This document shows, piece by piece, positions 1 to 64,000 of a DNA stretch of 64,000 bases. The notes under the pieces were generated by a model. That model was not told the DNA's origin and searched no databases. It worked only from the letters and a program-made list of their open reading frames with translations. The stretch spans positions 558,001-622,000 of the forward strand of contig NC_015681.1 of assembly GCF_000217795.1 (NCBI RefSeq), given 5' to 3'. The translations under genes and the position numbers were made by a program. Each line of letters starts with the position of its first letter. Within the stretch, counting starts at the first letter, position 1. The DNA is from Thermodesulfatator indicus DSM 15286. GTDB taxonomy: Bacteria; Desulfobacterota; Thermodesulfobacteria; Thermodesulfobacteriales; Thermodesulfatatoraceae.

Positions 1-322
1 TAGCCGCAAGCCCTTCTGCCGTAGCAGGAAAATGTACCACCGCTATATTGAGCCCATCTATATTCAAAAAAGCATGTTGACCGTGACAATTGATTTTAGG
101 AAAGTCTTTTAATCTATTCATAAGTAGCCAGACATCCCCGGGATTATTACCCAGGATAAAATGCACCTCTCCTTTAAACTTGGACAGTTCCAGAAGCATA
201 AAGGGCGAAATTAAATCGCCACAATGGATAAGAACTTCAGCCTCTTTCTCATTAGCCAGGGAGACAGCCTTCCTAAGATTGGGAATAGCGTCATGACTAT
301 CACTCACCACCGCCAGTAACAT
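1..322 (-). CDS. Metallophosphoesterase, YfcE/MJ0936-like (3' part outside window)
   Basis: The reading frame begins at the ATG whose complement is at 320-322 and runs off the left edge, so about 107 N-terminal residues are visible and the C-terminus is missing. It starts MLLAVVSDSHDAIPN. Calcineurin-like metal-binding motifs appear in order: DSH (D8, H10), HCGDL (D36) and LGNNPGD (N59). This is the pattern of small YfcE/MJ0936-type phosphodiesterases, which bind two metal ions and hydrolyse phosphodiesters; the physiological substrate is usually unknown. A strong ribosome-binding site (AGGAGGGG) precedes the ATG. It is divergent from the Hsp20 genes with a 143-base spacer. The family call is secure; the substrate cannot be told. 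Confidence 0.85.
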   Translation of the reverse strand, partial: MLLAVVSDSHDAIPNLRKAVSLANEKEAEVLIHCGDLISPFMLLELSKFKGEVHFILGNNPGDVWLLMNRLKDFPKINCHGQHAFLNIDGLNIAVVHFPATAEGLAA

Positions 323-465
323 GATCCCCTCCTTTGAAAATTTAAGCCCATAATAAAATAACTAAGCTTTGACGCAAAGCCTAAAAGTCAACCCCTTGCC
401 TGGGTTAAAGCCGTGTTTATTTTCTTTGATAGCTAGAGAAAAATCTAAAAAGGAGGTGGCAAACG

Positions 466-933
466 ATGCCTATCGGTTGGGGTTTAGATTTTTTCGATCC
501 TTTCAGGGAATTTGAAAGGTTACAGGAAGAAGTTGACCGTTTGCTGGAATTAACCAGCCCCTTTGTGCCTATGCGCACAGTGGCCAGAGGTACCTTCCCG
601 GTAATTAATATCGGCGAAACCAATGACGCGGTCTATGTTTATCTCTTTGCCCCTGGTATTGAAATTGACAAAATAGATCTCTCTATCGAAGGGAACATAC
701 TTTCCATAAGTGGTGAACGTGATGCCTCTAAGGCTCTAAAAGTGGAAAAAGTTGACCCGGCGCGTTATTACCGGCAGGAACGATTCAGTGGCCGTTTTAC
801 CAGGGCGGTTTCCTTACCCGAATCTATTGATCCATCTCAAGTAGAGGCCACTTATCAGAATGGCATTATCAAGGTGCGTATTGGTAAACGGGAAGAAAAG
901 AAGGCCAAAAAAATAGAAGTAAAAACCAGCTAA
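466..933 (+). CDS. Small heat shock protein, Hsp20/alpha-crystallin family
   Basis: A 155-residue holdase-type chaperone that would bind unfolding proteins without ATP in the cytoplasm. The alpha-crystallin domain covers about residues 45-145: FAPGIEIDKIDLSIEGN, then GERD, then the typical YQNGIIKVRIGK strand near the end. The C-terminal tail has an I-x-V motif (IEV), used by this family for oligomer assembly. The N-terminal arm is short and begins with a WGLDFFDPFREFERL amphipathic stretch. A strong Shine-Dalgarno (aggaggtgg) precedes the ATG. A second, divergent Hsp20 gene follows after 25 bases and both end at one terminator, so they are probably co-transcribed. No CIRCE element was recognised upstream. 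Confidence 0.93.
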   Translation: MPIGWGLDFFDPFREFERLQEEVDRLLELTSPFVPMRTVARGTFPVINIGETNDAVYVYLFAPGIEIDKIDLSIEGNILSISGERDASKALKVEKVDPARYYRQERFSGRFTRAVSLPESIDPSQVEATYQNGIIKVRIGKREEKKAKKIEVKTS

Positions 934-958
934 AATTCAACAGAAAGGAGGGATAGCT

Positions 959-1354
959 ATGAATGAAAAGGAAACCAAAGAATTGGCTACCCGTGAAGAA
1001 CAGGCCCCGGCGGTACGCCGCGAAAGGCCGATGATTCCGCCGGTTGATATATATGAAACTGAAGACGGGCTTATTTTGGTAGCAGATATGCCCGGAGTAA
1101 CCAAAGAAAGTGTGGAAGTAAAAATTGAAGAAAATGTGTTGCAAATGAAGGGAGAAATTGTCGATTTGCCCGCTGAAGACGTCCAACCTCTTTATGCCGA
1201 GTTACGTGGCAACGAGTATTTCAGAGCCTTTACCATTGGCCCTGAGTTTGACCTTGACAAAGTAGAAGCGTCTATGGATGCCGGTGTGTTGCGCATATTC
1301 CTCCCTAAAGTAGAAACCCAGAAACCCAAAAAGATTGAAATCAAAGTAGCCTAA
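959..1354 (+). CDS. Small heat shock protein, second divergent Hsp20 paralogue
   Basis: A 131-residue Hsp20 with a charged N-terminus (MNEKETKELATREEQ) followed by the alpha-crystallin domain from about residue 28: VDIYETEDGLILVADMPGV is recognisable, as is the later DAGVLRIFLPK strand. It ends KKIEIKVA, again an I-x-I tail motif. It is clearly different from the first copy in the middle of the domain, so the pair could form mixed oligomers or have different clients; that is inference. The Shine-Dalgarno is aaaggaggg. It lies 25 bases after the first Hsp20 gene and immediately before a strong terminator. Confidence 0.92.
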   Translation: MNEKETKELATREEQAPAVRRERPMIPPVDIYETEDGLILVADMPGVTKESVEVKIEENVLQMKGEIVDLPAEDVQPLYAELRGNEYFRAFTIGPEFDLDKVEASMDAGVLRIFLPKVETQKPKKIEIKVA

Positions 1355-1366
1355 AGAATCTTTATA

Positions 1367-1398
1367 GAGGGTACCTAGTTTGTTAGGTGCCCTCTTTT
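1367..1398 (+). terminator. Rho-independent terminator after the Hsp20 pair
   Basis: An 11-bp stem (gagggtaccta pairing with taggtgccctc, one G-T pair) has a 6-base loop and is followed by four Ts. It begins 13 bases after the stop codon of the second Hsp20 gene and closes that two-gene unit. Confidence 0.85.
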
Positions 1399-1404
1399 GC
1401 TAAG

Positions 1405-1417
1405 TTTGCCTGTCCCC
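1405..1417 (-). repeat. Short dispersed repeat, GGGACAGGC core (copy 1)
   Basis: Reads tttgcctgtcccc on the plus strand, which is the complement of the GGGACAGGC-plus-A-run repeat found around the RAYT transposase at 60-61 kb. It lies just behind the Hsp20 terminator. Confidence 0.5.
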
Positions 1418-1485
1418 ACTTTATTTCCTACTAAGTTACTTCCTTTTTTCTGACCACCCGGTAAACTTAGAAAAAACACCGCCTT

Positions 1486-1518
1486 GAGTTTATTGTAAGG
1501 GTAAAAGGTGTATAATAA
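1486..1518 (+). promoter_or_regulatory. Probable promoter of the ycaO-to-HU operon
   Basis: A perfect TATAAT is at 1513-1518, about 25 bases before the ycaO start. The -35 element is uncertain: TTGAGT at 1486-1491 is 21 bases away, longer than usual, and a weaker TTTATT at 1491-1496 has 16-base spacing. The box fits the start of the long plus-strand run that begins at 1543. Confidence 0.45.
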
Positions 1519-1542
1519 GGCCACTTTTGGGAGGAAATATTC

Positions 1543-3258
1543 ATGAAGCGTAAGTTTTTAGCCCCTTCGCCTAAAATGGTAGCCGATAAAACCACTCCAC
1601 CTGAAGAAACTATATCTCGGGTAGAAAAAACCCTTAGGGCATTTGGTACGGGAATATTTTCTGAGCTAAAGCGTATAGATAAAGGTCGTTTAGGAATTCC
1701 TGTTTACCTGAGTCTTTACGGCACCACGGGAATTAACATCACTGGAAACATAAAACAAATGGGCAAGGGCTCTACAGAGGCCCTGGCCAAGGCCAGTGCT
1801 CTTATGGAGCTCGTAGAACGTTTTTCACTTTTTTCCACCATAAAGAGTGAAGCCTTTCCTGTGAAAACTTTGAGTGAAGAAAATACTATTTCTCTAGAAG
1901 TTTTACTTTCTTCGGTTATTGACCCAGATGAAGACGTAAAAGCCCAGGAAATATGCCGCAAGTTTTTACCCATAGTTCCCTTTCACTTAGCCGAAGCCTT
2001 TGAAGTATCAAATGAAAAAAACGTCAAGCTTCCTATTTATTGGTTCTGGTTACTTTACGAGTACAACGGCTCTGCCGCTGGTAACACCTACGCTGAAGCC
2101 GCCGTACAGGCTACCTGTGAACTTATAGAACGTCACACTTCAGCCCTTGCCAGTGAGCCTGAAGCGCCTTTTCCCGAGGTAATTCCTGAAAAAATCGGCG
2201 AAGAGGCTCAATATCTGCTAGCGTGTTTTGAACGCTTAGGGGTTAAACTTTTTCTGCGAGATATTACTTTTGATATGCCAGCTCCCACAGTGGCCGCCCT
2301 TGCTTATGACCCGCAGACATTCCCTCACCGTTCAGAAATTGTTTATACCGCGGGCACAGCCACCAGCCCTGAAAGGGCCTTAATTAGGGCCTTAACCGAG
2401 GTAGCTCAGCTTGCGGGTGATTTTGACACCGACGGGAAATACCTAGAAAGTGGGCTTCCCAAATATCAGACCCTTGAAGAAGCCTCTTTAATACTTACCT
2501 CAAGTGGCCGTATTCCCCTATCGGAGCTGCCTGATATATCTTCCCATGACCATGCCGAAGAATTAAAAGCCCTGGCCAAAGGTCTAGAAGAGAAAGGATT
2601 TAAACTCTATCTGGTGGACATAACTAAGAAAGAATTAGACATTCCAGCGGTTTACGCCATTATCCCTGGAATCCATTTTCGTAAGAGGATCTTTCTCAAT
2701 CCTCTTTATCAGCTGGTAAGAACCATAGCCCTTTTCTCTCTCCCTGAAGAAGCCCTTTTCCTCTTAAAAGCCATTGACCAGGAGATAGAAAGATACTACG
2801 TAGCCGCCCATCTCGGTCAAGTCCTGGCTAATCTGGGCTACTATCAAGAAGCCTCTCTTGCCTTTGAAAAGGCCTTAAAGCTTAACCCCAAATTTGACGA
2901 CCTGGCAGCTATATACTGCCACTTGGCCTATGCTTATTTACAAAGCGGCGATTTTGTTAAAGCCGAAAATACCGCAGAAAAAGGGCTTTCCTACGCCAGA
3001 CTCCCTGAGCTCTTAAACATCCTGGGAACAGCTCGCTTCAAACAGAAAAGGCCAAGTGAAGCCCTTGAGGCCTTCTGGCAGGCCGTGGCCTTAAACCCAC
3101 AGGTAGCCGTTGACTACGCTAACATTGGCGCCTGTCTAGCTTCTATGGGACTAAAGGAAGAAGCCCTCAATTATTTCGAAAAGGCTCAAACTCTTGACCC
3201 ATCTTTTGATATAACCCCTTACAGGGCTTATCTCGAAGGAGGAAAGACTAATGTATAA
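1543..3258 (+). CDS. YcaO-domain protein with C-terminal TPR repeats
   Basis: A 571-residue protein. Residues 1-400 are a YcaO domain, an ATP-dependent amide-backbone cyclising/thioamidating enzyme family. The ATP/Mg-binding helices are visible as GKGSTEALAKASALMELVER (74-93), NTYAEAAVQATCELIERH (181-198) and ALIRALTEVAQLAG (279-292). Residues about 410-565 are three or four tetratricopeptide repeats (LANLGYYQEASLAFEKALKL, then related units), which usually bind a partner protein. The proline-rich C-terminus typical of azoline-forming YcaO proteins is absent. The ferredoxin start overlaps the end by 8 bases, and mnmA follows. This neighbourhood suggests a sulfur-transfer or RimO/McrA-type accessory role rather than peptide antibiotic synthesis; the substrate is unknown. 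The start is chosen by the gggaggaaatattc ribosome-binding site. Confidence 0.85.
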   Translation: MKRKFLAPSPKMVADKTTPPEETISRVEKTLRAFGTGIFSELKRIDKGRLGIPVYLSLYGTTGINITGNIKQMGKGSTEALAKASALMELVERFSLFSTIKSEAFPVKTLSEENTISLEVLLSSVIDPDEDVKAQEICRKFLPIVPFHLAEAFEVSNEKNVKLPIYWFWLLYEYNGSAAGNTYAEAAVQATCELIERHTSALASEPEAPFPEVIPEKIGEEAQYLLACFERLGVKLFLRDITFDMPAPTVAALAYDPQTFPHRSEIVYTAGTATSPERALIRALTEVAQLAGDFDTDGKYLESGLPKYQTLEEASLILTSSGRIPLSELPDISSHDHAEELKALAKGLEEKGFKLYLVDITKKELDIPAVYAIIPGIHFRKRIFLNPLYQLVRTIALFSLPEEALFLLKAIDQEIERYYVAAHLGQVLANLGYYQEASLAFEKALKLNPKFDDLAAIYCHLAYAYLQSGDFVKAENTAEKGLSYARLPELLNILGTARFKQKRPSEALEAFWQAVALNPQVAVDYANIGACLASMGLKEEALNYFEKAQTLDPSFDITPYRAYLEGGKTNV

Positions 3259-3682
3259 ACGAATTCTAGTCTTACGTTTTCCAACAAACGTGGTGGATCA
3301 ACCTATTGTTTGTCGTTTAGCCAAAGAATTTGATTTGTCCTTCAATATTCTTAAGGCTACTATTTTGCCAGGCAAAGAAGGATTGATGGTTATTGAATTA
3401 GAGGGGCATCCCAGCCAGTTTGATAAAGGGCTTGCTTTTTTGCGTGAACTCGGCGTTGAGATAAAGACTATTAGCCAGGAAATCCGCAAAAACGAGGAAA
3501 AATGTATTCACTGTGGTTTTTGCACGGCGGTCTGTCCTACCAATGCCCTTTATGTGGACCGTGATACCATGGAAGTAAAGTTTGACCCTGAACGCTGCAC
3601 CGGTTGTGAGTTGTGTATGCCAGCCTGCATTGTGCGTGCTATGGAAGCCCATTTTCACAAGGAGCTTGCCGAAGTAGGATAA
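3251..3682 (+). CDS. NIL-domain ferredoxin with two 4Fe-4S sites
   Basis: A 143-residue protein: an N-terminal NIL domain (about 1-75, the small domain also found in MetN transporters) followed by a bacterial-type ferredoxin. Cluster ligands are C85/C88/C91/C95 (CIHCGFCTAVCP) and C116/C119/C122/C126 (CTGCELCMPAC). The usual proline after the fourth Cys of the second motif is replaced by Ile. In methanogens, related NIL-ferredoxins have been linked to sulfide incorporation into homocysteine; here the gene sits between YcaO and mnmA, so electron or sulfur delivery to one of these is a reasonable guess. A strong Shine-Dalgarno (ggagg) lies inside the end of ycaO, and mnmA starts directly after its stop codon. 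Confidence 0.88.
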   Translation: MYKRILVLRFPTNVVDQPIVCRLAKEFDLSFNILKATILPGKEGLMVIELEGHPSQFDKGLAFLRELGVEIKTISQEIRKNEEKCIHCGFCTAVCPTNALYVDRDTMEVKFDPERCTGCELCMPACIVRAMEAHFHKELAEVG

Positions 3683-4729
3683 ATGATAGCCGTAGCCATG
3701 AGCGGCGGGGTGGATAGCACCTTTGCCGCTCATCTTTTAAAAAAACAAGGAAAAAATATATTTGGTCTCTTTGCCCTCTTCTCTCCCAAAGACCCGGAAA
3801 AAGAAATTGTCAGGGTCAAACGCCTAACTGACGCCCTAAAAATAGACCTAAAGATAGTGGATTTAACCGGCCCTTTTAAAGAAAAAATCATCAGCTATTT
3901 CTTAAAAAGCTATCGCCAGGGCCTAACTCCGAACCCTTGCGTAGTATGTAATAGAAAAATCAAATTCGGCCTGCTTTTAGAAGAAGCCCAAAAATTGGGG
4001 GCCCAAAAAATAGCCACCGGCCATTATGCCCGTGTAATTTTTAATGAAGAAAACCAGTGTTTTGAACTTTTTAAAGGTAAAGACCCTGGCAAAGAACAAT
4101 CTTATTTTCTGGCCTTACTTAATCAAAAACAGCTTTCAAGAGCCTTATTCCCTCTTGGAGAATGGAAAAAAGAAGACGTTATAAAAGAAATAGTAAAACT
4201 TGGTCTTTTTAATCTTACTTCACCAGAAAGCCAGGAAGTTTGCTTTATAAGAGGCGATTATCGCGAACTTTTCTCTGAAGAAGATTTTCCTCCAGGAGAA
4301 ATGATAACCGTTGACGGACGGGTGGTAGGAAAGCACCAGGGTATTTACGCCTATACCATAGGTCAGCGCCGCGGGCTTGGCGTACGCCTGGGAAGGCCTT
4401 ACTACGTAGTGGCTATTAATGCTCAAAAAAATCAGGTAATCATTGGCCCTAAAAAATATCTCCGCTGTGAGCGTTTTCTAGTAAAAAATTTTCATCTAAT
4501 ATGTGATGCCTATCGCCAGGAAGAAATAAAAGCCAACGTAAGGATTCGCTATCGCCATAAAGAAGCTCCGGCCACTATCAAGTTTTTCTCTGAAAAAGAC
4601 GCTGAAGTTGTTTTTGAAAAACCTCAGCAGGCAGTTACCCCTGGACAATTTGCCGTAGCTTACCAGGAAGATAAGGTGTTAGGCGGGGGCGAAATCCATC
4701 TAAAAGAAAATTTTATTTTTGCCGATTAG
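3683..4729 (+). CDS. mnmA: tRNA-specific 2-thiouridylase MnmA
   Basis: A 348-residue enzyme that adenylates and thiolates U34 of tRNA for Lys, Glu and Gln. The PP-loop SGGVDS is at 7-12. The catalytic cysteines are C86 (TPNPCVVCN) and C187 (SQEVCFI), which would form the persulfide and disulfide pair. GHYAR and GQRRGLGV are also conserved. Length is near the family norm, with a slightly short N-terminus. The ATG touches the TAA of the NIL-ferredoxin gene, so translation is probably coupled. No TusA-E or IscS gene is in the window, leaving the sulfur donor open; the adjacent ferredoxin and YcaO genes are notable in that light. Confidence 0.95.
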   Translation: MIAVAMSGGVDSTFAAHLLKKQGKNIFGLFALFSPKDPEKEIVRVKRLTDALKIDLKIVDLTGPFKEKIISYFLKSYRQGLTPNPCVVCNRKIKFGLLLEEAQKLGAQKIATGHYARVIFNEENQCFELFKGKDPGKEQSYFLALLNQKQLSRALFPLGEWKKEDVIKEIVKLGLFNLTSPESQEVCFIRGDYRELFSEEDFPPGEMITVDGRVVGKHQGIYAYTIGQRRGLGVRLGRPYYVVAINAQKNQVIIGPKKYLRCERFLVKNFHLICDAYRQEEIKANVRIRYRHKEAPATIKFFSEKDAEVVFEKPQQAVTPGQFAVAYQEDKVLGGGEIHLKENFIFAD

Positions 4730-4735
4730 CAAGAC

Positions 4736-5059
4736 ATGGTTAAATGGAATCGCGAAAAATTGCTACAAGAACTTGACCAGGAAGAACTTAAAGAACTACT
4801 TGAAGTATTTCTGTTTTCATCTAAACAATTGCTAGACGAAATGGAAAAAGCCCTCTCATCGGGAGAGATAAACACCGTTAGAGAAAAGGCCCACTCTTTA
4901 AAAGGGGCGTGTGCGACGATTTTCCTTGAAGAAGCGCGTGATTTGGCTTTTAATTTAGAGAAGGCCATTAACATAGACGAGGCCCAAAATTTATTTGAAA
5001 AGCTTAAAAAAGAATTAACGGCCTTTTGGCAAATGATTGAAAAACAGGAGTATAGATAA
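4736..5059 (+). CDS. Histidine phosphotransfer (Hpt) domain protein
   Basis: A stand-alone 107-residue all-helical Hpt domain. The phosphorylatable histidine is H53 in KAHSLKGACATIF, a close match to the AHxLKG motif. It has no kinase or receiver domain of its own, so it would relay phosphate between other proteins. A lone receiver gene lies 3 kb further along the same operon (8162-8521) and is a candidate partner. The start codon is six bases after the mnmA stop and has no clear Shine-Dalgarno. Its TAA overlaps the psd ATG by one base. Confidence 0.85.
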   Translation: MVKWNREKLLQELDQEELKELLEVFLFSSKQLLDEMEKALSSGEINTVREKAHSLKGACATIFLEEARDLAFNLEKAINIDEAQNLFEKLKKELTAFWQMIEKQEYR

Positions 5060-5724
5060 TGATAAACAAAGAAGGTCTTCCCTGGGTAGTAACGCCTGGA
5101 CTTTTAGGTGCTGTTTTAGGACATCTCACCAAAAGGAAGGATTTGCTTTATGGAGGAGCGCTAGCTTCTTTAGCTTTGGCCTGGTTCTTTCGCGATCCAG
5201 ACCGCTATCCACCTTTTGACAGAGAAATCATTGTTTCTCCAGCAGACGGCCGCATTGTGGCCATCAAAAAAGTAAAAGAAGATAAGTTTTTAAACACCGA
5301 GGCCTACCAGATAGGCATCTTTATGAACGTCTGTGACGTTCACGTTAATCGGGCCCCGGCCACCTGCCGGGTAGTGGATATCTGGCATGAGCCGGGCGAG
5401 TATCTACCGGCCGATAAAGAAGAAGCCTTTGAAAAAAACGAAAAACGTTATTATGCTCTAGAGCGTTTAGACGGCGTGCCTCTTTTGCTGGTACAGGTAG
5501 CCGGGCTCCTTGCCAGGCGCACAGTACCTTTTGTCAAGAAAGGAGACGAACTGCTGGCCAGTGAAAGAATTGGCATGATAAAATTCGGGTCAAGAGTGGA
5601 ACTTTTTGTCCCGGTAGACAAAGCTAAAATACTGGTAAACATGGGGCATAAAGTTAGAGCCGGAGAATCACCATTGATATTTTATCCATGGGAAGCTAAT
5701 GGGCAAGAAAAAACGGAAGAATAA
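5059..5724 (+). CDS. psd: Phosphatidylserine decarboxylase, short archaeal-type proenzyme
   Basis: A 221-residue proenzyme that converts phosphatidylserine to phosphatidylethanolamine at the inner membrane. An N-terminal hydrophobic segment (about 10-45) is followed by SPADGRI (about 60-66) and CDVHVNRAP. The self-cleavage site is FGSR, where S178 becomes the pyruvoyl group; this FGS variant is typical of the short archaeal/PSD-A type rather than the LGST of the E. coli enzyme. The ribosome-binding site is aggag. The 3' end overlaps pssA by 26 bases, the usual order for the two phosphatidylethanolamine genes. Confidence 0.94.
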   Translation: MINKEGLPWVVTPGLLGAVLGHLTKRKDLLYGGALASLALAWFFRDPDRYPPFDREIIVSPADGRIVAIKKVKEDKFLNTEAYQIGIFMNVCDVHVNRAPATCRVVDIWHEPGEYLPADKEEAFEKNEKRYYALERLDGVPLLLVQVAGLLARRTVPFVKKGDELLASERIGMIKFGSRVELFVPVDKAKILVNMGHKVRAGESPLIFYPWEANGQEKTEE

Positions 5725-6445
5725 AAACCGTATTTATCTTTTGCCAAATCTTTTTACTACGGGCAATTTGTTCTGTGGTTTTTACGGCCTGGTGTCCGCC
5801 ATTCAGGGAGACTTTTTTAAAGCCGCAGTGGCTATTCTGGTGGCCATGATTTTTGACATTTTAGACGGTCGCGTGGCCCGTTATACCGGAAGCACCAGTC
5901 GGTTTGGCATTGAGTATGACTCTCTTTGTGACCTGGTCTCTTTTGGCGTAGCACCGGCTATTTTGGTTTACACCTTTGCCCTTCAGACCTATGGCCGCTA
6001 CGGTTGGCTGGCGGCTTTTCTTTACGTGGCCTGTGCCGCTTTGCGCCTGGCCAAATTCAATGTCCAGGCTGTTAAAGAAAGCAGCTATTTTACCGGGCTC
6101 CCTAGCCCTGGAGCAGCCGGCCTTATGGCTTCAACCGTACTTTTTTCCCTCTGGTTTGGCCTTGAACAACCGGTAAAACATATCGCCATCTTAATAATGG
6201 TGTATATCATTTCTTATCTAATGGTTAGCAACGCTCCTTATTTTTCCTTCAAAAAATTTAGTTTTGCGGAAAAGCATCCCTTTTACGCCCTAGTATTTTT
6301 TGTCTTAATTTTAACAGTCATGGCGGCCGAACCACCGCTAACCTTATTTATAGGTTTTTTGCTCTACACTCTCTCCGGCCCTCTACTTCTTGCCCTCCGC
6401 GCCAGGCGGGGGGAAAGTGTCCAGGTCTCATCTGAAATCCAATAA
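5699..6445 (+). CDS. pssA: CDP-diacylglycerol-serine O-phosphatidyltransferase
   Basis: A 248-residue polytopic membrane enzyme joining serine to CDP-diacylglycerol, giving the substrate for Psd. The CDP-alcohol phosphotransferase signature is complete: DILDGRVARYTGSTSRFG followed by EYDSLCD, giving the DG-x2-AR-x8-G-x3-D-x3-D pattern. Roughly seven hydrophobic segments follow. The C-terminal tail is short and basic, then hydrophilic. It starts inside the end of psd, so the two are surely co-translated. Confidence 0.94.
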   Translation: MGKKKRKNKNRIYLLPNLFTTGNLFCGFYGLVSAIQGDFFKAAVAILVAMIFDILDGRVARYTGSTSRFGIEYDSLCDLVSFGVAPAILVYTFALQTYGRYGWLAAFLYVACAALRLAKFNVQAVKESSYFTGLPSPGAAGLMASTVLFSLWFGLEQPVKHIAILIMVYIISYLMVSNAPYFSFKKFSFAEKHPFYALVFFVLILTVMAAEPPLTLFIGFLLYTLSGPLLLALRARRGESVQVSSEIQ

Positions 6446-6513
6446 ATTTTTACTTGACTAATTGCCCTTGGTTAATTCCGTCGTTAATCTTGCAAACAAA
6501 AAAGGAGGCATTT

Positions 6514-8169
6514 ATGACTTCACGTGTATATATTTTCGACACTACTTTAAGGGACGGAGAACAATCTCCAGGCGTGTCTCTCACTGTTGAAGAGAAAAAA
6601 GAAATAGCCAGAGCCCTTGAAAGGCTTAAGGTTGATATAATTGAAGCCGGGTTTCCGGTAGCTTCTCCCGGGGACTTTGAAGGGGTAAAAGCTATTGCGG
6701 AAACAGTGAAAGATGTACAGGTAGCCGCTCTTGCCCGGGCCAACCAAAAAGATATAGACACGGCCTGGGAGGCGATAAAAACGGCCACAGCCCCTCGTAT
6801 CCATACTTTTATCGCCACCTCTGACATTCACCTGCAATACAAGTTACGTAAAAGCCGCGAAGAAGTTCTGGAACTGGCGGTAGAAGCCGTCAAATACGCC
6901 AAGAAATATACTCCTCTGGTAGAGTTTTCCGCTGAAGACGCCACCCGGAGTGACTGGGATTACCTGGCTCAAGTAGTAGTTGAAGTAATTAAGGCCGGAG
7001 CGGTTACCGTAAATATCCCTGATACCGTAGGTTATACCGTTCCCCAAGAATACTACGAATTGATTAGCCACCTGGTAGAGGCTTTAAAAAAGGCGGATCT
7101 TTACGATCTTTTTGCCGAGGGCAAGGTATGTTTTAGCGTGCATTGCCATAACGACCTAGGGCTAGCTGTAGCTAATTCTCTTTCGGCTCTTTTGGCTGGA
7201 GCAAGACAGGTAGAATGCACTGTAAACGGCATTGGCGAGAGGGCCGGAAACGCCGCCTTAGAAGAAATTGTCATGGCCCTTAAAACCAGACAGGACTATT
7301 TTGAAAAGACCCTGGGTTATCCTCTTGAAACCCGTATTGACACCACCCAGATTGTGCCTACCAGCCAGCTCGTCTCAAAGCTAACGGGCATGATGATTCA
7401 ACCCAACAAAGCCATCGTAGGGGCCAACGCCTTTGCCCATGAATCAGGTATTCATCAGCACGGAGTCATCATGCATCGCGGCACCTACGAAATTATGGAC
7501 CCTCAAGAAATAGGCTGGACAGGAAGCGCCATTGTTCTTGGCAAGCACTCTGGGCGACACGCGGTAAAATTCAAACTGGAAAGCCGGGGCTGGAAACTTT
7601 CACCTGAGGACCTGGCCAAAGTCTTTGAACGTTTCCGTCAGGAAGTAAAAGATGTTTTACGCACCGTTCACGATGAGTATCTGGAAGGGGTCTTACTGGA
7701 CGAGTTTTTAGAAGATGAATACCGCTATCAGGTACAGGCTGCTTATGTGTCCAGTCTTTACGGGGCACCTTTGAAACCTTTGGCCCAGGTAGAGATCTTA
7801 GATAACAAGAAGGACAAACGCGTAGCCTTTGATGTAGGCGTAGGTTCCATAGACGCGGCTTTTAAGGCCGTGGCTAAAGCCTTGGGTTATAATTTCATGG
7901 GAACAGCGGAAAAGGATTTCTCTTCCGAAAAAGATTTGCGTTTGGTTGACTTTCATATAGACGCCGTAGGAAAAGGCACCGAGTCCCTAGGAGTATGCGG
8001 AGTAGTAATTGAAGATTTCCATGGCAAAAGAGTAGCTGGGCTTGGAAAAGACTACGACATTGTAGCCGCGGGTTTAAAGGCGCTGGTTAACGCTTTAAAT
8101 AGGCTTGAGGCCTATCGCAGCAAAGGCGAAGAATTAAAAAGAACGCTTGCGCAAAAAACAAATGGGTAA
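6514..8169 (+). CDS. leuA: 2-isopropylmalate synthase
   Basis: A 551-residue enzyme condensing acetyl-CoA with 2-oxoisovalerate, the first committed step of leucine synthesis. The catalytic TIM barrel begins FDTTLRDGEQSPG (R13-D14 is the metal/substrate pair), with HCHNDLGLAVANS and GIGERAGNA further on and HESGIHQHGV in the linker region. A C-terminal regulatory domain (about 400-545) for leucine feedback is present. The ATG at 6514 is chosen because aaaggaggcattt precedes it; an in-frame upstream start at 6454 would add 20 residues with no homology. No T-box or leader peptide is visible in the 68-base gap. No other leu genes are in the window. Confidence 0.95.
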   Translation: MTSRVYIFDTTLRDGEQSPGVSLTVEEKKEIARALERLKVDIIEAGFPVASPGDFEGVKAIAETVKDVQVAALARANQKDIDTAWEAIKTATAPRIHTFIATSDIHLQYKLRKSREEVLELAVEAVKYAKKYTPLVEFSAEDATRSDWDYLAQVVVEVIKAGAVTVNIPDTVGYTVPQEYYELISHLVEALKKADLYDLFAEGKVCFSVHCHNDLGLAVANSLSALLAGARQVECTVNGIGERAGNAALEEIVMALKTRQDYFEKTLGYPLETRIDTTQIVPTSQLVSKLTGMMIQPNKAIVGANAFAHESGIHQHGVIMHRGTYEIMDPQEIGWTGSAIVLGKHSGRHAVKFKLESRGWKLSPEDLAKVFERFRQEVKDVLRTVHDEYLEGVLLDEFLEDEYRYQVQAAYVSSLYGAPLKPLAQVEILDNKKDKRVAFDVGVGSIDAAFKAVAKALGYNFMGTAEKDFSSEKDLRLVDFHIDAVGKGTESLGVCGVVIEDFHGKRVAGLGKDYDIVAAGLKALVNALNRLEAYRSKGEELKRTLAQKTNG

Positions 8170-8521
8170 AAAAAACATTTTAATAATCGAAGACGAAGAA
8201 CCAATAGCCGAAATACTTAAAGAATACTTTGAGATTATGGCTCCAGATTATCGACTTACTTTTGCCAGAACTCTAAAAGAGGCTGAAGAGATATTAGCTC
8301 AAAAAAACTTTGACTTTCACGTGGTAGATTACCGGCTACCTGATGGAACGGCTTATGATCTATTTTCTAAAAAACTTATTCAAGGGCCAGCTATTATAGC
8401 TACCGGTTATGCTGACAAAGAGGAACTAGCTGAGGTCCTAGAGGAAAATAACTTTGAAATTTTACACAAGCCTTATTTACCTCAAGACCTGTTAAGAAAG
8501 ATAAAGGAGCTTCTTAAATAA
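8162..8521 (+). CDS. Single-domain response regulator (CheY-like receiver)
   Basis: A 119-residue receiver domain with no output domain. The acidic pair is E10-D11 (IIEDEEP), the phosphoacceptor is D56 (VVDYRLPDG), the switch Thr is T81 (IIATGYAD) and the conserved Lys is K103 (LHKPYLP). The ATG at 8162 overlaps the leuA stop by 8 bases; an upstream TTG at 8147 would add five residues and cannot be excluded. It stops directly before the Hsp70-like ATG. The stand-alone Hpt in the same operon may be its phosphate source or sink, and the sensor kinase at 30823 is another candidate partner. Confidence 0.88.
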   Translation: MGKKNILIIEDEEPIAEILKEYFEIMAPDYRLTFARTLKEAEEILAQKNFDFHVVDYRLPDGTAYDLFSKKLIQGPAIIATGYADKEELAEVLEENNFEILHKPYLPQDLLRKIKELLK

Positions 8522-11275
8522 ATGCCGCGCTACGTAGTAGGCATAGACCTTGGTACTACTAATTGCGCCCTGGCTTACGCTGACCTGAAAGAAACCGGGC
8601 CTGAACTCAACGTAAAGGTTTTCCAAATTCCCCAGCTAGTAGGGGCTGGGCGTCTTGGCAAAAGGGAAACGCTTCCTTCATTTCTTTATTTGCCCGGGGA
8701 GCTTGAGGCTCAGGAAGACCTTGGGCTTCCCTGGGATAACTCACGCCGCTTTGCCGTGGGCACGTACGCCAGGGATCATGGAGCTCTTGTTCCGTCGCGC
8801 CTAGTGTCTTCAGCCAAAAGCTGGCTTTGCCACGGAGGAGTTGACCGTACGGCTAAAATTCTTCCCTGGGGATCGGGAGATGACGTAGAAAAAGTTTCTC
8901 CTGTTGAGGCCTCAGCGCGCTATCTAGAACATTTAAAAGAGGCCTGGAACTACGAAATAGCCAGCGATGACCCTGAAAAGCGTCTGGAAAACCAGCTTGT
9001 AATTCTTACGGTGCCGGCCTCATTTGATGAGGTTGCCCGGGAGCTTACCCTTCAAGCCGCCCAAATGGCAGGCCTGGAAGTGATTTTATTAGAAGAACCA
9101 ACAGCCGCGCTCTACGCCTGGCTATCTCAGAATGAGAAAAACTGGTACGAAAAGCTAAATCCAGGAGAACACGTGCTCATTTGCGATATAGGTGGTGGTA
9201 CCAGTGACTTCACCGTCGTAGAGGTGCGCGAAGGGCAAGAAGGCCCTTACCTTGAACGCATTGCCGTGGGAGACCACATACTGCTTGGTGGAGACAACAT
9301 TGACCTGGCTCTGGCTAAGTTAGCCGAAAAGAAACTCCCTACCAAACGGCTTGATTTTGCAAGATTCCAGACCCTTACTTTTCTCTGTCGCGAACTGAAA
9401 GAACGGCTTCTTTCTCCTGACGGCCCTGAAGAAGACGCGGTAAGGCTTACCGGCCGCGGCCGAGCCCTCATCGCCGACACCTTAGTGGCCAGGATCACCC
9501 GAGACGAAGTGCTTTCTTTGATACTCAAAGACTTTTTCCCTGAAGTCACCTTCAATCAAGCTCTGGCTAGAGTGGAATCTGTGCCAAGGGGTATGCGTGA
9601 CTGGGGGCTTCCTTACGCTCGCGAGCAAGCCATTACCAGGCATCTTGGAGCCTTTCTCTATAAAAATAAAATAGAAAAGGTTGAAGTAATCCTTTTTAAC
9701 GGCGGAGCTTTAAAACCACCAATTTTTAGAGAGCGCCTTAAAGAAGAAGTTGCTCGCTGGTTTAATCTCAACTCTTTAAAAGTCTTAGAGACCACGTCCT
9801 TAGACCTGGCCGTGGCCATAGGCGCAGCCTACTACGGCCTGGTCAAACAAGGGCTTGGCATAAGGGTAGGAGGAGGACTACCCAGAGCCTATTATCTGGG
9901 AGTTGAAGAAGGAGATAAAGCCAAAGCCGTTTGCCTGGCCCCGAAAGGCTTAAAAGAAGGAGAAAAGCTTTCCCTGCCTAAAACTTTTAAGGTTTTAACC
10001 AATCGCCCGGTAAAATTTCCACTTTACACGTCTTCTACCAGAAACGACTCTCTGGGAGACGTGGTTGAACTTGACGAAAACTTTGCCGAACTCCCCCCTC
10101 TTTCCACCACCCTTAAGTTCGGACGCAAAAGTGGTCTCAAAGAAATCCCCGTACGCATTGAGGTTTTGCTCTCAGAAGTGGGCGTCCTTGAAACCTATTG
10201 TTGCTCACTTGAAACACCACACCGCTGGCGGCTCCAGTTCAACCTGAGAATACAGGAGAAAAAAATCGCTGATGAACCAGAAGGCGTAATTGTGGCTAAA
10301 GATAAGACGGAAAGCGAGCCTTCACCCATAGAAAAAGAAAAAATTGAACAAGCCCGAAACACCATAAAAACAGCCTTTGAGAAAAACGTCCAAAAACTCC
10401 CTCAAATAACGAATCTCTTAGAAAAGACCTTTGAAATGGAGCGTGACCGCTGGCCAACCGCTCTGATAAGAGAACTAGCTGATCTTCTGATTGAAAATAA
10501 AGGCTGGCGCACTAAATCAGCAGCGCATGAGGCCCGCTGGTTTAATCTTTTAGGCTTCTTTTTAAGGCCGGGCTACGGTGATATTTCTGATCCTTTCCGC
10601 GTGGGAAAAATCTGGGGGCTTTATTTTGAAGGGGTAACTCACAAAAGAGATAAGGCGGTTCAACTTGAATGGTGGATTTTTTGGCGCAGAGTGGCTGGAG
10701 GCTTAAGCCGTGGCAAGCAAGAACAACTATTTGCCAAAATCAAACCATACGTATTACCCGGCCAGGGGAAAAAAGTCCCTAAGGTTTCTCCTCAAGAAAG
10801 GCGAGAAATCTGGCTATGCGTGGCCAACCTTGAAAGGCTTTCCCCAGAAGTAAAGTATGAGCTAGCGCGAAAAGTGCTACCTCAGGCCTTAAAAAAGAAC
10901 GACAGACTTTTCATATTTGTCCTTTCAAGGCTTCTTGCGCGGGTCCTCCTTTACGGCCCAGCCGATGCCGTTGTTCCACCTAAAAAAGTTAAGCCTCTGA
11001 TAGAAGAAATGATATCTCATCTTAAAAAGCAAAAAATTCCAGAAAAAATTGCCCGCCTTTGGGCAGAGGCCTTAATCAACATTGGACGCTTAAGCGGAGA
11101 TAGGGCCCTTGACTTACCTGAAGAAATAAGACTGGCCATCAAAGAACTGCTTGTGTCCTGGAATATACCTGCAGAAAATTATCAACCTTTAGAAAAAGTA
11201 GTAGAGCTGGAAGAGGCTCAACGCACCAGATTATTTGGGGAAACGCTTCCCTTAGGGCTTAAGATTCATGACTAA
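8522..11275 (+). CDS. Large Hsp70-family protein (DnaK-like ATPase with DUF3731-type C-terminus)
   Basis: A 917-residue protein, far longer than DnaK (about 640). Residues 1-440 are an Hsp70/actin-fold ATPase: VVGIDLGTTNCALAYAD at the N-terminus, LLEEPTAALYAW, and ICDIGGGTSDFTVVEV for phosphate binding. A beta-rich region follows, then from about residue 600 an alpha-helical C-terminus with RPGYGDISDPFRVGKIW and WRRVAGGLSRGKQ, resembling the DUF3731 domain found on a subset of bacterial Hsp70-like proteins. It lacks the DnaK-type C-terminal EEVD-like tail. The function of this subgroup is not established. The ATG abuts the receiver-gene stop, and the HU-like gene overlaps its end by 8 bases. 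Confidence 0.85.
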   Translation: MPRYVVGIDLGTTNCALAYADLKETGPELNVKVFQIPQLVGAGRLGKRETLPSFLYLPGELEAQEDLGLPWDNSRRFAVGTYARDHGALVPSRLVSSAKSWLCHGGVDRTAKILPWGSGDDVEKVSPVEASARYLEHLKEAWNYEIASDDPEKRLENQLVILTVPASFDEVARELTLQAAQMAGLEVILLEEPTAALYAWLSQNEKNWYEKLNPGEHVLICDIGGGTSDFTVVEVREGQEGPYLERIAVGDHILLGGDNIDLALAKLAEKKLPTKRLDFARFQTLTFLCRELKERLLSPDGPEEDAVRLTGRGRALIADTLVARITRDEVLSLILKDFFPEVTFNQALARVESVPRGMRDWGLPYAREQAITRHLGAFLYKNKIEKVEVILFNGGALKPPIFRERLKEEVARWFNLNSLKVLETTSLDLAVAIGAAYYGLVKQGLGIRVGGGLPRAYYLGVEEGDKAKAVCLAPKGLKEGEKLSLPKTFKVLTNRPVKFPLYTSSTRNDSLGDVVELDENFAELPPLSTTLKFGRKSGLKEIPVRIEVLLSEVGVLETYCCSLETPHRWRLQFNLRIQEKKIADEPEGVIVAKDKTESEPSPIEKEKIEQARNTIKTAFEKNVQKLPQITNLLEKTFEMERDRWPTALIRELADLLIENKGWRTKSAAHEARWFNLLGFFLRPGYGDISDPFRVGKIWGLYFEGVTHKRDKAVQLEWWIFWRRVAGGLSRGKQEQLFAKIKPYVLPGQGKKVPKVSPQERREIWLCVANLERLSPEVKYELARKVLPQALKKNDRLFIFVLSRLLARVLLYGPADAVVPPKKVKPLIEEMISHLKKQKIPEKIARLWAEALINIGRLSGDRALDLPEEIRLAIKELLVSWNIPAENYQPLEKVVELEEAQRTRLFGETLPLGLKIHD

Positions 11276-11543
11276 ACAGGAACTAACAAGGCTTCTTTCG
11301 GAAAGGCTCCGTATAAGCAAACGTGAAGCTTCTATTTGGGTGGAAGCCTTTTTTGAATCCCTGAAAGATGAGCTTGAAAATGACGGCAAGGTAGTTTTTC
11401 AGGGATTCGGAAGTTTTAAAGTTTATACCACCAAAGCCAAAAGTCTCTACAATCCAAGATTTAAAAAGAAGATCAATATAACCCCTCGAAAAAAAGTTCG
11501 TTTTCATCCAAGCCGCAAGTTACTAGAGAAACTGAATAAGTAG
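11268..11543 (+). CDS. HU/IHF-family DNA-binding protein
   Basis: A 91-residue histone-like protein. The helical N-terminus (MTKQELTRLLSERL) and the GFGSFKV turn are conserved. The DNA-binding arm is present but divergent (KAKSLYNPRFKKKINITPRKKV) with the family Asn-Pro dipeptide retained. It is likely to bend or coat DNA in the nucleoid; whether it is the main HU or a specialised paralogue cannot be told. It is the last gene of the plus-strand run beginning at 1543, and its start lies within the end of the Hsp70-like gene. Confidence 0.9.
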   Translation: MTKQELTRLLSERLRISKREASIWVEAFFESLKDELENDGKVVFQGFGSFKVYTTKAKSLYNPRFKKKINITPRKKVRFHPSRKLLEKLNK

Positions 11544-11620
11544 GGCCGTTAAATCCAGTTACTTTTCATTCTCACTTTCTTATGCTATATGGAGATAAAC
11601 AAAAATTTAAGGAGGTATTT

Positions 11621-12430
11621 ATGAAAAAAATCCTTTTTTGGTCCGTAATGTTAGTTTTTCTGTCAGTTTTTATGACCACGGCTCTAATTAAGCCTGCTAA
11701 AGCGGAAAATACTCTGGAAAAGATTAAAAAACGGGGTTACATGATTGTAGGCGTCAAATATGATTTCAAACCCTTTGGTTTTGTAAATGAAAAGGGAGAA
11801 GTGGTAGGTTTTGATATAGATCTAGTAAATTACATCGCCAAAAAACTAGGCGTAAAAGTTAAGTTAGTACAGGTTACTTCAAAGACGAGAATTCCAATGC
11901 TTGAAAGCGGCTCAGTTGACCTGGTAGCTGCTTCTATGACTCACAAACGTAAAAGAGATCTTCCTATTGATTTTACTATTAGTTATTACTTTGATGGACA
12001 AGCGATTTTGGCCAGAAGTGATTGCCAAGCCAAAAGCTACAAAGACTTCGCTGGTAAAAAAGTAGCAGCTATTCAGGGGGCAACAAGTGGACCTAACTTT
12101 AAAAAAGTTCAGCCCAAAGCCGAAATAGTATATTTCCAAGAATATCCACAGGCCTTAATGGCCTTAATGAAAGGCAAAGTCGATGCTATCACCACTGATT
12201 ACACCTGGTGTGCCACTCAGGCCAAAGATTCCCACGGAAAACTTAAAGTAATTGGAGAACCCTTCACCTATGAACCTTACGGTATGGGTGTAAGAGAAAA
12301 CGACAGCGATTTTAGAGACGCCATTAATTTTGCCATCCAAGACGCTGTTATAGATGGAACTTATACGAAAATTTTTGAAAAGTGGTTTGGCAAAAAACCA
12401 ACAAGGCTTCCTGAAGTCTGGCCTAAGTAA
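11621..12430 (+). CDS. Polar amino-acid ABC transporter, periplasmic binding protein
   Basis: A 269-residue family 3 solute-binding protein. A signal peptide ends at about residue 27-28 (IKPAKA). The mature domain carries GYMIVGVKYDFKPFGF, then GEVVGFDIDLVNYIAKKLG, and VDAITTDYTW near the hinge. The ligand is probably an acidic or polar amino acid, judged only from the family. The start at 11621 follows aaggaggtattt; an upstream in-frame start would spoil the signal peptide. The permease and ATPase genes follow, with a hairpin between that may limit their expression relative to the binding protein. Confidence 0.92.
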   Translation: MKKILFWSVMLVFLSVFMTTALIKPAKAENTLEKIKKRGYMIVGVKYDFKPFGFVNEKGEVVGFDIDLVNYIAKKLGVKVKLVQVTSKTRIPMLESGSVDLVAASMTHKRKRDLPIDFTISYYFDGQAILARSDCQAKSYKDFAGKKVAAIQGATSGPNFKKVQPKAEIVYFQEYPQALMALMKGKVDAITTDYTWCATQAKDSHGKLKVIGEPFTYEPYGMGVRENDSDFRDAINFAIQDAVIDGTYTKIFEKWFGKKPTRLPEVWPK

Positions 12431-12433
12431 TTA

Positions 12434-12455
12434 AAGGGGGCGATATAGCCCCCTT
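12434..12455 (+). terminator. GC-rich hairpin between binding-protein and permease genes
   Basis: An 8-bp perfect stem (aagggggc and gccccctt) with a 6-base loop lies three bases after the binding-protein stop. The run of Ts that follows is interrupted, so it may be a partial terminator or an mRNA 3'-end stabiliser, a common device to keep binding protein in excess over permease. Confidence 0.65.
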
Positions 12456-12550
12456 CTCTGAATTTTTATATCTACCAGCTTTTTGAGTCTTTAAGAAGTA
12501 TTTAAGTAAGATAACTTCTATTCTTCTGCAAAAATTTTGAGGAGGATGTA

Positions 12551-13258
12551 TTGCTCATAGATTTGCTTGTTGAATATAAAGGCCTTATATGGCAAGGTCT
12601 AACTACTACTATAAAATTATCTGTTATAGGAATACTTCTATCTACAATTTGGGGTTTTATTATAGGTTTTTTCAGAAACTCTAAGTCTGAATGGCTTAAA
12701 ATTTTTGGATACTACTACGTAGAACTTTTTAGAAATATTCCCCTTATAGTTCAAATATTTTTTATTTATTTTTCTTTTAACATTGCCGATGTTTTTCCTT
12801 TTCTCAAAGAATTTGCTAGAATACTCAAGGTAGAAGATGCAAATGCTTTTTTCTCCGCTTTATTGGCACTAGTTCTTTATACTTCAGCCTATATATCAGA
12901 AGTTGTAAAATCGGGCCTCAATGCTATTCCGCGTTCACAAATAGAAGCAGCCGCTAGCCTTGGATTTACTAAATTGCAAATGATATTTTACATTATAATT
13001 CCTCAACTTTTTCTAATTATTATACCAGCATTAACTAATCAGTATTTAAACTTAATAAAGAATTCTTCTCTAGCGATGACGATAGGAGTAGCAGAATTGA
13101 CTTTTGTTACTCAACAAATAGATGCAGAAACATTTAGAGGATTCGAAGCTGCAACAATAGTTACAATTCTATATATTATTTTAACCCTAACAACTTCATT
13201 CATAATGTCTTTAATAAACAAATGGGTATCGAAAAATGGCAGACGCACCTTTGAATAA
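12551..13258 (+). CDS. Polar amino-acid ABC transporter permease 1 (HisM/GlnP type)
   Basis: A 235-residue inner-membrane permease with about five transmembrane helices. The EAA loop that contacts the ATPase is visible as EAAASLGFTKLQMIFYIIIP, and GLTTTIKLSVIGILLS near the N-terminus is typical of the HisMQ group. The start is a TTG at 12551 preceded by a good gaggagga ribosome-binding site. Arg codons are mostly AGA and the DNA is strikingly AT-rich compared with the genes before 11.5 kb. It overlaps permease 2 by 23 bases. Confidence 0.92.
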   Translation: MLIDLLVEYKGLIWQGLTTTIKLSVIGILLSTIWGFIIGFFRNSKSEWLKIFGYYYVELFRNIPLIVQIFFIYFSFNIADVFPFLKEFARILKVEDANAFFSALLALVLYTSAYISEVVKSGLNAIPRSQIEAAASLGFTKLQMIFYIIIPQLFLIIIPALTNQYLNLIKNSSLAMTIGVAELTFVTQQIDAETFRGFEAATIVTILYIILTLTTSFIMSLINKWVSKNGRRTFE

Positions 13259-14033
13259 AAACAAAGAACATTTAATTCACCTTAGTTCAGGTATTATATT
13301 AAGCATATTAATGTTTTTTTATTTTAAACATTTGAACTTAAAACCTGTACTAACTGAAGATAATATTAGATTTCTTCTTTTTGGAATGCCAGGAGAAATA
13401 GGCGGCTTAGCTCTCACTCTATTATTAACTCTTATCCTTGTCCCTATTACCCTTATTTTTGGTGCTTTTTTGGCCATATTAAGAAGCTCTAAAGGCATTC
13501 TCAAATGGATAGCCAGTTTTTACATAGAAGTAGTAAGAGCTACTCCTCTTATAATGGTAATCTTTTGGGTATATTTTGCTATTCCAATATTCATAAAAAA
13601 CGTCACTAACAAAGACATTTCTGTTCAACCAGTAATAGCCGCTCTTATCGCTTTTTCTATATTTACTTCTGCATATATTGCTGAAATTCTACGTAGTGGC
13701 TTGAATTCTATATCAAAAGGAACAAAAGAAGCAGCATTAAGTTTAGGGCTTACAAAATTCCAAATGTATGCCTATATCATCATTCCCTTAGTAATAAAAA
13801 GAATGCTGCCTTCACTCCTGGCTCAATATGTAGCCATGTTTAAAGACACTTCACTTGCCTATATTATTGGAGTTATAGAATTTTTCAGAGCTGCTACTAT
13901 TCTAAATAACAGGCTTTTTTTGAGTATGGAAATATTTACTATTGTTGCTATAGTTTACTTTATTTTATCTTTTATGATGAGCAGACTAGCCAGAAAACTT
14001 GAAATAAGATGGAGGAAACAGTTAAGTGACTAG
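13236..14033 (+). CDS. Polar amino-acid ABC transporter permease 2
   Basis: A 265-residue paired permease. An extra N-terminal membrane segment ([19 protein letters not shown]) precedes the standard core. The EAA loop is [21 protein letters not shown], followed by [16 protein letters not shown], the usual end of the family. It would form a heterodimer with permease 1. It overlaps both neighbours (23 bases upstream, 8 bases downstream), so translation is coupled. AT-rich like its neighbours. Confidence 0.92.
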
Positions 14034-14769
14034 GACAATAAAAGAAGAAAAAATTATTGAATTTATTAATGTAACCAAATATTTTGGAGCCTTCAAAGTA
14101 CTAGATAACATTAATTTTCATGTAAAAAAATCAGAAATAATAGTAATATGCGGGCCTAGCGGCAGTGGAAAATCAACTCTTATACGATGTATCAATAAAC
14201 TAGAAAAAATTCAAGAAGGTAAGATTTTATTTCACGGCCAAAATATAAGAGAAATAAAATCTATAGAAATACGAAAAAAAATAGGAATGGTATTTCAACA
14301 CTTTAATTTGTTCCCACACTTGACAGTTAGAGAAAATATAACTCTCCCTCTTATAAAAGTCCAAAAGAAACCCAAAAAAGAAGCCGAGATATTAGCGGAA
14401 GAAACTTTAGCAAGAGTTAAATTGAGCGATCAAATAAACAAATATCCAAGTGAACTTTCCGGAGGCCAGAAACAACGTGTTGCAATTGCTAGAGTCTTAG
14501 CTATGAAACCCGAGGTAATGTTATTTGATGAACCAACTTCTGCGTTAGACCCAGAAATGGTAAATGAAGTTTTAGATGTAATGAAAAGTCTAACTGAAGA
14601 AGACATAACCATTCTATGCGTAACTCACGAGATGGGCTTTGCTAGAGAAGTAGCTGATAGGATTATCTTTATGGATGCAGGTAAAATTGTAGAAAATACT
14701 GATGTAAATACTTTCTTCTCTCATACAGATAATCCTAGAGTCAAAGAATTTTTGTCAAAGATAATGTAG
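14026..14769 (+). CDS. Polar amino-acid ABC transporter ATPase (GlnQ/HisP type)
   Basis: A 247-residue ATP-binding subunit starting at GTG 14026, eight bases inside the permease 2 gene. Walker A is GPSGSGKST (43-51), the ABC signature is LSGGQ (144-148), Walker B is VMLFDEP (D168-E169) and the switch histidine is H201 (CVTHEMGFA). It completes a four-subunit uptake system with the upstream binding protein and permeases. A possible weak promoter for the next genes (TTGAAA at 14782, TAAAAA at 14805, 17-base spacing) lies in the 102-base gap that follows. Confidence 0.95.
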
Positions 14770-14871
14770 CTCTTAAAAGACTTGAAATATTTTAGAAAAT
14801 AGCGTAAAAACAACAATATTTTCGTGCTTTGAGTAAAGTTTTAAAAATCGTCAAACGGGAAGGGGCAGTTT

Positions 14872-16839
14872 ATGGTAATCGTAGGTGTAGATACAGGAGG
14901 AACTTTTACTGATTTTATATACAAAAAGGGGAACAAATGGGGTGTATATAAAATTTTATCCACCCCTTCCAATCCCGCCCAGGCAGTTCTAGAAGGTTTA
15001 AAAGTCATTCTCGATGGGCAACCAGGCAACATTACCCATGGCTCTACAGTAGCAACTAATGCTATTCTAGAAAGAAAAGGTGCTATAACTGCTCTTATTA
15101 CTAATAAAGGATTTGAAGATATAATCGAAATAGGTCGTCAAAACAGAAGAAATTTATACGATCTTTTTTATAAGAAAAACAAGCCATTAGTTCCTTCTAA
15201 TTTAAGATTTGGCATTAAATGTAGAATCAACCCAAAAGGTGAAGAAGTTGAAAAAATTAATAAAGAAGAAATCATAAAATTAATTAAAAAATTAAAAACT
15301 AAAGGAATAGAATCTGTAGCTGTTTGTTTTTTATTTTCTTTTTTAAATAACTCTCACGAAAAAGAATTAGAAAAATATTTAAAAGAGGAAAATATTTACT
15401 ATTGTTTATCTAGTGAAATTTTACCTGAGTTCAGAGAATATGAAAGAACTTCCACCACAGTAATTAATGCTTATGTATCTCCTAAAATGAGTCAATATAT
15501 AAGTTTCATAAGAAAAAACCTTTCTCAAGAAAGCAAGTTACGCATAATGCAATCAAACGGAGGAATTATTTCTTATGATATTGCTATGAAAGAATCTGTA
15601 AGGACTATTCTTTCTGGACCGGCTGGAGGGGTGGTAGGAGCCTTTGAAATCGCTAAAATGGCAGGCTTTGATAAGCTTATCACCTTTGACATGGGGGGCA
15701 CCTCTACTGATGTAGCTTTAATTGATCAGAAAATTCCTTTAACCGTAGAATCTGAAATAGAAGGCTTTCCAGTAAAAGTTCCGATGATAGATATTCATAC
15801 TGTTGGAGCAGGCGGAGGTTCTATTGCCCATATTGATGCTGGCGGGGCCCTAAAAGTTGGACCTGTAAGTGCAGGCGCTGATCCTGGGCCTATATGCTAC
15901 GGAAAAGGTAATCAGATTACCGTAACAGACGCCAATCTTTATTTAGGTAGGCTTGTCCCTGAATATTTTTTAGGTGGCAAAATGAAACTATACAAGGAAA
16001 AACTTGAGCCCTTTTTTGCCGAGATGGCCCGTAAAGCAGGATTAACCCCTATAGAACTAGCCGAAGGGATACTCGACATAGCTAATTCAAATATGGAAAG
16101 GGCTATAAGAGTCATTTCTGTTGAAAAAGGTTATAATCCATCTGATTTTATTCTTTTCTCTTTTGGTGGGGCAGGCGGAATGCATGCGTGTTTCTTAGCT
16201 AAATTATTAAGAATTCCTAAAGTATTTATTCCTAAAAACCCAGGTATTTTATCAGCTATAGGAATGATACTTTCTGATATAATTAAAGATTACTCACAAA
16301 CAGTAATGTTAAAAGAAAATATTTCATATCAAGAACTTAAAGACTTGTTTGCACCATTGATTAATAAGGCTAAAGATGATCTCCTTCATGAAGGAGTTTA
16401 TAAAGAAAGTATCAACCTGGAACTTTATTTAGATATGAGATATCTAGGACAATCATACGAAATTATGATACCTTTTTCTACTAATTTTAGAGAAGATTTC
16501 CATCAATATCATAAAAAACTATATGGTTATGCCAATTTTGACAAACCTATTGAAATTGTAAATATTAGACTTAGAGCCAGGGGAAAAATGGACAAACCGT
16601 CATTTGACCGACAAACTACTCCTTCGTCTAAAATAGATGAAAAAGCTTATTTAACCGAAACAAAAACCATTTTTAATGGAGAAGAATATCCAACTAAAGT
16701 TTTTAATAGAGACTTTTTAAATTACGGCAATGAAATAGAAGGGCCTGCAATAATTATTGAATATTCTTCTACAATTGTAGTTCCACCAAAAACCAAATTA
16801 TTTGTTGATGAATTCCAAAATTTAATTATAAAAGTATAA
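14872..16839 (+). CDS. Hydantoinase/5-oxoprolinase family protein, A subunit (HyuA type)
   Basis: A 655-residue ATP-dependent amidohydrolase subunit. It begins VIVGVDTGGTFTDFIYK, the phosphate-1 loop of the actin/ASKHA fold; LSGPAGGVVGAFEIAK and ITFDMGGTSTDVAL form the second nucleotide-binding part, and GAGGGSIAHIDAGG with GAGGMHACFLA are typical family stretches. The family opens hydantoins, 5-oxoproline or related lactams, or carboxylates ketones; the substrate cannot be read from sequence. The B subunit follows after 14 bases, and transporters flank the pair on both sides, suggesting import and degradation of one nitrogen-rich compound. AT-rich with AGA-dominated Arg. Confidence 0.9.
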   Translation: MVIVGVDTGGTFTDFIYKKGNKWGVYKILSTPSNPAQAVLEGLKVILDGQPGNITHGSTVATNAILERKGAITALITNKGFEDIIEIGRQNRRNLYDLFYKKNKPLVPSNLRFGIKCRINPKGEEVEKINKEEIIKLIKKLKTKGIESVAVCFLFSFLNNSHEKELEKYLKEENIYYCLSSEILPEFREYERTSTTVINAYVSPKMSQYISFIRKNLSQESKLRIMQSNGGIISYDIAMKESVRTILSGPAGGVVGAFEIAKMAGFDKLITFDMGGTSTDVALIDQKIPLTVESEIEGFPVKVPMIDIHTVGAGGGSIAHIDAGGALKVGPVSAGADPGPICYGKGNQITVTDANLYLGRLVPEYFLGGKMKLYKEKLEPFFAEMARKAGLTPIELAEGILDIANSNMERAIRVISVEKGYNPSDFILFSFGGAGGMHACFLAKLLRIPKVFIPKNPGILSAIGMILSDIIKDYSQTVMLKENISYQELKDLFAPLINKAKDDLLHEGVYKESINLELYLDMRYLGQSYEIMIPFSTNFREDFHQYHKKLYGYANFDKPIEIVNIRLRARGKMDKPSFDRQTTPSSKIDEKAYLTETKTIFNGEEYPTKVFNRDFLNYGNEIEGPAIIIEYSSTIVVPPKTKLFVDEFQNLIIKV

Positions 16840-16853
16840 CTTGGGAGAACATT

Positions 16854-18416
16854 ATGAATGCAAATCCCATCTTGTTAGAAATATTCAAAAATAGATTCAC
16901 TTCTATTGCTGAAGAAATGGGGGTTACTCTAAATAGAACAGCTTTTTCACCTAATATAAAAGAAAGAAGGGATTTTTCTTGTGCTATATTTAATCAAAAT
17001 GGAGACATGATAGCTCAAGCTGCTCATATTCCCGTCCATTTAGGCTCCATGCCTTTAAGCATCAAATCTATTATTACTAAGCTTCAACTAAACCCTGGTG
17101 ATATGGCTATATTAAATGATCCCTTTAAAGGAGGAACACATCTTCCTGACGTTACTATTGTAGCTCCTGTTTTTTTGGAAGACAATGGCCCTATTTTTTA
17201 TGTAGCTAACAGGGCACATCATGCTGATATAGGAGGGATGACTCCTGGCTCAATGCCTCTTTCTACGTCAATATTTCAAGAAGGTCTAATTATACCTCCT
17301 CTTAAAATAGTAAGAAAAGGAAAAATTGAGCAATCCTTAATGGATTTTATTCTCAACAATGTAAGAACACCTTATGAAAGAGAAGGTGATTTTGCTGCCC
17401 AAATAATGGCAAATTTAACAGGAATCAGAAGGGTTTTAGAATTAATAAATTCATACGGACTTCAAAAAGTACAACAATATGCCTCATTTTTAATAGACTA
17501 TTCTGAAAAAATACTAAGATCTTACTTAAAGGAAATCAAAGATGGAATTTATGAGTTTGAAGACTATATGGATGATGATGGAGTTAACAAAGAAAATATA
17601 AAAATAAAAGTAAAAATAAAAATTTATGGAGACAATGTAACTATAGATTTTTCGGAAAGTGATCCTCAAGTAAAAGGAAGCATAAATAGTGTCTATTCTA
17701 TAGCGTTATCGACAGCGTTATATGTATTTAGATCTCTTATTAATGAAGATATTCCTACCAATGCAGGTCTTTTAAGACCTATAAAACTTATAACTAAAAA
17801 GGGAACTATAGTAGATGCAAGTTTTCCAGCTGCTGTGGCTGGAGGAAACGTAGAAACATCTCAAAGGCTAGTAGATGTTCTTTTAGGGGCTTTATCAAAA
17901 GCTTTGCCGGAAAAAATTCCTGCAGCTTCACAAGGCACTATGAACAATATCACCATTGGCGGAATCGATGAAAACGAAACCGCTTTTACTTATTATGAAA
18001 CCATTGGAGGAGGAATGGGGGCAAGCGCATTTTCTGATGGAGAATCCGCCATTCATTCTCATATGACTAATACTTTAAATACTCCTATAGAAGCCTTGGA
18101 GTTTTCTTATCCTTTAATGGTAGAAGAGTATTCCATAAGAAATAATTCTGGAGGAAAAGGGCTCTATAAAGGCGGAGATGGAATAATAAGAATGATCAAA
18201 ATTCTCAAAGATGCCGAAGTTACAGTATTAAGCGAACGGCGTAAATTCCTTCCATATGGACTTAACGGAGGAGAACCAGGAAAAGCTGGTAAAAATATGA
18301 TTTTTGTAAAAGGTGAATGGAAAAAAATGCCTGGTAAGTTTCACATAAATCTTAAAGCAGGAGATAAAGTTCGTATTGAAACACCAGGTGGCGGAGGTTA
18401 TGGAAAACAAAAATAA
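16854..18416 (+). CDS. Hydantoinase/5-oxoprolinase family protein, B subunit (HyuB type)
   Basis: A 520-residue partner of the A subunit. It starts NPILLEIFKNRFTSIAEEMG, and has FSCAIFNQNGDMIAQAAHIP, GGTHLPDVTIV, ANRAHHADIGGMTPGSMP and the C-terminal GGGGYGKQK stretch, all standard for HyuB. The two subunits together form the active ATP-dependent hydrolase. The ribosome-binding site is gggaga. It is 14 bases after the A subunit and 14 bases before dctP, making one transcription unit with the TRAP transporter likely. Confidence 0.9.
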   Translation: MNANPILLEIFKNRFTSIAEEMGVTLNRTAFSPNIKERRDFSCAIFNQNGDMIAQAAHIPVHLGSMPLSIKSIITKLQLNPGDMAILNDPFKGGTHLPDVTIVAPVFLEDNGPIFYVANRAHHADIGGMTPGSMPLSTSIFQEGLIIPPLKIVRKGKIEQSLMDFILNNVRTPYEREGDFAAQIMANLTGIRRVLELINSYGLQKVQQYASFLIDYSEKILRSYLKEIKDGIYEFEDYMDDDGVNKENIKIKVKIKIYGDNVTIDFSESDPQVKGSINSVYSIALSTALYVFRSLINEDIPTNAGLLRPIKLITKKGTIVDASFPAAVAGGNVETSQRLVDVLLGALSKALPEKIPAASQGTMNNITIGGIDENETAFTYYETIGGGMGASAFSDGESAIHSHMTNTLNTPIEALEFSYPLMVEEYSIRNNSGGKGLYKGGDGIIRMIKILKDAEVTVLSERRKFLPYGLNGGEPGKAGKNMIFVKGEWKKMPGKFHINLKAGDKVRIETPGGGGYGKQK

Positions 18417-18430
18417 ATAAGGAGGTTAAC

Positions 18431-19411
18431 ATGATTTTCAAAAGATTTTTGCTTCTTTTTTTGGCCTTTCTCACGATTCCCGGAATAGTGCTAGGGAAGA
18501 CGATTAAATTGGATCTAAACGCTATTTACGGCCCTACCAGTTTTCATACGCAAGGAGCAATGGAGTTTGCCAAACTAGTAGAAAAGTACTCTAACGGCAC
18601 GGTCAAAATAGTAGTTCATCCTGGCGGGAGCTTGGGCTTTAAAGGTCCAGAACTATTGAAAGCAGTTAAAGATGCCCAGGTCCCAATGTCTGACATATTG
18701 ATGGGAGTGGTAGCAGGAAGTGAACATGTTTTTGGAATAAGTTCTCTTCCGCGCTTGGTATCAAATTTTGAAGAAGCAAGGCAGCTTTATGAAGATTGTA
18801 AACCCTTATACAAAAGAGCTGCCTTAAAATGGAACCAGGTATTTTTATACGCGGCTCCTTGGCCGCCCAGTGGTTTAGTTACTAAAAAACCGATTAGAAC
18901 AGTCGAAGATCTTAAAGGGCTGAAGACCAGAACTTACGATAAAAACGGAGCCAAGTTCTTAAGAGAATTAGGAGCTTCTCCTGTATCTATGCCTTGGGGA
19001 GAAGTTTACTCTGCATTACGTACTGGGGTAATTGACTCTGTTCTTACCTCTACAGAATCCGCTAAAAATGGCAAGTTCTGGGAAGTTTTAAAATATTTTA
19101 CCAATATTTACTATGCTTTTCCTCTAAATATGGTCACTATCAATTTAGATTACTGGAAATCTTTGTCTAAAGAACAACAGCAGGCCATGTTGAAAGCAGC
19201 CCAAGAAATTGAAAATAGACAATGGCAGAATTCTAAAAAGAGATATTTTGAAGCTGCGGAAATACTAAAACAGCATGGAATGATAATAGAAGATGCTACT
19301 CCTGAACTCATGAAAGCTATGGATAAGGCTGCTCTAAAAATAATCAAAGATTTCATGAAAAAATGTACTCCTAAAGAAAAAGAAATATTGGAAAAGTATA
19401 TTTCCAAGTAA
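18431..19411 (+). CDS. dctP: TRAP transporter solute-binding protein DctP
   Basis: A 326-residue periplasmic binding protein with a signal peptide of about 22 residues (MIFKRFLLLFLAFLTIPG...). Family features include GGSLGFKGPELLKAVKDAQV and LKGLKTRTYDKNGAKFL; the Arg in TRT is at the position where DctP proteins bind the ligand carboxylate. The likely ligand is therefore an organic acid or a carboxylated amide, perhaps the substrate or product of the adjacent hydantoinase-type enzyme. A strong Shine-Dalgarno (aaggaggttaac) is present. Confidence 0.92.
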   Translation: MIFKRFLLLFLAFLTIPGIVLGKTIKLDLNAIYGPTSFHTQGAMEFAKLVEKYSNGTVKIVVHPGGSLGFKGPELLKAVKDAQVPMSDILMGVVAGSEHVFGISSLPRLVSNFEEARQLYEDCKPLYKRAALKWNQVFLYAAPWPPSGLVTKKPIRTVEDLKGLKTRTYDKNGAKFLRELGASPVSMPWGEVYSALRTGVIDSVLTSTESAKNGKFWEVLKYFTNIYYAFPLNMVTINLDYWKSLSKEQQQAMLKAAQEIENRQWQNSKKRYFEAAEILKQHGMIIEDATPELMKAMDKAALKIIKDFMKKCTPKEKEILEKYISK

Positions 19412-19414
19412 ACT

Positions 19415-19906
19415 ATGAAGAAGTTAACAAAAATAATAGAAGCGGCATCAAATTTTGGTGCCGCTTTGTCTTCTTTATTTTTTCTTTTAATAACATTATT
19501 TATTCTTGTTGAAGTCTTTCTTAGAGCTGTTTTTAATACTTCCACTTTAGTTTGTGATGAATTTAGTGCTTACATGTTTGTCTGGCTAGTAATGTTAGGA
19601 CTTTCCTATACGTTTAAAGAAAACGCTCATATCAGAATTAATATCTTACTCTTTAGATTAAACAGAAAATTTCGATGGATACTTGAAAACATATCTCTTT
19701 TTTTGGCCTTTATAGTTCTTTTATTCATTTTTTATCATTCCTTACTCATGGTTTTAGAAAGTTATCATCTTGATATGAGAGCTGATACCATTGCTGAAAC
19801 TCCTCTATTTATTCCTCAAATAGCTTTACCAGTTGGCTTTTTGACTTTTGCTCTTCAAGTTTTGGCAAAACTTCTCCAAAATATTTCTAAAGGAATACCC
19901 CGATGA
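19415..19906 (+). CDS. dctQ: TRAP transporter small permease DctQ
   Basis: A 163-residue membrane protein with four hydrophobic segments, including SLFFLLITLFILVEVFLRAV and YMFVWLVMLGLSYTFKENAH; the W-x2-MLG pattern followed by a conserved His-Ile region is the DctQ hallmark. The start is four bases after the dctP stop, and the TGA overlaps the dctM ATG by four bases. Confidence 0.92.
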   Translation: MKKLTKIIEAASNFGAALSSLFFLLITLFILVEVFLRAVFNTSTLVCDEFSAYMFVWLVMLGLSYTFKENAHIRINILLFRLNRKFRWILENISLFLAFIVLLFIFYHSLLMVLESYHLDMRADTIAETPLFIPQIALPVGFLTFALQVLAKLLQNISKGIPR

Positions 19907-21240
19907 TATCTGATCCCTTAATGTTAGCTATAGTTGTTTTTGGGATTATGTTTTTTCTACTTCTATCCGGCCTTTGGATAGGTTTTTCTTTATTTTTATC
20001 TGCTATATGCGGCATGCTTTTATATAAATTTAATCTACCTCCTACTATATCTATATGGGAAAAGATAGGAGGATTAATTGCTAATTCTGTTTGGAATAGT
20101 CTAAACTCTTGGTCATTGACTGCCTTACCTCTTTTTATATTAATGGGAGAAATCCTTTATAGAACAGCTATATCCACCAGGCTATTAAATGGTCTTTTGC
20201 CTTGGTTAACTAAAATCCCAGGAAAACTTTTACATATAAACGTAGTAGCCTGCTCTTTATTTGCAGCTGTATCAGGCTCAAGCGCTGCCACTACCGCTAC
20301 AGTAGGGAAAATAACTTTATCCGAACTTTCCAAAAGAGGATATGATAAAAACTTAGCTATAGGGTCTCTGGCTGGTGCAGGCACATTAGGTTTTTTAATT
20401 CCGCCTAGCTTAATCATGATAGTTTATGGAGTTCTTTCTGATACTTCTATAGGCAAACTTTTTGTAGCAGGTATTATTCCTGGCCTCATTTTAGCTAGTA
20501 TGTATTCAGGCTATATTATGTTAGTTGCTCTTATAAAACCTGACGTAACGCCAAAAACAGAAGAAGAATATACTCTTAAAGAAAAAATTATACGCTTAAA
20601 AGATATAATTCCGGTTTTATTTTTGATATTTATAATTCTTGGTGGAATTTATTTAGGCTATACTACGCCTACAGAAGCGGCGGCCATAGGTGTTGCTGGT
20701 TCTTATTTATTAGCTTTAATTTATAGAAATTTAAACTGGCAAAATTTTAAGGAGTCTCTTTTTAGTGCCGTAAAAACTACTTGTATGATTTGTTTCATCA
20801 TAATGGCTGCTGCTTTTCTCTCTCAAGTGGTCGTGTTTATTGGAATAGCCCAAGCCTTAACTGAATATATAGTCTCTCTTCATCTTTCTCCTCATATACT
20901 TATTTTAGTTCTTGGCCTTATGTATCTTTTCTTAGGAATGATTTTAGATGGCATTTCTATAGTAGTAATGACCTTGCCTATTGTTCTACCAATAGTAGTA
21001 GCTTCTGGTTTTGACCCACTATGGTTTGGTATATTTTTAGTAATAATGGTAGAGTTATCTCAAATAACACCGCCAGTAGGATTTAGCCTATTCGTTATTC
21101 AGGGAATTTCAGGTGAAGATATATACACTATACTAAAAGCCACTTTTCCTTTCTTTTTAATAATGATTACCATGGTGGTTATTCTTGTTCTTTTCCCAGA
21201 TATAGTCTTTTATCTACCTTCCAAAATGATTCAGAAATAA
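19903..21240 (+). CDS. dctM: TRAP transporter large permease DctM
   Basis: A 445-residue membrane protein with about twelve helices. SGSSAATTATVGKITLSEL and AGTLGFLIPPSLIMIVYG are the two re-entrant-loop signatures of the DctM family, and ITPPVGFSLFVIQGI is the matching one in the second half. It uses a sodium or proton gradient to drive uptake with DctP and DctQ. It ends the AT-rich island; the following 76 bases separate it from the convergent Mth938-like gene with no clear terminator. Confidence 0.94.
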   Translation: MISDPLMLAIVVFGIMFFLLLSGLWIGFSLFLSAICGMLLYKFNLPPTISIWEKIGGLIANSVWNSLNSWSLTALPLFILMGEILYRTAISTRLLNGLLPWLTKIPGKLLHINVVACSLFAAVSGSSAATTATVGKITLSELSKRGYDKNLAIGSLAGAGTLGFLIPPSLIMIVYGVLSDTSIGKLFVAGIIPGLILASMYSGYIMLVALIKPDVTPKTEEEYTLKEKIIRLKDIIPVLFLIFIILGGIYLGYTTPTEAAAIGVAGSYLLALIYRNLNWQNFKESLFSAVKTTCMICFIIMAAAFLSQVVVFIGIAQALTEYIVSLHLSPHILILVLGLMYLFLGMILDGISIVVMTLPIVLPIVVASGFDPLWFGIFLVIMVELSQITPPVGFSLFVIQGISGEDIYTILKATFPFFLIMITMVVILVLFPDIVFYLPSKMIQK

Positions 21241-21316
21241 TTTAATAAAAGAGAAAAATAGCAGTTTTAAACAAAGTTAACTTTTTATGAGTACGGAATT
21301 AAACGGGACCTGACAG

Positions 21317-21667
21317 TTAACAGGTTAAATGGAAGGCACCAGCTACTTTTTCACCCTGGGCTATTAGTTCGTTAAATCTTTTGACGGCCTCAGCCGTTTT
21401 ATAGGCCTCAAGTTTTATGCCACGTTCAGAACAGGCTTGTTTAACAGACGGGTCAACCTTCATAACCCCGTAAGCCCCGGTGCCAACAATCAAAGTTTTA
21501 CAACCTGACTCAAGAATATCAGCAATGTCTTCCGGATAAAGACGGTGGCCTTCTTTGCGCCACCAGTTAGGTTTTACTACGCCGTCAATTATTTTTACAT
21601 CGCTGTTATAGGCCTTACCCTGAATAACGATATTGCCAAAACGATAGTCCTCTATAAAAGCCTTCAT
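21317..21667 (-). CDS. Mth938-like domain protein (DUF498 family)
   Basis: A 116-residue single-domain protein. GNIVIQGKAYNSDVKII, then WWRKEGHRLYPEDIADIL and LIVGTGAYGVMKV match the Mth938/NDUFAF3/AAMDC fold. In mitochondria a relative assists complex I assembly; bacterial roles are not known. It starts one base inside the end of prfA and may be expressed with it. Confidence 0.85.
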   Translation of the reverse strand: MKAFIEDYRFGNIVIQGKAYNSDVKIIDGVVKPNWWRKEGHRLYPEDIADILESGCKTLIVGTGAYGVMKVDPSVKQACSERGIKLEAYKTAEAVKRFNELIAQGEKVAGAFHLTC

Positions 21668-22767
21668 CAGGCGGCCTCTTCTACCTGCTCGTGTTCTTTT
21701 AAGGCCTCGGTCTGATAGTAAGTAATGAGGCTGTCAATAATGTCATCAAGGTCGCCGTCAAGCACCTGTTCAAGCTTATAAAGGGTTAAACCAATACGGT
21801 GATCGGTAATGCGGTTTTGCGGGAAGTTATAGGTTCTTATACGTTCACTGCGGTCACCGCTGCCTACCTGGCTACGGCGTTCAGCCCGGATTTTTTCTTC
21901 CTGTTCGCGTAGCTTTATTTCATAGAGGCGGGTACGCAAAATTTGCATGGCCTTAGCGCGGTTCTGGTGCTGAGAACGCTCGTTAGCGCAATAAACAACA
22001 ATTCCCGTAGGGATATGGGTAATGCGTACGGCACTTTCGGTTTTATTAACGTGCTGGCCACCAGCACCACTAGCACGCATGGTGTCAATCTTTAAATCCT
22101 CAGGGCGGATTTCTACGTCAACTTCTTCAGCCTCAGGGAGCACCGCCACCGTAACGGCAGAGGTATGAATACGACCGCCGCTTTCAGTCTCCGGAATACG
22201 CTGCACCCGGTGGACTCCGCTTTCGTATTTCAGGCGGCTATAAGCACCCTTCCCTTTTATCATGGCGATAATTTCCTTGAAGCCACCAAGCCCAGTTGGA
22301 TTCACGTCAAGAATTTCTACTTCCCAGCCTTTGCGTTCGGCATAGCGGCTATACATACGGAAAAGATCCGCAGCAAAAAGAGCCGCCTCTTCGCCACCAG
22401 TACCTGCCCTTATCTCAAGCATAATATTCTTTTCGTCGTTTGGGTCTTTGGGAACCAGAAGGAGCATGAGACGCTTCTCCAGAGCCTCCCGCTCAGCCTC
22501 AAGCTCTTTTAACTCCTCACGTGCCAGCTTGGCTATTTCTTCGTCAGCGTCTTCCAAAAGTTCTTTATTGTCAGCTATGTCTTTAAGGACTTTCTTGTAG
22601 CGACGGTAAGTTTCTACAATTTCAGAAAGGTCTGAATGTTCTCTGGCAATCTGGGTATATTTATCCCTATCGTTTACCACCGCTGGATCTCCCAGCTGAG
22701 CGGTAAGCTCTTCAAAGCGCTTTTCAACTTCGTCTAATTTCTTGAGATAATGGGCCGCAAAACTCAT
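21667..22767 (-). CDS. prfA: Peptide chain release factor 1
   Basis: A 366-residue RF1 reading UAA and UAG. The catalytic GGQ motif is at residues 236-238 ([14 protein letters not shown]). The codon-recognising tripeptide of RF1 (P-x-T) is PET at 192-194, inside [12 protein letters not shown]. Length and layout are normal. It lies three bases behind rpmE, and the Mth938-like gene overlaps its stop by one base. The rpmE-prfA order is common in bacteria. Confidence 0.96.
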
Positions 22768-22770
22768 AGC

Positions 22771-23001
22771 TTACTTGTTTTCTTTTTCCATTTTTTTATA
22801 AAAATCAGCGTATTTTTTCTTAAATTTTTCTACGCGACCAGAAGTGTCAAGTATGCGCTGCTCACCCGTGTAAAACGGATGACATTTGGAACATACCTCC
22901 ACTTTAATTTCTGGAACAGTAGCGCCTACGATAATTTCATTGCCACAAGCGCAGCGCACCACCGCCTTCGGATAATACTCAGGATGAATTCCCTTTTTCA
23001 T
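22771..23001 (-). CDS. rpmE: Ribosomal protein bL31
   Basis: A 76-residue L31 of the zinc-binding type: cysteines in RCACGNE and [12 protein letters not shown] supply the metal site. The N-terminus MKKGIHPEY and the [18 protein letters not shown] segment are standard. The slightly long lysine-rich C-terminus is unremarkable. It is preceded by aggaggttt and sits between rho and prfA, a common arrangement. Confidence 0.96.
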
Positions 23002-23070
23002 TTTCTAAAACCTCCTAAGCTTTTAACTTTAATATTTAAATTTAAATAATTTATAGCGTCCTTAGCAAGC

Positions 23071-24453
23071 TTAACGGTTCATGGCCGCTAAGAACTCTGC
23101 ATTGTTTTTGGTATCTTTCATCTTGTCAAGTAAAAATTCCATACAATCAACCGGATTAAGGGGAGAAAGTAGCTTCCTAAGAATCCATACCCGGTTAAGC
23201 ACCTCTTGCGGCACGAGGAGTTCTTCCTTACGCGTACCGCTTTTATGGATATCAATGGCCGGCCAGATACGGCGATCAGCCAGTTTACGGTCCAGGTGAA
23301 TCTCCATATTACCTGTACCTTTGAATTCTTCAAAAATTACCTCGTCCATACGGCTACCGGTATCTACCAGGCAAGTGGCAATGATAGTCAGGCTTCCGCC
23401 CTCTTCTATGTTTCGGGCTGCCCCGAAAAACCTCTTCGGCTTGTGAAGGGCGTTAGCATCAATACCACCGGAAAGAAGCTTACCACTTGAAGGCACCACG
23501 GTGTTATAAGCCCGGGCAAGCCTCGTCAAACTATCAAGCAAGATAACCACGTCACGGCCGTGTTCTACTAAGCGCTTGGCCTTTTCTACGACCATTTCCG
23601 CTACCTGAGTGTGACGCTGGGGTGGCTCGTCAAAGGTGGAGCTTACTACCTCAGCATTGGGCACACTTCTTTCCATATCCGTCACTTCTTCAGGGCGTTC
23701 GTCAATAAGAAGGATAATGAGATAAACTTCAGGATGGTTACGCACAATACCGTTAGCGATATTCTGGAGGAGCATGGTTTTCCCCGTACGCGGTGGCGCC
23801 ACAATAAGCCCGCGCTGGCCCTTACCAATGGGAACGAAAAGGTCAATTATTCTCGTAGAAAAGTTGTCAGGGTCGGTTTCCAGGCGCAGCCATTCGTTAG
23901 GATAAATAGGTGTTAAGTTATCAAAAGGAATTTTGTAACGGGCCTTTTCAGGATCTTCAAAGTTTATTTTTTCAACCTTGAGTAACGCAAAATAGCGTTC
24001 ACCTTCTTTAGGCGGCCTGATAAGACCAAAAATGGTATCTCCGGTACGCAAATTGAAACGCCTTATCTGAGAAGGAGAAACGTAAATATCATCAGGCCCG
24101 GGGAGATAGCTATAATCAGGAAAGCGCAAGAAACCAAAACCCTCTGGGAGGACCTCAAGGACACCCTCTCCGCGGACTTCACCACCAAGCTCTAGATGGG
24201 CCTGAATAATAGCGTAAATTATCTCCTGCTTGCGCATGGAAAGTGGGCCCTGAAGGCCATATTGTTGAGCCAGCTCTTGCAATTCAGCAAGAGACTTTTT
24301 ACGCAACTCTGTTAGACTAAGCGGCGGAGGAACTTCCTTTTTTTCTTCAGGCATTTCTTCTGGGTTTTCTGGCTGTTCTTCTGGAGTAGCTTCCTGAGAA
24401 TCCTTTTCTTCGACAATTTCTGCTTCTTTTAAAGTTTCTTGTGTTTCTGGCAT
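23071..24453 (-). CDS. rho: Transcription termination factor Rho
   Basis: A 460-residue hexameric RNA helicase. It carries a Glu/Pro-rich acidic extension at residues 1-45, then the Rho N-terminal helix bundle ([16 protein letters not shown]), the RNA-binding cold-shock-like domain ([20 protein letters not shown]) and the ATPase with P-loop APPRTGKT (219-226). The acidic extension is longer than in E. coli and may be a lineage-specific tail. A long inverted repeat lies in its leader (see 24488-24544), which could be autoregulatory. The ribosome-binding site is agaggtgg. Confidence 0.96.
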
Positions 24454-24487
24454 TGCTAACCACCTCTATTAATTTTTGAAATTTTGA

Positions 24488-24544
24488 TGCCTGCCCAAAA
24501 GGAAGGCTCAACTGGAGAGCAAAGAATAAACTTTTTGGCAGGCA
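24488..24544 (-). promoter_or_regulatory. Inverted repeat in the rho leader
   Basis: TGCCTGCCaAAAA-type arms (24488-24500 and 24533-24544, 12 paired bases with one bulge) flank a 32-base loop, 35 bases upstream of the rho start codon. There is no T-run, so it is not an ordinary terminator. Rho genes often have autoregulated leaders, so a role in rho control is plausible but unproven. Confidence 0.45.
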
Positions 24545-24626
24545 ATTAAAGTGTAAAAACCTTATTTACCAATGTCAATCCCTTTATTCTCCCAGAAGCA
24601 CAAATGCATAAGAAATTATTGACCGA

Positions 24627-25532
24627 TCAATACTTGAGCGCAGCCAATAAATTACCGAGATTGGTCTCGCCCAGCTTTTTAAGCTCTTCTTCTATTTCGG
24701 TAAGGATTTTGGCCGGATTTTGAGGGTCAAGGAGGGTGGCGGTGCCCACCTGTACGGCCGCAGCCCCGCAGAGGATATACTCCAGCACGTCTTTTCCTGA
24801 AGTTATACCCCCACAGCCAAAGATAGGTGCTTTTAATTCACGATAAAGGTCATAAACCAGCTTGAGGGTAAGGGGTTTTATAGCCGGGCCGGAAAGGCCG
24901 CCTGTTCCCCGGCCAAGGGCCAGACGGCGACTTGCAAGATCAACTGCCAGCGCCGGATAGGTATTAGCCACGGTCAGGGCATCAGCCCCGGATTCAAGAG
25001 CAACACGGGCCACATCCAGAACAGGGCCCACCGGAGGCAATTTCACCACTAAAAAGCCTGAATAGATTTTTCCTATCTCTTCTACCAGGGTTTTAACAGT
25101 GGCCGGGTCGTGGCCAAAGGCAAGCCCGCCTTTGGCCACGTTAGGACAGGAGATATTTAACTCAAGCCCGGTAATAGGTTCGTCTTTTAAGGCCTCAGCT
25201 ACCCCTAGAAATTCGTCTATCGTTTCGCCGAAAATATTTACCAACAGGTGAGTTTTAAATGCCAGCAATTGAGGCAGAATATGCTTTTTAAATACCTCTA
25301 CTCCGGGGTTTTCAAGGCCGATAGCGTTTATCAAACCACACGGCGTTTCCGCAAGCCTTGGCGGAGGGTTCCCTTCTCTTGGCTTAAGAGAAATTCCTTT
25401 GGAGACCAGGCCACCCAGAGTCGAAAGGTCAAGATAACTTTTGAGCTTCTCCCCAAAGCCCCAGGTACCCGAAGCCAAAAGCACCGGATTTTTAAAGGTA
25501 ACCCCCGCTACTTTTACGCTTAAATCAAGCAT
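24627..25532 (-). CDS. pyrD: Dihydroorotate dehydrogenase, class 1B catalytic subunit
   Basis: A 301-residue FMN enzyme oxidising dihydroorotate to orotate in pyrimidine synthesis. NPVLLASGTWGFGE opens the barrel, the catalytic base is C129 (ELNISCPNVAKGG), as in class 1, and CGGITSGKDVLEYILCGA binds FMN phosphate. Class 1B enzymes pair with PyrK, an Fe-S electron-transfer subunit, which is not in this window. It follows the aldolase gene by 27 bases on the same strand, with argG further upstream. Confidence 0.93.
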   Translation of the reverse strand: MLDLSVKVAGVTFKNPVLLASGTWGFGEKLKSYLDLSTLGGLVSKGISLKPREGNPPPRLAETPCGLINAIGLENPGVEVFKKHILPQLLAFKTHLLVNIFGETIDEFLGVAEALKDEPITGLELNISCPNVAKGGLAFGHDPATVKTLVEEIGKIYSGFLVVKLPPVGPVLDVARVALESGADALTVANTYPALAVDLASRRLALGRGTGGLSGPAIKPLTLKLVYDLYRELKAPIFGCGGITSGKDVLEYILCGAAAVQVGTATLLDPQNPAKILTEIEEELKKLGETNLGNLLAALKY

Positions 25533-25559
25533 AGTTTTAGTCGTAAGGTAGCCTCACAG

Positions 25560-26219
25560 CTAAATGCTTATACCGGCCTTTTGAGCATCTTCTAGGAAGC
25601 GCTCAAGACCTTTATCCGTCAAAGGATGGCGGTACATCTGTTTGATAACCTTAAACGGGATAGTGGCAATATCTACGCCCAGAGCAGCGCAGCGGCGCAC
25701 ATGGTCCACGTGCCTGATGCTCGCGGCGATAATCTCGGTCTCAAAACCATAGAAGTTATAAATATCAACTATTTCTTCCACCACCTGCATGCCGTCGTAA
25801 GAGATGTCATCAATGCGGCCGATAAAAAGAGATACATAAGTAGCGCCTACTTTGGCGGCGAGAAGGGCCTGAAGGGGTGAAAAAACAAGGGTTACGTTGG
25901 TTTTCACCTTGGCCCCTTCGCGGTGCATCTCCGAAATAGCCCTCAAGCCCTCTTCAATGCAGGGGATTTTTACCACTACGTTCGGACCAAGTTTCGCCAG
26001 CTCTTTGGCCTCTTTCTTAATGCCTTCGCAATCAGTGGCTATCACCTCTACGGAAACCGGCTTGTCAGGCACTTCTTTTAAAATTTCAAGGATGGCCTCT
26101 TTCCAGGGTTTACCGGTTTTAGAAACCAGCGTGGGATTCGTAGTTACCCCATCAAGTATCCCCATTTCTTTTACGGCTTTAATTTCTTCAAGCACCGCTG
26201 TATCCACAAATATTTTCAT
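25560..26219 (-). CDS. Transaldolase / fructose-6-phosphate aldolase family (TalC/MipB type)
   Basis: A 219-residue short transaldolase. MKIFVDTAVLEEIKAV opens the barrel; the Schiff-base lysine is K84 in VVVKIPCIEEGL, matching the FSA/TalC position, and VGATYVSLFIGRIDDI follows. It would transfer dihydroxyacetone units in the non-oxidative pentose phosphate pathway or act as an aldolase; sequence alone does not separate the two. The ribosome-binding site is ggaggtt. It lies 10 bases after argG and before pyrD. Confidence 0.92.
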   Translation of the reverse strand: MKIFVDTAVLEEIKAVKEMGILDGVTTNPTLVSKTGKPWKEAILEILKEVPDKPVSVEVIATDCEGIKKEAKELAKLGPNVVVKIPCIEEGLRAISEMHREGAKVKTNVTLVFSPLQALLAAKVGATYVSLFIGRIDDISYDGMQVVEEIVDIYNFYGFETEIIAASIRHVDHVRRCAALGVDIATIPFKVIKQMYRHPLTDKGLERFLEDAQKAGISI

Positions 26220-26229
26220 ACTAACCTCC

Positions 26230-27435
26230 CTAAATTAGTTTTTTCTCAATCATGGCCTTGACTTTGAGGCGAAGGCCCTGAAGCTTGATAAAGCCTTCGG
26301 CGTCTTTTTGGTTGTAAAGGGTGTCAGCCTCAAAAGTGGCCAGTTCCTGTAAGTAAAGAGATTTAGGGCTTTTGCGCCCAACTACCATAACATTTCCTTT
26401 GTAAAGTTTTAAGCGCACGGTACCGGTGACGTTTTTCTGGCTCTCGTTAATGAAGGCTACAAGGGCCTGCATTTCGGGAGCGTACCAGAAGCCATAGTAA
26501 ATCATCTCGGCAAAACGCGGCATGAGGCTGTCTCTTAAATGCATGACTTCACGGTCCATAGTGAGATGCTCTAGAGCCCGATGCGCCACGTGAAGCACCG
26601 TGCCCCCGGGGGTTTCATAGACACCGCGGCTTTTTATGCCTACAAAGCGGTTTTCCACCATGTCCACCCGGCCGATACCGTGAGCCCCGGCAATTTTGTT
26701 AAGTTTTTCTAAAAGAGCTGCTGGCGTTAGTTCTTCGCCGTTTATGGCCCTGGGCTCTCCTTCTTCAAAGTAAATTTCAAGATACTCTGGCTCGTCTTTG
26801 GCCTTCTCCGGGGAGACGGTCATCTGAAACATGTCATCAGGCGGCTCCTGCCAAGGATCTTCAAGGATGCCGCCCTCGTAGCTGGTGTGAAAGAGATTGG
26901 CGTCAATGGAATAAGGCTTTTCTTTGGTAACCGGCACCGGGATGCCGTGTTTTTCAGCAAAGGCTATGAGGTCTTCGCGACCATTGAATTCCCACTCGCG
27001 CCAGGGAGCTATGATTTTTAAATCCGGGGCCAGCGCCATGTAAGTGAGTTCAAAGCGCACCTGGTCATTCCCTTTGCCGGTGGCTCCGTGGGCTACAGCG
27101 TCAGCACCCACTTCCTTCGCGATCTTTACCTGCTCTTTGGCAATCAAAGGCCTGGCCAAAGATGTGCCGAGAAGATACCCTCCTTCGTAAACGGCATTGG
27201 CCTTAAGGGCCGGGAAAACGAAGTCTTTAACGAATTCTTCACGCAAATCACGAATGATGACCTCTTCAGCTCCGGTAGCCAGGCCCTTTTCTTTTACGGC
27301 TTCCCAGTCTTCCTCCTGGCCGATATTGGCACAATACGCCACCACCGGACAACCGTAAGTCTCTTTAAGCCACTTAAGGATTATAGAAGTATCAAGCCCG
27401 CCTGAATAAGCCAGGACAATTTTTTTAGGTCTCAT
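26230..27435 (-). CDS. argG: Argininosuccinate synthase
   Basis: A 401-residue enzyme joining citrulline and aspartate with ATP. The N-terminal PP-loop is AYSGGLDTS (9-17) and [13 protein letters not shown] is the substrate-binding stretch. The start at 27435 is chosen because gaggagg precedes it and the protein then begins [13 protein letters not shown] as usual; the open frame extends 71 codons further upstream without homology. Divergent from the polyprenyl synthase gene across 96 bases. Confidence 0.96.
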
Positions 27436-27531
27436 TATTGGCCTCCTCGTGTTTCTGCCTGAAATATAGACTAACTTAAAGTTTATTTCAGCAAAAATTT
27501 CTGCTAAAGTGACCCAAAAAATGGAGGCCCT

Positions 27532-28515
27532 ATGAGGACGAAACAGGAAATTATTGCCGCTATCGCGCCTGACCTGGAAAAAATAGAAGAGACTCTCTCG
27601 CAAAACTTCGCCTCTTACGTGCCTTTTATAAACGAAGTCAGCCGCCATATTTTGTTCGCCGGAGGCAAGAGGCTAAGGCCCCTTCTCATGGTGCTTTCAG
27701 CCCGCCTTTGCGGTGAGCCAACAAGCGCCAAGACCTACCGCCTCTCAGTGCTTTTTGAATACCTGCATGCCGCTACCCTTCTTCACGACGACGTGGTTGA
27801 CGGCGCCAAATTCCGCCGCGGCCGCAAGGCCGCCCATCATCTCTGGGGTAATCAGGCGGTTATTCTGGTGGGAGACTTCTTGTATTCCAGGGCCATTCGC
27901 ATCGCCGTAGAAGAAGGTAATATGGACGTGCTTGACGTCATCTCGCAGACCACCACCCTGATGAGTGAGGGTGAGGTCCTCCAGCTAATTAACCTTGATA
28001 ACGTAGAGCTCACGGAAGAAAAATATTTTGACGTGATTTTCCGGAAAACAGCGGCCCTTATGGCTGCGGCCTGTGAAGTAGGGGCCATTTACGCCCGAGG
28101 GAATAGCTGGGAGCGCCCGGCCCTTAAAGCCTTTGGTACTTACCTCGGTTACGCCTTTCAGATAACCGATGACTTGCTTGACTACCTTGGTGTAAAAGAC
28201 GAAACCGGAAAAGACATCGGCACGGACTTTAAAGAAGGCAAGGTCACTTTACCTTACATCATCGCCATGGAACGCGCCGAGCCTACCGACCGCGAAGAAC
28301 TCATCGCCCTCATAAAAGAAAAAGAAGCGGCTACTCCTGAAAATTTCAAGCGCGCCTGTGAGTTAATGAAAAAATATGACGCCTTTTCAGCCACTCACGA
28401 TAGGGCTAAAGAATACGTAGAAAAAGCCTGCCAAGAGCTCGCTAAGTTTGAACCTTCTCCGGCGAGAGATCTATTAATAGACATTGCCCAATACGTCTTA
28501 ACCCGAAAACATTAG
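27532..28515 (+). CDS. Trans-isoprenyl diphosphate synthase (IspB/polyprenyl type)
   Basis: A 327-residue enzyme building linear isoprenoid chains, probably the quinone side chain. First aspartate-rich motif DDVVD is at 86-90 and the second, DDLLD, at 213-217; GGKRLRP (45-51) binds diphosphate. The length and lack of bulky residues just before the first motif suggest medium to long chains, but chain length is not certain. The ribosome-binding site is tggagg. A LivK-like gene follows after 11 bases. Confidence 0.92.
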
Positions 28516-28526
28516 AGGAGGTAGAG

Positions 28527-29696
28527 ATGAAAAAGCTTTTGTTGGCTATTTTAGTGTTGGCTTTGGGGTTTAGTGCACCTCTTCAGGCCGCGGAAAAAGA
28601 ACCTATAAAAATTGGGGCGCTTTTTGCCCTTTCAGGCCCGGCGGCCTTTATCGGCACGCCTACCAAGCTGGTGGCGGAAATGGCAGTGGCGGAAATCAAC
28701 AAACAGGGAGGCATAAACGGGCGGCCTATAAAACTCATCATGGCTGACACCGAAGGAGACCCTACCAAGGCCGTCATGGCGGTAAAACGCCTTATTGAGG
28801 TAGAAAAGGTAGTGGCCCTGATTGGCCCCACGCGCACCGGCACCGGCATGGCTATAAAACCCATTGTAGAAAGGGCCCGTGTGCCCATTGTTATGACGGT
28901 GGGTGGAGACCCGGTCATTATGGAAGGCGGCCGCTTCGGTACCGCACGTTTTATTTTTAAGGCCCCCCAGCGTTCCTCTACCGCTGTTAAAAAAATCTAT
29001 ATCTATCTCAAAGAAAAGGGGTTAAAGCGGGTGGCCATTCTTACGGCCTCTGACGGCTTCGGGCAAGATGGCCGTCGCTGGCTAAAGAAACTGGCTCCAG
29101 AGTTTGGTTTGACTATCGTAGGGGAAGAAAGTTTTAACCCCACGGATACCGACATGAGCGGCCAGCTAAGGCGCCTAATGGCCAAAAATCCCCAGGTGAT
29201 CATCTGCTGGACCATTGGCCCCGCTGGCGCCAACGTGGCCAAAGACGTGAAGCGCCTGGGAATCAAAGTGCCTCTTTTCCAGTGCCACGGCTTGCCTGAC
29301 CCTAAATACATTGAGTTAGCCGGGCCAGCCGCTGAAGGCAACCTTATGCCTTCAACCAAACTTATGGCCTGGGAGCAACTTCCTGATTCCGACCCCCAAA
29401 AACCCGTTATCGCCCGCTTTGTTTATCTTTACAAGGAAGTCTATAAGCTTGATAAGAAATTCCCCATTAACACCCACTCAGGCTACGCCTGGGACGCGGT
29501 AAATCTTTTAGTTTTGGCCATGAAAAAAGCCGGCCCTGACCGTGAAGGTATCCGTGACGCCCTTGAAAAGATTAACGGTTACGTTGGAGTTTCGGGTATT
29601 TATCGCCTAAGCCCCAAGGATCACTGTGGCCTTGACGTTGACTCCATGATTATCGTGAAGATTGAGAACGGGAAATGGAAGCTAGAGGCGTATTAA
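28527..29696 (+). CDS. Branched-chain amino-acid type ABC transporter binding protein (LivK-like)
   Basis: A 389-residue periplasmic protein with a signal peptide of about 22 residues ending APLQA. The mature part starts IKIGALFALSGPAAFIG, the usual opening of type 1 receptor proteins, with MAVAEINKQGGINGRPI following. No permease or ATPase genes (livHMGF) are nearby, so it would work with a system encoded elsewhere, or act as a sensor domain partner. The ligand is not determinable. It overlaps the HAD gene by 22 bases. Confidence 0.9.
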   Translation: MKKLLLAILVLALGFSAPLQAAEKEPIKIGALFALSGPAAFIGTPTKLVAEMAVAEINKQGGINGRPIKLIMADTEGDPTKAVMAVKRLIEVEKVVALIGPTRTGTGMAIKPIVERARVPIVMTVGGDPVIMEGGRFGTARFIFKAPQRSSTAVKKIYIYLKEKGLKRVAILTASDGFGQDGRRWLKKLAPEFGLTIVGEESFNPTDTDMSGQLRRLMAKNPQVIICWTIGPAGANVAKDVKRLGIKVPLFQCHGLPDPKYIELAGPAAEGNLMPSTKLMAWEQLPDSDPQKPVIARFVYLYKEVYKLDKKFPINTHSGYAWDAVNLLVLAMKKAGPDREGIRDALEKINGYVGVSGIYRLSPKDHCGLDVDSMIIVKIENGKWKLEAY

Positions 29697-30325
29697 AACT
29701 CCTGGTTTTTGACTGTGACGGCGTCCTTTTTGATTCGCGGGAGGCGAACCGGGCCTATTACAACGCCATCTGTGAGGCCATGGGGCGCCCTCCCCTCTCT
29801 GAAGAAGAGCTTGAAGTCGTCCATATGCAAACCGCGGAAAACTCAGTGCGCTATCTCTTCAGAAACCAGCCCGAGTTGATAGATAAGGCCCTTGAGTTTC
29901 AAAAAAGCCTGAATTACGAAAAATTTATTCATTTAATGAAACCAGAGCCCGGCCTTGAAGAACTGGTAAAAAGCATCCGCCCGCCGGTTAAAACCGCTAT
30001 TTCCACGAATAGAACCACCACCATGGGGCGCCTGTTGGAAATTTTTAATTACGAGCCGTTTTTTGACCTAGTGGTAACTGCCTTGGTGTCTCCCAAGCCT
30101 AAACCACACCCTGAGGCCCTAAAAATGATACTTGATCATTTCAGGGTAACGCCCAAAGAGGTGCTTTATGTGGGAGATACCGAAGTAGATTATAAATTGA
30201 CTAAAGCTTTGAATGTGCCTTTAGTGGCCTTTAAGAATCCAAACTTAGAGGCCGATTTCCATGTAAAGAGCTTTTACGAATTACAAAACTTAATAAAAGA
30301 AACATTCTTATTACGGGGAGTATAA
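29675..30325 (+). CDS. HAD-superfamily hydrolase (phosphoglycolate phosphatase-like)
   Basis: A 216-residue HAD hydrolase. Motif I is VFDCDGVLFD (D13 nucleophile, D15 acid/base), motif II is TAISTNRTT, and motif IV is YVGDTEVDYKLT with the lysine of motif III in SPKPKPHPEAL. The helical cap lies between about 20 and 85. This is the Gph/phosphatase type; substrate is unknown. The ATG at 29675 is inside the LivK-like gene. It is followed directly by a repeat island. Confidence 0.88.
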   Translation: MEARGVLKLLVFDCDGVLFDSREANRAYYNAICEAMGRPPLSEEELEVVHMQTAENSVRYLFRNQPELIDKALEFQKSLNYEKFIHLMKPEPGLEELVKSIRPPVKTAISTNRTTTMGRLLEIFNYEPFFDLVVTALVSPKPKPHPEALKMILDHFRVTPKEVLYVGDTEVDYKLTKALNVPLVAFKNPNLEADFHVKSFYELQNLIKETFLLRGV

Positions 30326-30330
30326 AACAG

Positions 30331-30815
30331 ATGACAATTTCGGAATCCCTGCGCGCGAAGCAAAGCAGTCCCTGTCGCGAAGCGACTCAGTCGCCGTGGC
30401 GATCTCTAAGACTCCGATGCCCACGTTCGGGACCGAGATTACTTCGTCGGCACTTCGTGCCTCCTCGTAATGACCCTGAGGGATCACTTCGTCGCGCATT
30501 CGCGCTCCTCGTAATGACCCGGTTGGGCCACTTCTTTGGTACTTTGTACCTCCTCGTGAGATTGCTTCGGCTGCTAACGCAGCCTCGCAATGACCTAAAA
30601 AAAATAACGCAGCAGCCTCGCAATGACACCCTTACTTGTCACTGCGAAGACCTTTTAGGGAGATCCCTTCGCTACGCTCGGGACAGGCAAAGCAGTCTCC
30701 GTAATATTACCAGTGGCCAGCAGCCATTGGCCATCCACCATGTAGTCACTGCGAGCACTTACTATATTTGTCACTGCGAGCGAAGCGAAGCAGTCTCAAA
30801 CTTTAAAAATTAGGT
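30331..30815. repeat. Composite repeat island (GCGAAGCAATCTC family), between HAD and sensor kinase genes
   Basis: About 485 bases with no credible gene. It contains several copies of arms reading roughly gtcactgcgag and gaagcagtctc that can pair as hairpins, a ccatc-rich segment at 30711-30745, and a module reading gatcccttcgctacgctcggg at 30663-30683 also found at 38096, 40386 and 47585. Copies occur in both orientations. The open frames across it translate to Arg/Ser-rich strings (for example CHCERSEAVSN) that repeat wherever the DNA repeats, so they are not coding. Confidence 0.85.
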
Positions 30816-30822
30816 CATTTTT

Positions 30823-32193
30823 ATGTTTAAAAGGCTAATTATTGCTTACTTCTTTCTATTTCTTTTCATAAGCATTTACTTTGCTTATACTTCCATTACC
30901 TTTACCTCAGAAATACTTGATGATCTAGCAACTAAAAATGCCAAACGGCTTGTCTATATTGTTTTAGATCAAAATAAAGAAATAAATGACCAAGCTATAT
31001 TGAGTCTCAAAAGAATCGTTGGTGGTGAAATTTTCATATACAGTAAGGCTGGAGATTTGTTATTATCTTCTATAAAAAAAGAAGCTATCCCTCAAGCATT
31101 AAAAAAACTTACTAAAGAAGAACTTGAAACCTTAAAAGCAGGACCAATAGTAAAAAAAATAACTCTCAACAATCAGAAATACCGTTTTATTCTCTTTGAA
31201 GCCAAGTTGACTAAAGACATCTCAGCTTATTTTGGCATACTTTTACCCACCACTACTGAAGAACAGATTAAAGCAAATCTCATATTTGGCTTAATTTATA
31301 CTTCTTTTGCTGGACTAGTGTTTATGTTGGTGGTGAGCTGGCTACTTAGCCGCTCTATAACTCAACCTTTGGAAGAACTAGCAGAAGAGACCAGACAGAT
31401 TGGCCGCGGAAAGTGGAAAAAGATTCCGGAAAAGGGGCCTGCTGAAGTAAAAAGCCTCGCCCGAGCCCTTAATCAGATGTCCCAGGAGATTAAAGAATAC
31501 CAGCAGCGCCTGCTAGAGGCAGAAAGGCTTTCTACCACGGCTCAGTTGGCGGCAAGCATTGCCCACGAAATTAAAAATCCCTTAACCAGCCTGAAACTGG
31601 CCTCAGAAATTCTTTGTGAATTCGCCAAAAATAACCCTACTCTTTCTAAAAGGGCTCAGATGGTTCTTTCAGAGACGGCTAGGCTTGAAAAGATTTTACA
31701 GAACATGCTGGCCAAAACCAAGAAAATTCAGGTGGTGCGTGAGGTAGTTGATGTCAACGCCCTGGTAAAAGAAGTAACCCGGATGGCGGAAAACCAATTC
31801 AAGGCTCGAAAACAAAAATTTACAGTAGAACTAGCCGAACAACCCATAAAAATTTCGGCAGACCCAGAAAAGATAAAGCAAGTCTTATGGAACATTCTGA
31901 ATAACGCCTGGGAAGCCACCCCTGAAGAGGGTGAAATAAAAGTTCGCACGGAACTAACGGAAAAAGGTGCAGAAATTATCGTGGAAGATTCTGGCCCGGG
32001 TATCCCCGAAGATAGAGTAAAAGACCTGTTTCGTCCTTTTTATTCAACCAAACCTGGAGGTACCGGCCTGGGATTAGCGGTTAGTCGCCAGATAGTACTT
32101 TTCCACGGCGGAGAACTAATCCTTGAAAACCGTGAGGAAGGCGGGGCCAGGGTGCGCGTTATCCTCCCACCTCTTTCAGAATCTCGAGACTAA
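30823..32193 (+). CDS. Orphan membrane sensor histidine kinase
   Basis: A 456-residue kinase. TM1 is about 5-25, a periplasmic sensor region about 26-150, TM2 about 152-176, then HAMP (176-228). The phosphorylated His is H248 (AASIAHEIKNPLTSLKL), N361 is the N-box (NILNNAWEAT), and G1 DSGPG is at 389-393, G2 GTGLGL at 413-418. No response regulator gene is adjacent. It sits directly behind a repeat island, and its 3' end overlaps the convergent M20 peptidase gene by 35 bases. The lone receiver at 8162 and the Hpt at 4736 are possible partners, but there is no direct evidence. Confidence 0.93.
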   Translation: MFKRLIIAYFFLFLFISIYFAYTSITFTSEILDDLATKNAKRLVYIVLDQNKEINDQAILSLKRIVGGEIFIYSKAGDLLLSSIKKEAIPQALKKLTKEELETLKAGPIVKKITLNNQKYRFILFEAKLTKDISAYFGILLPTTTEEQIKANLIFGLIYTSFAGLVFMLVVSWLLSRSITQPLEELAEETRQIGRGKWKKIPEKGPAEVKSLARALNQMSQEIKEYQQRLLEAERLSTTAQLAASIAHEIKNPLTSLKLASEILCEFAKNNPTLSKRAQMVLSETARLEKILQNMLAKTKKIQVVREVVDVNALVKEVTRMAENQFKARKQKFTVELAEQPIKISADPEKIKQVLWNILNNAWEATPEEGEIKVRTELTEKGAEIIVEDSGPGIPEDRVKDLFRPFYSTKPGGTGLGLAVSRQIVLFHGGELILENREEGGARVRVILPPLSESRD

Positions 32194-33283
32194 GACGAGC
32201 CGCCAATAAAAATTCGTCAAAAGGTAGACATTCCTCGGTGGTGTGGACCTTTTTCATCCCGGTGCCCAGGATGACACAGGGAAAACCTTTGTCGTTAAAA
32301 ATGTTGGCGTCAGAGCCACCCCCGGTGGTAGAAATACGAAGCTTTTGCCCTAAATTGTTAGCCGCTTTAAGGGCTGTTTTTATGACCGGGTGTTTTTCGC
32401 TGACATACATAAGGGGATAATCTTTCACTTTGTCGTAATGAATTTTTGGCAAATCTTTTTCCTGTCTGGGATAGACCTTAACCGCCTCCTCAAAGCTTGA
32501 AATGATATGCTGCCACTGGGCCTTAAGTGTTTCCCGATTATGGCTCCTTACCTCACCTTCAACAACTACCTCTGCAGGGACAATATTGGTGGCCTTCCCA
32601 CCCTTAATAGTGCCGATGTTGGCGGTAGTCTCTTCATCTATACGGCCAAGGGTAATGCCCGCAATGGCCTCTGAGGCAATTTTTATGGCGTTAATACCAG
32701 CCTCAGGGTTAATACCGGCGTGGGCGGCCTTACCTAGAACTTTGATGGTAAATCTTATGGCCTCCGGTGCTTTGTTAATCAGTTCTAATGGATCTACGCT
32801 ATCCAGGGCATAACCAAAGGGTGCTGAAAGTAGGCTATAGTCAAGGTGTTTGGCCCCTAAAAGGCCTATTTCCTCGCAGGTGGTAAAAACAAATTCAACG
32901 GGAAAGGAAAGCTTGTTTTCTTTTATCACGTGGGCTAACTCTAGAAAAATGGCGATAGCGCTTTTATCATCAGCACCACAGATGGTGCGGCCATCGCTTT
33001 TAAAAACCCCGTTAGTAAAGATGATCTTGGGAGAATCCGTAGGTTCAACGGTGTCCATGTGCGCGGCTAAAAAGACTCTGGCCCTGGACGAAGGGCTAAG
33101 CTTAACTACGAGATTTCCTACCTCGGAGCCTGTACGAGGAGCCGAGTCATCAAAAAGGCACTGGGCTCCTAAGGCCTCAAACTTTTCTTGTAGATATCGG
33201 GCGATAGCCCCTTCGCGGCGCGAAGGGCTTTCTATGTGGGCCAGCTCCAGAAAAAATTGCTTAAGCCTTTCTTCGTTAATCAT
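32159..33283 (-). CDS. M20-family peptidase (PepT/tripeptidase-like)
   Basis: A 374-residue co-catalytic zinc peptidase. Ligands and catalytic residues in order: H75 and D77 (AAHMDTVEP), bridging D105 (GADDKSA), E137/E138 (TTCEEIGLLG) and D161 (LDSVDP); a final His lies in KKVHTTEEC near the C-terminus. It probably cleaves short peptides in the cytoplasm. It starts two bases after the acylphosphatase stop. The last 35 bases are shared with the 3' end of the sensor kinase on the opposite strand. Confidence 0.9.
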   Translation of the reverse strand: MINEERLKQFFLELAHIESPSRREGAIARYLQEKFEALGAQCLFDDSAPRTGSEVGNLVVKLSPSSRARVFLAAHMDTVEPTDSPKIIFTNGVFKSDGRTICGADDKSAIAIFLELAHVIKENKLSFPVEFVFTTCEEIGLLGAKHLDYSLLSAPFGYALDSVDPLELINKAPEAIRFTIKVLGKAAHAGINPEAGINAIKIASEAIAGITLGRIDEETTANIGTIKGGKATNIVPAEVVVEGEVRSHNRETLKAQWQHIISSFEEAVKVYPRQEKDLPKIHYDKVKDYPLMYVSEKHPVIKTALKAANNLGQKLRISTTGGGSDANIFNDKGFPCVILGTGMKKVHTTEECLPFDEFLLAARLSLEILKEVGG

Positions 33284-33285
33284 GG

Positions 33286-33564
33286 CTAGTACCTTATCTC
33301 AAACTTATCAAACTCGCCAGTGTAGGGTTCCTCTATAACTTCGACTTTTTCTACCCGAGACATAGGTGAACCCTTGTGGCACCACTTTATCATGGCCTCT
33401 ACGGCCTCCTCATCGCCTTCAAAAACCGCCTCCACCCGGCCGTCGGGGAGATTGCGCACCCAGCCTTTAAGGCCGAGCTTTTCAGCTTCTTCTTTGGTGT
33501 AAGCCCTGAACCACACCCCCTGGACTAACCCCGAAATATAGACATGAGCACGCTTTTTGGCCAT
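33286..33564 (-). CDS. acyP: Acylphosphatase
   Basis: A 92-residue enzyme hydrolysing acyl phosphates. Both catalytic residues are present: R20 in GLVQGVWFR and N38 in GWVRNLPDG. The fold motif [13 protein letters not shown] is intact and length is normal. The ribosome-binding site is aaggagg. It is the first gene of a two-gene unit with the M20 peptidase. Confidence 0.95.
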
Positions 33565-33624
33565 GGCCTACCTCCTTCGTAGTAGCTTAAGGAGAGTTTA
33601 CTTCAAGTTCAGCCATTTAAAAAG

Positions 33625-33640
33625 TTTTGCCTGTCCCTTA
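33625..33640 (-). repeat. Short dispersed repeat, GGGACAGGC core (copy 2)
   Basis: Reads ttttgcctgtccctta on the plus strand in the 156-base gap between the divergent acylphosphatase and FapA-like genes. Same core as the RAYT-associated copies at 60-61 kb. Confidence 0.55.
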
Positions 33641-33720
33641 CCATAAACGCGTAAGAGGACTTCGCTCCCAATATCAAGTCCTTATTTGCGAAATTCCTAA
33701 AAGATGCCGAATAATTAAAT

Positions 33721-35121
33721 ATGAGCATCCATTCTGATTTCCCCAAAGAAGGACTACCTGTCCTAAACGGAGACTTTTTGCTCTATTTGAGCCAGGATCA
33801 CCAGTGTGTCTATCTGGAGGCTGTTGTTCCCAAAAGGGACATAAGCCCTGAAGAACACCAAGAACTGGTAAAATTACTCAAAGAAAAAGGCGTAGTGTAT
33901 GGCCTTCTTCACGAACCAGTGTGGGAAGGAGAAAGATTGATCCTTGCCAGAGGGAAGCTTCCCGAACACGGAGAAGATGCCTCTCTGGAATGGCTAGTAG
34001 AATTTGAAAAAGAAACTAAAGAAGACGAAGAGCAAATAGATTATCGTGAACAAAAGGGCATTTTTTGCGTAAGAAAGGGCCAGGAAATAGCCGTTAAAAC
34101 ACCTCCTACTTCTGGTACCCCAGGGGTTACAGTTTTCGGAAAAGAAATCCCCGCCAAAACCGGTAGAGACCTTACCATTAAAACTAACGAAAATGTAGGC
34201 TTTGACCCTAAAAGCCAGACATATTTTGCCAAAACCAGCGGAGTCATAAAGGTCTTCGGCCAACACCTAGAAATCCATCCCGAGCTATATATCCATGGCG
34301 ATGTTGACTGGGATGTAGGAAATATTCGCTTCTACGGAGAAAAATTAATTATTTCAGGAGACGTAAAACGGGGCTTTAAAGTTTTAGTAGAAGGAGACTT
34401 AGAAATTCTCGGTAACGTAGAAGATGAAACCAGCATAGAAGTTTATGGAAATCTTTTAATCGAAGGGTTGGTTATAGGAGAAAAGGTTAAAGTTTTTTGC
34501 GCTGGCCAGGCCCGAATAGGCGCGGTTGAATATTCAACCCTTGAAATAAAAAAAGACCTGGTGGTAACCGATTATCTCCTTGGTAGTAAAGTAAAAGTTG
34601 GGGGGGATATTTTTGTTACCGAAGGCATTGGAAGCATTGTGGGTGGTGAGATTTGTGCACGAGGAAATATTACCGCCGCTATCCTGGGAAGCCGAGCAAA
34701 TATAGAAACAATTATCCACGCTGGATACGAAGAAGAGCTTGATCAAAAAATAAAAGAAGTTCGAGAGAAGCTGGCTAAAATAGAAAGCAACAAGGCCTTT
34801 CTAAGAGAAGCCCTCAAAAAAGGTATTAACTTACTCAAACTTAAAAAACTTACTCGTGAACAAATAAAAGAATTAGAGAAAATAAAGCTCTCTTTTGAAA
34901 ACCTATTATTACTTGAAGAAAGTTATCGGGAAGAGTTAAAAAAACTCTTTGAAAAAGTGTTGCTATTTGAAAAACAAGCCGAGGTAAAAGCCCTTGAACA
35001 GGTTTTTGGCGGCGTGAAAGTGATTATTGGAAAAGAAGTTTTGAAAGTTACTAAAAACCTCAAGGCCTGTAAGTTCAGGCTTAAAAGTGGGAAAATAGCT
35101 GTTTTTAAGGTCGATGGATAA
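33721..35121 (+). CDS. FapA-like protein (DUF342)
   Basis: A 466-residue protein with the DUF342 layout. About residues 100-330 are a right-handed beta-helix-like region rich in Gly/Val turns (VYGNLLIEGLVIGEKVKVFCAGQARIG and similar, described here in part), after an N-terminal region with TPPTSGTPGVTVFGK. Residues about 335-420 form a Lys/Glu-rich coiled coil, and a small beta domain closes the protein. FapA-family members have roles in polar flagellar or surface-structure assembly in some species, but no flagellar genes are nearby. No strong Shine-Dalgarno is seen before the ATG. The end overlaps DUF190 convergently by 17 bases. Confidence 0.8.
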   Translation: MSIHSDFPKEGLPVLNGDFLLYLSQDHQCVYLEAVVPKRDISPEEHQELVKLLKEKGVVYGLLHEPVWEGERLILARGKLPEHGEDASLEWLVEFEKETKEDEEQIDYREQKGIFCVRKGQEIAVKTPPTSGTPGVTVFGKEIPAKTGRDLTIKTNENVGFDPKSQTYFAKTSGVIKVFGQHLEIHPELYIHGDVDWDVGNIRFYGEKLIISGDVKRGFKVLVEGDLEILGNVEDETSIEVYGNLLIEGLVIGEKVKVFCAGQARIGAVEYSTLEIKKDLVVTDYLLGSKVKVGGDIFVTEGIGSIVGGEICARGNITAAILGSRANIETIIHAGYEEELDQKIKEVREKLAKIESNKAFLREALKKGINLLKLKKLTREQIKELEKIKLSFENLLLLEESYREELKKLFEKVLLFEKQAEVKALEQVFGGVKVIIGKEVLKVTKNLKACKFRLKSGKIAVFKVDG

Positions 35122-35419
35122 CTTTTATGTCAGTAACGGTGATAAGGCCTTTGTGAACAATCTTTTGAAGCTCGGGCAAAAGGGTTTCAATAACCTCTTC
35201 TTTTTCAATAACTTCAATTTTTAAAGGAAGGCCAGTACTAGCGCGCAGGATACTCACCGTGTGGACAATTTTATCATGCCCCCAGCCCAATACCCCTTTA
35301 AAAACCGTAGCGCCTTCTATTCCTTTTTCCGTCAAAAAGGCCAAAACTTCTTTATACAAGAGGCCCTTTTCACCTTTTTCGTCTTCATCAATGTAAATTG
35401 AAAGCAATTTGTAATTCAT
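35105..35419 (-). CDS. DUF190 family protein (PII-like)
   Basis: A 104-residue PII-like ferredoxin-fold protein: MNYKLLSIYIDEDEKGEKGLLYKEV, then GATVFKGVLGWG, is the DUF190 pattern. DUF190 genes often accompany crcB fluoride channel genes; here it lies eight bases behind crcB on the same strand. A regulatory role for the channel is inference. Its 3' end overlaps that of the FapA-like gene. Confidence 0.87.
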   Translation of the reverse strand: MNYKLLSIYIDEDEKGEKGLLYKEVLAFLTEKGIEGATVFKGVLGWGHDKIVHTVSILRASTGLPLKIEVIEKEEVIETLLPELQKIVHKGLITVTDIKVIHRP

Positions 35420-35426
35420 AATCTTA

Positions 35427-35804
35427 TTAAATCAAAAAGGTTCTGGCTGCCCAAATGCCAAGCCTTACTCCAATTAAACCTAAACTTAAACTTATGGCCA
35501 CATTTAAAAAAGCAAGAAAAAACTGCCCACCTTCAAGTAAAGAATTGGTTTCATAAGCAAAGGTAGAAAAAGTAGTAAAAGCACCAAGAAACCCTATAGC
35601 CAAAAACATGCGCATTTCAGGAGAGACTAAAAGAGCCTCACTGGCAAGTGTCATTAAAAAGCCCAACAAAAATGACCCAAGGGCATTTACCACTAAAGTT
35701 CCCAAAGGAAAGCGAGTGGAAAAATGTAAGGCCAGGCCGGATACCCAATACCTGGCTATAGCTCCAAAAAAACCACCTGCACCTACTAACAAATATGACT
35801 TCAT
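35427..35804 (-). CDS. crcB: Fluoride efflux channel CrcB/Fluc
   Basis: A 125-residue four-helix membrane protein that dimerises to pass fluoride out of the cell. GGFFGAIARYW opens the first helix, GTLVVNALGSFLLGF carries the conserved Asn (N40), and GAFTTFSTFAYE is the third-helix sodium/phenylalanine signature. A single full-length copy, not a split pair. The start overlaps the end of the glycosyltransferase gene by four bases, so there is no room for a crcB-type riboswitch directly upstream. Confidence 0.94.
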   Translation of the reverse strand: MKSYLLVGAGGFFGAIARYWVSGLALHFSTRFPLGTLVVNALGSFLLGFLMTLASEALLVSPEMRMFLAIGFLGAFTTFSTFAYETNSLLEGGQFFLAFLNVAISLSLGLIGVRLGIWAARTFLI

Positions 35805-37285
35805 CTTTTATCCAGGTAAGGACACATTTTTAAATTGTATCCTTTAAAAATAACAGATTGTCGTTTTTTGCCAAATATATTTTTTTTATATTGGCCGAGA
35901 AAAACTAATTTTTCAAAACAGGAAGCGTACCTTTTAGCCTCAGACCGTGAAGAAAGAACCAAAATAGCATCTTCACCAAGCCTTTTGTGAAGGCCATCCC
36001 ACAGATCGTACTGACTTTTTACATATCCTTGCCAGAAGGTATAGGTGTGAGGCCTATCAGGTAGGTAAAACGCAAGCTCAGAGGCAAAATCCCTTCGCAA
36101 GGTAATAACCAGTTCCTGGTTTTTTCTTTCTTTCTGGACCCAGCTAGCAAAGTCACGCCAGTCAGTAAATTTATAAAGGAGCCTTTGAAGCTTTGGTGGA
36201 AATATTTCTGGGGTGCGGGCCAATTGATATGTAGCCATCATTACCAGCATTCCGAGAATTATGCCCGCGAAGAATAAGCCCCGCACCAAGCGCTTTTGGC
36301 TCTCACCCCAGGACCCACGCAAAACCAAAGCAGAAAGCATCACAAAGCCCGCGGCGTAAAAAGGATACGGCCAGTTGGCATTTACCTTTCTTAAAAGCGA
36401 AAGGGGCAAAACCAGTGCCAGAGGTAAAGCGGAGAACACAAAGAGAAATAAAAGCTTTTCATTATTTCGCAATTTTTCTTTTGATAAAAACAGGGCAAAG
36501 ACAAAAAGCATAAGCCCGAAAATTATAGGGGTAATAACGCCGGCTTGTTCTCCAAGAAAGATAAGAGGCCCCAAAAAGTTGAGCCATTCTTCTTCAAAGT
36601 GGTGAGAAGTGTGTTTGAAAGTAATCCAGCCGTGTTTGGCATTCCAGAGTAGATTGGGAAGAATCATCAAAAAGACTATTAAGGCCACCAGATAGGATTT
36701 AGGGCTTTTTAAAAGGGAGCGTTTCTCACGGCTCAAAGCCAGCCAGACAAAAAAGAACACCAGAAAGGCTATCATGGTTTGTTTGGTGAGTAATCCCAGC
36801 CCTATCACTATGCCTAGGAAGAAAAAGTCTTTAAACTTTTGGCTTTCAGCTGCTTGCCAGGCCAGACAAAGGGCCAGGGCCCAGAAGGCGAAAAGAGGCG
36901 GATCGATGGTCATTACAAAACTATAGACAGCTGCAAGCGGGCTTGCCGCTGCCGCCACCATGGCCCAAAAGCCGACTTTCTCGTCAAAGAGGAGTTTGCC
37001 CAGGTAAAAAACAAAGGCAAGATAAGCCGTATGAAAAAGGGCCGCTGGCACACGGATACCGTATTCACTTACACCCAAAACATGGGTAAAAACGTGAATA
37101 ATCCAGGCTATCATCGGGGGCTTGCTGTAATAACCCCAGGCAAGATGCCGTGACCAATCCCAGTAATAGGCCTCATCTGGAGAGAGATTAAGCCCTATTA
37201 GCTGGATAAAAGAAATACGCCCAGCCAGAAGCACCAGTAAAATAAGACCTGCCGGACTAAAGAGTGAATTAAAAAAAGTTTTCAT
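35801..37285 (-). CDS. ArnT-like membrane glycosyltransferase (GT83/PMT_2 type)
   Basis: A 494-residue protein with about twelve hydrophobic helices. The catalytic first-loop acids are D37-E38 (LSPDEAYYWDWS), with YYSKPPMIAWI next; this is the ArnT/PMT pattern that moves a sugar from a polyprenyl-phosphate carrier to lipid A or protein. The soluble C-terminal part (about 370-490) has no recognised motif. The PAP2 phosphatase gene lies immediately upstream with a 4-base overlap, suggesting lipid A or cell-envelope modification. The sugar is unknown. Confidence 0.88.
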   Translation of the reverse strand: MKTFFNSLFSPAGLILLVLLAGRISFIQLIGLNLSPDEAYYWDWSRHLAWGYYSKPPMIAWIIHVFTHVLGVSEYGIRVPAALFHTAYLAFVFYLGKLLFDEKVGFWAMVAAAASPLAAVYSFVMTIDPPLFAFWALALCLAWQAAESQKFKDFFFLGIVIGLGLLTKQTMIAFLVFFFVWLALSREKRSLLKSPKSYLVALIVFLMILPNLLWNAKHGWITFKHTSHHFEEEWLNFLGPLIFLGEQAGVITPIIFGLMLFVFALFLSKEKLRNNEKLLFLFVFSALPLALVLPLSLLRKVNANWPYPFYAAGFVMLSALVLRGSWGESQKRLVRGLFFAGIILGMLVMMATYQLARTPEIFPPKLQRLLYKFTDWRDFASWVQKERKNQELVITLRRDFASELAFYLPDRPHTYTFWQGYVKSQYDLWDGLHKRLGEDAILVLSSRSEAKRYASCFEKLVFLGQYKKNIFGKKRQSVIFKGYNLKMCPYLDKR

Positions 37286-37878
37286 TCTCGCAAAACACGT
37301 AGCACAGGTATTTTTCCTGCTGTTCCGAAGAGATAGCCTATAAGGAAACCAATGGCAACATCAAAGGGATAATGAACACCCAGATATATTCGGGAATAGG
37401 CCACTGCCAGGGCAAAAAGCCAGAAAAGCAAGGATATTCTGGGGAAAAGAGCGGCAAAAATAGTAGCGGCACAGGCCACGTTAGCCGCATGACACGATGG
37501 CAGTGAATAACTCTTTGACGCACCTCTCGGCTCTTTGGTTAAATGCCACTTTTTTTGGCCGTAGTCATAAACATAGACATTAGAATGCACTGCCAAAGGC
37601 CTCTGACGCTGAAAGTGAGGTTTTAACACCTGACCGCAGGTAAAGTCCGTGCCTAAAACCGCTAGCCAGGTGAGAAGGGCAGCCAAAAGCCCTCGCCAGC
37701 GGAATTGGCAGACAAGGATGGCCCCGAAAAACAGGAAAAAGGCGTAAATAAGCTTTTCCAGACTTATGTAAGGCATTAAAACGTCAAGGACTGGATGACG
37801 CTGGTGATTCAGCCAGAAAAATAGGTCTTTATCAAGGTTAGCTAAAAGCTTGAGTATATTCAAATGAGGAGCAGCCAT
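37282..37878 (-). CDS. PAP2-family membrane phosphatase
   Basis: A 198-residue integral-membrane phosphatase. The three catalytic blocks are K86..RP94 (KPHFQRQRP), SLPSCHAAN (S128-C129-H130) and SRIYLGVHYPFDV (R163, H169, D173). The usual PSGH of block two is PSCH here, with Cys in place of Gly. This group removes phosphates from lipid A or undecaprenyl diphosphate in the periplasm. Coupled to the ArnT-like gene, it may prepare lipid A or recycle the carrier. Confidence 0.88.
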   Translation of the reverse strand: MAAPHLNILKLLANLDKDLFFWLNHQRHPVLDVLMPYISLEKLIYAFFLFFGAILVCQFRWRGLLAALLTWLAVLGTDFTCGQVLKPHFQRQRPLAVHSNVYVYDYGQKKWHLTKEPRGASKSYSLPSCHAANVACAATIFAALFPRISLLFWLFALAVAYSRIYLGVHYPFDVAIGFLIGYLFGTAGKIPVLRVLRE

Positions 37879-38199
37879 AGAGGAGCATTATAATTTTTAG
37901 TACGATTTTTATAAGAGGAATTTTATTAAAAATTTTTGATTATTTGACTAGACTTTGAGAATGACGCAAAATAGAGAGGCTTTTGCAAAGTCAGCAAACA
38001 TAGATTGAGATCGCCATGACGAGGCTCTCGCCCGGTGAGATTGCTTCGCTTCACTCGCAATGACTCTCTCCACTGCGAGGAGACCCGTTTAGGGAGATCC
38101 CTTCGCTGCGCTCAGGACAGGCGAGGCAGTCTCTAGGATATTACCAGCAGCCATCGGCTAACAGCCATCCACCTTTCAGTCACGGCGAGACCTTTCCCC

Positions 38200-38361
38200 T
38201 ATCACTGCAAAGAGCCAGCCCTATCCTGTCACTGCTAGGAGCCAGCCCTATCCTGTCACTGCTAGGAGCCAACCCTATCCTGTCACTGCTAGGAGCCAAC
38301 CCTATCCTGTCACTGCTAGGAGCCAGCCCTATCCTGTCACTGCTAGGAGCCAGCCCCTATG
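38200..38361. repeat. 27-bp tandem repeat (minisatellite), six units
   Basis: Six head-to-tail units with a period of exactly 27 bases (starts at 38200, 38227, 38254, 38281, 38308, 38335). Each unit reads tgtcactgct then aggagccagccctatcc, with single changes (one ag to aa); the first unit and the end of the last are degenerate. There are no spacers, so it is not a CRISPR array. Confidence 0.93.
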
Positions 38362-38394
38362 TCGTTACGGGGAGGAGGAGCCGCTCCCCCTTCT

Positions 38395-38481
38395 GTCACT
38401 GCGAGGAGCCGCAGGCGACGAAGCAGTCCCTTTCACCATCGGCCATCTACCATCAGCCAATTACCAATTTGTCACTGCGAG
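38395..38481. repeat. 87-bp repeat, plus-oriented copy of a perfect inverted pair
   Basis: Starts gtcactgcgaggagccgcag and ends with gtcactgcgag. Every base matches the reverse complement of 51953-52039. It encloses a ccatc-rich core. Confidence 0.93.
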
Positions 38482-38527
38482 CCCGTAGGGCGAAGCAGTC
38501 TCTTAAAAACATCTTCGGCACAAAATA

Positions 38528-38555
38528 AAAAAGGGGAGCCGAAGCTCCCCTTTTT
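38528..38555 (-). terminator. Terminator after the porin gene
   Basis: A 12-bp perfect stem (aaaaaggggagc and gctccccttttt) with a CGAA loop, 20 bases beyond the porin stop. A and T runs on both sides let it work in either direction. Confidence 0.9.
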
Positions 38556-38574
38556 ACCAGCTATTTAGCAGCAT

Positions 38575-39822
38575 TTAGAACTTGAACTTGAAACCAGAAC
38601 CAATGTAGTAAACATCATCAGCATTCTTAGCAAGAGCGTCACCTACTACGATGTAGGCAGCTTCCACGAAGAAAGTGGTGTTCTGGTTATAGGCGTATTT
38701 GTAGGTACCGTTAAGTTCAAGACCGAGATCTTTATCACCAGCAGCATTGTCTTTAGCGAGGTTGTGCCAGATAACAGCGCCTTTTAAAGAGCTCTTATCA
38801 TCAATTTTGTAAGCGCTGTCAAGCATAAGACCGAAATAACCATACTGGCCATAGCTAGCTCCATCAATGAAAGCACCGAGGTAGCCGTTGGCAAAAAGGA
38901 TACCAGGAGCCATATTCTTAGATTTCTCAGCATCCTCAAAGGTCTTATTTTTATCGACATTAGGATCATCATCACCACTGGAGTAGATAACGCTACCGGC
39001 AAGCTTGAGCTGCTCGTTTACCTGAAAACCAGCGGTGAAATCCATATACCAGGCGCTGCGGTCAACATTAGCATTCTCTTTACCACCAAGATAAATGATA
39101 TCCCAGGCGAGCTCTACCGGATCAACCATGGTGTTACCGGTAAAACCAAAGTAGTACTTGGTATTGTCAGAGCCATAAGGATCTTCGTAAGCAAAGAAGC
39201 CACCAAGGGTGGTGGTGTCATCTACTTTGTAGTCAAGCTTAATAAAGGCCAAGTGATCGTCGTCATTGGAGAAACCATTGGTATTTTTGAGCTCAGTTTC
39301 ATTATAGTCGCTATTATTCCAGACATAACCGAGCAACAAGCTGTAAGCATCGGTTTTGTAGTCGTAAGTGATACCAGCAGCATTGTCATCATAAACGGCA
39401 CCGTTGATGGAAACCGGCTGAAGCCCCATAGCCACGGCACCAGGAGCACCAAAAGGCTCAAGGCTGAACACTCCGTAAGCCAAGCGGGTTTCAACGTTCA
39501 CGCCGTCACCCTCAAAACCAAAACCTACACCTTTACCCACGGAACCAGAATCACCCCAGACAGCACCGCCGATTTCAGCGCCATAGACGAACTTGGCCAT
39601 ACCATCGTCACTGGTGACAGTCATAGTAGGACGAACCCTGGTGGCACCAAAAATGTCACCTTCTTTGTTGGCGTCAGAGTAATCGCCAGAGTCAATACCA
39701 GTGATGTTGTTACTGGCACCTACCAGGTTGAGCATGCTGCCGCTGAACTTGATGTCCACGGCATACGCCCCACTAGCCATTAACAAAAACGCCACCAAAA
39801 CCATCAAAAACTTCTTACCCAT
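38575..39822 (-). CDS. Outer-membrane porin-like beta-barrel protein
   Basis: A 415-residue exported protein. The signal peptide is residues 1-21 (MGKKFLMVLVAFLLMASGAYA), and the mature part begins VDIKFSGSMLNLVG. Alternating aromatic/polar beta strands run throughout and the chain ends in FKFKF, the terminal Phe being the sorting mark for outer-membrane barrels. It resembles porins of sulfate reducers and related thermophiles; the solute is unknown. It is likely abundant: it has its own promoter, strong ribosome-binding site (aggagg) and a strong terminator. Confidence 0.85.
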   Translation of the reverse strand: MGKKFLMVLVAFLLMASGAYAVDIKFSGSMLNLVGASNNITGIDSGDYSDANKEGDIFGATRVRPTMTVTSDDGMAKFVYGAEIGGAVWGDSGSVGKGVGFGFEGDGVNVETRLAYGVFSLEPFGAPGAVAMGLQPVSINGAVYDDNAAGITYDYKTDAYSLLLGYVWNNSDYNETELKNTNGFSNDDDHLAFIKLDYKVDDTTTLGGFFAYEDPYGSDNTKYYFGFTGNTMVDPVELAWDIIYLGGKENANVDRSAWYMDFTAGFQVNEQLKLAGSVIYSSGDDDPNVDKNKTFEDAEKSKNMAPGILFANGYLGAFIDGASYGQYGYFGLMLDSAYKIDDKSSLKGAVIWHNLAKDNAAGDKDLGLELNGTYKYAYNQNTTFFVEAAYIVVGDALAKNADDVYYIGSGFKFKF

Positions 39823-39889
39823 GTCTACCTCCTCCTTTATTTTTCTAATTTTTTAATAAATCTAACGTCCTGCTTCATAGATACATTTC

Positions 39890-39919
39890 TTTATAGGCCA
39901 AGAGCCATCTGTTTGTCAA
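39890..39919 (-). promoter_or_regulatory. Promoter of the porin gene
   Basis: On the minus strand, TTGACA (complement of 39914-39919) and TATAAA (39890-39895) are separated by 18 bases, a near-consensus sigma-70 promoter. Transcription would start about 60 bases before the porin start codon. Confidence 0.75.
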
Positions 39920-40063
39920 CCATATTTTGTTTAATTTTTGAGACAAATATTACCATCGCTTGGCTTAACACTCCACGACAATTATTGACATTTCTACGCT
40001 TTAACGCAAGCCCTAATCAGATCAATTTTACTGATTTATCTGTTAAGATTGTTTAATTAATTT

Positions 40064-40253
40064 GAGACTTTTGCAAAATATTTATTAGAGACTGCTTCGC
40101 CCATACGGGCTCGCAGTGACAGTGTGGTCGATAGCCGATGGTAAATGGCTGATGGCACAAGGAGCGGCGCCAGCAGCCGAAGCAATCCTTGTCCCGAGGC
40201 GCCGATGGCACCGTAGTGATCTATCCATGTTATTTGAATTTTGCAAAGGTCTC
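40064..40253. mobile_element. MITE-like element with 16-bp inverted ends and 5-bp target duplication
   Basis: A 190-base element. The left end is gagacttttgcaaaat (40064-40079) and the right end attttgcaaaggtctc (40238-40253): 15 of 16 positions pair as an inverted repeat. The bases AATTT stand on both sides (40059-40063 and 40254-40258), as expected for a 5-bp target-site duplication. The interior has no gene and carries gcgaagcaatc-type repeat modules. It needs a transposase in trans; none recognisable with these ends is in the window. Confidence 0.8.
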
Positions 40254-40312
40254 AATTTGATACAGCAACAAATTGTAGTAATGGAGTCATTAAACAGGCG
40301 ACAAAATACCTG

Positions 40313-40514
40313 GTCATTGCGAGCGGAGCGAAGCAATCTCTGTCCCGAGGAGACTTAGTCGCCGTGGTGATCTCTATTTTAGAGATCCCTTCGCTGCGCT
40401 CGGGACAGGGACGGCTTCGGCCTCTAACAAGGCCTCGCCGTGACAAAGAAGGGTTGCTTCGCCAGGGCCGATTATGCCGGCGTTGAGGCTTTGTTGTCTA
40501 AAAAACGCTCGGAT
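40313..40514. repeat. ~200-bp composite repeat, copy A
   Basis: Starts gtcattgcgagcggagcg and ends aaaaacgctcggatt. It matches 47511-47714 over nearly its whole length in the same orientation, with scattered changes and short indels. A diverged copy of its 3' half is at 44891-44984. The remaining 69 bases to the LD-carboxypeptidase stop show nothing recognisable. Confidence 0.9.
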
Positions 40515-40583
40515 TGAGATTAACCTATAAAATTGCCGCGAGGGGTACATCTCTCACAAGACCTCTAGCCGTGTAAACGCGGA

Positions 40584-41453
40584 TTAATAGATATCCTGGA
40601 GTAAATAGGCCTGGCCGTAGCGAGTGCAAAGATGGGTTCTTGCGCCAATGACAAGGGGATAATTTTTTATACCGTGGCCCACCGGAAGCCCTGCCAATAT
40701 GGGGCCATTAAAAACCTCCTTAAACAGAGGGATTATTTCCTGATAATTAACACCTTTGAACTCACCCAAAGCAAGACCAGAAATTTCTTCAAACACCCCG
40801 TAATTATAGAGCTGAGTGACAAGACGATCCAGGCGATAGAGGTCCTCGTTTACCTCTTCGAGGAAAAGAATTTTTCCCGAAAAATCAGGAGCCCAGCGGC
40901 TACCTAATAGACTTGCCACAGAGACCAGATTCCCGCCAATAAGTAGCCCCTGGGCCTCACCTTCACGCCATACTTCACCTATAAGAAACACTCTCTTTCG
41001 GCCAAAGAGAGTGTTTTTGAGGACTGCCAGAGTGCAAAGGCTTACTTCAAAGATAGAAGATATAACCGGCGCATGAAGTGTCAGCAGACCAAAACGGGAA
41101 AAGAAATAATTGAGCAGGATGCTCACATCACTAAAACCGATTATCCAGACAGGATGTCTGATTCTCTCTATAAGTTCGTCAAGTAAAGGCAAAAGGCGCA
41201 AGGAACCATATCCTCCGCGGCTGGCCCAAAGAAAGGTATAGGGCTTTTCAAGGAGAGAGACAAGATGTAAGGCCCTTTCTTCGTCTCTTCCCGCAAGGTA
41301 ACGGCAATTTTTAAAACACTCAGGGTCAACGTCTATTTCAAGACCCCAGGTTTTCAAAAAGTTTACTCCATTGGCTATTTTTTTAGGGTCTGGAACGCCT
41401 GCTGGCGAAAAAACTGCGCCTCTAGCTCCGATAAACAAAACAGGTTTATTCAT
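40584..41453 (-). CDS. LD-carboxypeptidase (S66 family, LdcA/MccF-like)
   Basis: A 289-residue serine peptidase that trims tetrapeptides during murein recycling, or, in MccF relatives, inactivates a peptide-nucleotide. The nucleophile is S108 in IIGFSDVS; FLWASRGGYGSLRLLP precedes it. The Glu of the triad lies in FLEEVNEDLYRLDRL and the His in LPVGHGIKNYPL. The start overlaps the coaX end by eight bases; it is the last gene of the M48-prmA-coaX run. Confidence 0.88.
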   Translation of the reverse strand: MNKPVLFIGARGAVFSPAGVPDPKKIANGVNFLKTWGLEIDVDPECFKNCRYLAGRDEERALHLVSLLEKPYTFLWASRGGYGSLRLLPLLDELIERIRHPVWIIGFSDVSILLNYFFSRFGLLTLHAPVISSIFEVSLCTLAVLKNTLFGRKRVFLIGEVWREGEAQGLLIGGNLVSVASLLGSRWAPDFSGKILFLEEVNEDLYRLDRLVTQLYNYGVFEEISGLALGEFKGVNYQEIIPLFKEVFNGPILAGLPVGHGIKNYPLVIGARTHLCTRYGQAYLLQDIY

Positions 41454-42213
41454 TTTTCTTTTTAAACCAAATGACCAGCCCCTCTAAAGTCAGATCTGGT
41501 TCTACCTCCTTTATTTGTAAAGATAATCTGGCCATGAGTTTGGCAAGGCCCCCGGTGGCTATAACGTAAGGTTTTTTTTCAAACTCCCCGGCCAGGCGGG
41601 TAATAAGCCCGTCAGTTAAGGCCGCAAAACCCCAGAGGACCCCGGTCCTCATGGCGGAGATGGTGTCTTTTCCGATTATTTCTTCAGGAACCTTGGAGAA
41701 CTCTAGTCTTGGTAGTTTTGAAGTCTTTTTAAAAAGGGTCTCAGCCGCAGCCATGACTCCTGGAGCAATAGCCCCGCCAAGATATTCCCCTTTTTCAGAA
41801 ATACAATCAAAAGTGGTAGCCGTGCCGTAATCAACGATTATCAAGCTCTGGCGATATTTATGCCAGCCAGCAAGGGCATTTAAGACCCTATCAACTCCCA
41901 CCTCACAAGGATATCTAAGCTTTACGGGAATGCCTATTTTTTCTGGAGTGGCCACTTTTACATCTTCAATACCATAAATAGAAGCCATCTCAAGCCATGT
42001 TTTAGTAAGTGGTGGGACCACCGAGCCAATAAGAAGGTGCTTTATATCGGCAAGGCTTTTTCCTCTAAGTTCTAATAAACCGTTTAAACGTAAGGCCAGC
42101 TCATCAGCCGTTTGATTTAAGCTTGAAAAGAGGCGAAAACGAAAAAGGAGCTCATCTTCGGCAAAAAAACCGCAGGTAGTATTGGTGTTCCCTATGTCAA
42201 CGGCAAGAATCAC
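41446..42213 (-). CDS. coaX: Type III pantothenate kinase
   Basis: A 255-residue ASKHA-fold kinase for the first step of coenzyme A synthesis. AVDIGNTNTTCGFF is the phosphate loop (D6), VDYGTATTFDCI the second Asp motif, and ATGGLAKLM closes the adenosine site. The start is GTG, one base after the prmA stop. Length is normal. Confidence 0.95.
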   Translation of the reverse strand: MILAVDIGNTNTTCGFFAEDELLFRFRLFSSLNQTADELALRLNGLLELRGKSLADIKHLLIGSVVPPLTKTWLEMASIYGIEDVKVATPEKIGIPVKLRYPCEVGVDRVLNALAGWHKYRQSLIIVDYGTATTFDCISEKGEYLGGAIAPGVMAAAETLFKKTSKLPRLEFSKVPEEIIGKDTISAMRTGVLWGFAALTDGLITRLAGEFEKKPYVIATGGLAKLMARLSLQIKEVEPDLTLEGLVIWFKKKNE

Positions 42214-42214
42214 C

Positions 42215-43021
42215 TTAGACCTCGTTTTCTACAAACCAGATTACCCAGCCGTTTTCTTCTTCTCGGCCTTTTATTCTGGCCTTTGGCCAGAGGGCTTCTC
42301 TTAGTTCTTTCTCCATAGCAGGAGAAAACCCCGAAAAGAGATAATAGCGATTTTGCCAGAAAGAAGGAAGGCCAAAGAGGTCAAGCAAAAGGCCTTTAAA
42401 AAGATTAGCAATAACCAGATCCGCCTCAAAGGGGACAAGTTTTTTTACGTCTTCACAATACACGGTAGCCCGGTGTTCGAGGTGATTTAAGGCTAAATTT
42501 TTGCGGGTGAGCTCCACACAAAGGGGGTTGAAGTCAACGGCAAGTACCTGGGCCCCAAGGCTTGCCGAAAGGAGAGAGAGAAGGCCTGCCCCGCAGCCAA
42601 GGTCAGCTACCTTTTCAAACGGCCCATATTCTTGCCATAGTTTGTATATCCAGGAAAGGCAGAGTTTGGTGGTTGGATGGTTGCCCGAACCAAAGACCAC
42701 ACCGGGATCAAACTTAAGGCCAGGCCCTTCTTCCCACACCGGCCGCAGGACAATATCGCCAAACTTGAGGCATGAGATTTTACGCCCCTCACTCCATTCG
42801 TCGTAAGAGACTTCAGCCCTGTCTTCTATGGTAAGGCCAAGCTCTTTAGCTAGGCGATCCAGCAGGGCATCTTTAGGCTTATGAAAAAAGACGATAGCAA
42901 GGCCATCTTCTTCCCAGCAACCTATGAAATCTTCGTCGTCGATTTCGTGAAGCGCCGGATGCTTCCGGTCAAAAGAATAAAGATAAAGTTTATGGTATCT
43001 TTTATGGTGTCCTCTCAGCAT
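42215..43021 (-). CDS. prmA: Ribosomal protein L11 methyltransferase-like protein (PrmA)
   Basis: A 268-residue SAM-dependent methyltransferase. The SAM loop is VADLGCGAGLLSLL, and GVVFGSGNHPTTKLCL and VIANLFKGLL match PrmA, which trimethylates L11. The ATG at 43021 (protein starts MLRGHHKRYHKL) is preferred because upstream codons in frame read through the M48 gene; it overlaps that gene by 20 bases and lacks a clear ribosome-binding site. The target is taken from family similarity. Confidence 0.85.
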   Translation of the reverse strand: MLRGHHKRYHKLYLYSFDRKHPALHEIDDEDFIGCWEEDGLAIVFFHKPKDALLDRLAKELGLTIEDRAEVSYDEWSEGRKISCLKFGDIVLRPVWEEGPGLKFDPGVVFGSGNHPTTKLCLSWIYKLWQEYGPFEKVADLGCGAGLLSLLSASLGAQVLAVDFNPLCVELTRKNLALNHLEHRATVYCEDVKKLVPFEADLVIANLFKGLLLDLFGLPSFWQNRYYLFSGFSPAMEKELREALWPKARIKGREEENGWVIWFVENEV

Positions 43022-44780
43022 GGCAAAATTTTTCTTTTTGTTGGCGATAATAACGCAGATTTTCGTAAAAGTCAGGGGCAAGTTCAGCTCTTCTTGCCGC
43101 AAGGGTGGCGTAAAGGCAGGCCCTTTGCGGATTACCGTTGGCAAACCAGGCCTCGGCCAGGGTATCCAGGTGGATGGCGGTAAGTTTTTGGGCCGTAGCC
43201 TTCTGCGCAAGGCTCAAGGCTTTTTTAGGGTCTTTCAAGGCCTTATCCTTGGTGGTGGCCAAAATCCAGGCCATGTTATTCAAAATTTCCGGGTCTTCTT
43301 TGAGGGTGAGGGCCTTTTCATACCAATTTAAGGCCTCTTTTTCTCGTCCGAGCTCGTAAGCCACGTGCCCGAGCAAGGCAAGGACTTCAGGATTCCCAAA
43401 AACCCGGGCTTCTTCCAGGAGTTCACCGTAGTAGAGGTTAAGTCTCGCCCTTTTTTCAAGGTGTTCAGCTGGCAAACGATTAAAAAGCCCTATCAACAAC
43501 ACAGCCAAGAAAAGATAGCTCACCAAACAAAGCTTCACCTTACGATGGTGCCTGCTTATAAGAGTTGGATCACTTTCAGCGGCCTCAAGAAATTCGATTC
43601 TTTGCCTAATGCTGAAGTGATGCCAGCTGGGGACGTCTTCGGTATGTCCGGAGATAGCGGCAATTTTTTTAAAGGCCCGAACAAGGCCCTGGGCGGTGCC
43701 GAGACTTTCCAGGCAATAAAGGTCTGCCTGGCGTTCAAAATTTCGCAAGAAAAAACCCAGTAAAAACCGAAAATAAAGCACTACACTTACCGCCAGCCCA
43801 ATGGTAAGCAGAGCCTCAGGCAAAAGCAGGTTCTCACCACCCCATAAGACAAGCAAATCCGGACGGGGGAAATAGGCAAGAAAAACAAGATAAAGCGGAA
43901 TAAAGGCAAAGTAGATGATGAGGCTAAAAAGAACGAAAAAGGTAAGCAACCAGAACATGTGATGCCGCTTAATGTGGCCAATTTCGTGGGCAACTACCGA
44001 GAGGACTTCTGCCTCTTCAAGGGTGGCAAGAAGGCCTCTTGAAATCAGAAGATAGCGGAAGCGAGGAACAACCCCAATAACACCTGCAGTCAAAAGCTTG
44101 CCTCTAAAGGTTTCCCAGAGATAAATACCTCCCAGGCGGGCCCTTTCCCGCGAGATATAGTCTTCGATAATCCTTCTAATATTGCTTACAGGAAATGGCT
44201 TACATTCCCAGGTTTTTACCGCAAGCGGTGGCATGAGAAGAATAATGGCTCCCAGGAAACAAACAAAGTAAAAGAGCTCTCCGTAAATGCCTTGATTGAA
44301 AGGTAAACGTCCTTCCAGAAGGCTAAAAAGGGCGTTTACCAGAAACCAGGGCAGCAAAAAGGGGAAAAGAAGCTTAAGGTGTGAAAGGACGTAGGCGGGA
44401 ACAGAAATATTGGCTAGAGGGCTTCTTTTTTCGTAAAAAGCGGCTACAGCCCAAACAAGTATCAGATAGTGAAGAAAAAGGATAACGCCTACTAAATCCT
44501 TAAGAAAGCTTTTTTCCTGAGGAATAAAGGCGGGAATCTCCAAGATTATAACGTCCAGGGCAAAACAACCAAAGGCCAGGAACTTCAAGAAGGTTTGAGC
44601 ACTAATAAAATCTCTGGCGGTACGAGCACGTTTAAACTTATAAACGGCCAGCAGAAGCAGGGAAATTTCTTTTATAAACCAGGCCAGAAAAATCTCTGGC
44701 AAAGGCAGGGTAGCCTCAGCTGGCCAGCTTGAGAAAAGCAAAATAGCCAATATCAAGTAAATAGCATCGGTATATAACAC
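43002..44780 (-). CDS. M48-family membrane metallopeptidase with TPR tail
   Basis: A 592-residue integral membrane peptidase. Several transmembrane helices (about 5-110, 135-185 and 275-345) surround the zinc site HEIGH (H265-E266-H269); FERQADLYCLE supplies the third ligand region near residue 349. A hydrophobic segment about 385-405 is followed by TPR repeats (about 420-570, for example LGREKEALNWYEKAL). Related HtpX/Oma1-type proteins act in membrane protein quality control. The start is GTG; a TATAAT lies 15 bases upstream, so the mRNA may be nearly leaderless. Confidence 0.87.
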   Translation of the reverse strand: MLYTDAIYLILAILLFSSWPAEATLPLPEIFLAWFIKEISLLLLAVYKFKRARTARDFISAQTFLKFLAFGCFALDVIILEIPAFIPQEKSFLKDLVGVILFLHYLILVWAVAAFYEKRSPLANISVPAYVLSHLKLLFPFLLPWFLVNALFSLLEGRLPFNQGIYGELFYFVCFLGAIILLMPPLAVKTWECKPFPVSNIRRIIEDYISRERARLGGIYLWETFRGKLLTAGVIGVVPRFRYLLISRGLLATLEEAEVLSVVAHEIGHIKRHHMFWLLTFFVLFSLIIYFAFIPLYLVFLAYFPRPDLLVLWGGENLLLPEALLTIGLAVSVVLYFRFLLGFFLRNFERQADLYCLESLGTAQGLVRAFKKIAAISGHTEDVPSWHHFSIRQRIEFLEAAESDPTLISRHHRKVKLCLVSYLFLAVLLIGLFNRLPAEHLEKRARLNLYYGELLEEARVFGNPEVLALLGHVAYELGREKEALNWYEKALTLKEDPEILNNMAWILATTKDKALKDPKKALSLAQKATAQKLTAIHLDTLAEAWFANGNPQRACLYATLAARRAELAPDFYENLRYYRQQKEKFCHAERTP

Positions 44781-44816
44781 AAAATGGGATTATAACTTAT
44801 TCCAAAATTAGAGACA

Positions 44817-44835
44817 GGGGACAGGCGAAAAAATT
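44817..44835 (+). repeat. Short dispersed repeat, GGGACAGGC core (copy 3)
   Basis: Reads ggggacaggcgaaaaaatt, a full-length match to the RAYT-associated copies, in the gap between the divergent M48 and TonB-receptor genes. Confidence 0.65.
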
Positions 44836-44890
44836 AAGCCTTCTCCTACTTTTTAAAAGATTTTTCCTAGTTCAGAGGCAAACTGCTTTA

Positions 44891-44984
44891 GCCTCTAACA
44901 AGGCCTCTCCATGCCAGCGAGGGTCACTTCGCCTTGGTGATTATGCCAGCGATGACACTTTGTTACCTAAAAAATGCTTGAATT
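44891..44984. repeat. Diverged copy of the composite-repeat 3' half
   Basis: Runs from gcctctaacaaggcctc to aaaaaatgcttgaatt and aligns with the second half of the ~200-bp repeats at 40313 and 47511, with many substitutions (for example ggcctctccatgcc against ggcctcgccgtgac). No gene in the 298-base gap. Confidence 0.75.
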
Positions 44985-45011
44985 AATATCATCAGTCTCG
45001 TTGAAAAATTA

Positions 45012-45041
45012 TTGACACGAATTGTATTTTCTTGCTACATA
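45012..45041 (+). promoter_or_regulatory. Promoter of the TonB-dependent receptor gene
   Basis: TTGACA at 45012-45017 and TACATA at 45036-45041 with 18-base spacing, about 37 bases before the ATG. No clear Fur box, cobalamin riboswitch or other metal operator was recognised. Confidence 0.6.
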
Positions 45042-45078
45042 TAGAGCTTCAAAAATCCATAGTACGGGAGGGCGTGTT

Positions 45079-47289
45079 ATGTATTTTTGGTCATTGTTCC
45101 TGGCTTTGATTTTGTCTATGTTTACGGCCTCTCAGGCCAAGGCCGCGGATAACGCGGTTTCTCTGGGCGAGGTGGTGGTCACCGCTACCAAAACTGAAAC
45201 ACCCCTTAAAGACGTGCCGGCCAGTGTCACGGTAATCACCAAAAAGGACATGGAGGATAAACACCTGGTCACCATAGATAAGGCCCTTGAAAACGAGGCC
45301 GGAGTTTATGTGAGACGCACCAAAGGCCTCATGGACACTTTGGCCTCTGTTACCTTGCGAGGTATCCCCTATCAGAAACGCACCCTGATTTTGCTCGACG
45401 GAGTTCCCATAAACGACGGCTATTACGGTGGAGTGCCCTGGAACAACTTATCCACCTATAACATAGATCGCATTGAAGTGGTGCGAGGGGCCTATTCGGC
45501 GCTTTGGGGTGGAAACGCCATGGGCGGGGTGGTGAGCCTCTTTACCGAATTGCCTACCAAACTCACTTACTGGGCCAAAGGTGGTTTTGGAGGCGGAGAA
45601 AGCGTAACTCAGGGGTATCGTCTGGGACTGGGCAATCGTATAGGAGATGTTTCTTTTCTGCTTGGTTTTGAGAAGGATATTGATCATGGGTATTCAAACT
45701 CTTTGGTGCTTAGAAGCCCCAAAAGCGGAAGCGGTACTCTTATGGGTGGCTATCCAATGCTTGACAAAACAGGAACCGAGCTCAAGTGGGTAGTAGGTGA
45801 CAAAGGTGACAACTGGGGCAGACGAGAAAACTATAACGCCGCTTTAGGCTGGACCTTTAGCCCAGATGGCTTTTTGAAGCTCAGCTATCAGCACGGCTGG
45901 TCAAGTTACGGCTACGGACCGCCTCATACTTATGTTTACGATCCCGCCACCGATGAGCCTTCTTTTAGTGGAAATGTATCTTTACCTGACGGACAGTATG
46001 TTTCCGTAAAACCTTCAAACTATATTTATTATACGGGAATAGGTCGAAACCAAACAGATCTCTGGACATTAAATGCTAAAAATAAATTTGGTAAAGCTGA
46101 AACAAATGTTACTTTAGGATATATAAAAAGGGATAAATATTATACTACAACAAAAACATATACTAAAGACTACTACACGGCAGATGGTAATCTTGCTAAG
46201 ACTAAGGCCGACACCTTCTACACAGATTTAAACAGCGCTTTTGACTTATTTGCTAATCACTTATTAACTGTTGGTATTACATATCGTTTGGATAAAGCAG
46301 ACACCAAGGAATACGATCTTTCTTTTTATCGGGATCCTGACTCTAAAGGAGATGAAACTTATCGTTCAGGCGGTTATGTAGGCACTTTGGGCCTATTTGC
46401 CCAGGATAAATGGGCTTTAAGAGATGATCTTGATTTATTCTTGGGCCTGCGTTACGACCATTGGTGGACTTATAACGGCTATTCCAGCGTTGACGGTTCT
46501 TATCCTTCAAGAGATACAGGAACAGCTTCTCCTAAAATAGCTCTGGTCTGGAATCCTCTCCAGGATACTACCCTGCGGCTCTCTTATGGCAAAGCCTTTC
46601 GGGCCCCCAATGTATACGAACTTTATCGTACTTGGGTTTCTTCCTGGGGAACTACTTATCACGCTAATCCCAATCTAGACCCAGAAAAAGCATATACCAC
46701 CGAATTATCTTTAACTCAAAAGCTCTGGGATGGGCGTCTCAATTTTGAAGCAAGTATTTATTCTACCAAGCTTGAAGACCTGATCTATCGCAAAAGTGTT
46801 GGCTCGGACAAATACTACATTAATGCTGGAGAAGGCAGAATTTACGGATTTGAAGCTGGGATCAAGGCCAAACCCACTCACTGGCTAAACTTAGGTATAA
46901 ACTATACAAGAAACGATACTAAAATTACCTCAAACCCGGCAGACCCATCTTCTGAAGGCAAGCGTTTCGTCAAAACTCCACCCTGGATATGGAACTTCAA
47001 CATTGGAATCGAGATGCCCAAAGTCACTTTTGCTTTTAATGGACACTACGTGGGCAAGGTCTATCATGAAGAAGACAACTCCGACGTGGCAGAAGGTGTT
47101 TACGCCACCTCAGAGGATTATTTCGTAGCAGACCTTAAGACCACGGTTTATTTGCCTACACCTTCCTGGTTAGCAGGGGATAGACTCGCCCTTTCCCTTT
47201 CAATAAACAACCTATTTGACAAAGATTACTTTGATTACTACAAAGCGCCGGGGCGAAGCTGGTTCCTCTCCCTTGAGCTTAAAAGATAG
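45079..47289 (+). CDS. TonB-dependent outer-membrane receptor
   Basis: A 736-residue receptor. The signal peptide is about 1-22 (ending SQAKA), then a TonB-box-like GEVVVTATKTETP, a plug domain (VPASVTVITKKDMED, LRGIPYQKRTLILLDGVPIN, and VEVVRGAYSALWGGNAMGGVV-like end seen as IEVVRGAYSALWGG), and a 22-strand barrel. The chain ends SWFLSLELKR. The start at 45079 has gggagggcg upstream and gives a clean signal peptide. The ligand is unknown: the next gene encodes a CobN-type chelatase, which favours a corrinoid, cobalt or tetrapyrrole ligand. The DNA at 46.0-46.4 kb is locally AT-rich. Confidence 0.9.
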   Translation: MYFWSLFLALILSMFTASQAKAADNAVSLGEVVVTATKTETPLKDVPASVTVITKKDMEDKHLVTIDKALENEAGVYVRRTKGLMDTLASVTLRGIPYQKRTLILLDGVPINDGYYGGVPWNNLSTYNIDRIEVVRGAYSALWGGNAMGGVVSLFTELPTKLTYWAKGGFGGGESVTQGYRLGLGNRIGDVSFLLGFEKDIDHGYSNSLVLRSPKSGSGTLMGGYPMLDKTGTELKWVVGDKGDNWGRRENYNAALGWTFSPDGFLKLSYQHGWSSYGYGPPHTYVYDPATDEPSFSGNVSLPDGQYVSVKPSNYIYYTGIGRNQTDLWTLNAKNKFGKAETNVTLGYIKRDKYYTTTKTYTKDYYTADGNLAKTKADTFYTDLNSAFDLFANHLLTVGITYRLDKADTKEYDLSFYRDPDSKGDETYRSGGYVGTLGLFAQDKWALRDDLDLFLGLRYDHWWTYNGYSSVDGSYPSRDTGTASPKIALVWNPLQDTTLRLSYGKAFRAPNVYELYRTWVSSWGTTYHANPNLDPEKAYTTELSLTQKLWDGRLNFEASIYSTKLEDLIYRKSVGSDKYYINAGEGRIYGFEAGIKAKPTHWLNLGINYTRNDTKITSNPADPSSEGKRFVKTPPWIWNFNIGIEMPKVTFAFNGHYVGKVYHEEDNSDVAEGVYATSEDYFVADLKTTVYLPTPSWLAGDRLALSLSINNLFDKDYFDYYKAPGRSWFLSLELKR

Positions 47290-47294
47290 GCGCT

Positions 47295-47322
47295 AAAGGG
47301 CGGGGAAACCCGCCCTTTCTTT
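47295..47322 (+). terminator. Terminator after the TonB receptor gene
   Basis: A 10-bp perfect stem (aaagggcggg and cccgcccttt) with a GAAA loop, then a T-rich ctttctt. It starts six bases after the stop codon. Confidence 0.88.
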
Positions 47323-47510
47323 CTCACTATTCACTATCAGCCATCTACCATCAGCCAATCACCATACAGTCACTGCGAGGAGGCATTCTTCCCCCCTGTC
47401 ACTGTATGGTTTTAATTTAACCCTGTCATTGCGAGGCCTCGCTAGAGGCCGAAGCAATCCCAGGGACTGCTTCGTGGCCCTACGGGCCTCCTCGCAGTGA
47501 CAGAGGTGAT

Positions 47511-47714
47511 GTCACTGCGAGCGGAGCGAAGCAATCCTTGTCGCGAGGAGACTTAAGTCGCCGTGGCAATCTCTATTTTAGAGATCCCTTCGCTGCGCTC
47601 GGGACAGGGACGGCTTCGGCCTCTAACAAGGCCTCGCCGTGACAAAGAAGGGTTGCTTTACCAGGGCCGATTATGTCGCGTTGACGCCTTGTTGTCTAAA
47701 AAACGTTCGGATTA
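47511..47714. repeat. ~200-bp composite repeat, copy B
   Basis: Direct, near-identical copy of 40313-40514. Differences include cttgtcgcg for ctgtcccg near the start and tatgtcgcgttgacg for tatgccggcgttgag near the end. Confidence 0.9.
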
Positions 47715-47763
47715 ATAAAAATGGTGTTTCTGCGATTTAAATCTTGGCTTTTTCGTGCTATTT

Positions 47764-47784
47764 TTGTTAACTAAATATTAACAA
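47764..47784. promoter_or_regulatory. Perfect 7-bp inverted repeat, possible operator
   Basis: TTGTTAA and TTAACAA separated by seven bases (ctaaata), standing in the only non-repeat part of this island, about 400 bases before cobN. It has the geometry of a dimeric regulator site, but no known box was matched. Confidence 0.35.
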
Positions 47785-47982
47785 GTGCTGAAAATACCAG
47801 AAAATGAGACCTTTGCAAAATTCAGAAAAAACAGAGATTGAGATAGCTACGGCGAGATTGCTTCGCCACTTCGTGGCTCGCAATGACCAAAAAGGAGACA
47901 GGGCTCGCAATGACAAGATAGAGGGTCGTAGTTTGCAATGACTGCCATGTTGTCACTGCGAGGAGCCAGCCCCTATGTCGCT

Positions 47983-48122
47983 GAGCCAGCTCCTATGTCG
48001 TTACGGGGAGGAGCCAGTCCCTACGTCGTTACGGAGAGAAGCCAGTCCCTATGTCGTTACGGGGAGGAGCCAGCCCCTATATCGTTACGGGGAGGAGCCG
48101 CTCCCCCTTCTGTCACTGCGAG
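47983..48122. repeat. 28-bp tandem repeat (minisatellite)
   Basis: Units starting near gagccag at 47983, 48011, 48039, 48067 and 48095, each 28 bases apart, reading gagccagtccctatgtcg then ttacggggag with point changes. It shares the aggagccag/ccctat core with the 27-bp array at 38200, so the two arrays look like separate expansions of one module. Confidence 0.88.
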
Positions 48123-48184
48123 GAGCCGTAGGCGACGAAGCAGTCTCAGGCCTTAACCTTAAAATTACGGCAAGGAGGCCCTAA

Positions 48185-51100
48185 ATGAAAAAAGTAGTTG
48201 CCGCCATGTGGAACAGTTACATTCCGCCGCTTTTAAAAGCGGCCCAGGCAGAAGGGCTTTTTAACCTCAAGATGTGGGCCACCAGAAAACTGGAAGACCA
48301 GGACGTACTTGAGGCCTTTCTCCAAGAATGCCAGGAGGCAGACCTCATCGTCCTCTACGCCACTTCTGAAGGCTTCTGGGAAGAGCTCGCCAAAGAACTG
48401 AAAAGTCTTTATCCGGAAAAGCCGGTTATCTGGTCAGGCTTTGAGGCCGCCTGGTGGGGGCATTCTTTCAAAGGGGCAGAGCTTGGCGGCACGGTTTATC
48501 GTTATCTTCTCTACGGCGGCGAAGAAAACCTCAAAAACCTGGTGCGTTACCTGGCGGCCCAGGGCCTCGGCCTTGAAGTCTCTTACGGGCCTCCTAAAGA
48601 GCTACCCTGGATGGGCATTTATCATCCCGAAGCCCCTGAGCCTTTTGAAGACCTTAAAAGTTATCTTTCTTGGTACAAACCGGCTCCTGAAAAACCCTGG
48701 GTAGGGCTTTTGTTTTCACGGCAATATTGGGTTAACGGAGACCTTGCTGTTGAAAACGAAGCAATTAAAACCCTTGAAGCCCAAGGGCTTAATGTGCTTC
48801 CAGTTTTTGCTTACAGCCTTGAAGACAAAAGCCTTGGCACAAAAGGTAGCCGCGGGGCGGTTGAGGCCTTCTTTCTTGATAAAGAAGGCCGACCGACCAT
48901 TGACGCCCTGATCAAGCTCATACCCTTTTTCCTGGGCACGCGCTCCCGGGCCCTTGCCGATACCAGCGCCTCCACCTCAGGGGTTGAGCTCTTGAAAAAA
49001 CTCAACGTACCGGTGTTTCAACCCCTCGGGCTTTACTACCAAACCGAAGAAGAATGGCGTAAAAACCCCCAGGGTCTTACCCAGGAAATAGGCTGGGCCC
49101 TGGCCATGCCCGAATTTGAAGGGGTTATTGAGCCGATTCCCATATTCGCGGTCAACCGTGAGGAAGACCCTGAAACCGGCACCCTTTTAGAAGAACGTCG
49201 TCCCATTAAGGAACGCATCAGGCACCTGGCCGCAAGAATCGCCGGCTGGCTGGCCCTTAAGCATACGCCACCTGAAGATCGCCGCCTGGTCTTTGTGCTT
49301 CACAATAACCCCTGCGCTTCGGTTGAGGCCACGGTGGGTGGAGCAGCTAACCTTGATGCCCTGGAAAGCGTGGTGCGCATTTTACGCGACCTTAAGGCCA
49401 GGGGCTACCGCGTTGAAAATATCCCGGAAAACGGTGAGGCCCTGGCCCAGGAGATACTTAGCCGCAAGGCCATCTCAGAATTTCGCTGGACCACGGTGGA
49501 TGAAATCGTAAAAAAGGGCGGAGCCCTTGAGCTTATATCTTTAGAACAATACCTGCGCTGGTGGCGAGAGTTTCCCGAAGAAGTGCGCCAGAAGATAGAA
49601 GCTGCCTGGGGAAGGCCACCAGGAGAGCCCAAAGACGGTGTGCCCGCGTCCATGGTCTATAAAGGCCAGATCGTAGTTACCGGGCTTCGTTTCGGTAATG
49701 TCTTGGTTTGTGTGCAACCCAAACGGGGCTGTGCTGGCCCACGCTGTGACGGCCGGGTCTGCAAAATACTTCACGACCCGGATATCCCGCCGCCGCATCA
49801 GTATCTCGCTACCTACCGCTATTTTGAGGATGTTTTTGGAGCCCACGCCGTTATTCACGTGGGTACTCACGGAAACCTTGAGTTTTTGCCTGGCAAGGGA
49901 GCCGGGCTCTCTGAGGCCTGTTTTCCAGACCTGGCCATAGGCCACCTGCCGCATCTTTACATCTATAACGCGGACAATCCCCCGGAAGGGGTTATCGCTA
50001 AGAGACGTAGCTACGCCGTGCTGGTGGACCACATGCAAACGGTAATGCAAGAGGCCGGGCTTTACGGCGAGCTTGAAGCTCTTTCCAATCTCCTTGGCGA
50101 ATACGAAGAGGCCAGGAAAAACCACGGCGCAAGGGCCCATGCCCTGGAGCACATGATTGTTGACTCTCTCAAAAAGGCCGGACTCTACGGCGAAGTGATG
50201 GAAGAGCTTGGCGAAGAAAAAGACGACTTTTTAGCCCTTTGCCGGGTGATACACGAGACCTTAAACCGCCTTAAAGGGACCCAGGTGCAAGACGGTCTCC
50301 ACATATTTGGCGAGGTGCCAGAGGGTGAAAGGCTAGCCAAATTTCTGCGGGCCATCGTAAGGTATGACCTTAACGAAAACCCCGGCTGGCAAAGAGCCTG
50401 GGAAGACGAAGAAATCTGGCAGGCCCTGGTAGAAGGAAAATTTGATAGCCAACTGCTGGCTAAGTTCTCTGACCTCTGGGCCAGGGTGGAGGACTTAAAG
50501 GCCCGCGTTAGGGCCTCAAGGGAACGGGAGGCCCTTTTGCGTGCCCTTGACGGCGGTTATGTGCCGCCAGGGCCTTCGGGCTTAATTACCCGCGGGCGAG
50601 ACGACGTACTACCCACCGGGCGCAATTTTTACACCCTTGACCCACGCCGGGTGCCTACTAAAGCCGCCTATAAGGTAGGCCAGCGCCTGGCTGAAGCGGT
50701 GATTGAAAAATACCTGGCCGAGCACGGAAAATATCCGGAAAACATCGCCCTTTACTGGATGGCCAACGACATCATGTGGGCTGACGGCGAAGGCATGGCC
50801 AAGATCCTGGCCTTAATTGGCGTGCGGCCCGTATGGCTCGGAAACGGCCGGGTTAAAGGCTTTGAGGTTATTCCTCTGGAAGAACTCGGCCGTCCGCGCA
50901 TTGACGTGACCATCAGGGTTTCAGGCATCACCCGGGACAACTTCTTTGACTGTATAACCCTGGTGGATAAGGCTATTCAAGCCGTGGCTATGCTTGATGA
51001 GCCACCTGAAAAAAATTTCGTGCGCAAGCATACCCTGGCCAAACTTGAAAGCCTTAAGAAAAAGTTTTCCGCAAAAGAGGCCAAGCGCAGGGCCACTTTC

Positions 51101-51913
51101 AGGCTCTTTGCCTCAAAGCCCGGCACTTACAAGGCCGGGGTGAACCTTGCAGTCTATGCCTCAGCCTGGAAAGACGAACGAGATTTGGCTGATGTCTTTG
51201 TCTATTGGAACGGCTATGCTTACGGCGAAGAAGCCTTTGGCCAGGAGGCCCACCTTGAACTTGCTGAGAACCTAAAAAGCGTATCACTTACCTTTAACAA
51301 GACCGTGACCGACGAATACGACCTCTTTGGCTGTTGCAGTTATTTTGGCACCCACGGAGGCTTGACGCTAGCGGCGCGTGAGCTTTCAGGCCACAAAATT
51401 CCGGTTTATTACGGGGACACGCGCGACCCCTCCAAGGTTGAAGTGCGCACTCTGGCTGCCGAGATTCGGCGGGTGGTAAAGGCCAAGCTTTTGAACCCTA
51501 AGTGGATAGAAGGCATGAAACGCCACGGTTACCGCGGAGCCGGGGAGATAGCCAAACGCATTGGCCGTGTTTATGGCTGGCAGGCCACCACCCGCGAGGT
51601 GGACGACCAGATCTTTGACGACCTGGCCCGCACCTATGCCCTGAACAAAGAAAACCGCCGTTTCTTCAAAGAACATAATCCCTGGGCCCTTGAAGAAATA
51701 GCCCGTCGCCTCCTTGAGGCTGAAAGCCGCGGCCTCTGGCAGGCCAACCCAGAAGTGCTGCGCCGGCTTAAAGAGGCCTATCTTGAGGTGGAAGCCGTGC
51801 TAGAAGACGCCATGGCTGCTGGCGAGTTCGGCCCTCAGGGTGGTTCAGTAGATGTTATCACCAGCGAAGAGGTGGCCAGCTGGCGAGAAAAGATGCAAAA
51901 GTTGCATCAGTAA
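48185..51913 (+). CDS. CobN-type chelatase large subunit (cobaltochelatase CobN / HmuS-like)
   Basis: A 1242-residue protein of the CobN/BchH family, the porphyrin- or corrin-binding subunit of class I chelatases. Family stretches include VVLYATSEGFWEELAKEL-type N-terminus, HVGTHGNLEFLPGK with GLSEACFPD, VLPTGRNFYTLDPRRVP, and FGCCSYFGTHGGLTLAARELSG near the end. Length is normal for CobN. The ATPase partners (CobS/CobT or ChlI/ChlD) and other cobalamin genes are not within this window. A TonB receptor lies upstream, an arrangement also seen for CobN-like proteins tied to metal or tetrapyrrole uptake. Strong ribosome-binding site aaggagg. A role in cobalt insertion is the default; dechelation or uptake is an alternative. 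Confidence 0.85.
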   Translation: MKKVVAAMWNSYIPPLLKAAQAEGLFNLKMWATRKLEDQDVLEAFLQECQEADLIVLYATSEGFWEELAKELKSLYPEKPVIWSGFEAAWWGHSFKGAELGGTVYRYLLYGGEENLKNLVRYLAAQGLGLEVSYGPPKELPWMGIYHPEAPEPFEDLKSYLSWYKPAPEKPWVGLLFSRQYWVNGDLAVENEAIKTLEAQGLNVLPVFAYSLEDKSLGTKGSRGAVEAFFLDKEGRPTIDALIKLIPFFLGTRSRALADTSASTSGVELLKKLNVPVFQPLGLYYQTEEEWRKNPQGLTQEIGWALAMPEFEGVIEPIPIFAVNREEDPETGTLLEERRPIKERIRHLAARIAGWLALKHTPPEDRRLVFVLHNNPCASVEATVGGAANLDALESVVRILRDLKARGYRVENIPENGEALAQEILSRKAISEFRWTTVDEIVKKGGALELISLEQYLRWWREFPEEVRQKIEAAWGRPPGEPKDGVPASMVYKGQIVVTGLRFGNVLVCVQPKRGCAGPRCDGRVCKILHDPDIPPPHQYLATYRYFEDVFGAHAVIHVGTHGNLEFLPGKGAGLSEACFPDLAIGHLPHLYIYNADNPPEGVIAKRRSYAVLVDHMQTVMQEAGLYGELEALSNLLGEYEEARKNHGARAHALEHMIVDSLKKAGLYGEVMEELGEEKDDFLALCRVIHETLNRLKGTQVQDGLHIFGEVPEGERLAKFLRAIVRYDLNENPGWQRAWEDEEIWQALVEGKFDSQLLAKFSDLWARVEDLKARVRASREREALLRALDGGYVPPGPSGLITRGRDDVLPTGRNFYTLDPRRVPTKAAYKVGQRLAEAVIEKYLAEHGKYPENIALYWMANDIMWADGEGMAKILALIGVRPVWLGNGRVKGFEVIPLEELGRPRIDVTIRVSGITRDNFFDCITLVDKAIQAVAMLDEPPEKNFVRKHTLAKLESLKKKFSAKEAKRRATFRLFASKPGTYKAGVNLAVYASAWKDERDLADVFVYWNGYAYGEEAFGQEAHLELAENLKSVSLTFNKTVTDEYDLFGCCSYFGTHGGLTLAARELSGHKIPVYYGDTRDPSKVEVRTLAAEIRRVVKAKLLNPKWIEGMKRHGYRGAGEIAKRIGRVYGWQATTREVDDQIFDDLARTYALNKENRRFFKEHNPWALEEIARRLLEAESRGLWQANPEVLRRLKEAYLEVEAVLEDAMAAGEFGPQGGSVDVITSEEVASWREKMQKLHQ

Positions 51914-51929
51914 TGATGAATAGCTTTAT

Positions 51930-52275
51930 GCCCCTGAGACTGCTTCGCTTCGCTCGCAGTGACAAATTGGTAATTGGCTGATGGTAGATGGCCGATGGTG
52001 AAAGGGACTGCTTCGTCGCCTGCGGCTCCTCGCAGTGACAAATGTGATCAGGGCTCGCAGTGACAAATATGACCAGAGCTCGCAGTGACAAATGTGACCA
52101 GGGTTCGCAGTGACAAATGTGGCCAGGGTTCGTAGTAACAAGGGAGAATAAAGGTCTTGCAGAGACACCGAAAGAAGTCATTGCGAGCGAAGCGAAGCAA
52201 TCTCTGAAACATACAGGCTCGCCGTGACACTTAGATTGTTATTGCGAGCCACGAAGTGGCGAAGCAATCTCTAAA
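51930..52275. repeat. Composite repeat island between cobN and ribD (convergent 3' ends)
   Basis: About 345 bases of repeats: the inverted copy of the 87-bp unit (51953-52039), then four short units of about 22-23 bases reading gctcgcagtgacaaatgtga (52032-52135), then larger hairpin arms (gaagcaatctct, gagccacgaagtggcgaag). It fills the space between two genes pointing at each other; no gene and no classical terminator were found. Confidence 0.85.
51953..52039. repeat. 87-bp repeat, inverted copy
   Basis: Exact reverse complement of 38395-38481, beginning ctcgcagtgacaaattgg. The pair brackets 13.5 kb containing the porin, M48/prmA/coaX, TonB and CobN genes. Confidence 0.93.
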
Positions 52276-52279
52276 ACCG

Positions 52280-53389
52280 TCAAAAAGAAAGCAGGCTTAT
52301 AGGCTCGGTTAAGTAACCTCTTACTAAGAGCGAATCCCCCAACCTTTTAAAGGAAAACTTGGAAAGCCTTGAGGCTTGAGCAAGCAAAGCAGGACCATCC
52401 CCTCCTATAGCACAGGGAGAACTTTTGCCACCAATTATCACCGGACCATAAAAAAAAGCAATTTCATCGACCAATCCCTGGTCAAAAAAACTTCCATGCA
52501 CCTCAGCGCCACCTTCAACCAGAATACTCAAAATATCCTGGTTAAAAGCTCTTTTAAGTAAAGCCTTGAGGTCAACCTGACTGTTTTCAACAGGAAGACG
52601 CCATACAATAACACCAAGTTTTTTCAGCTCTTTTTCTTTATTTCTTGGGGCCTCGTTATTACAGGCTACAACGGTTTGGGCTTCTTTATTCAAAAAGACT
52701 TGGCGATCTAGAGGAAGCGAAAGCTTAGAATCAAGGATAATACGAACCGGATTTTTCCCACCTTTAAGACGACAGGTAAGAAGTGGGTCATCTTTTAACA
52801 CCGTGTTTTTCCCCACTAAGATGGCGTCGCATATATGGCGTAATCGGTGGCCGAAACGCCTGGCCTTCTCTCCGGTAATCCATTTCGAATCCCCGGTGCG
52901 CGTAGCAATGCGGCCATCAAGGCTCATGGCTGCTTTGGCTATTATCCAGGGCCGTCTTTCTTTTACAGTTTTAAGAAAAAAACGGCAAAGCTCAGCACAT
53001 TCTTCTGCCAAAATCCCGGTAGTAACCTCTAAGCCATTAACTCTTAGGAAATCTGCGCCGCCCTGGGCTTTTGGATTCGGATCCCTCGCCCCAATGACCA
53101 CTCTTTTTATCCCGGCCTTTAAAATGGCCTGAGTGCAGGGAGGGGTTTTCCCATAGTGATTACAGGGCTCAAGGGTAACATAAATGGTTGCCCCCCTAGC
53201 CTTTTCACCCGCTTCGCGTAAGGCATGGACCTCGGCATGGGGTGTCCCGGCCAGACGATGATAACCTTTGCCCACGATTTGGCCGTCTTTAACCACCACT
53301 GCCCCTACAGGCGGATTGGGTGAAGTACGTCCGAGGCCCTTTCGGCCTTCCTTTAAGGCTATGCGCATAAAGTAAATGTCAGGGTTCAT
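52280..53389 (-). CDS. ribD: Bifunctional riboflavin deaminase-reductase RibD
   Basis: A 369-residue enzyme performing the second and third steps of riboflavin synthesis. The N-terminal deaminase domain (1-145) has the zinc site HAE (H51, E53) with C76 and C85 (LEPCNHYGKTPPC). The C-terminal reductase domain (about 146-365) starts with KAAMSLDGRIATRTGDSKWI and has ILVEGGAEVHGSF. Both domains are complete. No other rib genes are in the window. Confidence 0.95.
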   Translation of the reverse strand: MNPDIYFMRIALKEGRKGLGRTSPNPPVGAVVVKDGQIVGKGYHRLAGTPHAEVHALREAGEKARGATIYVTLEPCNHYGKTPPCTQAILKAGIKRVVIGARDPNPKAQGGADFLRVNGLEVTTGILAEECAELCRFFLKTVKERRPWIIAKAAMSLDGRIATRTGDSKWITGEKARRFGHRLRHICDAILVGKNTVLKDDPLLTCRLKGGKNPVRIILDSKLSLPLDRQVFLNKEAQTVVACNNEAPRNKEKELKKLGVIVWRLPVENSQVDLKALLKRAFNQDILSILVEGGAEVHGSFFDQGLVDEIAFFYGPVIIGGKSSPCAIGGDGPALLAQASRLSKFSFKRLGDSLLVRGYLTEPISLLSF

Positions 53390-53430
53390 GGCTTAACTTG
53401 GAGATTAACAGAGAAAGATATTTTAGCTAG

Positions 53431-53634
53431 CTATTCTTCAGTGGTGACGGTTTCTTTAATGGTTCTGAAGACCTGTTTGAATACCTCGTCAAAAGAGGCA
53501 GGAGAACAACGGCCCATTTCAATAAATTTTACGACGATTTCTTTGGTGGTTTTGAGGACCACTTCGTTTTCAGGGCTTAAGCGAGAAACTTTTTGTTCGC
53601 GAGTTATATTTTTTACCAATTCTGGCCTGGCCAT
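53431..53634 (-). CDS. Small conserved-looking protein of unknown function, 67 residues
   Basis: The start at 53634 gives MARPELVKNITREQKVSRLS and an acidic/basic helical protein with a single Cys in MGRCSPASFDEVF. The same frame is open further upstream, but that part is simply the translation of tRNA-Ala and is not protein. The leader is unusual: the ATG is only 14 bases beyond the CCA end of the tRNA, and those 14 bases hold an AAGG Shine-Dalgarno, so its mRNA is probably the trailer released when the tRNA is processed. I do not recognise the family. Confidence 0.65.
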   Translation of the reverse strand: MARPELVKNITREQKVSRLSPENEVVLKTTKEIVVKFIEMGRCSPASFDEVFKQVFRTIKETVTTEE

Positions 53635-53648
53635 ATTGAGAACCTTAT

Positions 53649-53724
53649 TGGTGGAGCCGGAGGGACTCGAACCCTCGACCTCGTGAATGCCATTCACGCG
53701 CTCTCCCAACTGAGCTACGGCCCC
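53649..53724 (-). tRNA. tRNA-Ala, anticodon GGC
   Basis: On the minus strand the 76-base gene begins GGGGCCGTAGCTCAGTTGG and ends CGGCTCC-ACCA. The acceptor stem pairs GGGGCCG with CGGCTCC (one G-T pair); the D stem is GCTC/GAGC; the anticodon stem CGTGA/TCACG encloses loop ATGGCAT with anticodon GGC (Ala, reading GCC and GCU); the T arm is GAGGG-TTCGAGT-CCCTC. The CCA end is encoded. Confidence 0.96.
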
Positions 53725-53741
53725 ACGTGTTAGCTTTCAAA

Positions 53742-53770
53742 AAAGTAACTTAACGTAGAAATCATGTCAA
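53742..53770 (-). promoter_or_regulatory. Promoter of tRNA-Ala (and probably the small gene behind it)
   Basis: On the minus strand TTGACA (complement of 53765-53770) and TACTTT (53742-53747) with exactly 17-base spacing, 18 bases before the tRNA 5' end. Confidence 0.75.
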
Positions 53771-53887
53771 CCTTTTTTAGCCTGGATTCCGCTTAGGCGG
53801 AAATTTAGGTGGAGTGATTGAAAAATAATGCTTTTTCTTATAAAAAATGCTATCTTTATAGAAAAGAATTATTTTAAAATTGAAATT

Positions 53888-56071
53888 ATGGAAAATAAGT
53901 ACGTTGTTCGTTTGAGTGACATTTTAGACCAAATTCAATCTTATTTGCCTGGGGCTGATACCCGGCTAGTAGAAAAGGCCTATGTGTTTGCCGCTAAGGC
54001 CCACGCCGGGCAGGTCAGGCGTTCAGGGGAGCCTTATCTGGCTCATCCTCTTTCTGTAGCCTATATCCTTGCTCGCATGAAGCTTGACCTTCCCACTATA
54101 GCCGCCGGCCTTTTACACGATACTGTTGAAGATACAGACGTCACTATTGAGGACATAAAAAAGCATTTTGGCCCAGTAGTAGCTGAGATTGTAGATGGAG
54201 TTACCAAAATTGCCCATCTTTCAGCGCGCAGCAAGGTTCATAAGCAGGCGGAGAACTTTCGTAAAATGCTTCTAGCTATGGCTGAAGACTTACGGGTAAT
54301 TCTCGTAAAACTTGCTGACCGCCTGCACAACATGAAAACCCTTGAGTTTATGCCAGATCACAAGCGCAAGCGTATTGCCCAGGAAACCCTTGACATATAC
54401 GCTCCGCTGGCCAGCCGTCTGGGTATAGATTGGCTTAAACAGGAGCTTGAGGATCTGTCTTTTATGTATCTTTATCCTGAAGAATACAAAACCCTTCGCG
54501 AAGAAGTAGAAAAAGTCGTAGCCGCTCGGCAAGATTTCATAGACGAAATAAAAAAGGTAATTAAAGAAAAACTGGATGAAGAAGGCATTGAGGCTAAAGT
54601 TCTTGGACGGCGCAAACACCTTTATAGTATCTTTCGTAAACTTCAGCGTAATAACCTTGCTATTGATCAACTATATCTTATCTACGATATTATCGGCCTG
54701 CGGGTAATCGTCAAAAAAGTGAAAGAATGCTACGAAGTTTTAGGAATTATCCATTCACTTTGGAAACCTATTCCCGGGCGTTTCAAGGACTATATTAACC
54801 TTCCTAAAGCCAACATGTATCAGTCCCTTCATACTACAGTAATAGGCCCTGGTGGGCGGCAAATGGAAATCCAGATTCGCACAGAAGAAATGGACCGCGT
54901 GGCCAACGAAGGTATCGCCGCGCACTTTCTTTACAAAGAACAAAAAATCATAAACGCAGGGACAGGCAAAAATAAGCAACTTGAATGGTTAGAACGCCTG
55001 GTAGAACTTCAAAAAGAGCTCAAAAACCCGCGCGACTTTATTGAATCTCTAAGAATGGACTTATTCCCTGATGAGGTTTATGTCTTTACCCCAGAGGGAG
55101 ACATAAAAGTTCTACCTGTAGGTTCAACACCAATTGATTTTGCTTACGCCATTCACACCGAAGTGGGCCATCACTGTGCTATGGCCAAAGTCAACGGCCG
55201 CTTAGTACCTCTTGATTACGAACTTCAAACAGGCGATATAGTTGAAATTGTAACCACTAGCCATCAAAAACCCAGTAGAGATTGGCTTAAGTTTGTCAAA
55301 ACCAGCCGGGCTAAAAGTCGAATCAAGCAATGGCTTAAACAGGAAGAAAAACAGCGCATCTTTACCGCTGGCAAAGAAATTCTTGATCGCGAATTTCGAA
55401 AGGCCAAGCTTACTCTTTCGGCTTTCATGGAAGACGAAAGAGCCCAGGAAGTAGCCCAGAAGCTTTCTTTTAAAACTGTTGAAGAGCTCATAATAGCGGT
55501 AGGCTACGGCAAAATTACTCCGCAGCAAGTAGTTAAAAGATATCTCCACGAGAAACAAAAAGAAGAGGCCCCCCGTCCCTCAGAAGAAGAGCTTATAAAA
55601 ATCAAGAAAAAACAAACTATCCCTAAAATTCCAGATTCCATTTCTGTAGACGGAAGTGGAGATATGCTCTTTCATTTGAGCAAGTGTTGCAAGCCTCTTC
55701 CAGGCGACGAAGTAATCGGTTACGTGACTCGCGGCCGCGGCATAACAGTGCACCGGGCGGATTGCCCAAATCTTGAAGGGCTTGACCCAGAACGCTTAAT
55801 AGACATCAAGTGGGACTCAAGTGATGGTGCTACTTACACAGCTAAACTTTGGGTAATAACCGTTGACCGCAAAGGAATGCTGGCTTCGGTTTCAAACGCT
55901 ATAAGTGCTCAAGAAGCTAATATTTTAGAAGCCAGTGTACGTACTACTAAGGATCAACGGGCCCTATTTGACTTTGTAATCGAAGTCTTAAACAGGGCCC
56001 ATTTAGACAAAATTATGGCCGCTGTTAAGCAGATAGAAGGCGTTATTCGCGTAGAAAGAAGATTTGCCTAG
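53888..56071 (+). CDS. (p)ppGpp synthetase/hydrolase, RelA/SpoT family
   Basis: A 727-residue bifunctional stringent-response enzyme. The HD hydrolase site is intact (H77-D78, E81-D82 in LLHDTVEDTDV), the synthetase carries RFKDYINLPKANMYQSLHTT and MEIQIRTEEMD, then TGS (VFTPEGDIKVLPVGSTPIDFAY), a Cys-containing zinc-finger-like part (HLSKCCKPLPGDEVIGY) and a C-terminal ACT domain. The ATG at 53888 gives the usual start near the first helix; an in-frame ATG at 53828 would add 20 hydrophobic-rich residues and has a weak ggtggag upstream, so the start is not certain. A perfect 6-bp hairpin (ttccgc ttag gcggaa, 53787-53802) lies upstream. The end overlaps rpmB by four bases on the other strand. 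Confidence 0.93.
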   Translation: MENKYVVRLSDILDQIQSYLPGADTRLVEKAYVFAAKAHAGQVRRSGEPYLAHPLSVAYILARMKLDLPTIAAGLLHDTVEDTDVTIEDIKKHFGPVVAEIVDGVTKIAHLSARSKVHKQAENFRKMLLAMAEDLRVILVKLADRLHNMKTLEFMPDHKRKRIAQETLDIYAPLASRLGIDWLKQELEDLSFMYLYPEEYKTLREEVEKVVAARQDFIDEIKKVIKEKLDEEGIEAKVLGRRKHLYSIFRKLQRNNLAIDQLYLIYDIIGLRVIVKKVKECYEVLGIIHSLWKPIPGRFKDYINLPKANMYQSLHTTVIGPGGRQMEIQIRTEEMDRVANEGIAAHFLYKEQKIINAGTGKNKQLEWLERLVELQKELKNPRDFIESLRMDLFPDEVYVFTPEGDIKVLPVGSTPIDFAYAIHTEVGHHCAMAKVNGRLVPLDYELQTGDIVEIVTTSHQKPSRDWLKFVKTSRAKSRIKQWLKQEEKQRIFTAGKEILDREFRKAKLTLSAFMEDERAQEVAQKLSFKTVEELIIAVGYGKITPQQVVKRYLHEKQKEEAPRPSEEELIKIKKKQTIPKIPDSISVDGSGDMLFHLSKCCKPLPGDEVIGYVTRGRGITVHRADCPNLEGLDPERLIDIKWDSSDGATYTAKLWVITVDRKGMLASVSNAISAQEANILEASVRTTKDQRALFDFVIEVLNRAHLDKIMAAVKQIEGVIRVERRFA

Positions 56072-56265
56072 CTAACGGCCTTTTGTACTTTGCCGGCTTT
56101 GATACAACGAGTGCAGACTTTCATTCTTCTTACCTGGCCGTTGGGTAGTTTCACCCGAATACGCTGGATATTGGGATACCACCAGCGGCCAGAACGCTTA
56201 GCCGAATGGCTAATCTGGTGTCCAGTATGAGGCCTTCTTCCACAAATTTCGCAAACCTTTGACAT
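56068..56265 (-). CDS. rpmB: Ribosomal protein bL28
   Basis: A 65-residue L28 of the zinc type: C5 and C8 (KVCEICGRRP) with C51 and C54 (KVCTRCIKAGKV). TGHQISHSAKRSGRWWYPN is the conserved core. The ribosome-binding site is ttggagg. It is a single gene facing relA/spoT, whose last four bases it shares. Confidence 0.95.
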   Translation of the reverse strand: MSKVCEICGRRPHTGHQISHSAKRSGRWWYPNIQRIRVKLPNGQVRRMKVCTRCIKAGKVQKAVS

Positions 56266-56348
56266 GGCTAACCTCCAAATAGAGATAATCTAGAAGTTAT
56301 GAACAAAAAGGAATTTATACTCAAAACCCTAAACTTTGACAAGCTTTT

Positions 56349-57725
56349 CTAAAAAACTTCGGCGGCCATAGCTGCCTGATGGTCTTCATCAAGATTGGCA
56401 AAGGTAGAGTATTGAGAAAGAAAGGCTAGACGCACCACTCCTGTGGGGCCGTTTCTCTGTTTACCAATGATTATCTCAGCAATTCCTTTGTCTAGCGTAT
56501 CTTTCTTGTAAACTTCGTCACGATAGATGAAAAGAATAACATCAGCGTCTTGTTCAATAGCCCCTGATTCGCGGAGGTCTGAGAGCTGGGGCCTTTTGTC
56601 AGGCCGTTCTTCTACTCGCCTATTCAGCTGTGAAAGAGCTACTACCGGAACATTTAATTCTTTAGCCATAGCCTTGAGAGAGCTTGAGATTTCAGAAATT
56701 TCCTGCTCACGCCGTTCGCGACGCTCTTTGCCTCTCATGAGTTGAAGGTAGTCTATAATGATGAGCCCCAGCCCGTGTTCGGCCATAAGACGACGGGCCT
56801 TGGCCCTTAGCTCCAAGACACTTATAGCAGCGGTATCATCAATAAAAATAGGGGCTTTAGAGAGCCTATTAGCCGCGTAAGTTAATCTCTGCCAATCGGC
56901 ATCAGTAAGTTTCCCAGTGCGCAAGGCCTGGGCATCAACCCGGGCATCGGCACAAAGCATACGCATGGCCAGCTGTTCCTTTGACATTTCGAGAGAAAAA
57001 ATACCTACAGGAATTCCATGTTCTACAGCCGCATGATGAGCAATATTTAAAGCAAAAGATGTTTTACCCATGCTTGGACGACCAGCCACAATGATGAGGT
57101 CAGAGTTTTGTAAACCTGCGGTCAGGCGGTCAAACTCGTAAAAACCAGTGGGTACGCCGGTAACTTCTTCACGTCGCTGGTGGAGCTGTTCAATCTGAAG
57201 CACGGCATCTTTGATAACTTCTTTTAAGGGGAAAAAGCTTCGTTTATTCCCCTGGGCCCTGATTTCAAAAATGGCTCGCTCTGCCTCTTCAAGAAGGTCA
57301 TCTACCGGATCAGCTCCTTCATAACAGCGCGTGACAATCTCTGTGCTCGCCATAATGAGGCGCCTGAGGATAGATTTTTCCCGGACAATGTTAGCGTAAT
57401 AGACCACATTGGCTGCAGTGGGAACAAGCTCAGCCAGTTCTGCCAGGTAAGCGGCCCCACCCACTTGTTCAAGTAAATCCCTTTCTTTTAAGGCCGCATG
57501 TACGGTAACCAAATCAATGGGTTCATTGCGATTGAAAAGCTCAAGCATGGTGCGATATATGGCCCCATGGGCCGCCCGATAAAAATCCCCGGGATTTAAA
57601 AATTCGACGACTTTTAATAAGGCGTTGTTATCAAGAAAAATACTGCCTAAAACACATTTTTCTGCTTCTATGTCTTGCGGCGGCACTCTATCAAATAATT
57701 GTTCTCTTTTTTTGGCTCGTGGCAT
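56349..57725 (-). CDS. dnaB: Replicative DNA helicase DnaB
   Basis: A 458-residue hexameric helicase. The N-terminal helical domain (about 15-115; PPQDIEAEKCVLGSIFLD) binds primase; the RecA-like domain has Walker A GRPSMGKTS (215-223), PVGIFSLEMSKEQLAMR, Walker B LIIIDYLQLM and the arginine finger region near YRDEVY. No intein interrupts the gene. The ribosome-binding site is gaggaagg. Upstream lie two 18-bp tandem motifs (57797-57832). Confidence 0.95.
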   Translation of the reverse strand: MPRAKKREQLFDRVPPQDIEAEKCVLGSIFLDNNALLKVVEFLNPGDFYRAAHGAIYRTMLELFNRNEPIDLVTVHAALKERDLLEQVGGAAYLAELAELVPTAANVVYYANIVREKSILRRLIMASTEIVTRCYEGADPVDDLLEEAERAIFEIRAQGNKRSFFPLKEVIKDAVLQIEQLHQRREEVTGVPTGFYEFDRLTAGLQNSDLIIVAGRPSMGKTSFALNIAHHAAVEHGIPVGIFSLEMSKEQLAMRMLCADARVDAQALRTGKLTDADWQRLTYAANRLSKAPIFIDDTAAISVLELRAKARRLMAEHGLGLIIIDYLQLMRGKERRERREQEISEISSSLKAMAKELNVPVVALSQLNRRVEERPDKRPQLSDLRESGAIEQDADVILFIYRDEVYKKDTLDKGIAEIIIGKQRNGPTGVVRLAFLSQYSTFANLDEDHQAAMAAEVF

Positions 57726-57796
57726 AAAAGGCCTTCCTCGATTTGATGATAAAAAAGTTTACCTGACCTCACTGATAAGAAAAGATCTAAATTTTT

Positions 57797-57832
57797 GAAT
57801 TAATTGTTCGACAAGAATTACCTATTCGACAA
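57797..57832. promoter_or_regulatory. Two tandem 18-bp sites upstream of dnaB
   Basis: Adjacent direct copies reading gaattaattgttcgacaa and gaattacctattcgacaa: twelve or more identical bases with a variable centre. They stand 72-107 bases before the dnaB start codon, where a regulator or replication protein could bind. They do not match a DnaA box, and no known family was recognised. Confidence 0.45.
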
Positions 57833-57870
57833 TTTTTACGAAAAATTTTTTCTTAAATTGGGTATAGGTG

Positions 57871-57921
57871 GGGACAGGCGAAAAATTTTCGTACGGATTT
57901 TAGGGACAGGCGAAAAATTTT
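57871..57921 (+). repeat. Short dispersed repeat, GGGACAGGC core (copies 4 and 5, tandem)
   Basis: Two direct copies of gggacaggcgaaaaatttt at 57871-57889 and 57903-57921, 32 bases apart, in the 274-base gap between dnaB and the Asp/Arg-rich gene. The gap holds no gene. Confidence 0.75.
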
Positions 57922-57937
57922 TGAATTTTTGAAAAAA

Positions 57938-57973
57938 ATAAAAAGCCCCGCTTCCGTGGGGAAACGGGGCTTC
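57938..57973 (-). terminator. Terminator after the Asp/Arg-rich protein gene
   Basis: On the minus strand AAGCCCCG-TTTCC pairs with GGAA-GCGGGGCTT around a short loop, followed by a run of Ts. It begins 27 bases beyond the stop codon. Confidence 0.85.
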
Positions 57974-57999
57974 CTGGGGCTTAGCAAACGATTAAAATT

Positions 58000-58245
58000 C
58001 TACCAGTGAATTCTATCTCTATCCCTATCCATATCTTTGTCTAAAAGTCTATCTCTGTCTAAATCTCTATCACGAAGATGCAAGCGATCACGAGTATAGT
58101 CACAATCCTGTAATTTCTGGTGAATGCGATCTCTATCTTTGTCACAGTCTCCTCTTCCCTTACCTTTGCCAGCAAAAACTGGTGGAACTACTAACAATCC
58201 CAAGGCAAATGCACCAGCCAATCCTTTTTTAATTAAATCTTTCAT
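58000..58245 (-). CDS. Small secreted Asp/Arg-repeat protein, unknown function
   Basis: An 81-residue precursor. The signal peptide is about 1-25 (MKDLIKKGLAGAFALGLLVV... ending VFA), leaving a 56-residue mature chain that starts GKGKGRGDCDKDRDR and then repeats DRDR/DRDRL units almost to the end (DLDRDRLLDKDMDRDRDRIHW). Two cysteines (C34, C48) could form one disulfide. It is highly charged but nearly neutral, and would be exported to the periplasm or beyond. The start has a strong ggaggaggttggctt ribosome-binding site; the frame extends 19 codons further with no support. A clean terminator follows, so it is a real, separately transcribed gene. I do not recognise a family; metal binding or nucleation is a guess. 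Confidence 0.8.
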   Translation of the reverse strand: MKDLIKKGLAGAFALGLLVVPPVFAGKGKGRGDCDKDRDRIHQKLQDCDYTRDRLHLRDRDLDRDRLLDKDMDRDRDRIHW

Positions 58246-58312
58246 AAGCCAACCTCCTCCATGTTTTATTTTACTTTCTTTAATATGCAAAGGACGTGCC
58301 AAAAACAGAAAT

Positions 58313-58323
58313 TTGCCTGTCCC
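58313..58323 (-). repeat. Short dispersed repeat, GGGACAGGC core (copy 6)
   Basis: Reads ttgcctgtccc on the plus strand in the gap between the divergent Asp/Arg-rich and ispF genes. Confidence 0.55.
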
Positions 58324-58348
58324 TAAAATTCGCTATAAATTTCTTCTC

Positions 58349-58822
58349 ATGCGAGTTGGTTTTGGTTTTGACGTACATCGCTTCATTCCCGACCGCAAAC
58401 TAATTCTTTGCGGGGTGGAGATACCTTACCATCTTGGATTACTTGGCCACTCTGACGCCGATGTAGCTACTCATGCTTTAATAGACGCCCTTTTGGGAGC
58501 TGCTGGCCTTGGCGATATTGGCGAGCACTTCCCTGACAGTGACGAAAAATACCGAGATGTTTCAAGTCTTATACTTCTAAAAAAAACAATTGAACTGATT
58601 CACAATAATGGTTTTAAATTTGTTAACGCTGATCTTACCATTGTGACCGAAAAACCTAAGATTAGCCCGTATCGTAGAGTTATGAAGGAAAAGCTTGCTG
58701 AGATCATCGGTTGCTCACCAAAAGTTATAAATATTAAAGGAAAGACCACAGAAAAGCTGGGCTTTACCGGCCGAGGTGAAGGTATTGCTGCCTACGCGGT
58801 AGCCCTCATCACCCATGATTGA
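58349..58822 (+). CDS. ispF: 2-C-methyl-D-erythritol 2,4-cyclodiphosphate synthase
   Basis: A 157-residue enzyme of the MEP isoprenoid pathway, closing the cyclic diphosphate. Metal ligands D8 and H10 (GFGFDVHRF) and the GHSDADVATHAL motif are present, and FTGRGEGIAAYAV ends the protein. The ATG at 58349 is used because the frame upstream runs antisense through the Asp/Arg-rich gene. No good Shine-Dalgarno is present. The stop overlaps uvrC by eight bases. Confidence 0.95.
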   Translation: MRVGFGFDVHRFIPDRKLILCGVEIPYHLGLLGHSDADVATHALIDALLGAAGLGDIGEHFPDSDEKYRDVSSLILLKKTIELIHNNGFKFVNADLTIVTEKPKISPYRRVMKEKLAEIIGCSPKVINIKGKTTEKLGFTGRGEGIAAYAVALITHD

Positions 58823-60626
58823 CCAGGAATTAATCAAAAAAAAGGCCCCTACGGCGCCAGGAGTTTATTTATTCAAGACTTCCAAGGGCGAAGTACTTTA
58901 CGTCGGCAAGGCCAAAAATCTCAGGAAGCGTCTGCAAAGTTATCTGCGCCCTGACCAGCCTTATAAAACTCGTGTTCTCCTCGCCAAAGCCGAAAAGTTA
59001 GAAACTATTGTTACCCGCAGTGAAAAAGAAGCCCTGGTCCTTGAGGCCAATCTAATAAAAAAGCACCGGCCGCGTTATAACGTCATTTTGCGCGATGACA
59101 AGGCTTATCCTTTACTTCGCCTGTCCCTAAAAGATGAATTCCCCCGTCTTAGCGTAGTAAGGAGGCGCCGCAAAGATAAGGCTCTTTACTTTGGGCCGTA
59201 TCCCTCGGCAGGAGCAGTGAGGCAGACTCTAAAATTTCTTTCACGTTTTTTCCCTTTAAGGCGTTGTTCAAACGCCGAGTTCAGACGCCGAGAGCGTCCC
59301 TGCCTTTACCATCAAATTGGCCGCTGCTCGGCTCCCTGTGTGGGGCTAATTACTCCTGAAGAGTACAAAAAAATAGTAGATGGGGCTGTTGCCTTTTTAA
59401 AGGGCAAGGCTAAAGAGCTTTTGAAAAGCCTTTATCAAGAGATGGAAGAAGCGGCGGAAAATCTTGAATTTGAAAAAGCAGCCGCCTTACGAGACCGCAT
59501 TTTTGCTATTGAGCGCACGCTAGAAGCTCAAGCGGTGAATCTCCCCAGGGAGGAAGACCTTGACGTTTTTGCCCTGGCCTCTCAGGGAGATAAAGTTTCA
59601 GGCGCGGTTCTTTTTGTCCGCTCAGGAGCCTTGCTTGGCAAGAAGACCTTCAACTTGAGTCGAGTAAGTAATGAAAATGATGAACTTTATAGCTCTTTAG
59701 TTCAGCAATTTTACGATGAGGGTAAATATATCCCCCATGAAATTTTATTGCCCTGTGAGCCGAGTGATCGAGAATTGCTAGAAGAATGGCTAAGTGAAAT
59801 AGCAGAACACAAGGTGGTTATCAAAGTGCCCAAACGCGGGGCCAAAAAAGAACTTCTGGATATGGCCAGGCAAAATGCCAAAGAGGCTTTGGCCGCACGT
59901 CTGGCTGGCGAGCGCCCTTACGAAGAACTTGCCGAAAAACTTGCCATTATTTTACGTTTTAAAAAGATCCCTTTGCGGGTAGAAGGAGTGGACATTTCAA
60001 ATATCCAGGGGCAACTTCCCGTAGGCGTGGTGGTGTCTTTTTGGGAGGGACAAGAAGATAAAAGCCGATATCGCCGCTATCACATAAAAAGCATAGAAGG
60101 CCCTGATGACTACGCTATGATTTACGAGACGGTGTTAAGGCACTTAAATAGAAGACTTTCCGAAAATGATCTTCCTGACCTCATTTTAATAGATGGCGGG
60201 AAAGGTCAGCTACAGGCGGCCTTGGCAGCTGCCGAAGAGATGGGCTTATTAAAGGAAATAGACTTTTGTGCCTTAGCTAAGGAAAGAGACAAAGAAGGCG
60301 AAAAAATTTATCTTCCTAACCGTAAAAACCCGTTAAAACTGGCGCGCCATACAGAAGTTTTACGCTTTCTCCAAAGAGTAAGAGATGAAGCCCATCGTTT
60401 TGCTTTAAGTTCCCATCAAAAAAGGCGTAAAAAAGCAACTTTTGAGTCTCTTCTTGACCAGATACCAGGCGTTGGCCCTAAACGTAAGAAGAGACTTCTC
60501 AAGCACTTCGGAAGTATTGAAAAAATAAAGTCAGCAAATATTGAGGAAATCACCAGTCTCCCCGGTTTTAACCGCAGAGTAGCCTGGGAAATAAAGAAAA
60601 TTTTAGGGACAGGCGAAAAAATTTGA
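58815..60626 (+). CDS. uvrC: Excinuclease ABC subunit C
   Basis: A 603-residue nuclease making the two incisions in nucleotide excision repair. The GIY-YIG domain (APGVYLFKTSKGEVLYVGKA, then LRKRLQSY) is at 14-40; a UVR domain about 200-240; the C-terminal RNase H-like nuclease contains EGVDISNIQGQLPVG and LILIDGGKGQLQ; tandem HhH motifs (IPGVGPKRKKRLLKHFG) end the protein. The last residues GTGEKI and the TGA are encoded by a short dispersed repeat (60606-60624). A second repeat-like copy (59116-59128) lies inside the gene, encoding part of RLSLKDEF. Confidence 0.96.
   Translation: MIDQELIKKKAPTAPGVYLFKTSKGEVLYVGKAKNLRKRLQSYLRPDQPYKTRVLLAKAEKLETIVTRSEKEALVLEANLIKKHRPRYNVILRDDKAYPLLRLSLKDEFPRLSVVRRRRKDKALYFGPYPSAGAVRQTLKFLSRFFPLRRCSNAEFRRRERPCLYHQIGRCSAPCVGLITPEEYKKIVDGAVAFLKGKAKELLKSLYQEMEEAAENLEFEKAAALRDRIFAIERTLEAQAVNLPREEDLDVFALASQGDKVSGAVLFVRSGALLGKKTFNLSRVSNENDELYSSLVQQFYDEGKYIPHEILLPCEPSDRELLEEWLSEIAEHKVVIKVPKRGAKKELLDMARQNAKEALAARLAGERPYEELAEKLAIILRFKKIPLRVEGVDISNIQGQLPVGVVVSFWEGQEDKSRYRRYHIKSIEGPDDYAMIYETVLRHLNRRLSENDLPDLILIDGGKGQLQAALAAAEEMGLLKEIDFCALAKERDKEGEKIYLPNRKNPLKLARHTEVLRFLQRVRDEAHRFALSSHQKRRKKATFESLLDQIPGVGPKRKKRLLKHFGSIEKIKSANIEEITSLPGFNRRVAWEIKKILGTGEKI
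59116..59128 (-). repeat. Short dispersed repeat core inside uvrC (copy 7)
   Basis: Reads ttcgcctgtccct on the plus strand, in frame in uvrC. It could be chance, as only 13 bases match and the encoded residues are normal for UvrC. Confidence 0.35.
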
Positions 60627-60673
60627 GCTCCGTCCAAAGATTTCCGATAAGAGGGACAGGCGAAAAATTTTTT
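60606..60673 (+). repeat. Short dispersed repeat, GGGACAGGC core (copies 8 and 9) before the RAYT gene
   Basis: Direct copies gggacaggcgaaaaaattt (60606-60624) and gggacaggcgaaaaattttt (60653-60672), 47 bases apart. The first supplies the last codons and stop of uvrC; the second ends just before the transposase ribosome-binding site. Confidence 0.8.
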
Positions 60674-60689
60674 CAGGAGGTTTTGCTTT

Positions 60690-61538
60690 ATGCCAAGAAT
60701 CCCTCGTTTGCTAACCAACCATCCCAAAGCCGCTTATCACGTCATTTCTCGTACGGCTTTACCCGGCCACAACGTGCTCGGCCCTGAAGAAAAAGAACAC
60801 CTACTCAATCTCATTAGCTGGCTCTCTCAGGTATACTTCGTAGAAGTCTATGGCTTTGCTATCATGGGTAACCACTTCCATCTCCTCTGCCGCATGCTTC
60901 CCGAAGACAAATTCTCTGACGAGGAAGTAGCTCGCCGCATAAAGCTCTATTACCGGGGCAAGCGCAAAGTCTTTATCTACAAAGAACTTCTTGCCAAATG
61001 GCGCGAGCGCTTAGCTAGCCTCTCCCGCTATGTCCAGGACATCAAGCAAAGATTCTCCCGCTGGTATAACAAACGCGTTGACCGCAAAGGCTACTTCTGG
61101 GCTGACAGGTTTAAGTCCGTAATCATTGAAACTGGAGAGGCCTTGCTTAATTGCCTGGCCTACATTGAACTGAACCCGGTGCGGGCAGGGATTGTAGAAA
61201 AGCCGGAAGACTACCGCTGGTGCTCGCTAGGATACCGAGCAAGATTAGGGACAGGCAAAAATTTTCTCTCGCTTGACCTAGGCCTTCCTTCTTATGCCGA
61301 CAAATCCGAACAAGAGAAACTCAGACTCTACCGAGAGTTCGTCTATGGTAAAGGCGGCATTGGTGAGCCTGAAAAATTAACTAAAACCAAAGAATTCGTA
61401 TATCGGACACGTTATTTTTCTGAAAGTCTCGTAATTGGTTCAAAGCGTTTCCTAGAGGAAACCGGCAAAGAAATAAAAAAGTTCTTTTCTAAAAAACAGC
61501 AAAAGCTTATTCCTGATAGAGGAATACTCATATTGTGA
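60690..61538 (+). CDS. REP-associated tyrosine transposase (RAYT, IS200-like Y1 family)
   Basis: A 282-residue single-strand transposase. The N-terminus (NHPKAAYHVISRT) and HUH motif GNHFHLL (H62, H64) with the catalytic Tyr candidate Y158 (LAYIELNPVRAG) match the Y1 transposase family, RAYT branch. RAYTs are usually single-copy and act on short REP repeats in trans. Here no inverted terminal ends or tnpB are present, but copies of the GGGACAGGC repeat stand directly upstream and inside the gene (61248-61265, encoding GTGKNF). Strong ribosome-binding site caggaggtt. The C-terminal 80 residues are basic and unlike canonical IS200. Confidence 0.9.
   Translation: MPRIPRLLTNHPKAAYHVISRTALPGHNVLGPEEKEHLLNLISWLSQVYFVEVYGFAIMGNHFHLLCRMLPEDKFSDEEVARRIKLYYRGKRKVFIYKELLAKWRERLASLSRYVQDIKQRFSRWYNKRVDRKGYFWADRFKSVIIETGEALLNCLAYIELNPVRAGIVEKPEDYRWCSLGYRARLGTGKNFLSLDLGLPSYADKSEQEKLRLYREFVYGKGGIGEPEKLTKTKEFVYRTRYFSESLVIGSKRFLEETGKEIKKFFSKKQQKLIPDRGILIL
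61248..61265 (+). repeat. Short dispersed repeat inside the RAYT gene (copy 10)
   Basis: Reads gggacaggcaaaaatttt in frame, giving the residues GTGKNF within RARLGTGKNFLSL. The position is between the Y1 domain and the basic tail. Confidence 0.65.
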
Positions 61539-61605
61539 GCAAAATTTGATTTGGCAAAAACAAAAGAGCTTGTTAAGCTACTTTAAAACTCTTTAAAGCC
61601 AAACT

Positions 61606-62247
61606 ATGAACATTTTTGAAGTCCCTTTTGAAGAAATTTTGGCTGAGTCCGTCAAAACGCATGGGCACTTATGCGCAGGCCAAGTCATAGGAGTTAGAAT
61701 GGCCTTACTGGGGCTTCGCCTAATCGGCATAAAAGACCCCAAAGGCGCTGACCGCAAGAAATTTCTTGTTTTCGTTGAGATTGACCGCTGTGCCACCGAC
61801 GCCATACAATCTGTTACCGGGGCAAGCCTTGGTAAGCGTTCTTTAAAATTCTTAGACTACGGCATAATGGCCGCTACTTTTCTAAACCTTGAAACCAAAG
61901 AGGCCTATCGCATCATCGCCCGCGAAGAGGCTCGCGAGCTTTCCAAAAACTATTTTCCAGAAATACCCGACAAATATCGCCGCCAGCTTGAGGCTTACAG
62001 AGTTATGCCCGAAGAAGAACTTTTTGACATTCAAAAAGTAGAAGTGGAATTGTCTGACTTTGACTTACCTGGGAGGCCACTTAAGCGGGTTCAGTGTGAA
62101 GCCTGCGGGGTATGGGTGCAAGACGGCCGCGAGGTTCTGAAAGACGGCCGGGTTTTATGCCGCCCCTGTGCTCATGGAAGCTACTTCCGCCTGGCTGGTT
62201 TCACGCCAGAGCTTGGAAAGATTGGTCAAAAGCTCAAGAAGAAATAA
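61606..62247 (+). CDS. FmdE-family protein with C-terminal zinc ribbon
   Basis: A 213-residue protein. The FmdE domain (1-130) has the metal-site motif THGHLCAGQ (H19, H21, C23) and EIDRCATDAIQSVTG. A four-cysteine ribbon (CEACGVWV ... VLCRPCAHG) follows at about 165-190. FmdE-like proteins accompany molybdenum/tungsten formylmethanofuran dehydrogenases in archaea and occur singly in many anaerobes, where their role is unclear. It has no clear Shine-Dalgarno. Its last 93 bases overlap holB on the opposite strand. Confidence 0.88.
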   Translation: MNIFEVPFEEILAESVKTHGHLCAGQVIGVRMALLGLRLIGIKDPKGADRKKFLVFVEIDRCATDAIQSVTGASLGKRSLKFLDYGIMAATFLNLETKEAYRIIAREEARELSKNYFPEIPDKYRRQLEAYRVMPEEELFDIQKVEVELSDFDLPGRPLKRVQCEACGVWVQDGREVLKDGRVLCRPCAHGSYFRLAGFTPELGKIGQKLKKK

Positions 62248-63162
62248 CTCCTGGTTAAGATTCATCTGCAGGGCCAAAAAAGCCTTTTCTATTTTTTCAA
62301 GGGCGGGAATTATGAAATCCCTTGGCGGCTTTTCAGGGAAAAGAGCTGGAAATTCATCTAGACCAAGCTCATTTACCAGCGCCTGCCTGAGCCATACCAA
62401 GACAAGCTCCCAAAAAAGGGGTAAGTCCTCTCCTAGTTTGGGCAATACTTCGGCCACCGAAACTATTAGATGAGGCTTACCGGTAGCTATAGCCTTTACC
62501 AGGCGAGCGAGTTCTTCAAGATAGCCTTTTTCCGCCAAACGCAAAGCACGTGCCACGCTTCCTTCCGCCAGTATAGCGAGGCCTTCTGCTTCTTCAGAAG
62601 TTATACCTAATCTCTTAACCAACAGTTCTTTTAAAGTATCCTTGGGAATGGGTCTAAACCTTAGCACCTGACAACGGGAAACAATGGTGGGCAAAAGTCC
62701 TTCGGTGCTTTTGGCAATTAAAACAAAAAGGGTATAGGCTGGCGGTTCTTCAAGAGACTTAAGAAGGGCATTGGCGGCTTCGCGGGTCATAGCCTCTGCA
62801 TCGGTAAAAAGAATGAATCGCCTTTCGGCCTCAAGGGGTCTGAAATAAAGTTTGGCTTCAAGTTCTCTTATCTGTTCAATTTTTATACTTTTACCCTGGG
62901 GCTGAATAATCTCTACGTCAGGGTGATTACCTCGCTCAAACTTTTTACAGGGGACGCATTCACCGCAGCCACTTTGCTTAACACATAAGAGGCGCCTAAA
63001 AAGAGAAAGAGCCGTAGTCTCCCGCCCCACGCCCTCTGGGCCGAGAAAAAGATAAGCGTGCGGCAGGCGGTTTTCCTCTTGAGCCTGTTTTAGAATGGCC
63101 AGAGCTTTTTCCTGGCCTTTTATTTCTGAAAAAGAAAGAATCTTTGCCTCTAAAGCTGACAT
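62155..63162 (-). CDS. holB: DNA polymerase III delta-prime subunit
   Basis: A 335-residue clamp-loader subunit. The AAA+ domain has GPEGVGRET (41-49), in which Arg replaces the Walker A lysine, as expected for a delta-prime that does not need ATP; the zinc-binding cysteines are C60, C66, C69 and C72; the sensor motif is SRCQVLRFRP. The start overlaps the murA end by 13 bases. The last 31 codons run antisense to the fmdE-like gene; without them the usual C-terminus would still be nearly complete. Confidence 0.92.
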   Translation of the reverse strand: MSALEAKILSFSEIKGQEKALAILKQAQEENRLPHAYLFLGPEGVGRETTALSLFRRLLCVKQSGCGECVPCKKFERGNHPDVEIIQPQGKSIKIEQIRELEAKLYFRPLEAERRFILFTDAEAMTREAANALLKSLEEPPAYTLFVLIAKSTEGLLPTIVSRCQVLRFRPIPKDTLKELLVKRLGITSEEAEGLAILAEGSVARALRLAEKGYLEELARLVKAIATGKPHLIVSVAEVLPKLGEDLPLFWELVLVWLRQALVNELGLDEFPALFPEKPPRDFIIPALEKIEKAFLALQMNLNQELFLLELLTNLSKLWRETSQAEVASMSTGAA

Positions 63163-64000
63163 GGACCTTCCCAGATCTTGGCCCCAATTTTAGAAAATTT
63201 CTCACAAAGGGCTTCGTAGCCCCTTTTTAGGTGATAGATATCACTTATCTGAGTTATACCTTCGGCTCCAAGCCCTGCTAGAACTAGCGAGGCACTGGCC
63301 CTTAAATCCGTAGCTTTAACTGGAGCGGCCTGAAGCCTTTTAACCCCGTTAACTACGGCTACGCGGCCTTCCACAGTAATGTCTGCCCCAAGCCTTCTTA
63401 ATTCGTCCACATGGAGGAAACGGTCTTCAAAAATGGTCTCCACAATTACCGAAGTTCCTTTTACCGTACTCAAAGCCGCCATTATCTGGGCTTGAAGGTC
63501 AGTAGGGAAACCGGGATAAGGGGCGGTTCTTATTTTTAAAGGCTTTAATTTTTTGCTCCGCCTGGAAAGAATCTCTTTTTCTCCTACTTCTAGCTTGAGT
63601 CCCATTTCTTTTAGCACGGCTAAGACTGACTCAAGATGATCAGGCCTTACATTTTTTACTAAAACTTCTCCTCCAGAAATAGCCGGGGCTATAAGATAAG
63701 TGCCAGCTTCAATGCGATCCGGAATAATCTCTATTTCGGCGGGATTCAGCTCTTTTACGCCGTAAACGGTGATAGTTTCTGAACCATGACCTGAAATTTT
63801 GGCTCCCATGGAACAAAGCATGTCTCCCAGAAAAACGACTTCGGGCTCTTTAGCGGCGTTTCTGATTATGGTTTTACCGCGGGCAAGAGTAGCGGCCATC
63901 ATAAGGTTTTCCGTGGCGGTAACCGAGGGAAAGTCAAGATTGATTTCAGCTCCGTAAAGCCCGCGTTTGGGAGCTTTGGCCACTATGTCTCCGTGTTCGC
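63150..64000 (-). CDS. murA: UDP-N-acetylglucosamine 1-carboxyvinyltransferase (5' part outside window)
   Basis: About 283 C-terminal residues of the roughly 420-residue enzyme that starts peptidoglycan precursor synthesis. The visible part begins EHGDIVAKAPKRG, then LDFPSVTATENLMMAA, PYPGFPTDLQAQ and ATDLRASASLVLAG (the catalytic Asp and uridine site). The N-terminal third, including the phosphoenolpyruvate-binding Cys region, lies beyond the right edge; a GTG at 63981-63983 is inside the gene and not its start. holB follows on the same strand with a 13-base overlap. Confidence 0.93.
   Translation of the reverse strand, partial: EHGDIVAKAPKRGLYGAEINLDFPSVTATENLMMAATLARGKTIIRNAAKEPEVVFLGDMLCSMGAKISGHGSETITVYGVKELNPAEIEIIPDRIEAGTYLIAPAISGGEVLVKNVRPDHLESVLAVLKEMGLKLEVGEKEILSRRSKKLKPLKIRTAPYPGFPTDLQAQIMAALSTVKGTSVIVETIFEDRFLHVDELRRLGADITVEGRVAVVNGVKRLQAAPVKATDLRASASLVLAGLGAEGITQISDIYHLKRGYEALCEKFSKIGAKIWEGPCQL

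Follow-up and report, generated by a model that had tools for sequence, protein, structure and literature searches.

Identical inverted repeats on either side of a gene block raise the question whether the enclosed segment can be flipped or whether the repeats arose in another way. Such a pair lies in the window analysed here, a stretch of 64,000 nucleotides comprising positions 558001–622000 of a closed 2,322,224-bp genome (G000, contig C1).

The inverted repeats are longer than described and are the only identical full-length pair in the genome

The identical inverted copies, previously given as 87 bp long, are real and slightly longer. They extend over 89 bp with 100% complementarity (38394–38482 and 51952–52040) and are separated by a gap of 13,469 bp. 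When gaps are allowed, homology of the arms covers 38394–38502 and 51936–52040 with 95.4% identity over 109 columns. By an arithmetic estimate, the chance of a perfect 89-mer in 64 kb is about 1e-45, and the pair cannot be of chance origin. The following genes lie between or next to the arms:

38575..39822, minus strand: gene called porin in the preliminary description; no family match
40584..44780, minus strand: S66 LD-carboxypeptidase, type III pantothenate kinase, PrmA and M48 peptidase with TPRs; family match
45022..47289, plus strand: TonB-dependent receptor; family match
48185..51913, plus strand: CobN-type cobaltochelatase; family match
52280..53389, minus strand: RibD, convergent with CobN; family match

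Most gene names in the preliminary description were correct, namely those of the TonB receptor, CobN, the M48 peptidase, PrmA and the type III pantothenate kinase; the S66 LD-carboxypeptidase, which also lies within the segment, was missing from it. The porin label of 38575–39822 (minus) found no support, though it is not disproved: Pfam and NCBIfam gave no match and a PDB search returned antibody chains alone (E 0.015–0.055). Both arms sit 3′ of genes (CobN, RibD and 'porin'), away from promoters.

A genome-wide search with the 89-mer yielded 52 matches (E<=0.01), both arms included. The arms are the sole full-length copies with 100% identity among them, and the next-best match reaches 82% over 93 bp. 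Membership of the arms in this large dispersed family had been overlooked.

Each arm is a REP-linker-REP cassette

Each arm consists of two directly repeated REP-type hairpins flanking a 41-bp linker:

38394..38502, plus strand: left cassette, REP1-linker-REP2
38394..38428, plus strand: REP1, with tag TGTC, outer stem ACTGC/GCAGT and inner part GCC-GCA-GGC
38429..38469, plus strand: linker of 41 bp; in the genome sample a REP head then follows in 7/8 linker matches
38470..38502, plus strand: REP2, whose inner stem reads GCCC-GTA-GGGC; the equivalent place beside the terminator is occupied by a REP in G007, a genome of the same genus
51936..52040, minus strand: right cassette, 100% identical to the left one over 89 bp; inner part of REP2 GCGAAGC

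Homology of the arms runs from the REP1 tag to the REP2 tail, and the inner stem-loop of REP2 is the sole internal difference. Eleven loci, hand-chosen from 30 listed matches to the 89-mer and made up of both arms and nine others, align as REP-linker-REP, with flanks that mostly diverge beyond tag and tail. Exceptions are L004, which has no second hairpin, and L012, which is degraded.

Hairpin stems of the REP family vary in a paired manner

The 11-base head GTCAYTGCGAG is present in 331 copies in the 2.32-Mb genome (172/159 by strand) and in none in a reversed control. It was found in 13 of 41 genomes searched including G000, with 288 copies in G007, 43 in G004 and at most 16 in each of the others besides G000. 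For structural analysis we used a sample of 724 kb consisting of the window and 33 evenly spaced 20-kb stretches. This sample contains 112 exact heads, and 76 hairpins were read in it with the outer variable pair left free. They share a 5-bp outer stem, an asymmetric internal loop and a variable inner stem, and their loops mostly comprise 3–5 nucleotides. The variable pair of the outer stem was C-G in 42 hairpins, T-A in 33, C/A in one and T/G in none (Fisher p 9e-21; the copies are related, so that the 76 are not independent events). Among 41 distinct inner parts, mirror positions were complementary at 0.81 versus 0.66 with halves swapped between elements. The tags were TGTC (45), AGTC (15), CGTC (7), GGTC (5) and others (4), their letters G and T being imposed by the search pattern, and the tails were CTC in 52 cases, CCC in 16 and CCA in none. 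Within 150 bp, neighbouring heads of the sample were oriented directly in 26 cases, head-to-head in 19 and tail-to-tail in seven (n=52).

Folding predictions for single-stranded DNA recovered the drawn structure for REP2 of the left cassette (z -2.08). REP2 of the right cassette formed the outer stem without significance (z +0.31), and REP1 took a different structure, also without significance against shuffled sequences (z -0.52). Loops starting with G and ending with A on the head strand (GNA/GNNA type) occur in 20 of 31 distinct hairpins with an inner stem of at least 3 bp, and in 56 of 89 elements among the loci listed from other genomes. DNA hairpin loops of the GNA/GNNA type are stable. 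Their presence on the head strand suggests that the elements form hairpins in single-stranded DNA; RNA hairpins are possible too.

Gene order around the left arm is conserved in G007

The reversed contig C64 of G007 is collinear with 0.3–1.4, 1.4–11.5, 21.3–37.5 and 37.0–44.8 kb of the window. At the corresponding place of C64, 11.5–21.3 kb of the window (approx. 9.8 kb) is unmatched. Both neighbours of the left arm, the PAP2 and 'porin' genes, keep their place within a conserved collinear block. This collinearity at the left junction shows that G000 and G007 do not differ by a fixed inversion between the arms. Past the M48 peptidase gene, C64 carries 53.8–61.5 kb of the window in inverted orientation. 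One endpoint of the inversion separating the two genomes lies near 44.9 kb and the other at 61.5 kb or beyond, neither of them at an arm. The G007 genes for the TonB receptor and CobN are found on the same strand at the ends of two contigs, both of which end in apparently one AAA-ATPase gene (judged by eye). We infer that the two genes are adjacent in G007, with an insertion between them. RibD is located on another contig, and the CobN-RibD junction of the right arm was not seen in G007. G004 has CobN and the TonB receptor in divergent orientation on a shared contig, with the remaining genes on separate contigs. Rearrangement is thus present in this region, but not at the left arm.

The PAP2-'porin' site of G007 contains REPs, one of them at the place of REP2, and lacks the 89-mer. 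No exact heads were found in the G007 DNA inspected downstream of CobN or in the stretch around RibD. We also considered REPs as general breakpoints and rejected this idea: of the six intergenic regions of the window that bear REPs, four have the same neighbours in G007 (in one case with an insertion inferred across a gap between contigs) and the other two have not. The other breaks or insertions, at approx. 11.5, 21.3, 24.6, 33.7 and 53.8 kb, revealed no exact heads and no clear link between REPs and breakpoints.

The arms are surrounded by further repeats

Tandem arrays and longer REP-bearing repeats accompany the cassettes:

38198..38356, plus strand: 27-bp tandem array of head-only units, adjoining the left cassette
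52029..52140, minus strand: 25-bp tandem array of head-only units, adjoining the right cassette
47983..48100, plus strand: tandem array in the TonB receptor-CobN interval, with degenerate head units of 28 bp
48091..48145, plus strand: a third, partial copy with 98% identity to 38374–38428 over 55 bp
40313..40515, plus strand: REP-bearing MITE-like repeat, near-identical to 47511–47713; family link by eye
47511..47713, plus strand: REP-bearing MITE-like repeat, near-identical to 40313–40515
44882..44984, plus strand: fragment of this MITE-like repeat, at the M48-TonB synteny break
52177..52271, strand not given: two additional REPs on the downstream side of the right cassette

Each tandem array repeats the head with an array-specific spacer, and the cassettes abut or lie near the 27-bp and 25-bp arrays. 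In the 724-kb sample, 6 of 34 arrays with periods of 18–32 hold the exact motif GTCAYTGC. Members of the MITE-like family measure approx. 140–170 bp and carry two REPs each; the copies are mostly 94–98.7% identical and far apart (C1 positions 242230, 246371, 449771, 514790, 719974, 860366, 914641, 1749181 and 1875586). An IS110-family transposase is encoded in stretch L059 (10786–11754; C1:448786–449754), where the end of the element abuts a REP, and a 99% identical copy of this element is located at 1,815,419–1,816,690. Insertion of IS110-family elements into REPs is known from other bacteria. The densest REP stretch of the sample, L078 (26 exact heads in 20 kb; 6840–18747, C1 approx. 1,804,840–1,816,750), is a polysaccharide region with an O-antigen ligase and glycosyltransferases, in which REP heads also occur inside open reading frames, e.g. 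11147–12796 (minus). A perfect 53-bp inverted repeat of non-REP type was observed in L081, its copies lying 8.4 kb apart (C1:2005196–2005248 and 2013645–2013697).

The arms probably represent a recently copied cassette

With the cassette anatomy, the family, the pairing within the hairpins, the relative youth of the pair and the gene order around the left arm established, the arms are probably the pair that was copied last within a dispersed family of intergenic mosaic cassettes (REP-linker-REP), generated by local conversion or template switching, and not a dedicated flipping device. The earlier proposal of recent copying or gene conversion is supported by the 100% identity of the pair, compared with at most 82% over comparable length for all other family members. 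In this reading, one array would have served as template for the other, either in a local gene conversion event or through template switching during replication, and copying would have been delimited by the recurring heads and tails of the hairpins. Copying from left to right appears likely because, in the one relative on which the direction rests (G007), the left site already carries REPs and the right junction was not seen. Any inversion between the arms would then be ordinary, rare homologous recombination between repeats.

Near-identical segment pairs were found within the same stretch in 22 of 141 cases versus 7.75 expected, a value reached in 0.0002 of 5000 shuffles. After omission of L078 the count was 7 of 113 versus 5.24 expected (0.27 of shuffles), and after omission of both L078 and the window it was 1 of 73, which shows that the local enrichment is carried by these two stretches. 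Weaker pairs exhibited no local excess (4 of 128 versus 7.06 expected).

The main rival to conversion or template switching is unit transposition, in which a trans-acting transposase would mobilise the REP-linker-REP cassette, as a miniature non-autonomous element, in single-stranded form and would recently have inserted it at one of the two sites. We consider this unlikely. Unit transposition would likewise yield the shared block, which has one border precisely at a REP tag and the other at a REP tail, and the near-identical, far-apart copies of the MITE-like repeat indicate that REP-bearing DNA has moved recently. Candidate enzymes are available, as the genome has 22 matches to Y1 transposases grouped into 16 places, and the window protein encoded at 60690–61538 scored 68.5 bits against the model for REP-associated tyrosine transposases, below the cut-off of 80 bits. 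Against this explanation, 8 of 9 sampled Y1 places had no exact head within 2 kb, whereas GGGACAGGC repeats were located within 2 kb of all nine. A Y1 transposase as mover of the REPs was rejected, since the sampled Y1 genes are associated with this different repeat. Furthermore, a lagging-strand test of the sampled heads displayed no strand bias (60 versus 52, p 0.51), and the inner parts of REP2 are unlike between the two cassettes. In the window itself, GGGACAGGC repeats surround the Y1 transposase-like gene 60690–61538 (57865–61266).

Two functional explanations deserve far less weight. Perfect 89-bp inverted repeats bracketing outer-membrane genes are what a reversible switch would look like, and flipping of the 13.5 kb between them might alter expression of these genes. 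Judged from the sequence, such a switch is highly improbable: instead of occupying promoters, the arms are found downstream of CobN, RibD and 'porin', and no invertase-like gene was detected among 20 window proteins scanned. The expectation that recombination would flip the segment is unsupported, as the left arm is placed inside a collinear block in G007 and the inversion there uses other endpoints; the kept left junction was the reason to reject an invertible switch as leading reading. Just as improbable is the maintenance of the hairpins as RNA structures at 3′ ends, acting in mRNA stabilisation or attenuation, with the identity of the pair resulting from homogenisation plus selection. Paired changes in the hairpin stem and the position of the cassettes next to gene 3′ ends are consistent with this idea. 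It is opposed by the 100% identical linker, which lies outside the hairpins and requires no RNA function, and by the nearly equal numbers of heads on both strands (172 and 159).

Returning to copying by conversion or template switching, a more far-reaching version would hold that REP heads are recognised borders of cassette copying and that this process makes intergenic arrays next to surface genes change more rapidly than the neighbouring genes. This version is quite doubtful, and its link to surface genes (outer-membrane, polysaccharide) consists of two anecdotes here. If it is true, the tandem head-only arrays would be a by-product, and a thermophilic lineage of sulfate reducers would have arrived independently at a system comparable to the Neisseria mosaic. 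The pair itself is a real, recent repeat pair of a known kind and, for the most part, an ordinary finding. It illustrates that even a conspicuous inverted repeat without mismatches can be accounted for by an active, dispersed family of repeats, without invoking a switch.

Comparison with known repeat systems

A literature search for the repeat sequence returned no related paper, as judged by title and abstract. For Thermodesulfatator atlanticus, a table in PMC12306157 gives 1,297 REPs by that tool's own definition, and we do not claim that REPs in Thermodesulfatator are unpublished. CGTC-tagged REPs are short intergenic hairpins of high copy number without a flanking transposase gene (Di Nocera, De Gregorio and Rocco 2013, PMC3733652). 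According to the available text of that paper, which does not name Thermodesulfatator, they carry an unpaired NGTC tag at one end, with TGTC as a listed variant and CCTC as an alternative, a continuous stem of 8–9 bp starting with A-T in the T class, a loop of 4–5 and a tail that is mostly CCA. Head-to-head dimers predominate, direct pairs are negligible and clusters are rare; the CGTC-1 REPs of Neisseria are identical to dRS3 (PMC3733652).

The G000 elements are likewise short intergenic hairpins of high copy number, have a CGTC or TGTC tag in 52 of 76 cases, begin their stem with A-T in the T class and show no link to a transposase, given the 8 of 9 sampled Y1 places that lack a head within 2 kb. 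In contrast, instead of a stem of 8–9 bp they have an outer stem of 5 bp, separated from an inner stem by an asymmetric internal loop, the CCA tail is found in 0 of 76, and neighbouring heads most often have direct orientation (26 of 52). Stem, tail and arrangement thus depart from the published description in its available text; as the comparison was made by text, the elements may belong to one of its four families. When public genomes were scanned with an anchored pattern, at least 118 stretches were detected, and the 80 loci listed come from many groups. The 89 elements in these 80 loci are tagged CGTC (65), TGTC (20), GGTC (3) or AGTC (1), with GTC imposed by the pattern. Among the loci listed, the tail is CCA in 45 of 89, the stem is of the T-A class in 89 of 89, so that the C-G class was unseen there outside this genus, and Bradyrhizobium is one of several groups that have hairpins of the G000 type combining a CGTC tag with a CCA tail. 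These elements with matching hairpin, mostly CGTC-tagged, link the hairpin to the CGTC REPs.

REPINs are inverted REP pairs. In REPINs and GTAG REPs, which are associated with RAYT transposases (PMC3116915, PMC2817692), REP pairs are mobile units. The cassette described here differs from them as a direct pair with a tag other than GTAG and without a linked Y1 gene. In the neisserial dRS3/RS mosaics, as far as the available text of PMC3898611 describes them, short inverted-repeat elements alternate with longer units in arrays of a few hundred bp, which are linked to local recombination near surface genes. Similarly, short palindromes bound recurring longer units in the arrays of G000, as seen from the 11 composite loci and from the head that comes after 7 of 8 linker matches. 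The cores differ, ATTCCC(N8)GGGAAT in dRS3 versus AYTGC...GCART here, and phage-integrase targeting is a feature of the neisserial system.

The genus analysed here is densely populated with REPs and, if it is indeed Thermodesulfatator, does not belong to any of the five phyla for which the available text of PMC3733652 lists CGTC repeats. How REPs without a linked transposase spread is a question left by the same text, and if heads bound copying, this genus offers a way to ask it. On the basis of the published descriptions as available, the repeat resembles CGTC-tagged REPs in tag, hairpin and copy number, and the Neisseria mosaics in layout.

What the first reader, a model, noticed from the sequence alone, without database searches (positions are those of the whole stretch)
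40064..40253. 190-bp MITE-like element with matching ends and target duplication
The ends gagacttttgcaaaat and attttgcaaaggtctc pair over 15 of 16 bases, and AATTT stands at both borders. Related left ends occur alone at 37976 and 47806, so this is a family. The interior consists of the same repeat modules that fill the other islands, which suggests a transposon-like route for spreading these modules.
Basis: seen in the sequence. Interest (0 to 1): 0.68.

Follow-up and report, generated by a model that had tools for sequence, protein, structure and literature searches.

The report
IS5-mobilised MITE carrying REP hairpins
The 190-base element is a real, transposase-less mobile element, one of about 30 two-ended copies that an IS5-type transposase in the same genome can probably move; it is a known kind of element, unusual mainly because its body is built from the genome's abundant hairpin repeats.

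Summary
The 190-bp element (40064-40253; 15/16-bp inverted ends; AATTT duplication) belongs to a family in a 2.32-Mb Thermodesulfatator-like genome: 41 exact 16-bp ends against 0 for the reversed pattern, and 29 two-ended copies, 10 with perfect 5-7 bp target duplications against about 1 expected. Five ~1.2-kb IS5-family elements with an intact DDE transposase have the same ends. One copy (2199620-2200018) has a clean empty site in a congener; the alignment is best when exactly 5 bp are dropped. At the window copy's place the congener lacks the ends but is too diverged for an exact empty site. The interior is three CGTC-type REP-like hairpins. Two-ended copies and solo ends together hold only about 75 of 360 module cores (a lower bound), and sister genomes carry the same ends around other interiors. 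So the MITE carries modules but is not shown to be their main route of spread. Nine IS110 copies use the same modules as targets; all seven fully readable sites are GTCATTG|CGAG. The same ends are published for ISNme1 and, in shorter form, for BrickBuilt: a new member of a known kind.

The parts
40064..40253 (+). complete MITE, 190 bp
40059..40063 (.). left copy of target-site duplication AATTT
40064..40079 (+). left terminal inverted repeat GAGACTTTTGCAAAAT
40088..40120 (-). REP-like hairpin module M1 (+ strand GAGACTGCTTCGCCCATACGGGCTCGCAGTGAC)
   Evidence: alignment of copies; hairpin in fold; module statistics
40163..40187 (+). REP-like hairpin module M2, 5' side degenerate in this copy (AGCGGCGCCAGCAGCCGAAGCAATC)
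   Evidence: full form GTCATTGCGAGGCTGCGCCAGCAGCCGAAGCAATC in other copies
40190..40221 (+). hairpin module M3 (TGTCCCGAGGCGCCGATGGCACCGTAGTGATC)
40238..40253 (-). right terminal inverted repeat
40254..40258 (.). right copy of target-site duplication AATTT
37976..38515 (-). decayed, expanded MITE: right-arm end at 37976, tandem 27-bp array inside, left arm at about 38436-38515 without terminal repeat
47806..48150 (-). truncated MITE: right-arm end at 47806 followed by modules, other end not found

Best explanation
[quoted passage not shown] The DDE transposase binds both ends, excises or copies the element, and inserts it into AT-rich intergenic DNA with a 5-6 bp staggered cut, leaving a 5-6 bp duplication. 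The body carries no gene. It consists of three CGTC-type REP-like hairpins captured between the ends; they travel passively and are sites where further modules and an IS110 element have accumulated. Shown: ends, family, duplications, an intact transposase with the same ends, and an empty site for one copy. Inferred: binding and cutting by that transposase, and the direction of capture.
For: 15/16 inverted ends and AATTT duplication. 41 exact ends vs 0 in control. 29 two-ended copies; perfect 5-7 bp duplications in 10 vs about 1 expected. The core copies align from end to end, median identity 83%, best pairs 96%. IS copies of about 1.2 kb with the same ends, 313-aa IS5-family DDE_Tnp_1 transposase, 6-bp duplications TCTTCC and AAAAAA, two copies 100% identical over 1223 bp. 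Ends occur in 7 of 21 searched genomes (own, congeners G002, G003, G004, G007, same-family G008, one end in G010), all of which hold a relative of the transposase. Sister genomes have two-ended elements with the same ends and 5-6 bp duplications. Clean empty site of copy 2199620-2200018 in congener G007, best alignment when exactly 5 bp of duplicated target are dropped.
Against: MITE and IS share only the terminal ~16 bp, and the right end of the IS differs there (GAGACCTTTGAAAAAA), so the link rests on the ends. 19 of 29 two-ended copies have no perfect 5-7 bp duplication. The exact empty site of the window copy could not be shown: in G007 the orthologous intergenic region lacks the ends but holds its own module and is too diverged. 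No movement has been observed.
Confidence: 0.92

Rival explanations
1. The element is chiefly a vehicle that spread the REP-like modules through the genome: most module islands are decayed MITEs that lost their ends.
For: In the window two further islands (37976-38515 and 47806-48150) are bounded by a MITE end; counting whole islands, 7 of 17 window modules are MITE-linked. Two-ended copies can be expanded to about 400 bp.
Against: Genome-wide only 75 of 360 module cores are in two-ended copies or near a solo end. Congener G007 has a comparable module load (327 hits of GAAGCARTC vs 58 control) with differently built elements. Modules show their own conserved REP-like anatomy with covarying stems.
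Confidence: 0.15
2. The modules are the mobile unit (REPs moved by RAYT-type tyrosine transposases), and the inverted ends are incidental.
For: The genome has about 16 RAYT-like Y1_Tnp genes, one in the window at 60690-61538.
Against: None of the eight loci fetched around these genes (six genes) has a module in about 1 kb of flank. The target duplications lie exactly at the inverted ends, not at the module edges. The ends occur with module-free interiors in sister genomes.
Confidence: 0.04
3. A chance inverted pair inside a generally repetitive island, not a transposable element.
For: Inverted 16-mers with at most 1 mismatch arise 0-4 times per Markov control of the window.
Against: 41 exact ends vs 0 control, transposase with the same ends, target duplications and an empty site.
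Confidence: 0.01
4. A cis-acting regulatory or terminator element kept for its hairpin between the carboxypeptidase gene and the neighbouring gene.
For: Folds better than shuffles as RNA (z -3.2); lies between ORFs 38575-39822(-) and 40584-41453(-).
Against: No intrinsic terminator found and promoter matches at chance level. The congener has no such element at this place. Folding is expected of any element with inverted ends and palindromic modules.
Confidence: 0.05

Closest known systems
ISNme1 (IS5 family) and its MITE, ATR, of Neisseria meningitidis (as given in PMC4596501)
   Same: Listed ISNme1 ends GAGACCTTTGCAAAA / TTTTGCAAAGGTCTC are identical to the ends of this family; ATR is a MITE of about 0.2 kb with about 10-20 copies, said to be frequently associated with REP2 repeats.
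   Different: ATR interior is AT-rich; here the interior is three GC-rich REP-like hairpins. The transposases were not compared with ISNme1.
BrickBuilt MITE of Porphyromonas gingivalis (PMC4596501)
   Same: Ends GAGACCTTTGCA / TGCAAAGGTCTC in the best copy; parent elements in the IS5 family (ISPg1, ISPg9); interior made of repeated units; duplications of variable length.
   Different: BrickBuilt carries a 23-nt tandem minisatellite; here the units are palindromic REP-like modules that also occur outside the element.
CGTC-tagged REP repeats (PMC3733652)
   Same: The interior modules carry a (C/T/A)GTC tag, a stem that begins with A and T or C and is complementary at the other end, and a short C-rich tail; like CGTC repeats they do not flank RAYT genes.
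   Different: Inner stem of variable length with an internal loop; Thermodesulfobacteria are not among the five phyla listed there.
131-bp MITE with the same ends in congener G004 and same-family genome G008
   Same: Same 15-16 bp ends, 5-6 bp duplications.
   Different: Interior is a GGATCCGTTCCC...GGGAACGGATCC palindrome, no REP-like module.

Membership tests
MITE | short (50-1000 bp), no coding capacity | tested here: met
   core copies 165-190 bp, no ORF of 100 aa or more inside 40064-40253
MITE | terminal inverted repeats | tested here: met
   15 of 16 bp
MITE | target-site duplication | tested here: met
   AATTT here; 5-7 bp in 10 of 29 copies vs about 1 expected
MITE | multiple dispersed copies | tested here: met
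   29 two-ended copies plus solo ends
MITE | autonomous partner with the same ends | tested here: met
   five intact IS copies in the same genome
MITE | empty site without the element | tested here: met
   copy 2199620-2200018 absent in G007; for the window copy itself inconclusive
IS5-family mobilised element (ISNme1-like ends) | IS5-family DDE transposase acting on these ends | tested here: inconclusive
   transposase is IS5 family (NF033581, 246 bits vs cut-off 140) and lies between the same ends; its action cannot be tested by sequence
IS5-family mobilised element (ISNme1-like ends) | ends GAGACCTTTGCAAAA | tested here: met
   Table 2 of PMC4596501
CGTC-type REP (interior modules) | GTC-type tag at one end, stem starting with A, short tail | tested here: met
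   90 of 96 modules have GTC at the tag; second stem pair C-G 61, T-A 34, mismatch 1
CGTC-type REP (interior modules) | 8-9 bp stem with 4-5 nt loop | tested here: not met
   stem has an internal loop and an inner stem of variable length
REP moved by RAYT | modules flank the RAYT gene | tested here: not met
   no module in eight fetched loci around RAYT-like genes

The most novel reading that the evidence does not exclude
One MITE family couples three systems: an IS5 transposase that disperses CGTC-type REP hairpins, REPs with no known enzyme of their own that gain mobility this way, and an IS110 element whose predicted bridge RNA is aimed at the REP core, so that each MITE insertion creates a new IS110 landing site and the mobile elements feed each other.
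Probability: 0.3. Interest if true: 0.6.

Novelty: new member of a known kind. Interest (0 to 1): 0.4.

Why it matters
CGTC-type REPs have no known dedicated transposase, and PMC3733652 asks whether other transposases could move them. Here is a concrete route: REP-like hairpin modules captured between IS5 ends, with target duplications and an empty site, differently assembled in two species of one genus. The same modules are the landing sites of an IS110 element with a bridge-RNA-like leader, so the genome offers a natural test of how IS elements and REPs shape each other in a thermophile.

Tried and rejected
Exact empty site of the window copy in G007: region found, but too diverged and with its own module. 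RAYT as the mover of the modules: genes present but without modules at their flanks. Rfam: nothing but a tRNA in the window. Terminator or promoter role: chance level. Literature search for the module core: no relevant paper; no held paper joins Thermodesulfatator and MITE.

Full report
Setting. The window is G000:C1:558001-622000 of a single 2,322,224-bp contig. The closest named relatives of its transposase are mostly Thermodesulfobacteriales and Thermodesulfatator records.

Observation. The ends at 40064-40079 and 40238-40253 pair over 15 of 16 bases and AATTT lies at both borders. A single pair like this is not remarkable in 64 kb: Markov controls gave 0-4 pairs. The family carries the case. 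GAGACYTTTGCAAAAT occurs 41 times in the genome and its reversed control 0 times. BLAST with the element gives 55 places; the best second copy, 1154428-1154609, is full length at 90% identity.

Anatomy. I paired ends in 248 kb of fetched stretches. Of 29 two-ended non-IS copies, 10 have perfect 5-7 bp duplications (TATGA, TAAAAC, TTAAAA, AATTT, ATTTA, TTTTT, TAAATT, TATTA, TTTTA, TAAAAAA), against about 1 expected when left and right flanks are swapped between copies. The core form is 165-190 bp: end, AT-rich spacer, three hairpin modules, AT-rich spacer, end. Core copies share a median 83% identity and the best pairs 96%, so most insertions are not recent.

The two 'solo left ends' in the window are right-arm type. 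At 37976 the opposite arm survives at about 38436-38515 without its terminal repeat, with a 27-bp tandem array in between. At 47806 the far end was not found.

Autonomous partner. The DDE_Tnp_1 search found seven places. Five are complete elements of about 1.16-1.24 kb with the same left end, a right end reading GAGACCTTTGAAAAAA, and an intact 313-aa transposase. It belongs to the IS5 family (NF033581, 246 bits, cut-off 140), with DUF772 and DDE_Tnp_1 domains. Two copies are identical over 1223 bp, and two of the five have 6-bp duplications, TCTTCC and AAAAAA. So a likely active mobiliser is present. MITE and IS share the terminal repeats only.

Relatives. Among 21 genomes the ends occur in seven: the own genome, four congeners (G002, G003, G004, G007), one same-family genome (G008), and a single end in G010. 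All of these also hold a relative of the transposase. G004 and G008 carry a 131-bp MITE with the same ends and a different palindromic interior; G007 carries 219-354 bp elements with REP-like modules assembled differently; several have 5-6 bp duplications. The ends are thus the constant part and the interior changes, which argues for capture of modules between the ends, in more than one lineage.

Empty site. A 20-kb stretch with several copies was searched in four congeners. For copy 2199620-2200018, G007 is continuous across the insertion point; the alignment of the joined flanks scores best when exactly 5 bp, one target copy, are dropped. For the window copy the orthologous region in G007 lacks both ends but is too diverged for an exact join and has its own module.

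Modules. CGAAGCARTC occurs 360 times (reversed control 12). Of 96 modules read in full, 90 carry GTC at the tag, and the second pair of the outer stem covaries (C-G 61, T-A 34, one mismatch), while the inner stem varies in length. This fits CGTC-type REPs (PMC3733652) except for the internal loop and variable inner stem, so I call them CGTC-type REP-like, not members. In the fetched stretches 50 module cores lie in two-ended copies and 25 within 200 bp inside a solo end, i.e. 75 of 360. This is a lower bound, since decayed copies without ends are missed; in the window, counting whole islands, it is 7 of 17. Spread of modules by the MITE is therefore real but partial. RAYT-like genes are numerous (about 16; one in the window), but the eight loci fetched around six of them have no modules.

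Nested IS110. Two MITE copies (757182-758708, 894392-895767) contain an IS110-family element inside a module. The genome has nine copies of it. In all seven copies where both junctions could be read the module is split at GTCATTG|CGAG; the two others (L199, L200) gave one junction each and agree with it. A leader upstream of the ORF folds far better than shuffles (z -7.6) into two internal loops, one of which holds GAGUCAUGG opposite GAUCGCAAGA, resembling guides for GTCATTG and TTGCGA. This looks like an IS110 bridge RNA; REPs as targets of IS110 elements are known (PMC11208160; PMC1525189). Guide pairing was judged by eye, without a control.

Known kinds. Table 2 of PMC4596501 gives ISNme1 ends identical to this family's, names ISNme1 as proposed parent of the ATR MITE, and describes BrickBuilt, a MITE with the shorter form of these ends and a repeated interior. 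The element is thus a new member of a known kind, with a REP-like interior as its distinctive trait.

Noticed in passing
L060 and L014 (G000:C1:757182-758708, 894392-895767), L197-L206: IS110-family element, nine copies, inserted in REP-like modules at GTCATTG|CGAG, with a bridge-RNA-like leader (z -7.6) whose internal loop resembles the module core; two copies sit inside MITEs.
   Followed up: partly
window 47395-47425: Short remnant TATGGTTTTAATTTAACCCT resembling the IS110 left end between two modules; the same remnant stands beside complete IS110 copies (L060, L201).
   Followed up: partly
window 60690-61538: RAYT-like tyrosine transposase gene, one of about 16 in the genome; preceded by short GGGACAGGCGAAAAA repeats, not by the modules.
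   Followed up: partly
window 40313-40515 and 47511-47713: A second repeated unit of about 203 bp, 93% identical, made of modules plus a longer tail ending GTTGTCTAAAAAACG; partial copies elsewhere in the genome. Mode of spread unknown.
   Followed up: partly
L181 (G004) and L187 (G008): A 131-bp MITE is 100% identical between two genera of one family: recent transfer, recent activity or a binning error.
   Followed up: no
window 38198-38356 and 47983-48099: Tandem 27-28 bp arrays (CCTGTCACTGCTAGGAGCCAGCCCTAT and relatives) inside the two decayed MITEs.
   Followed up: no
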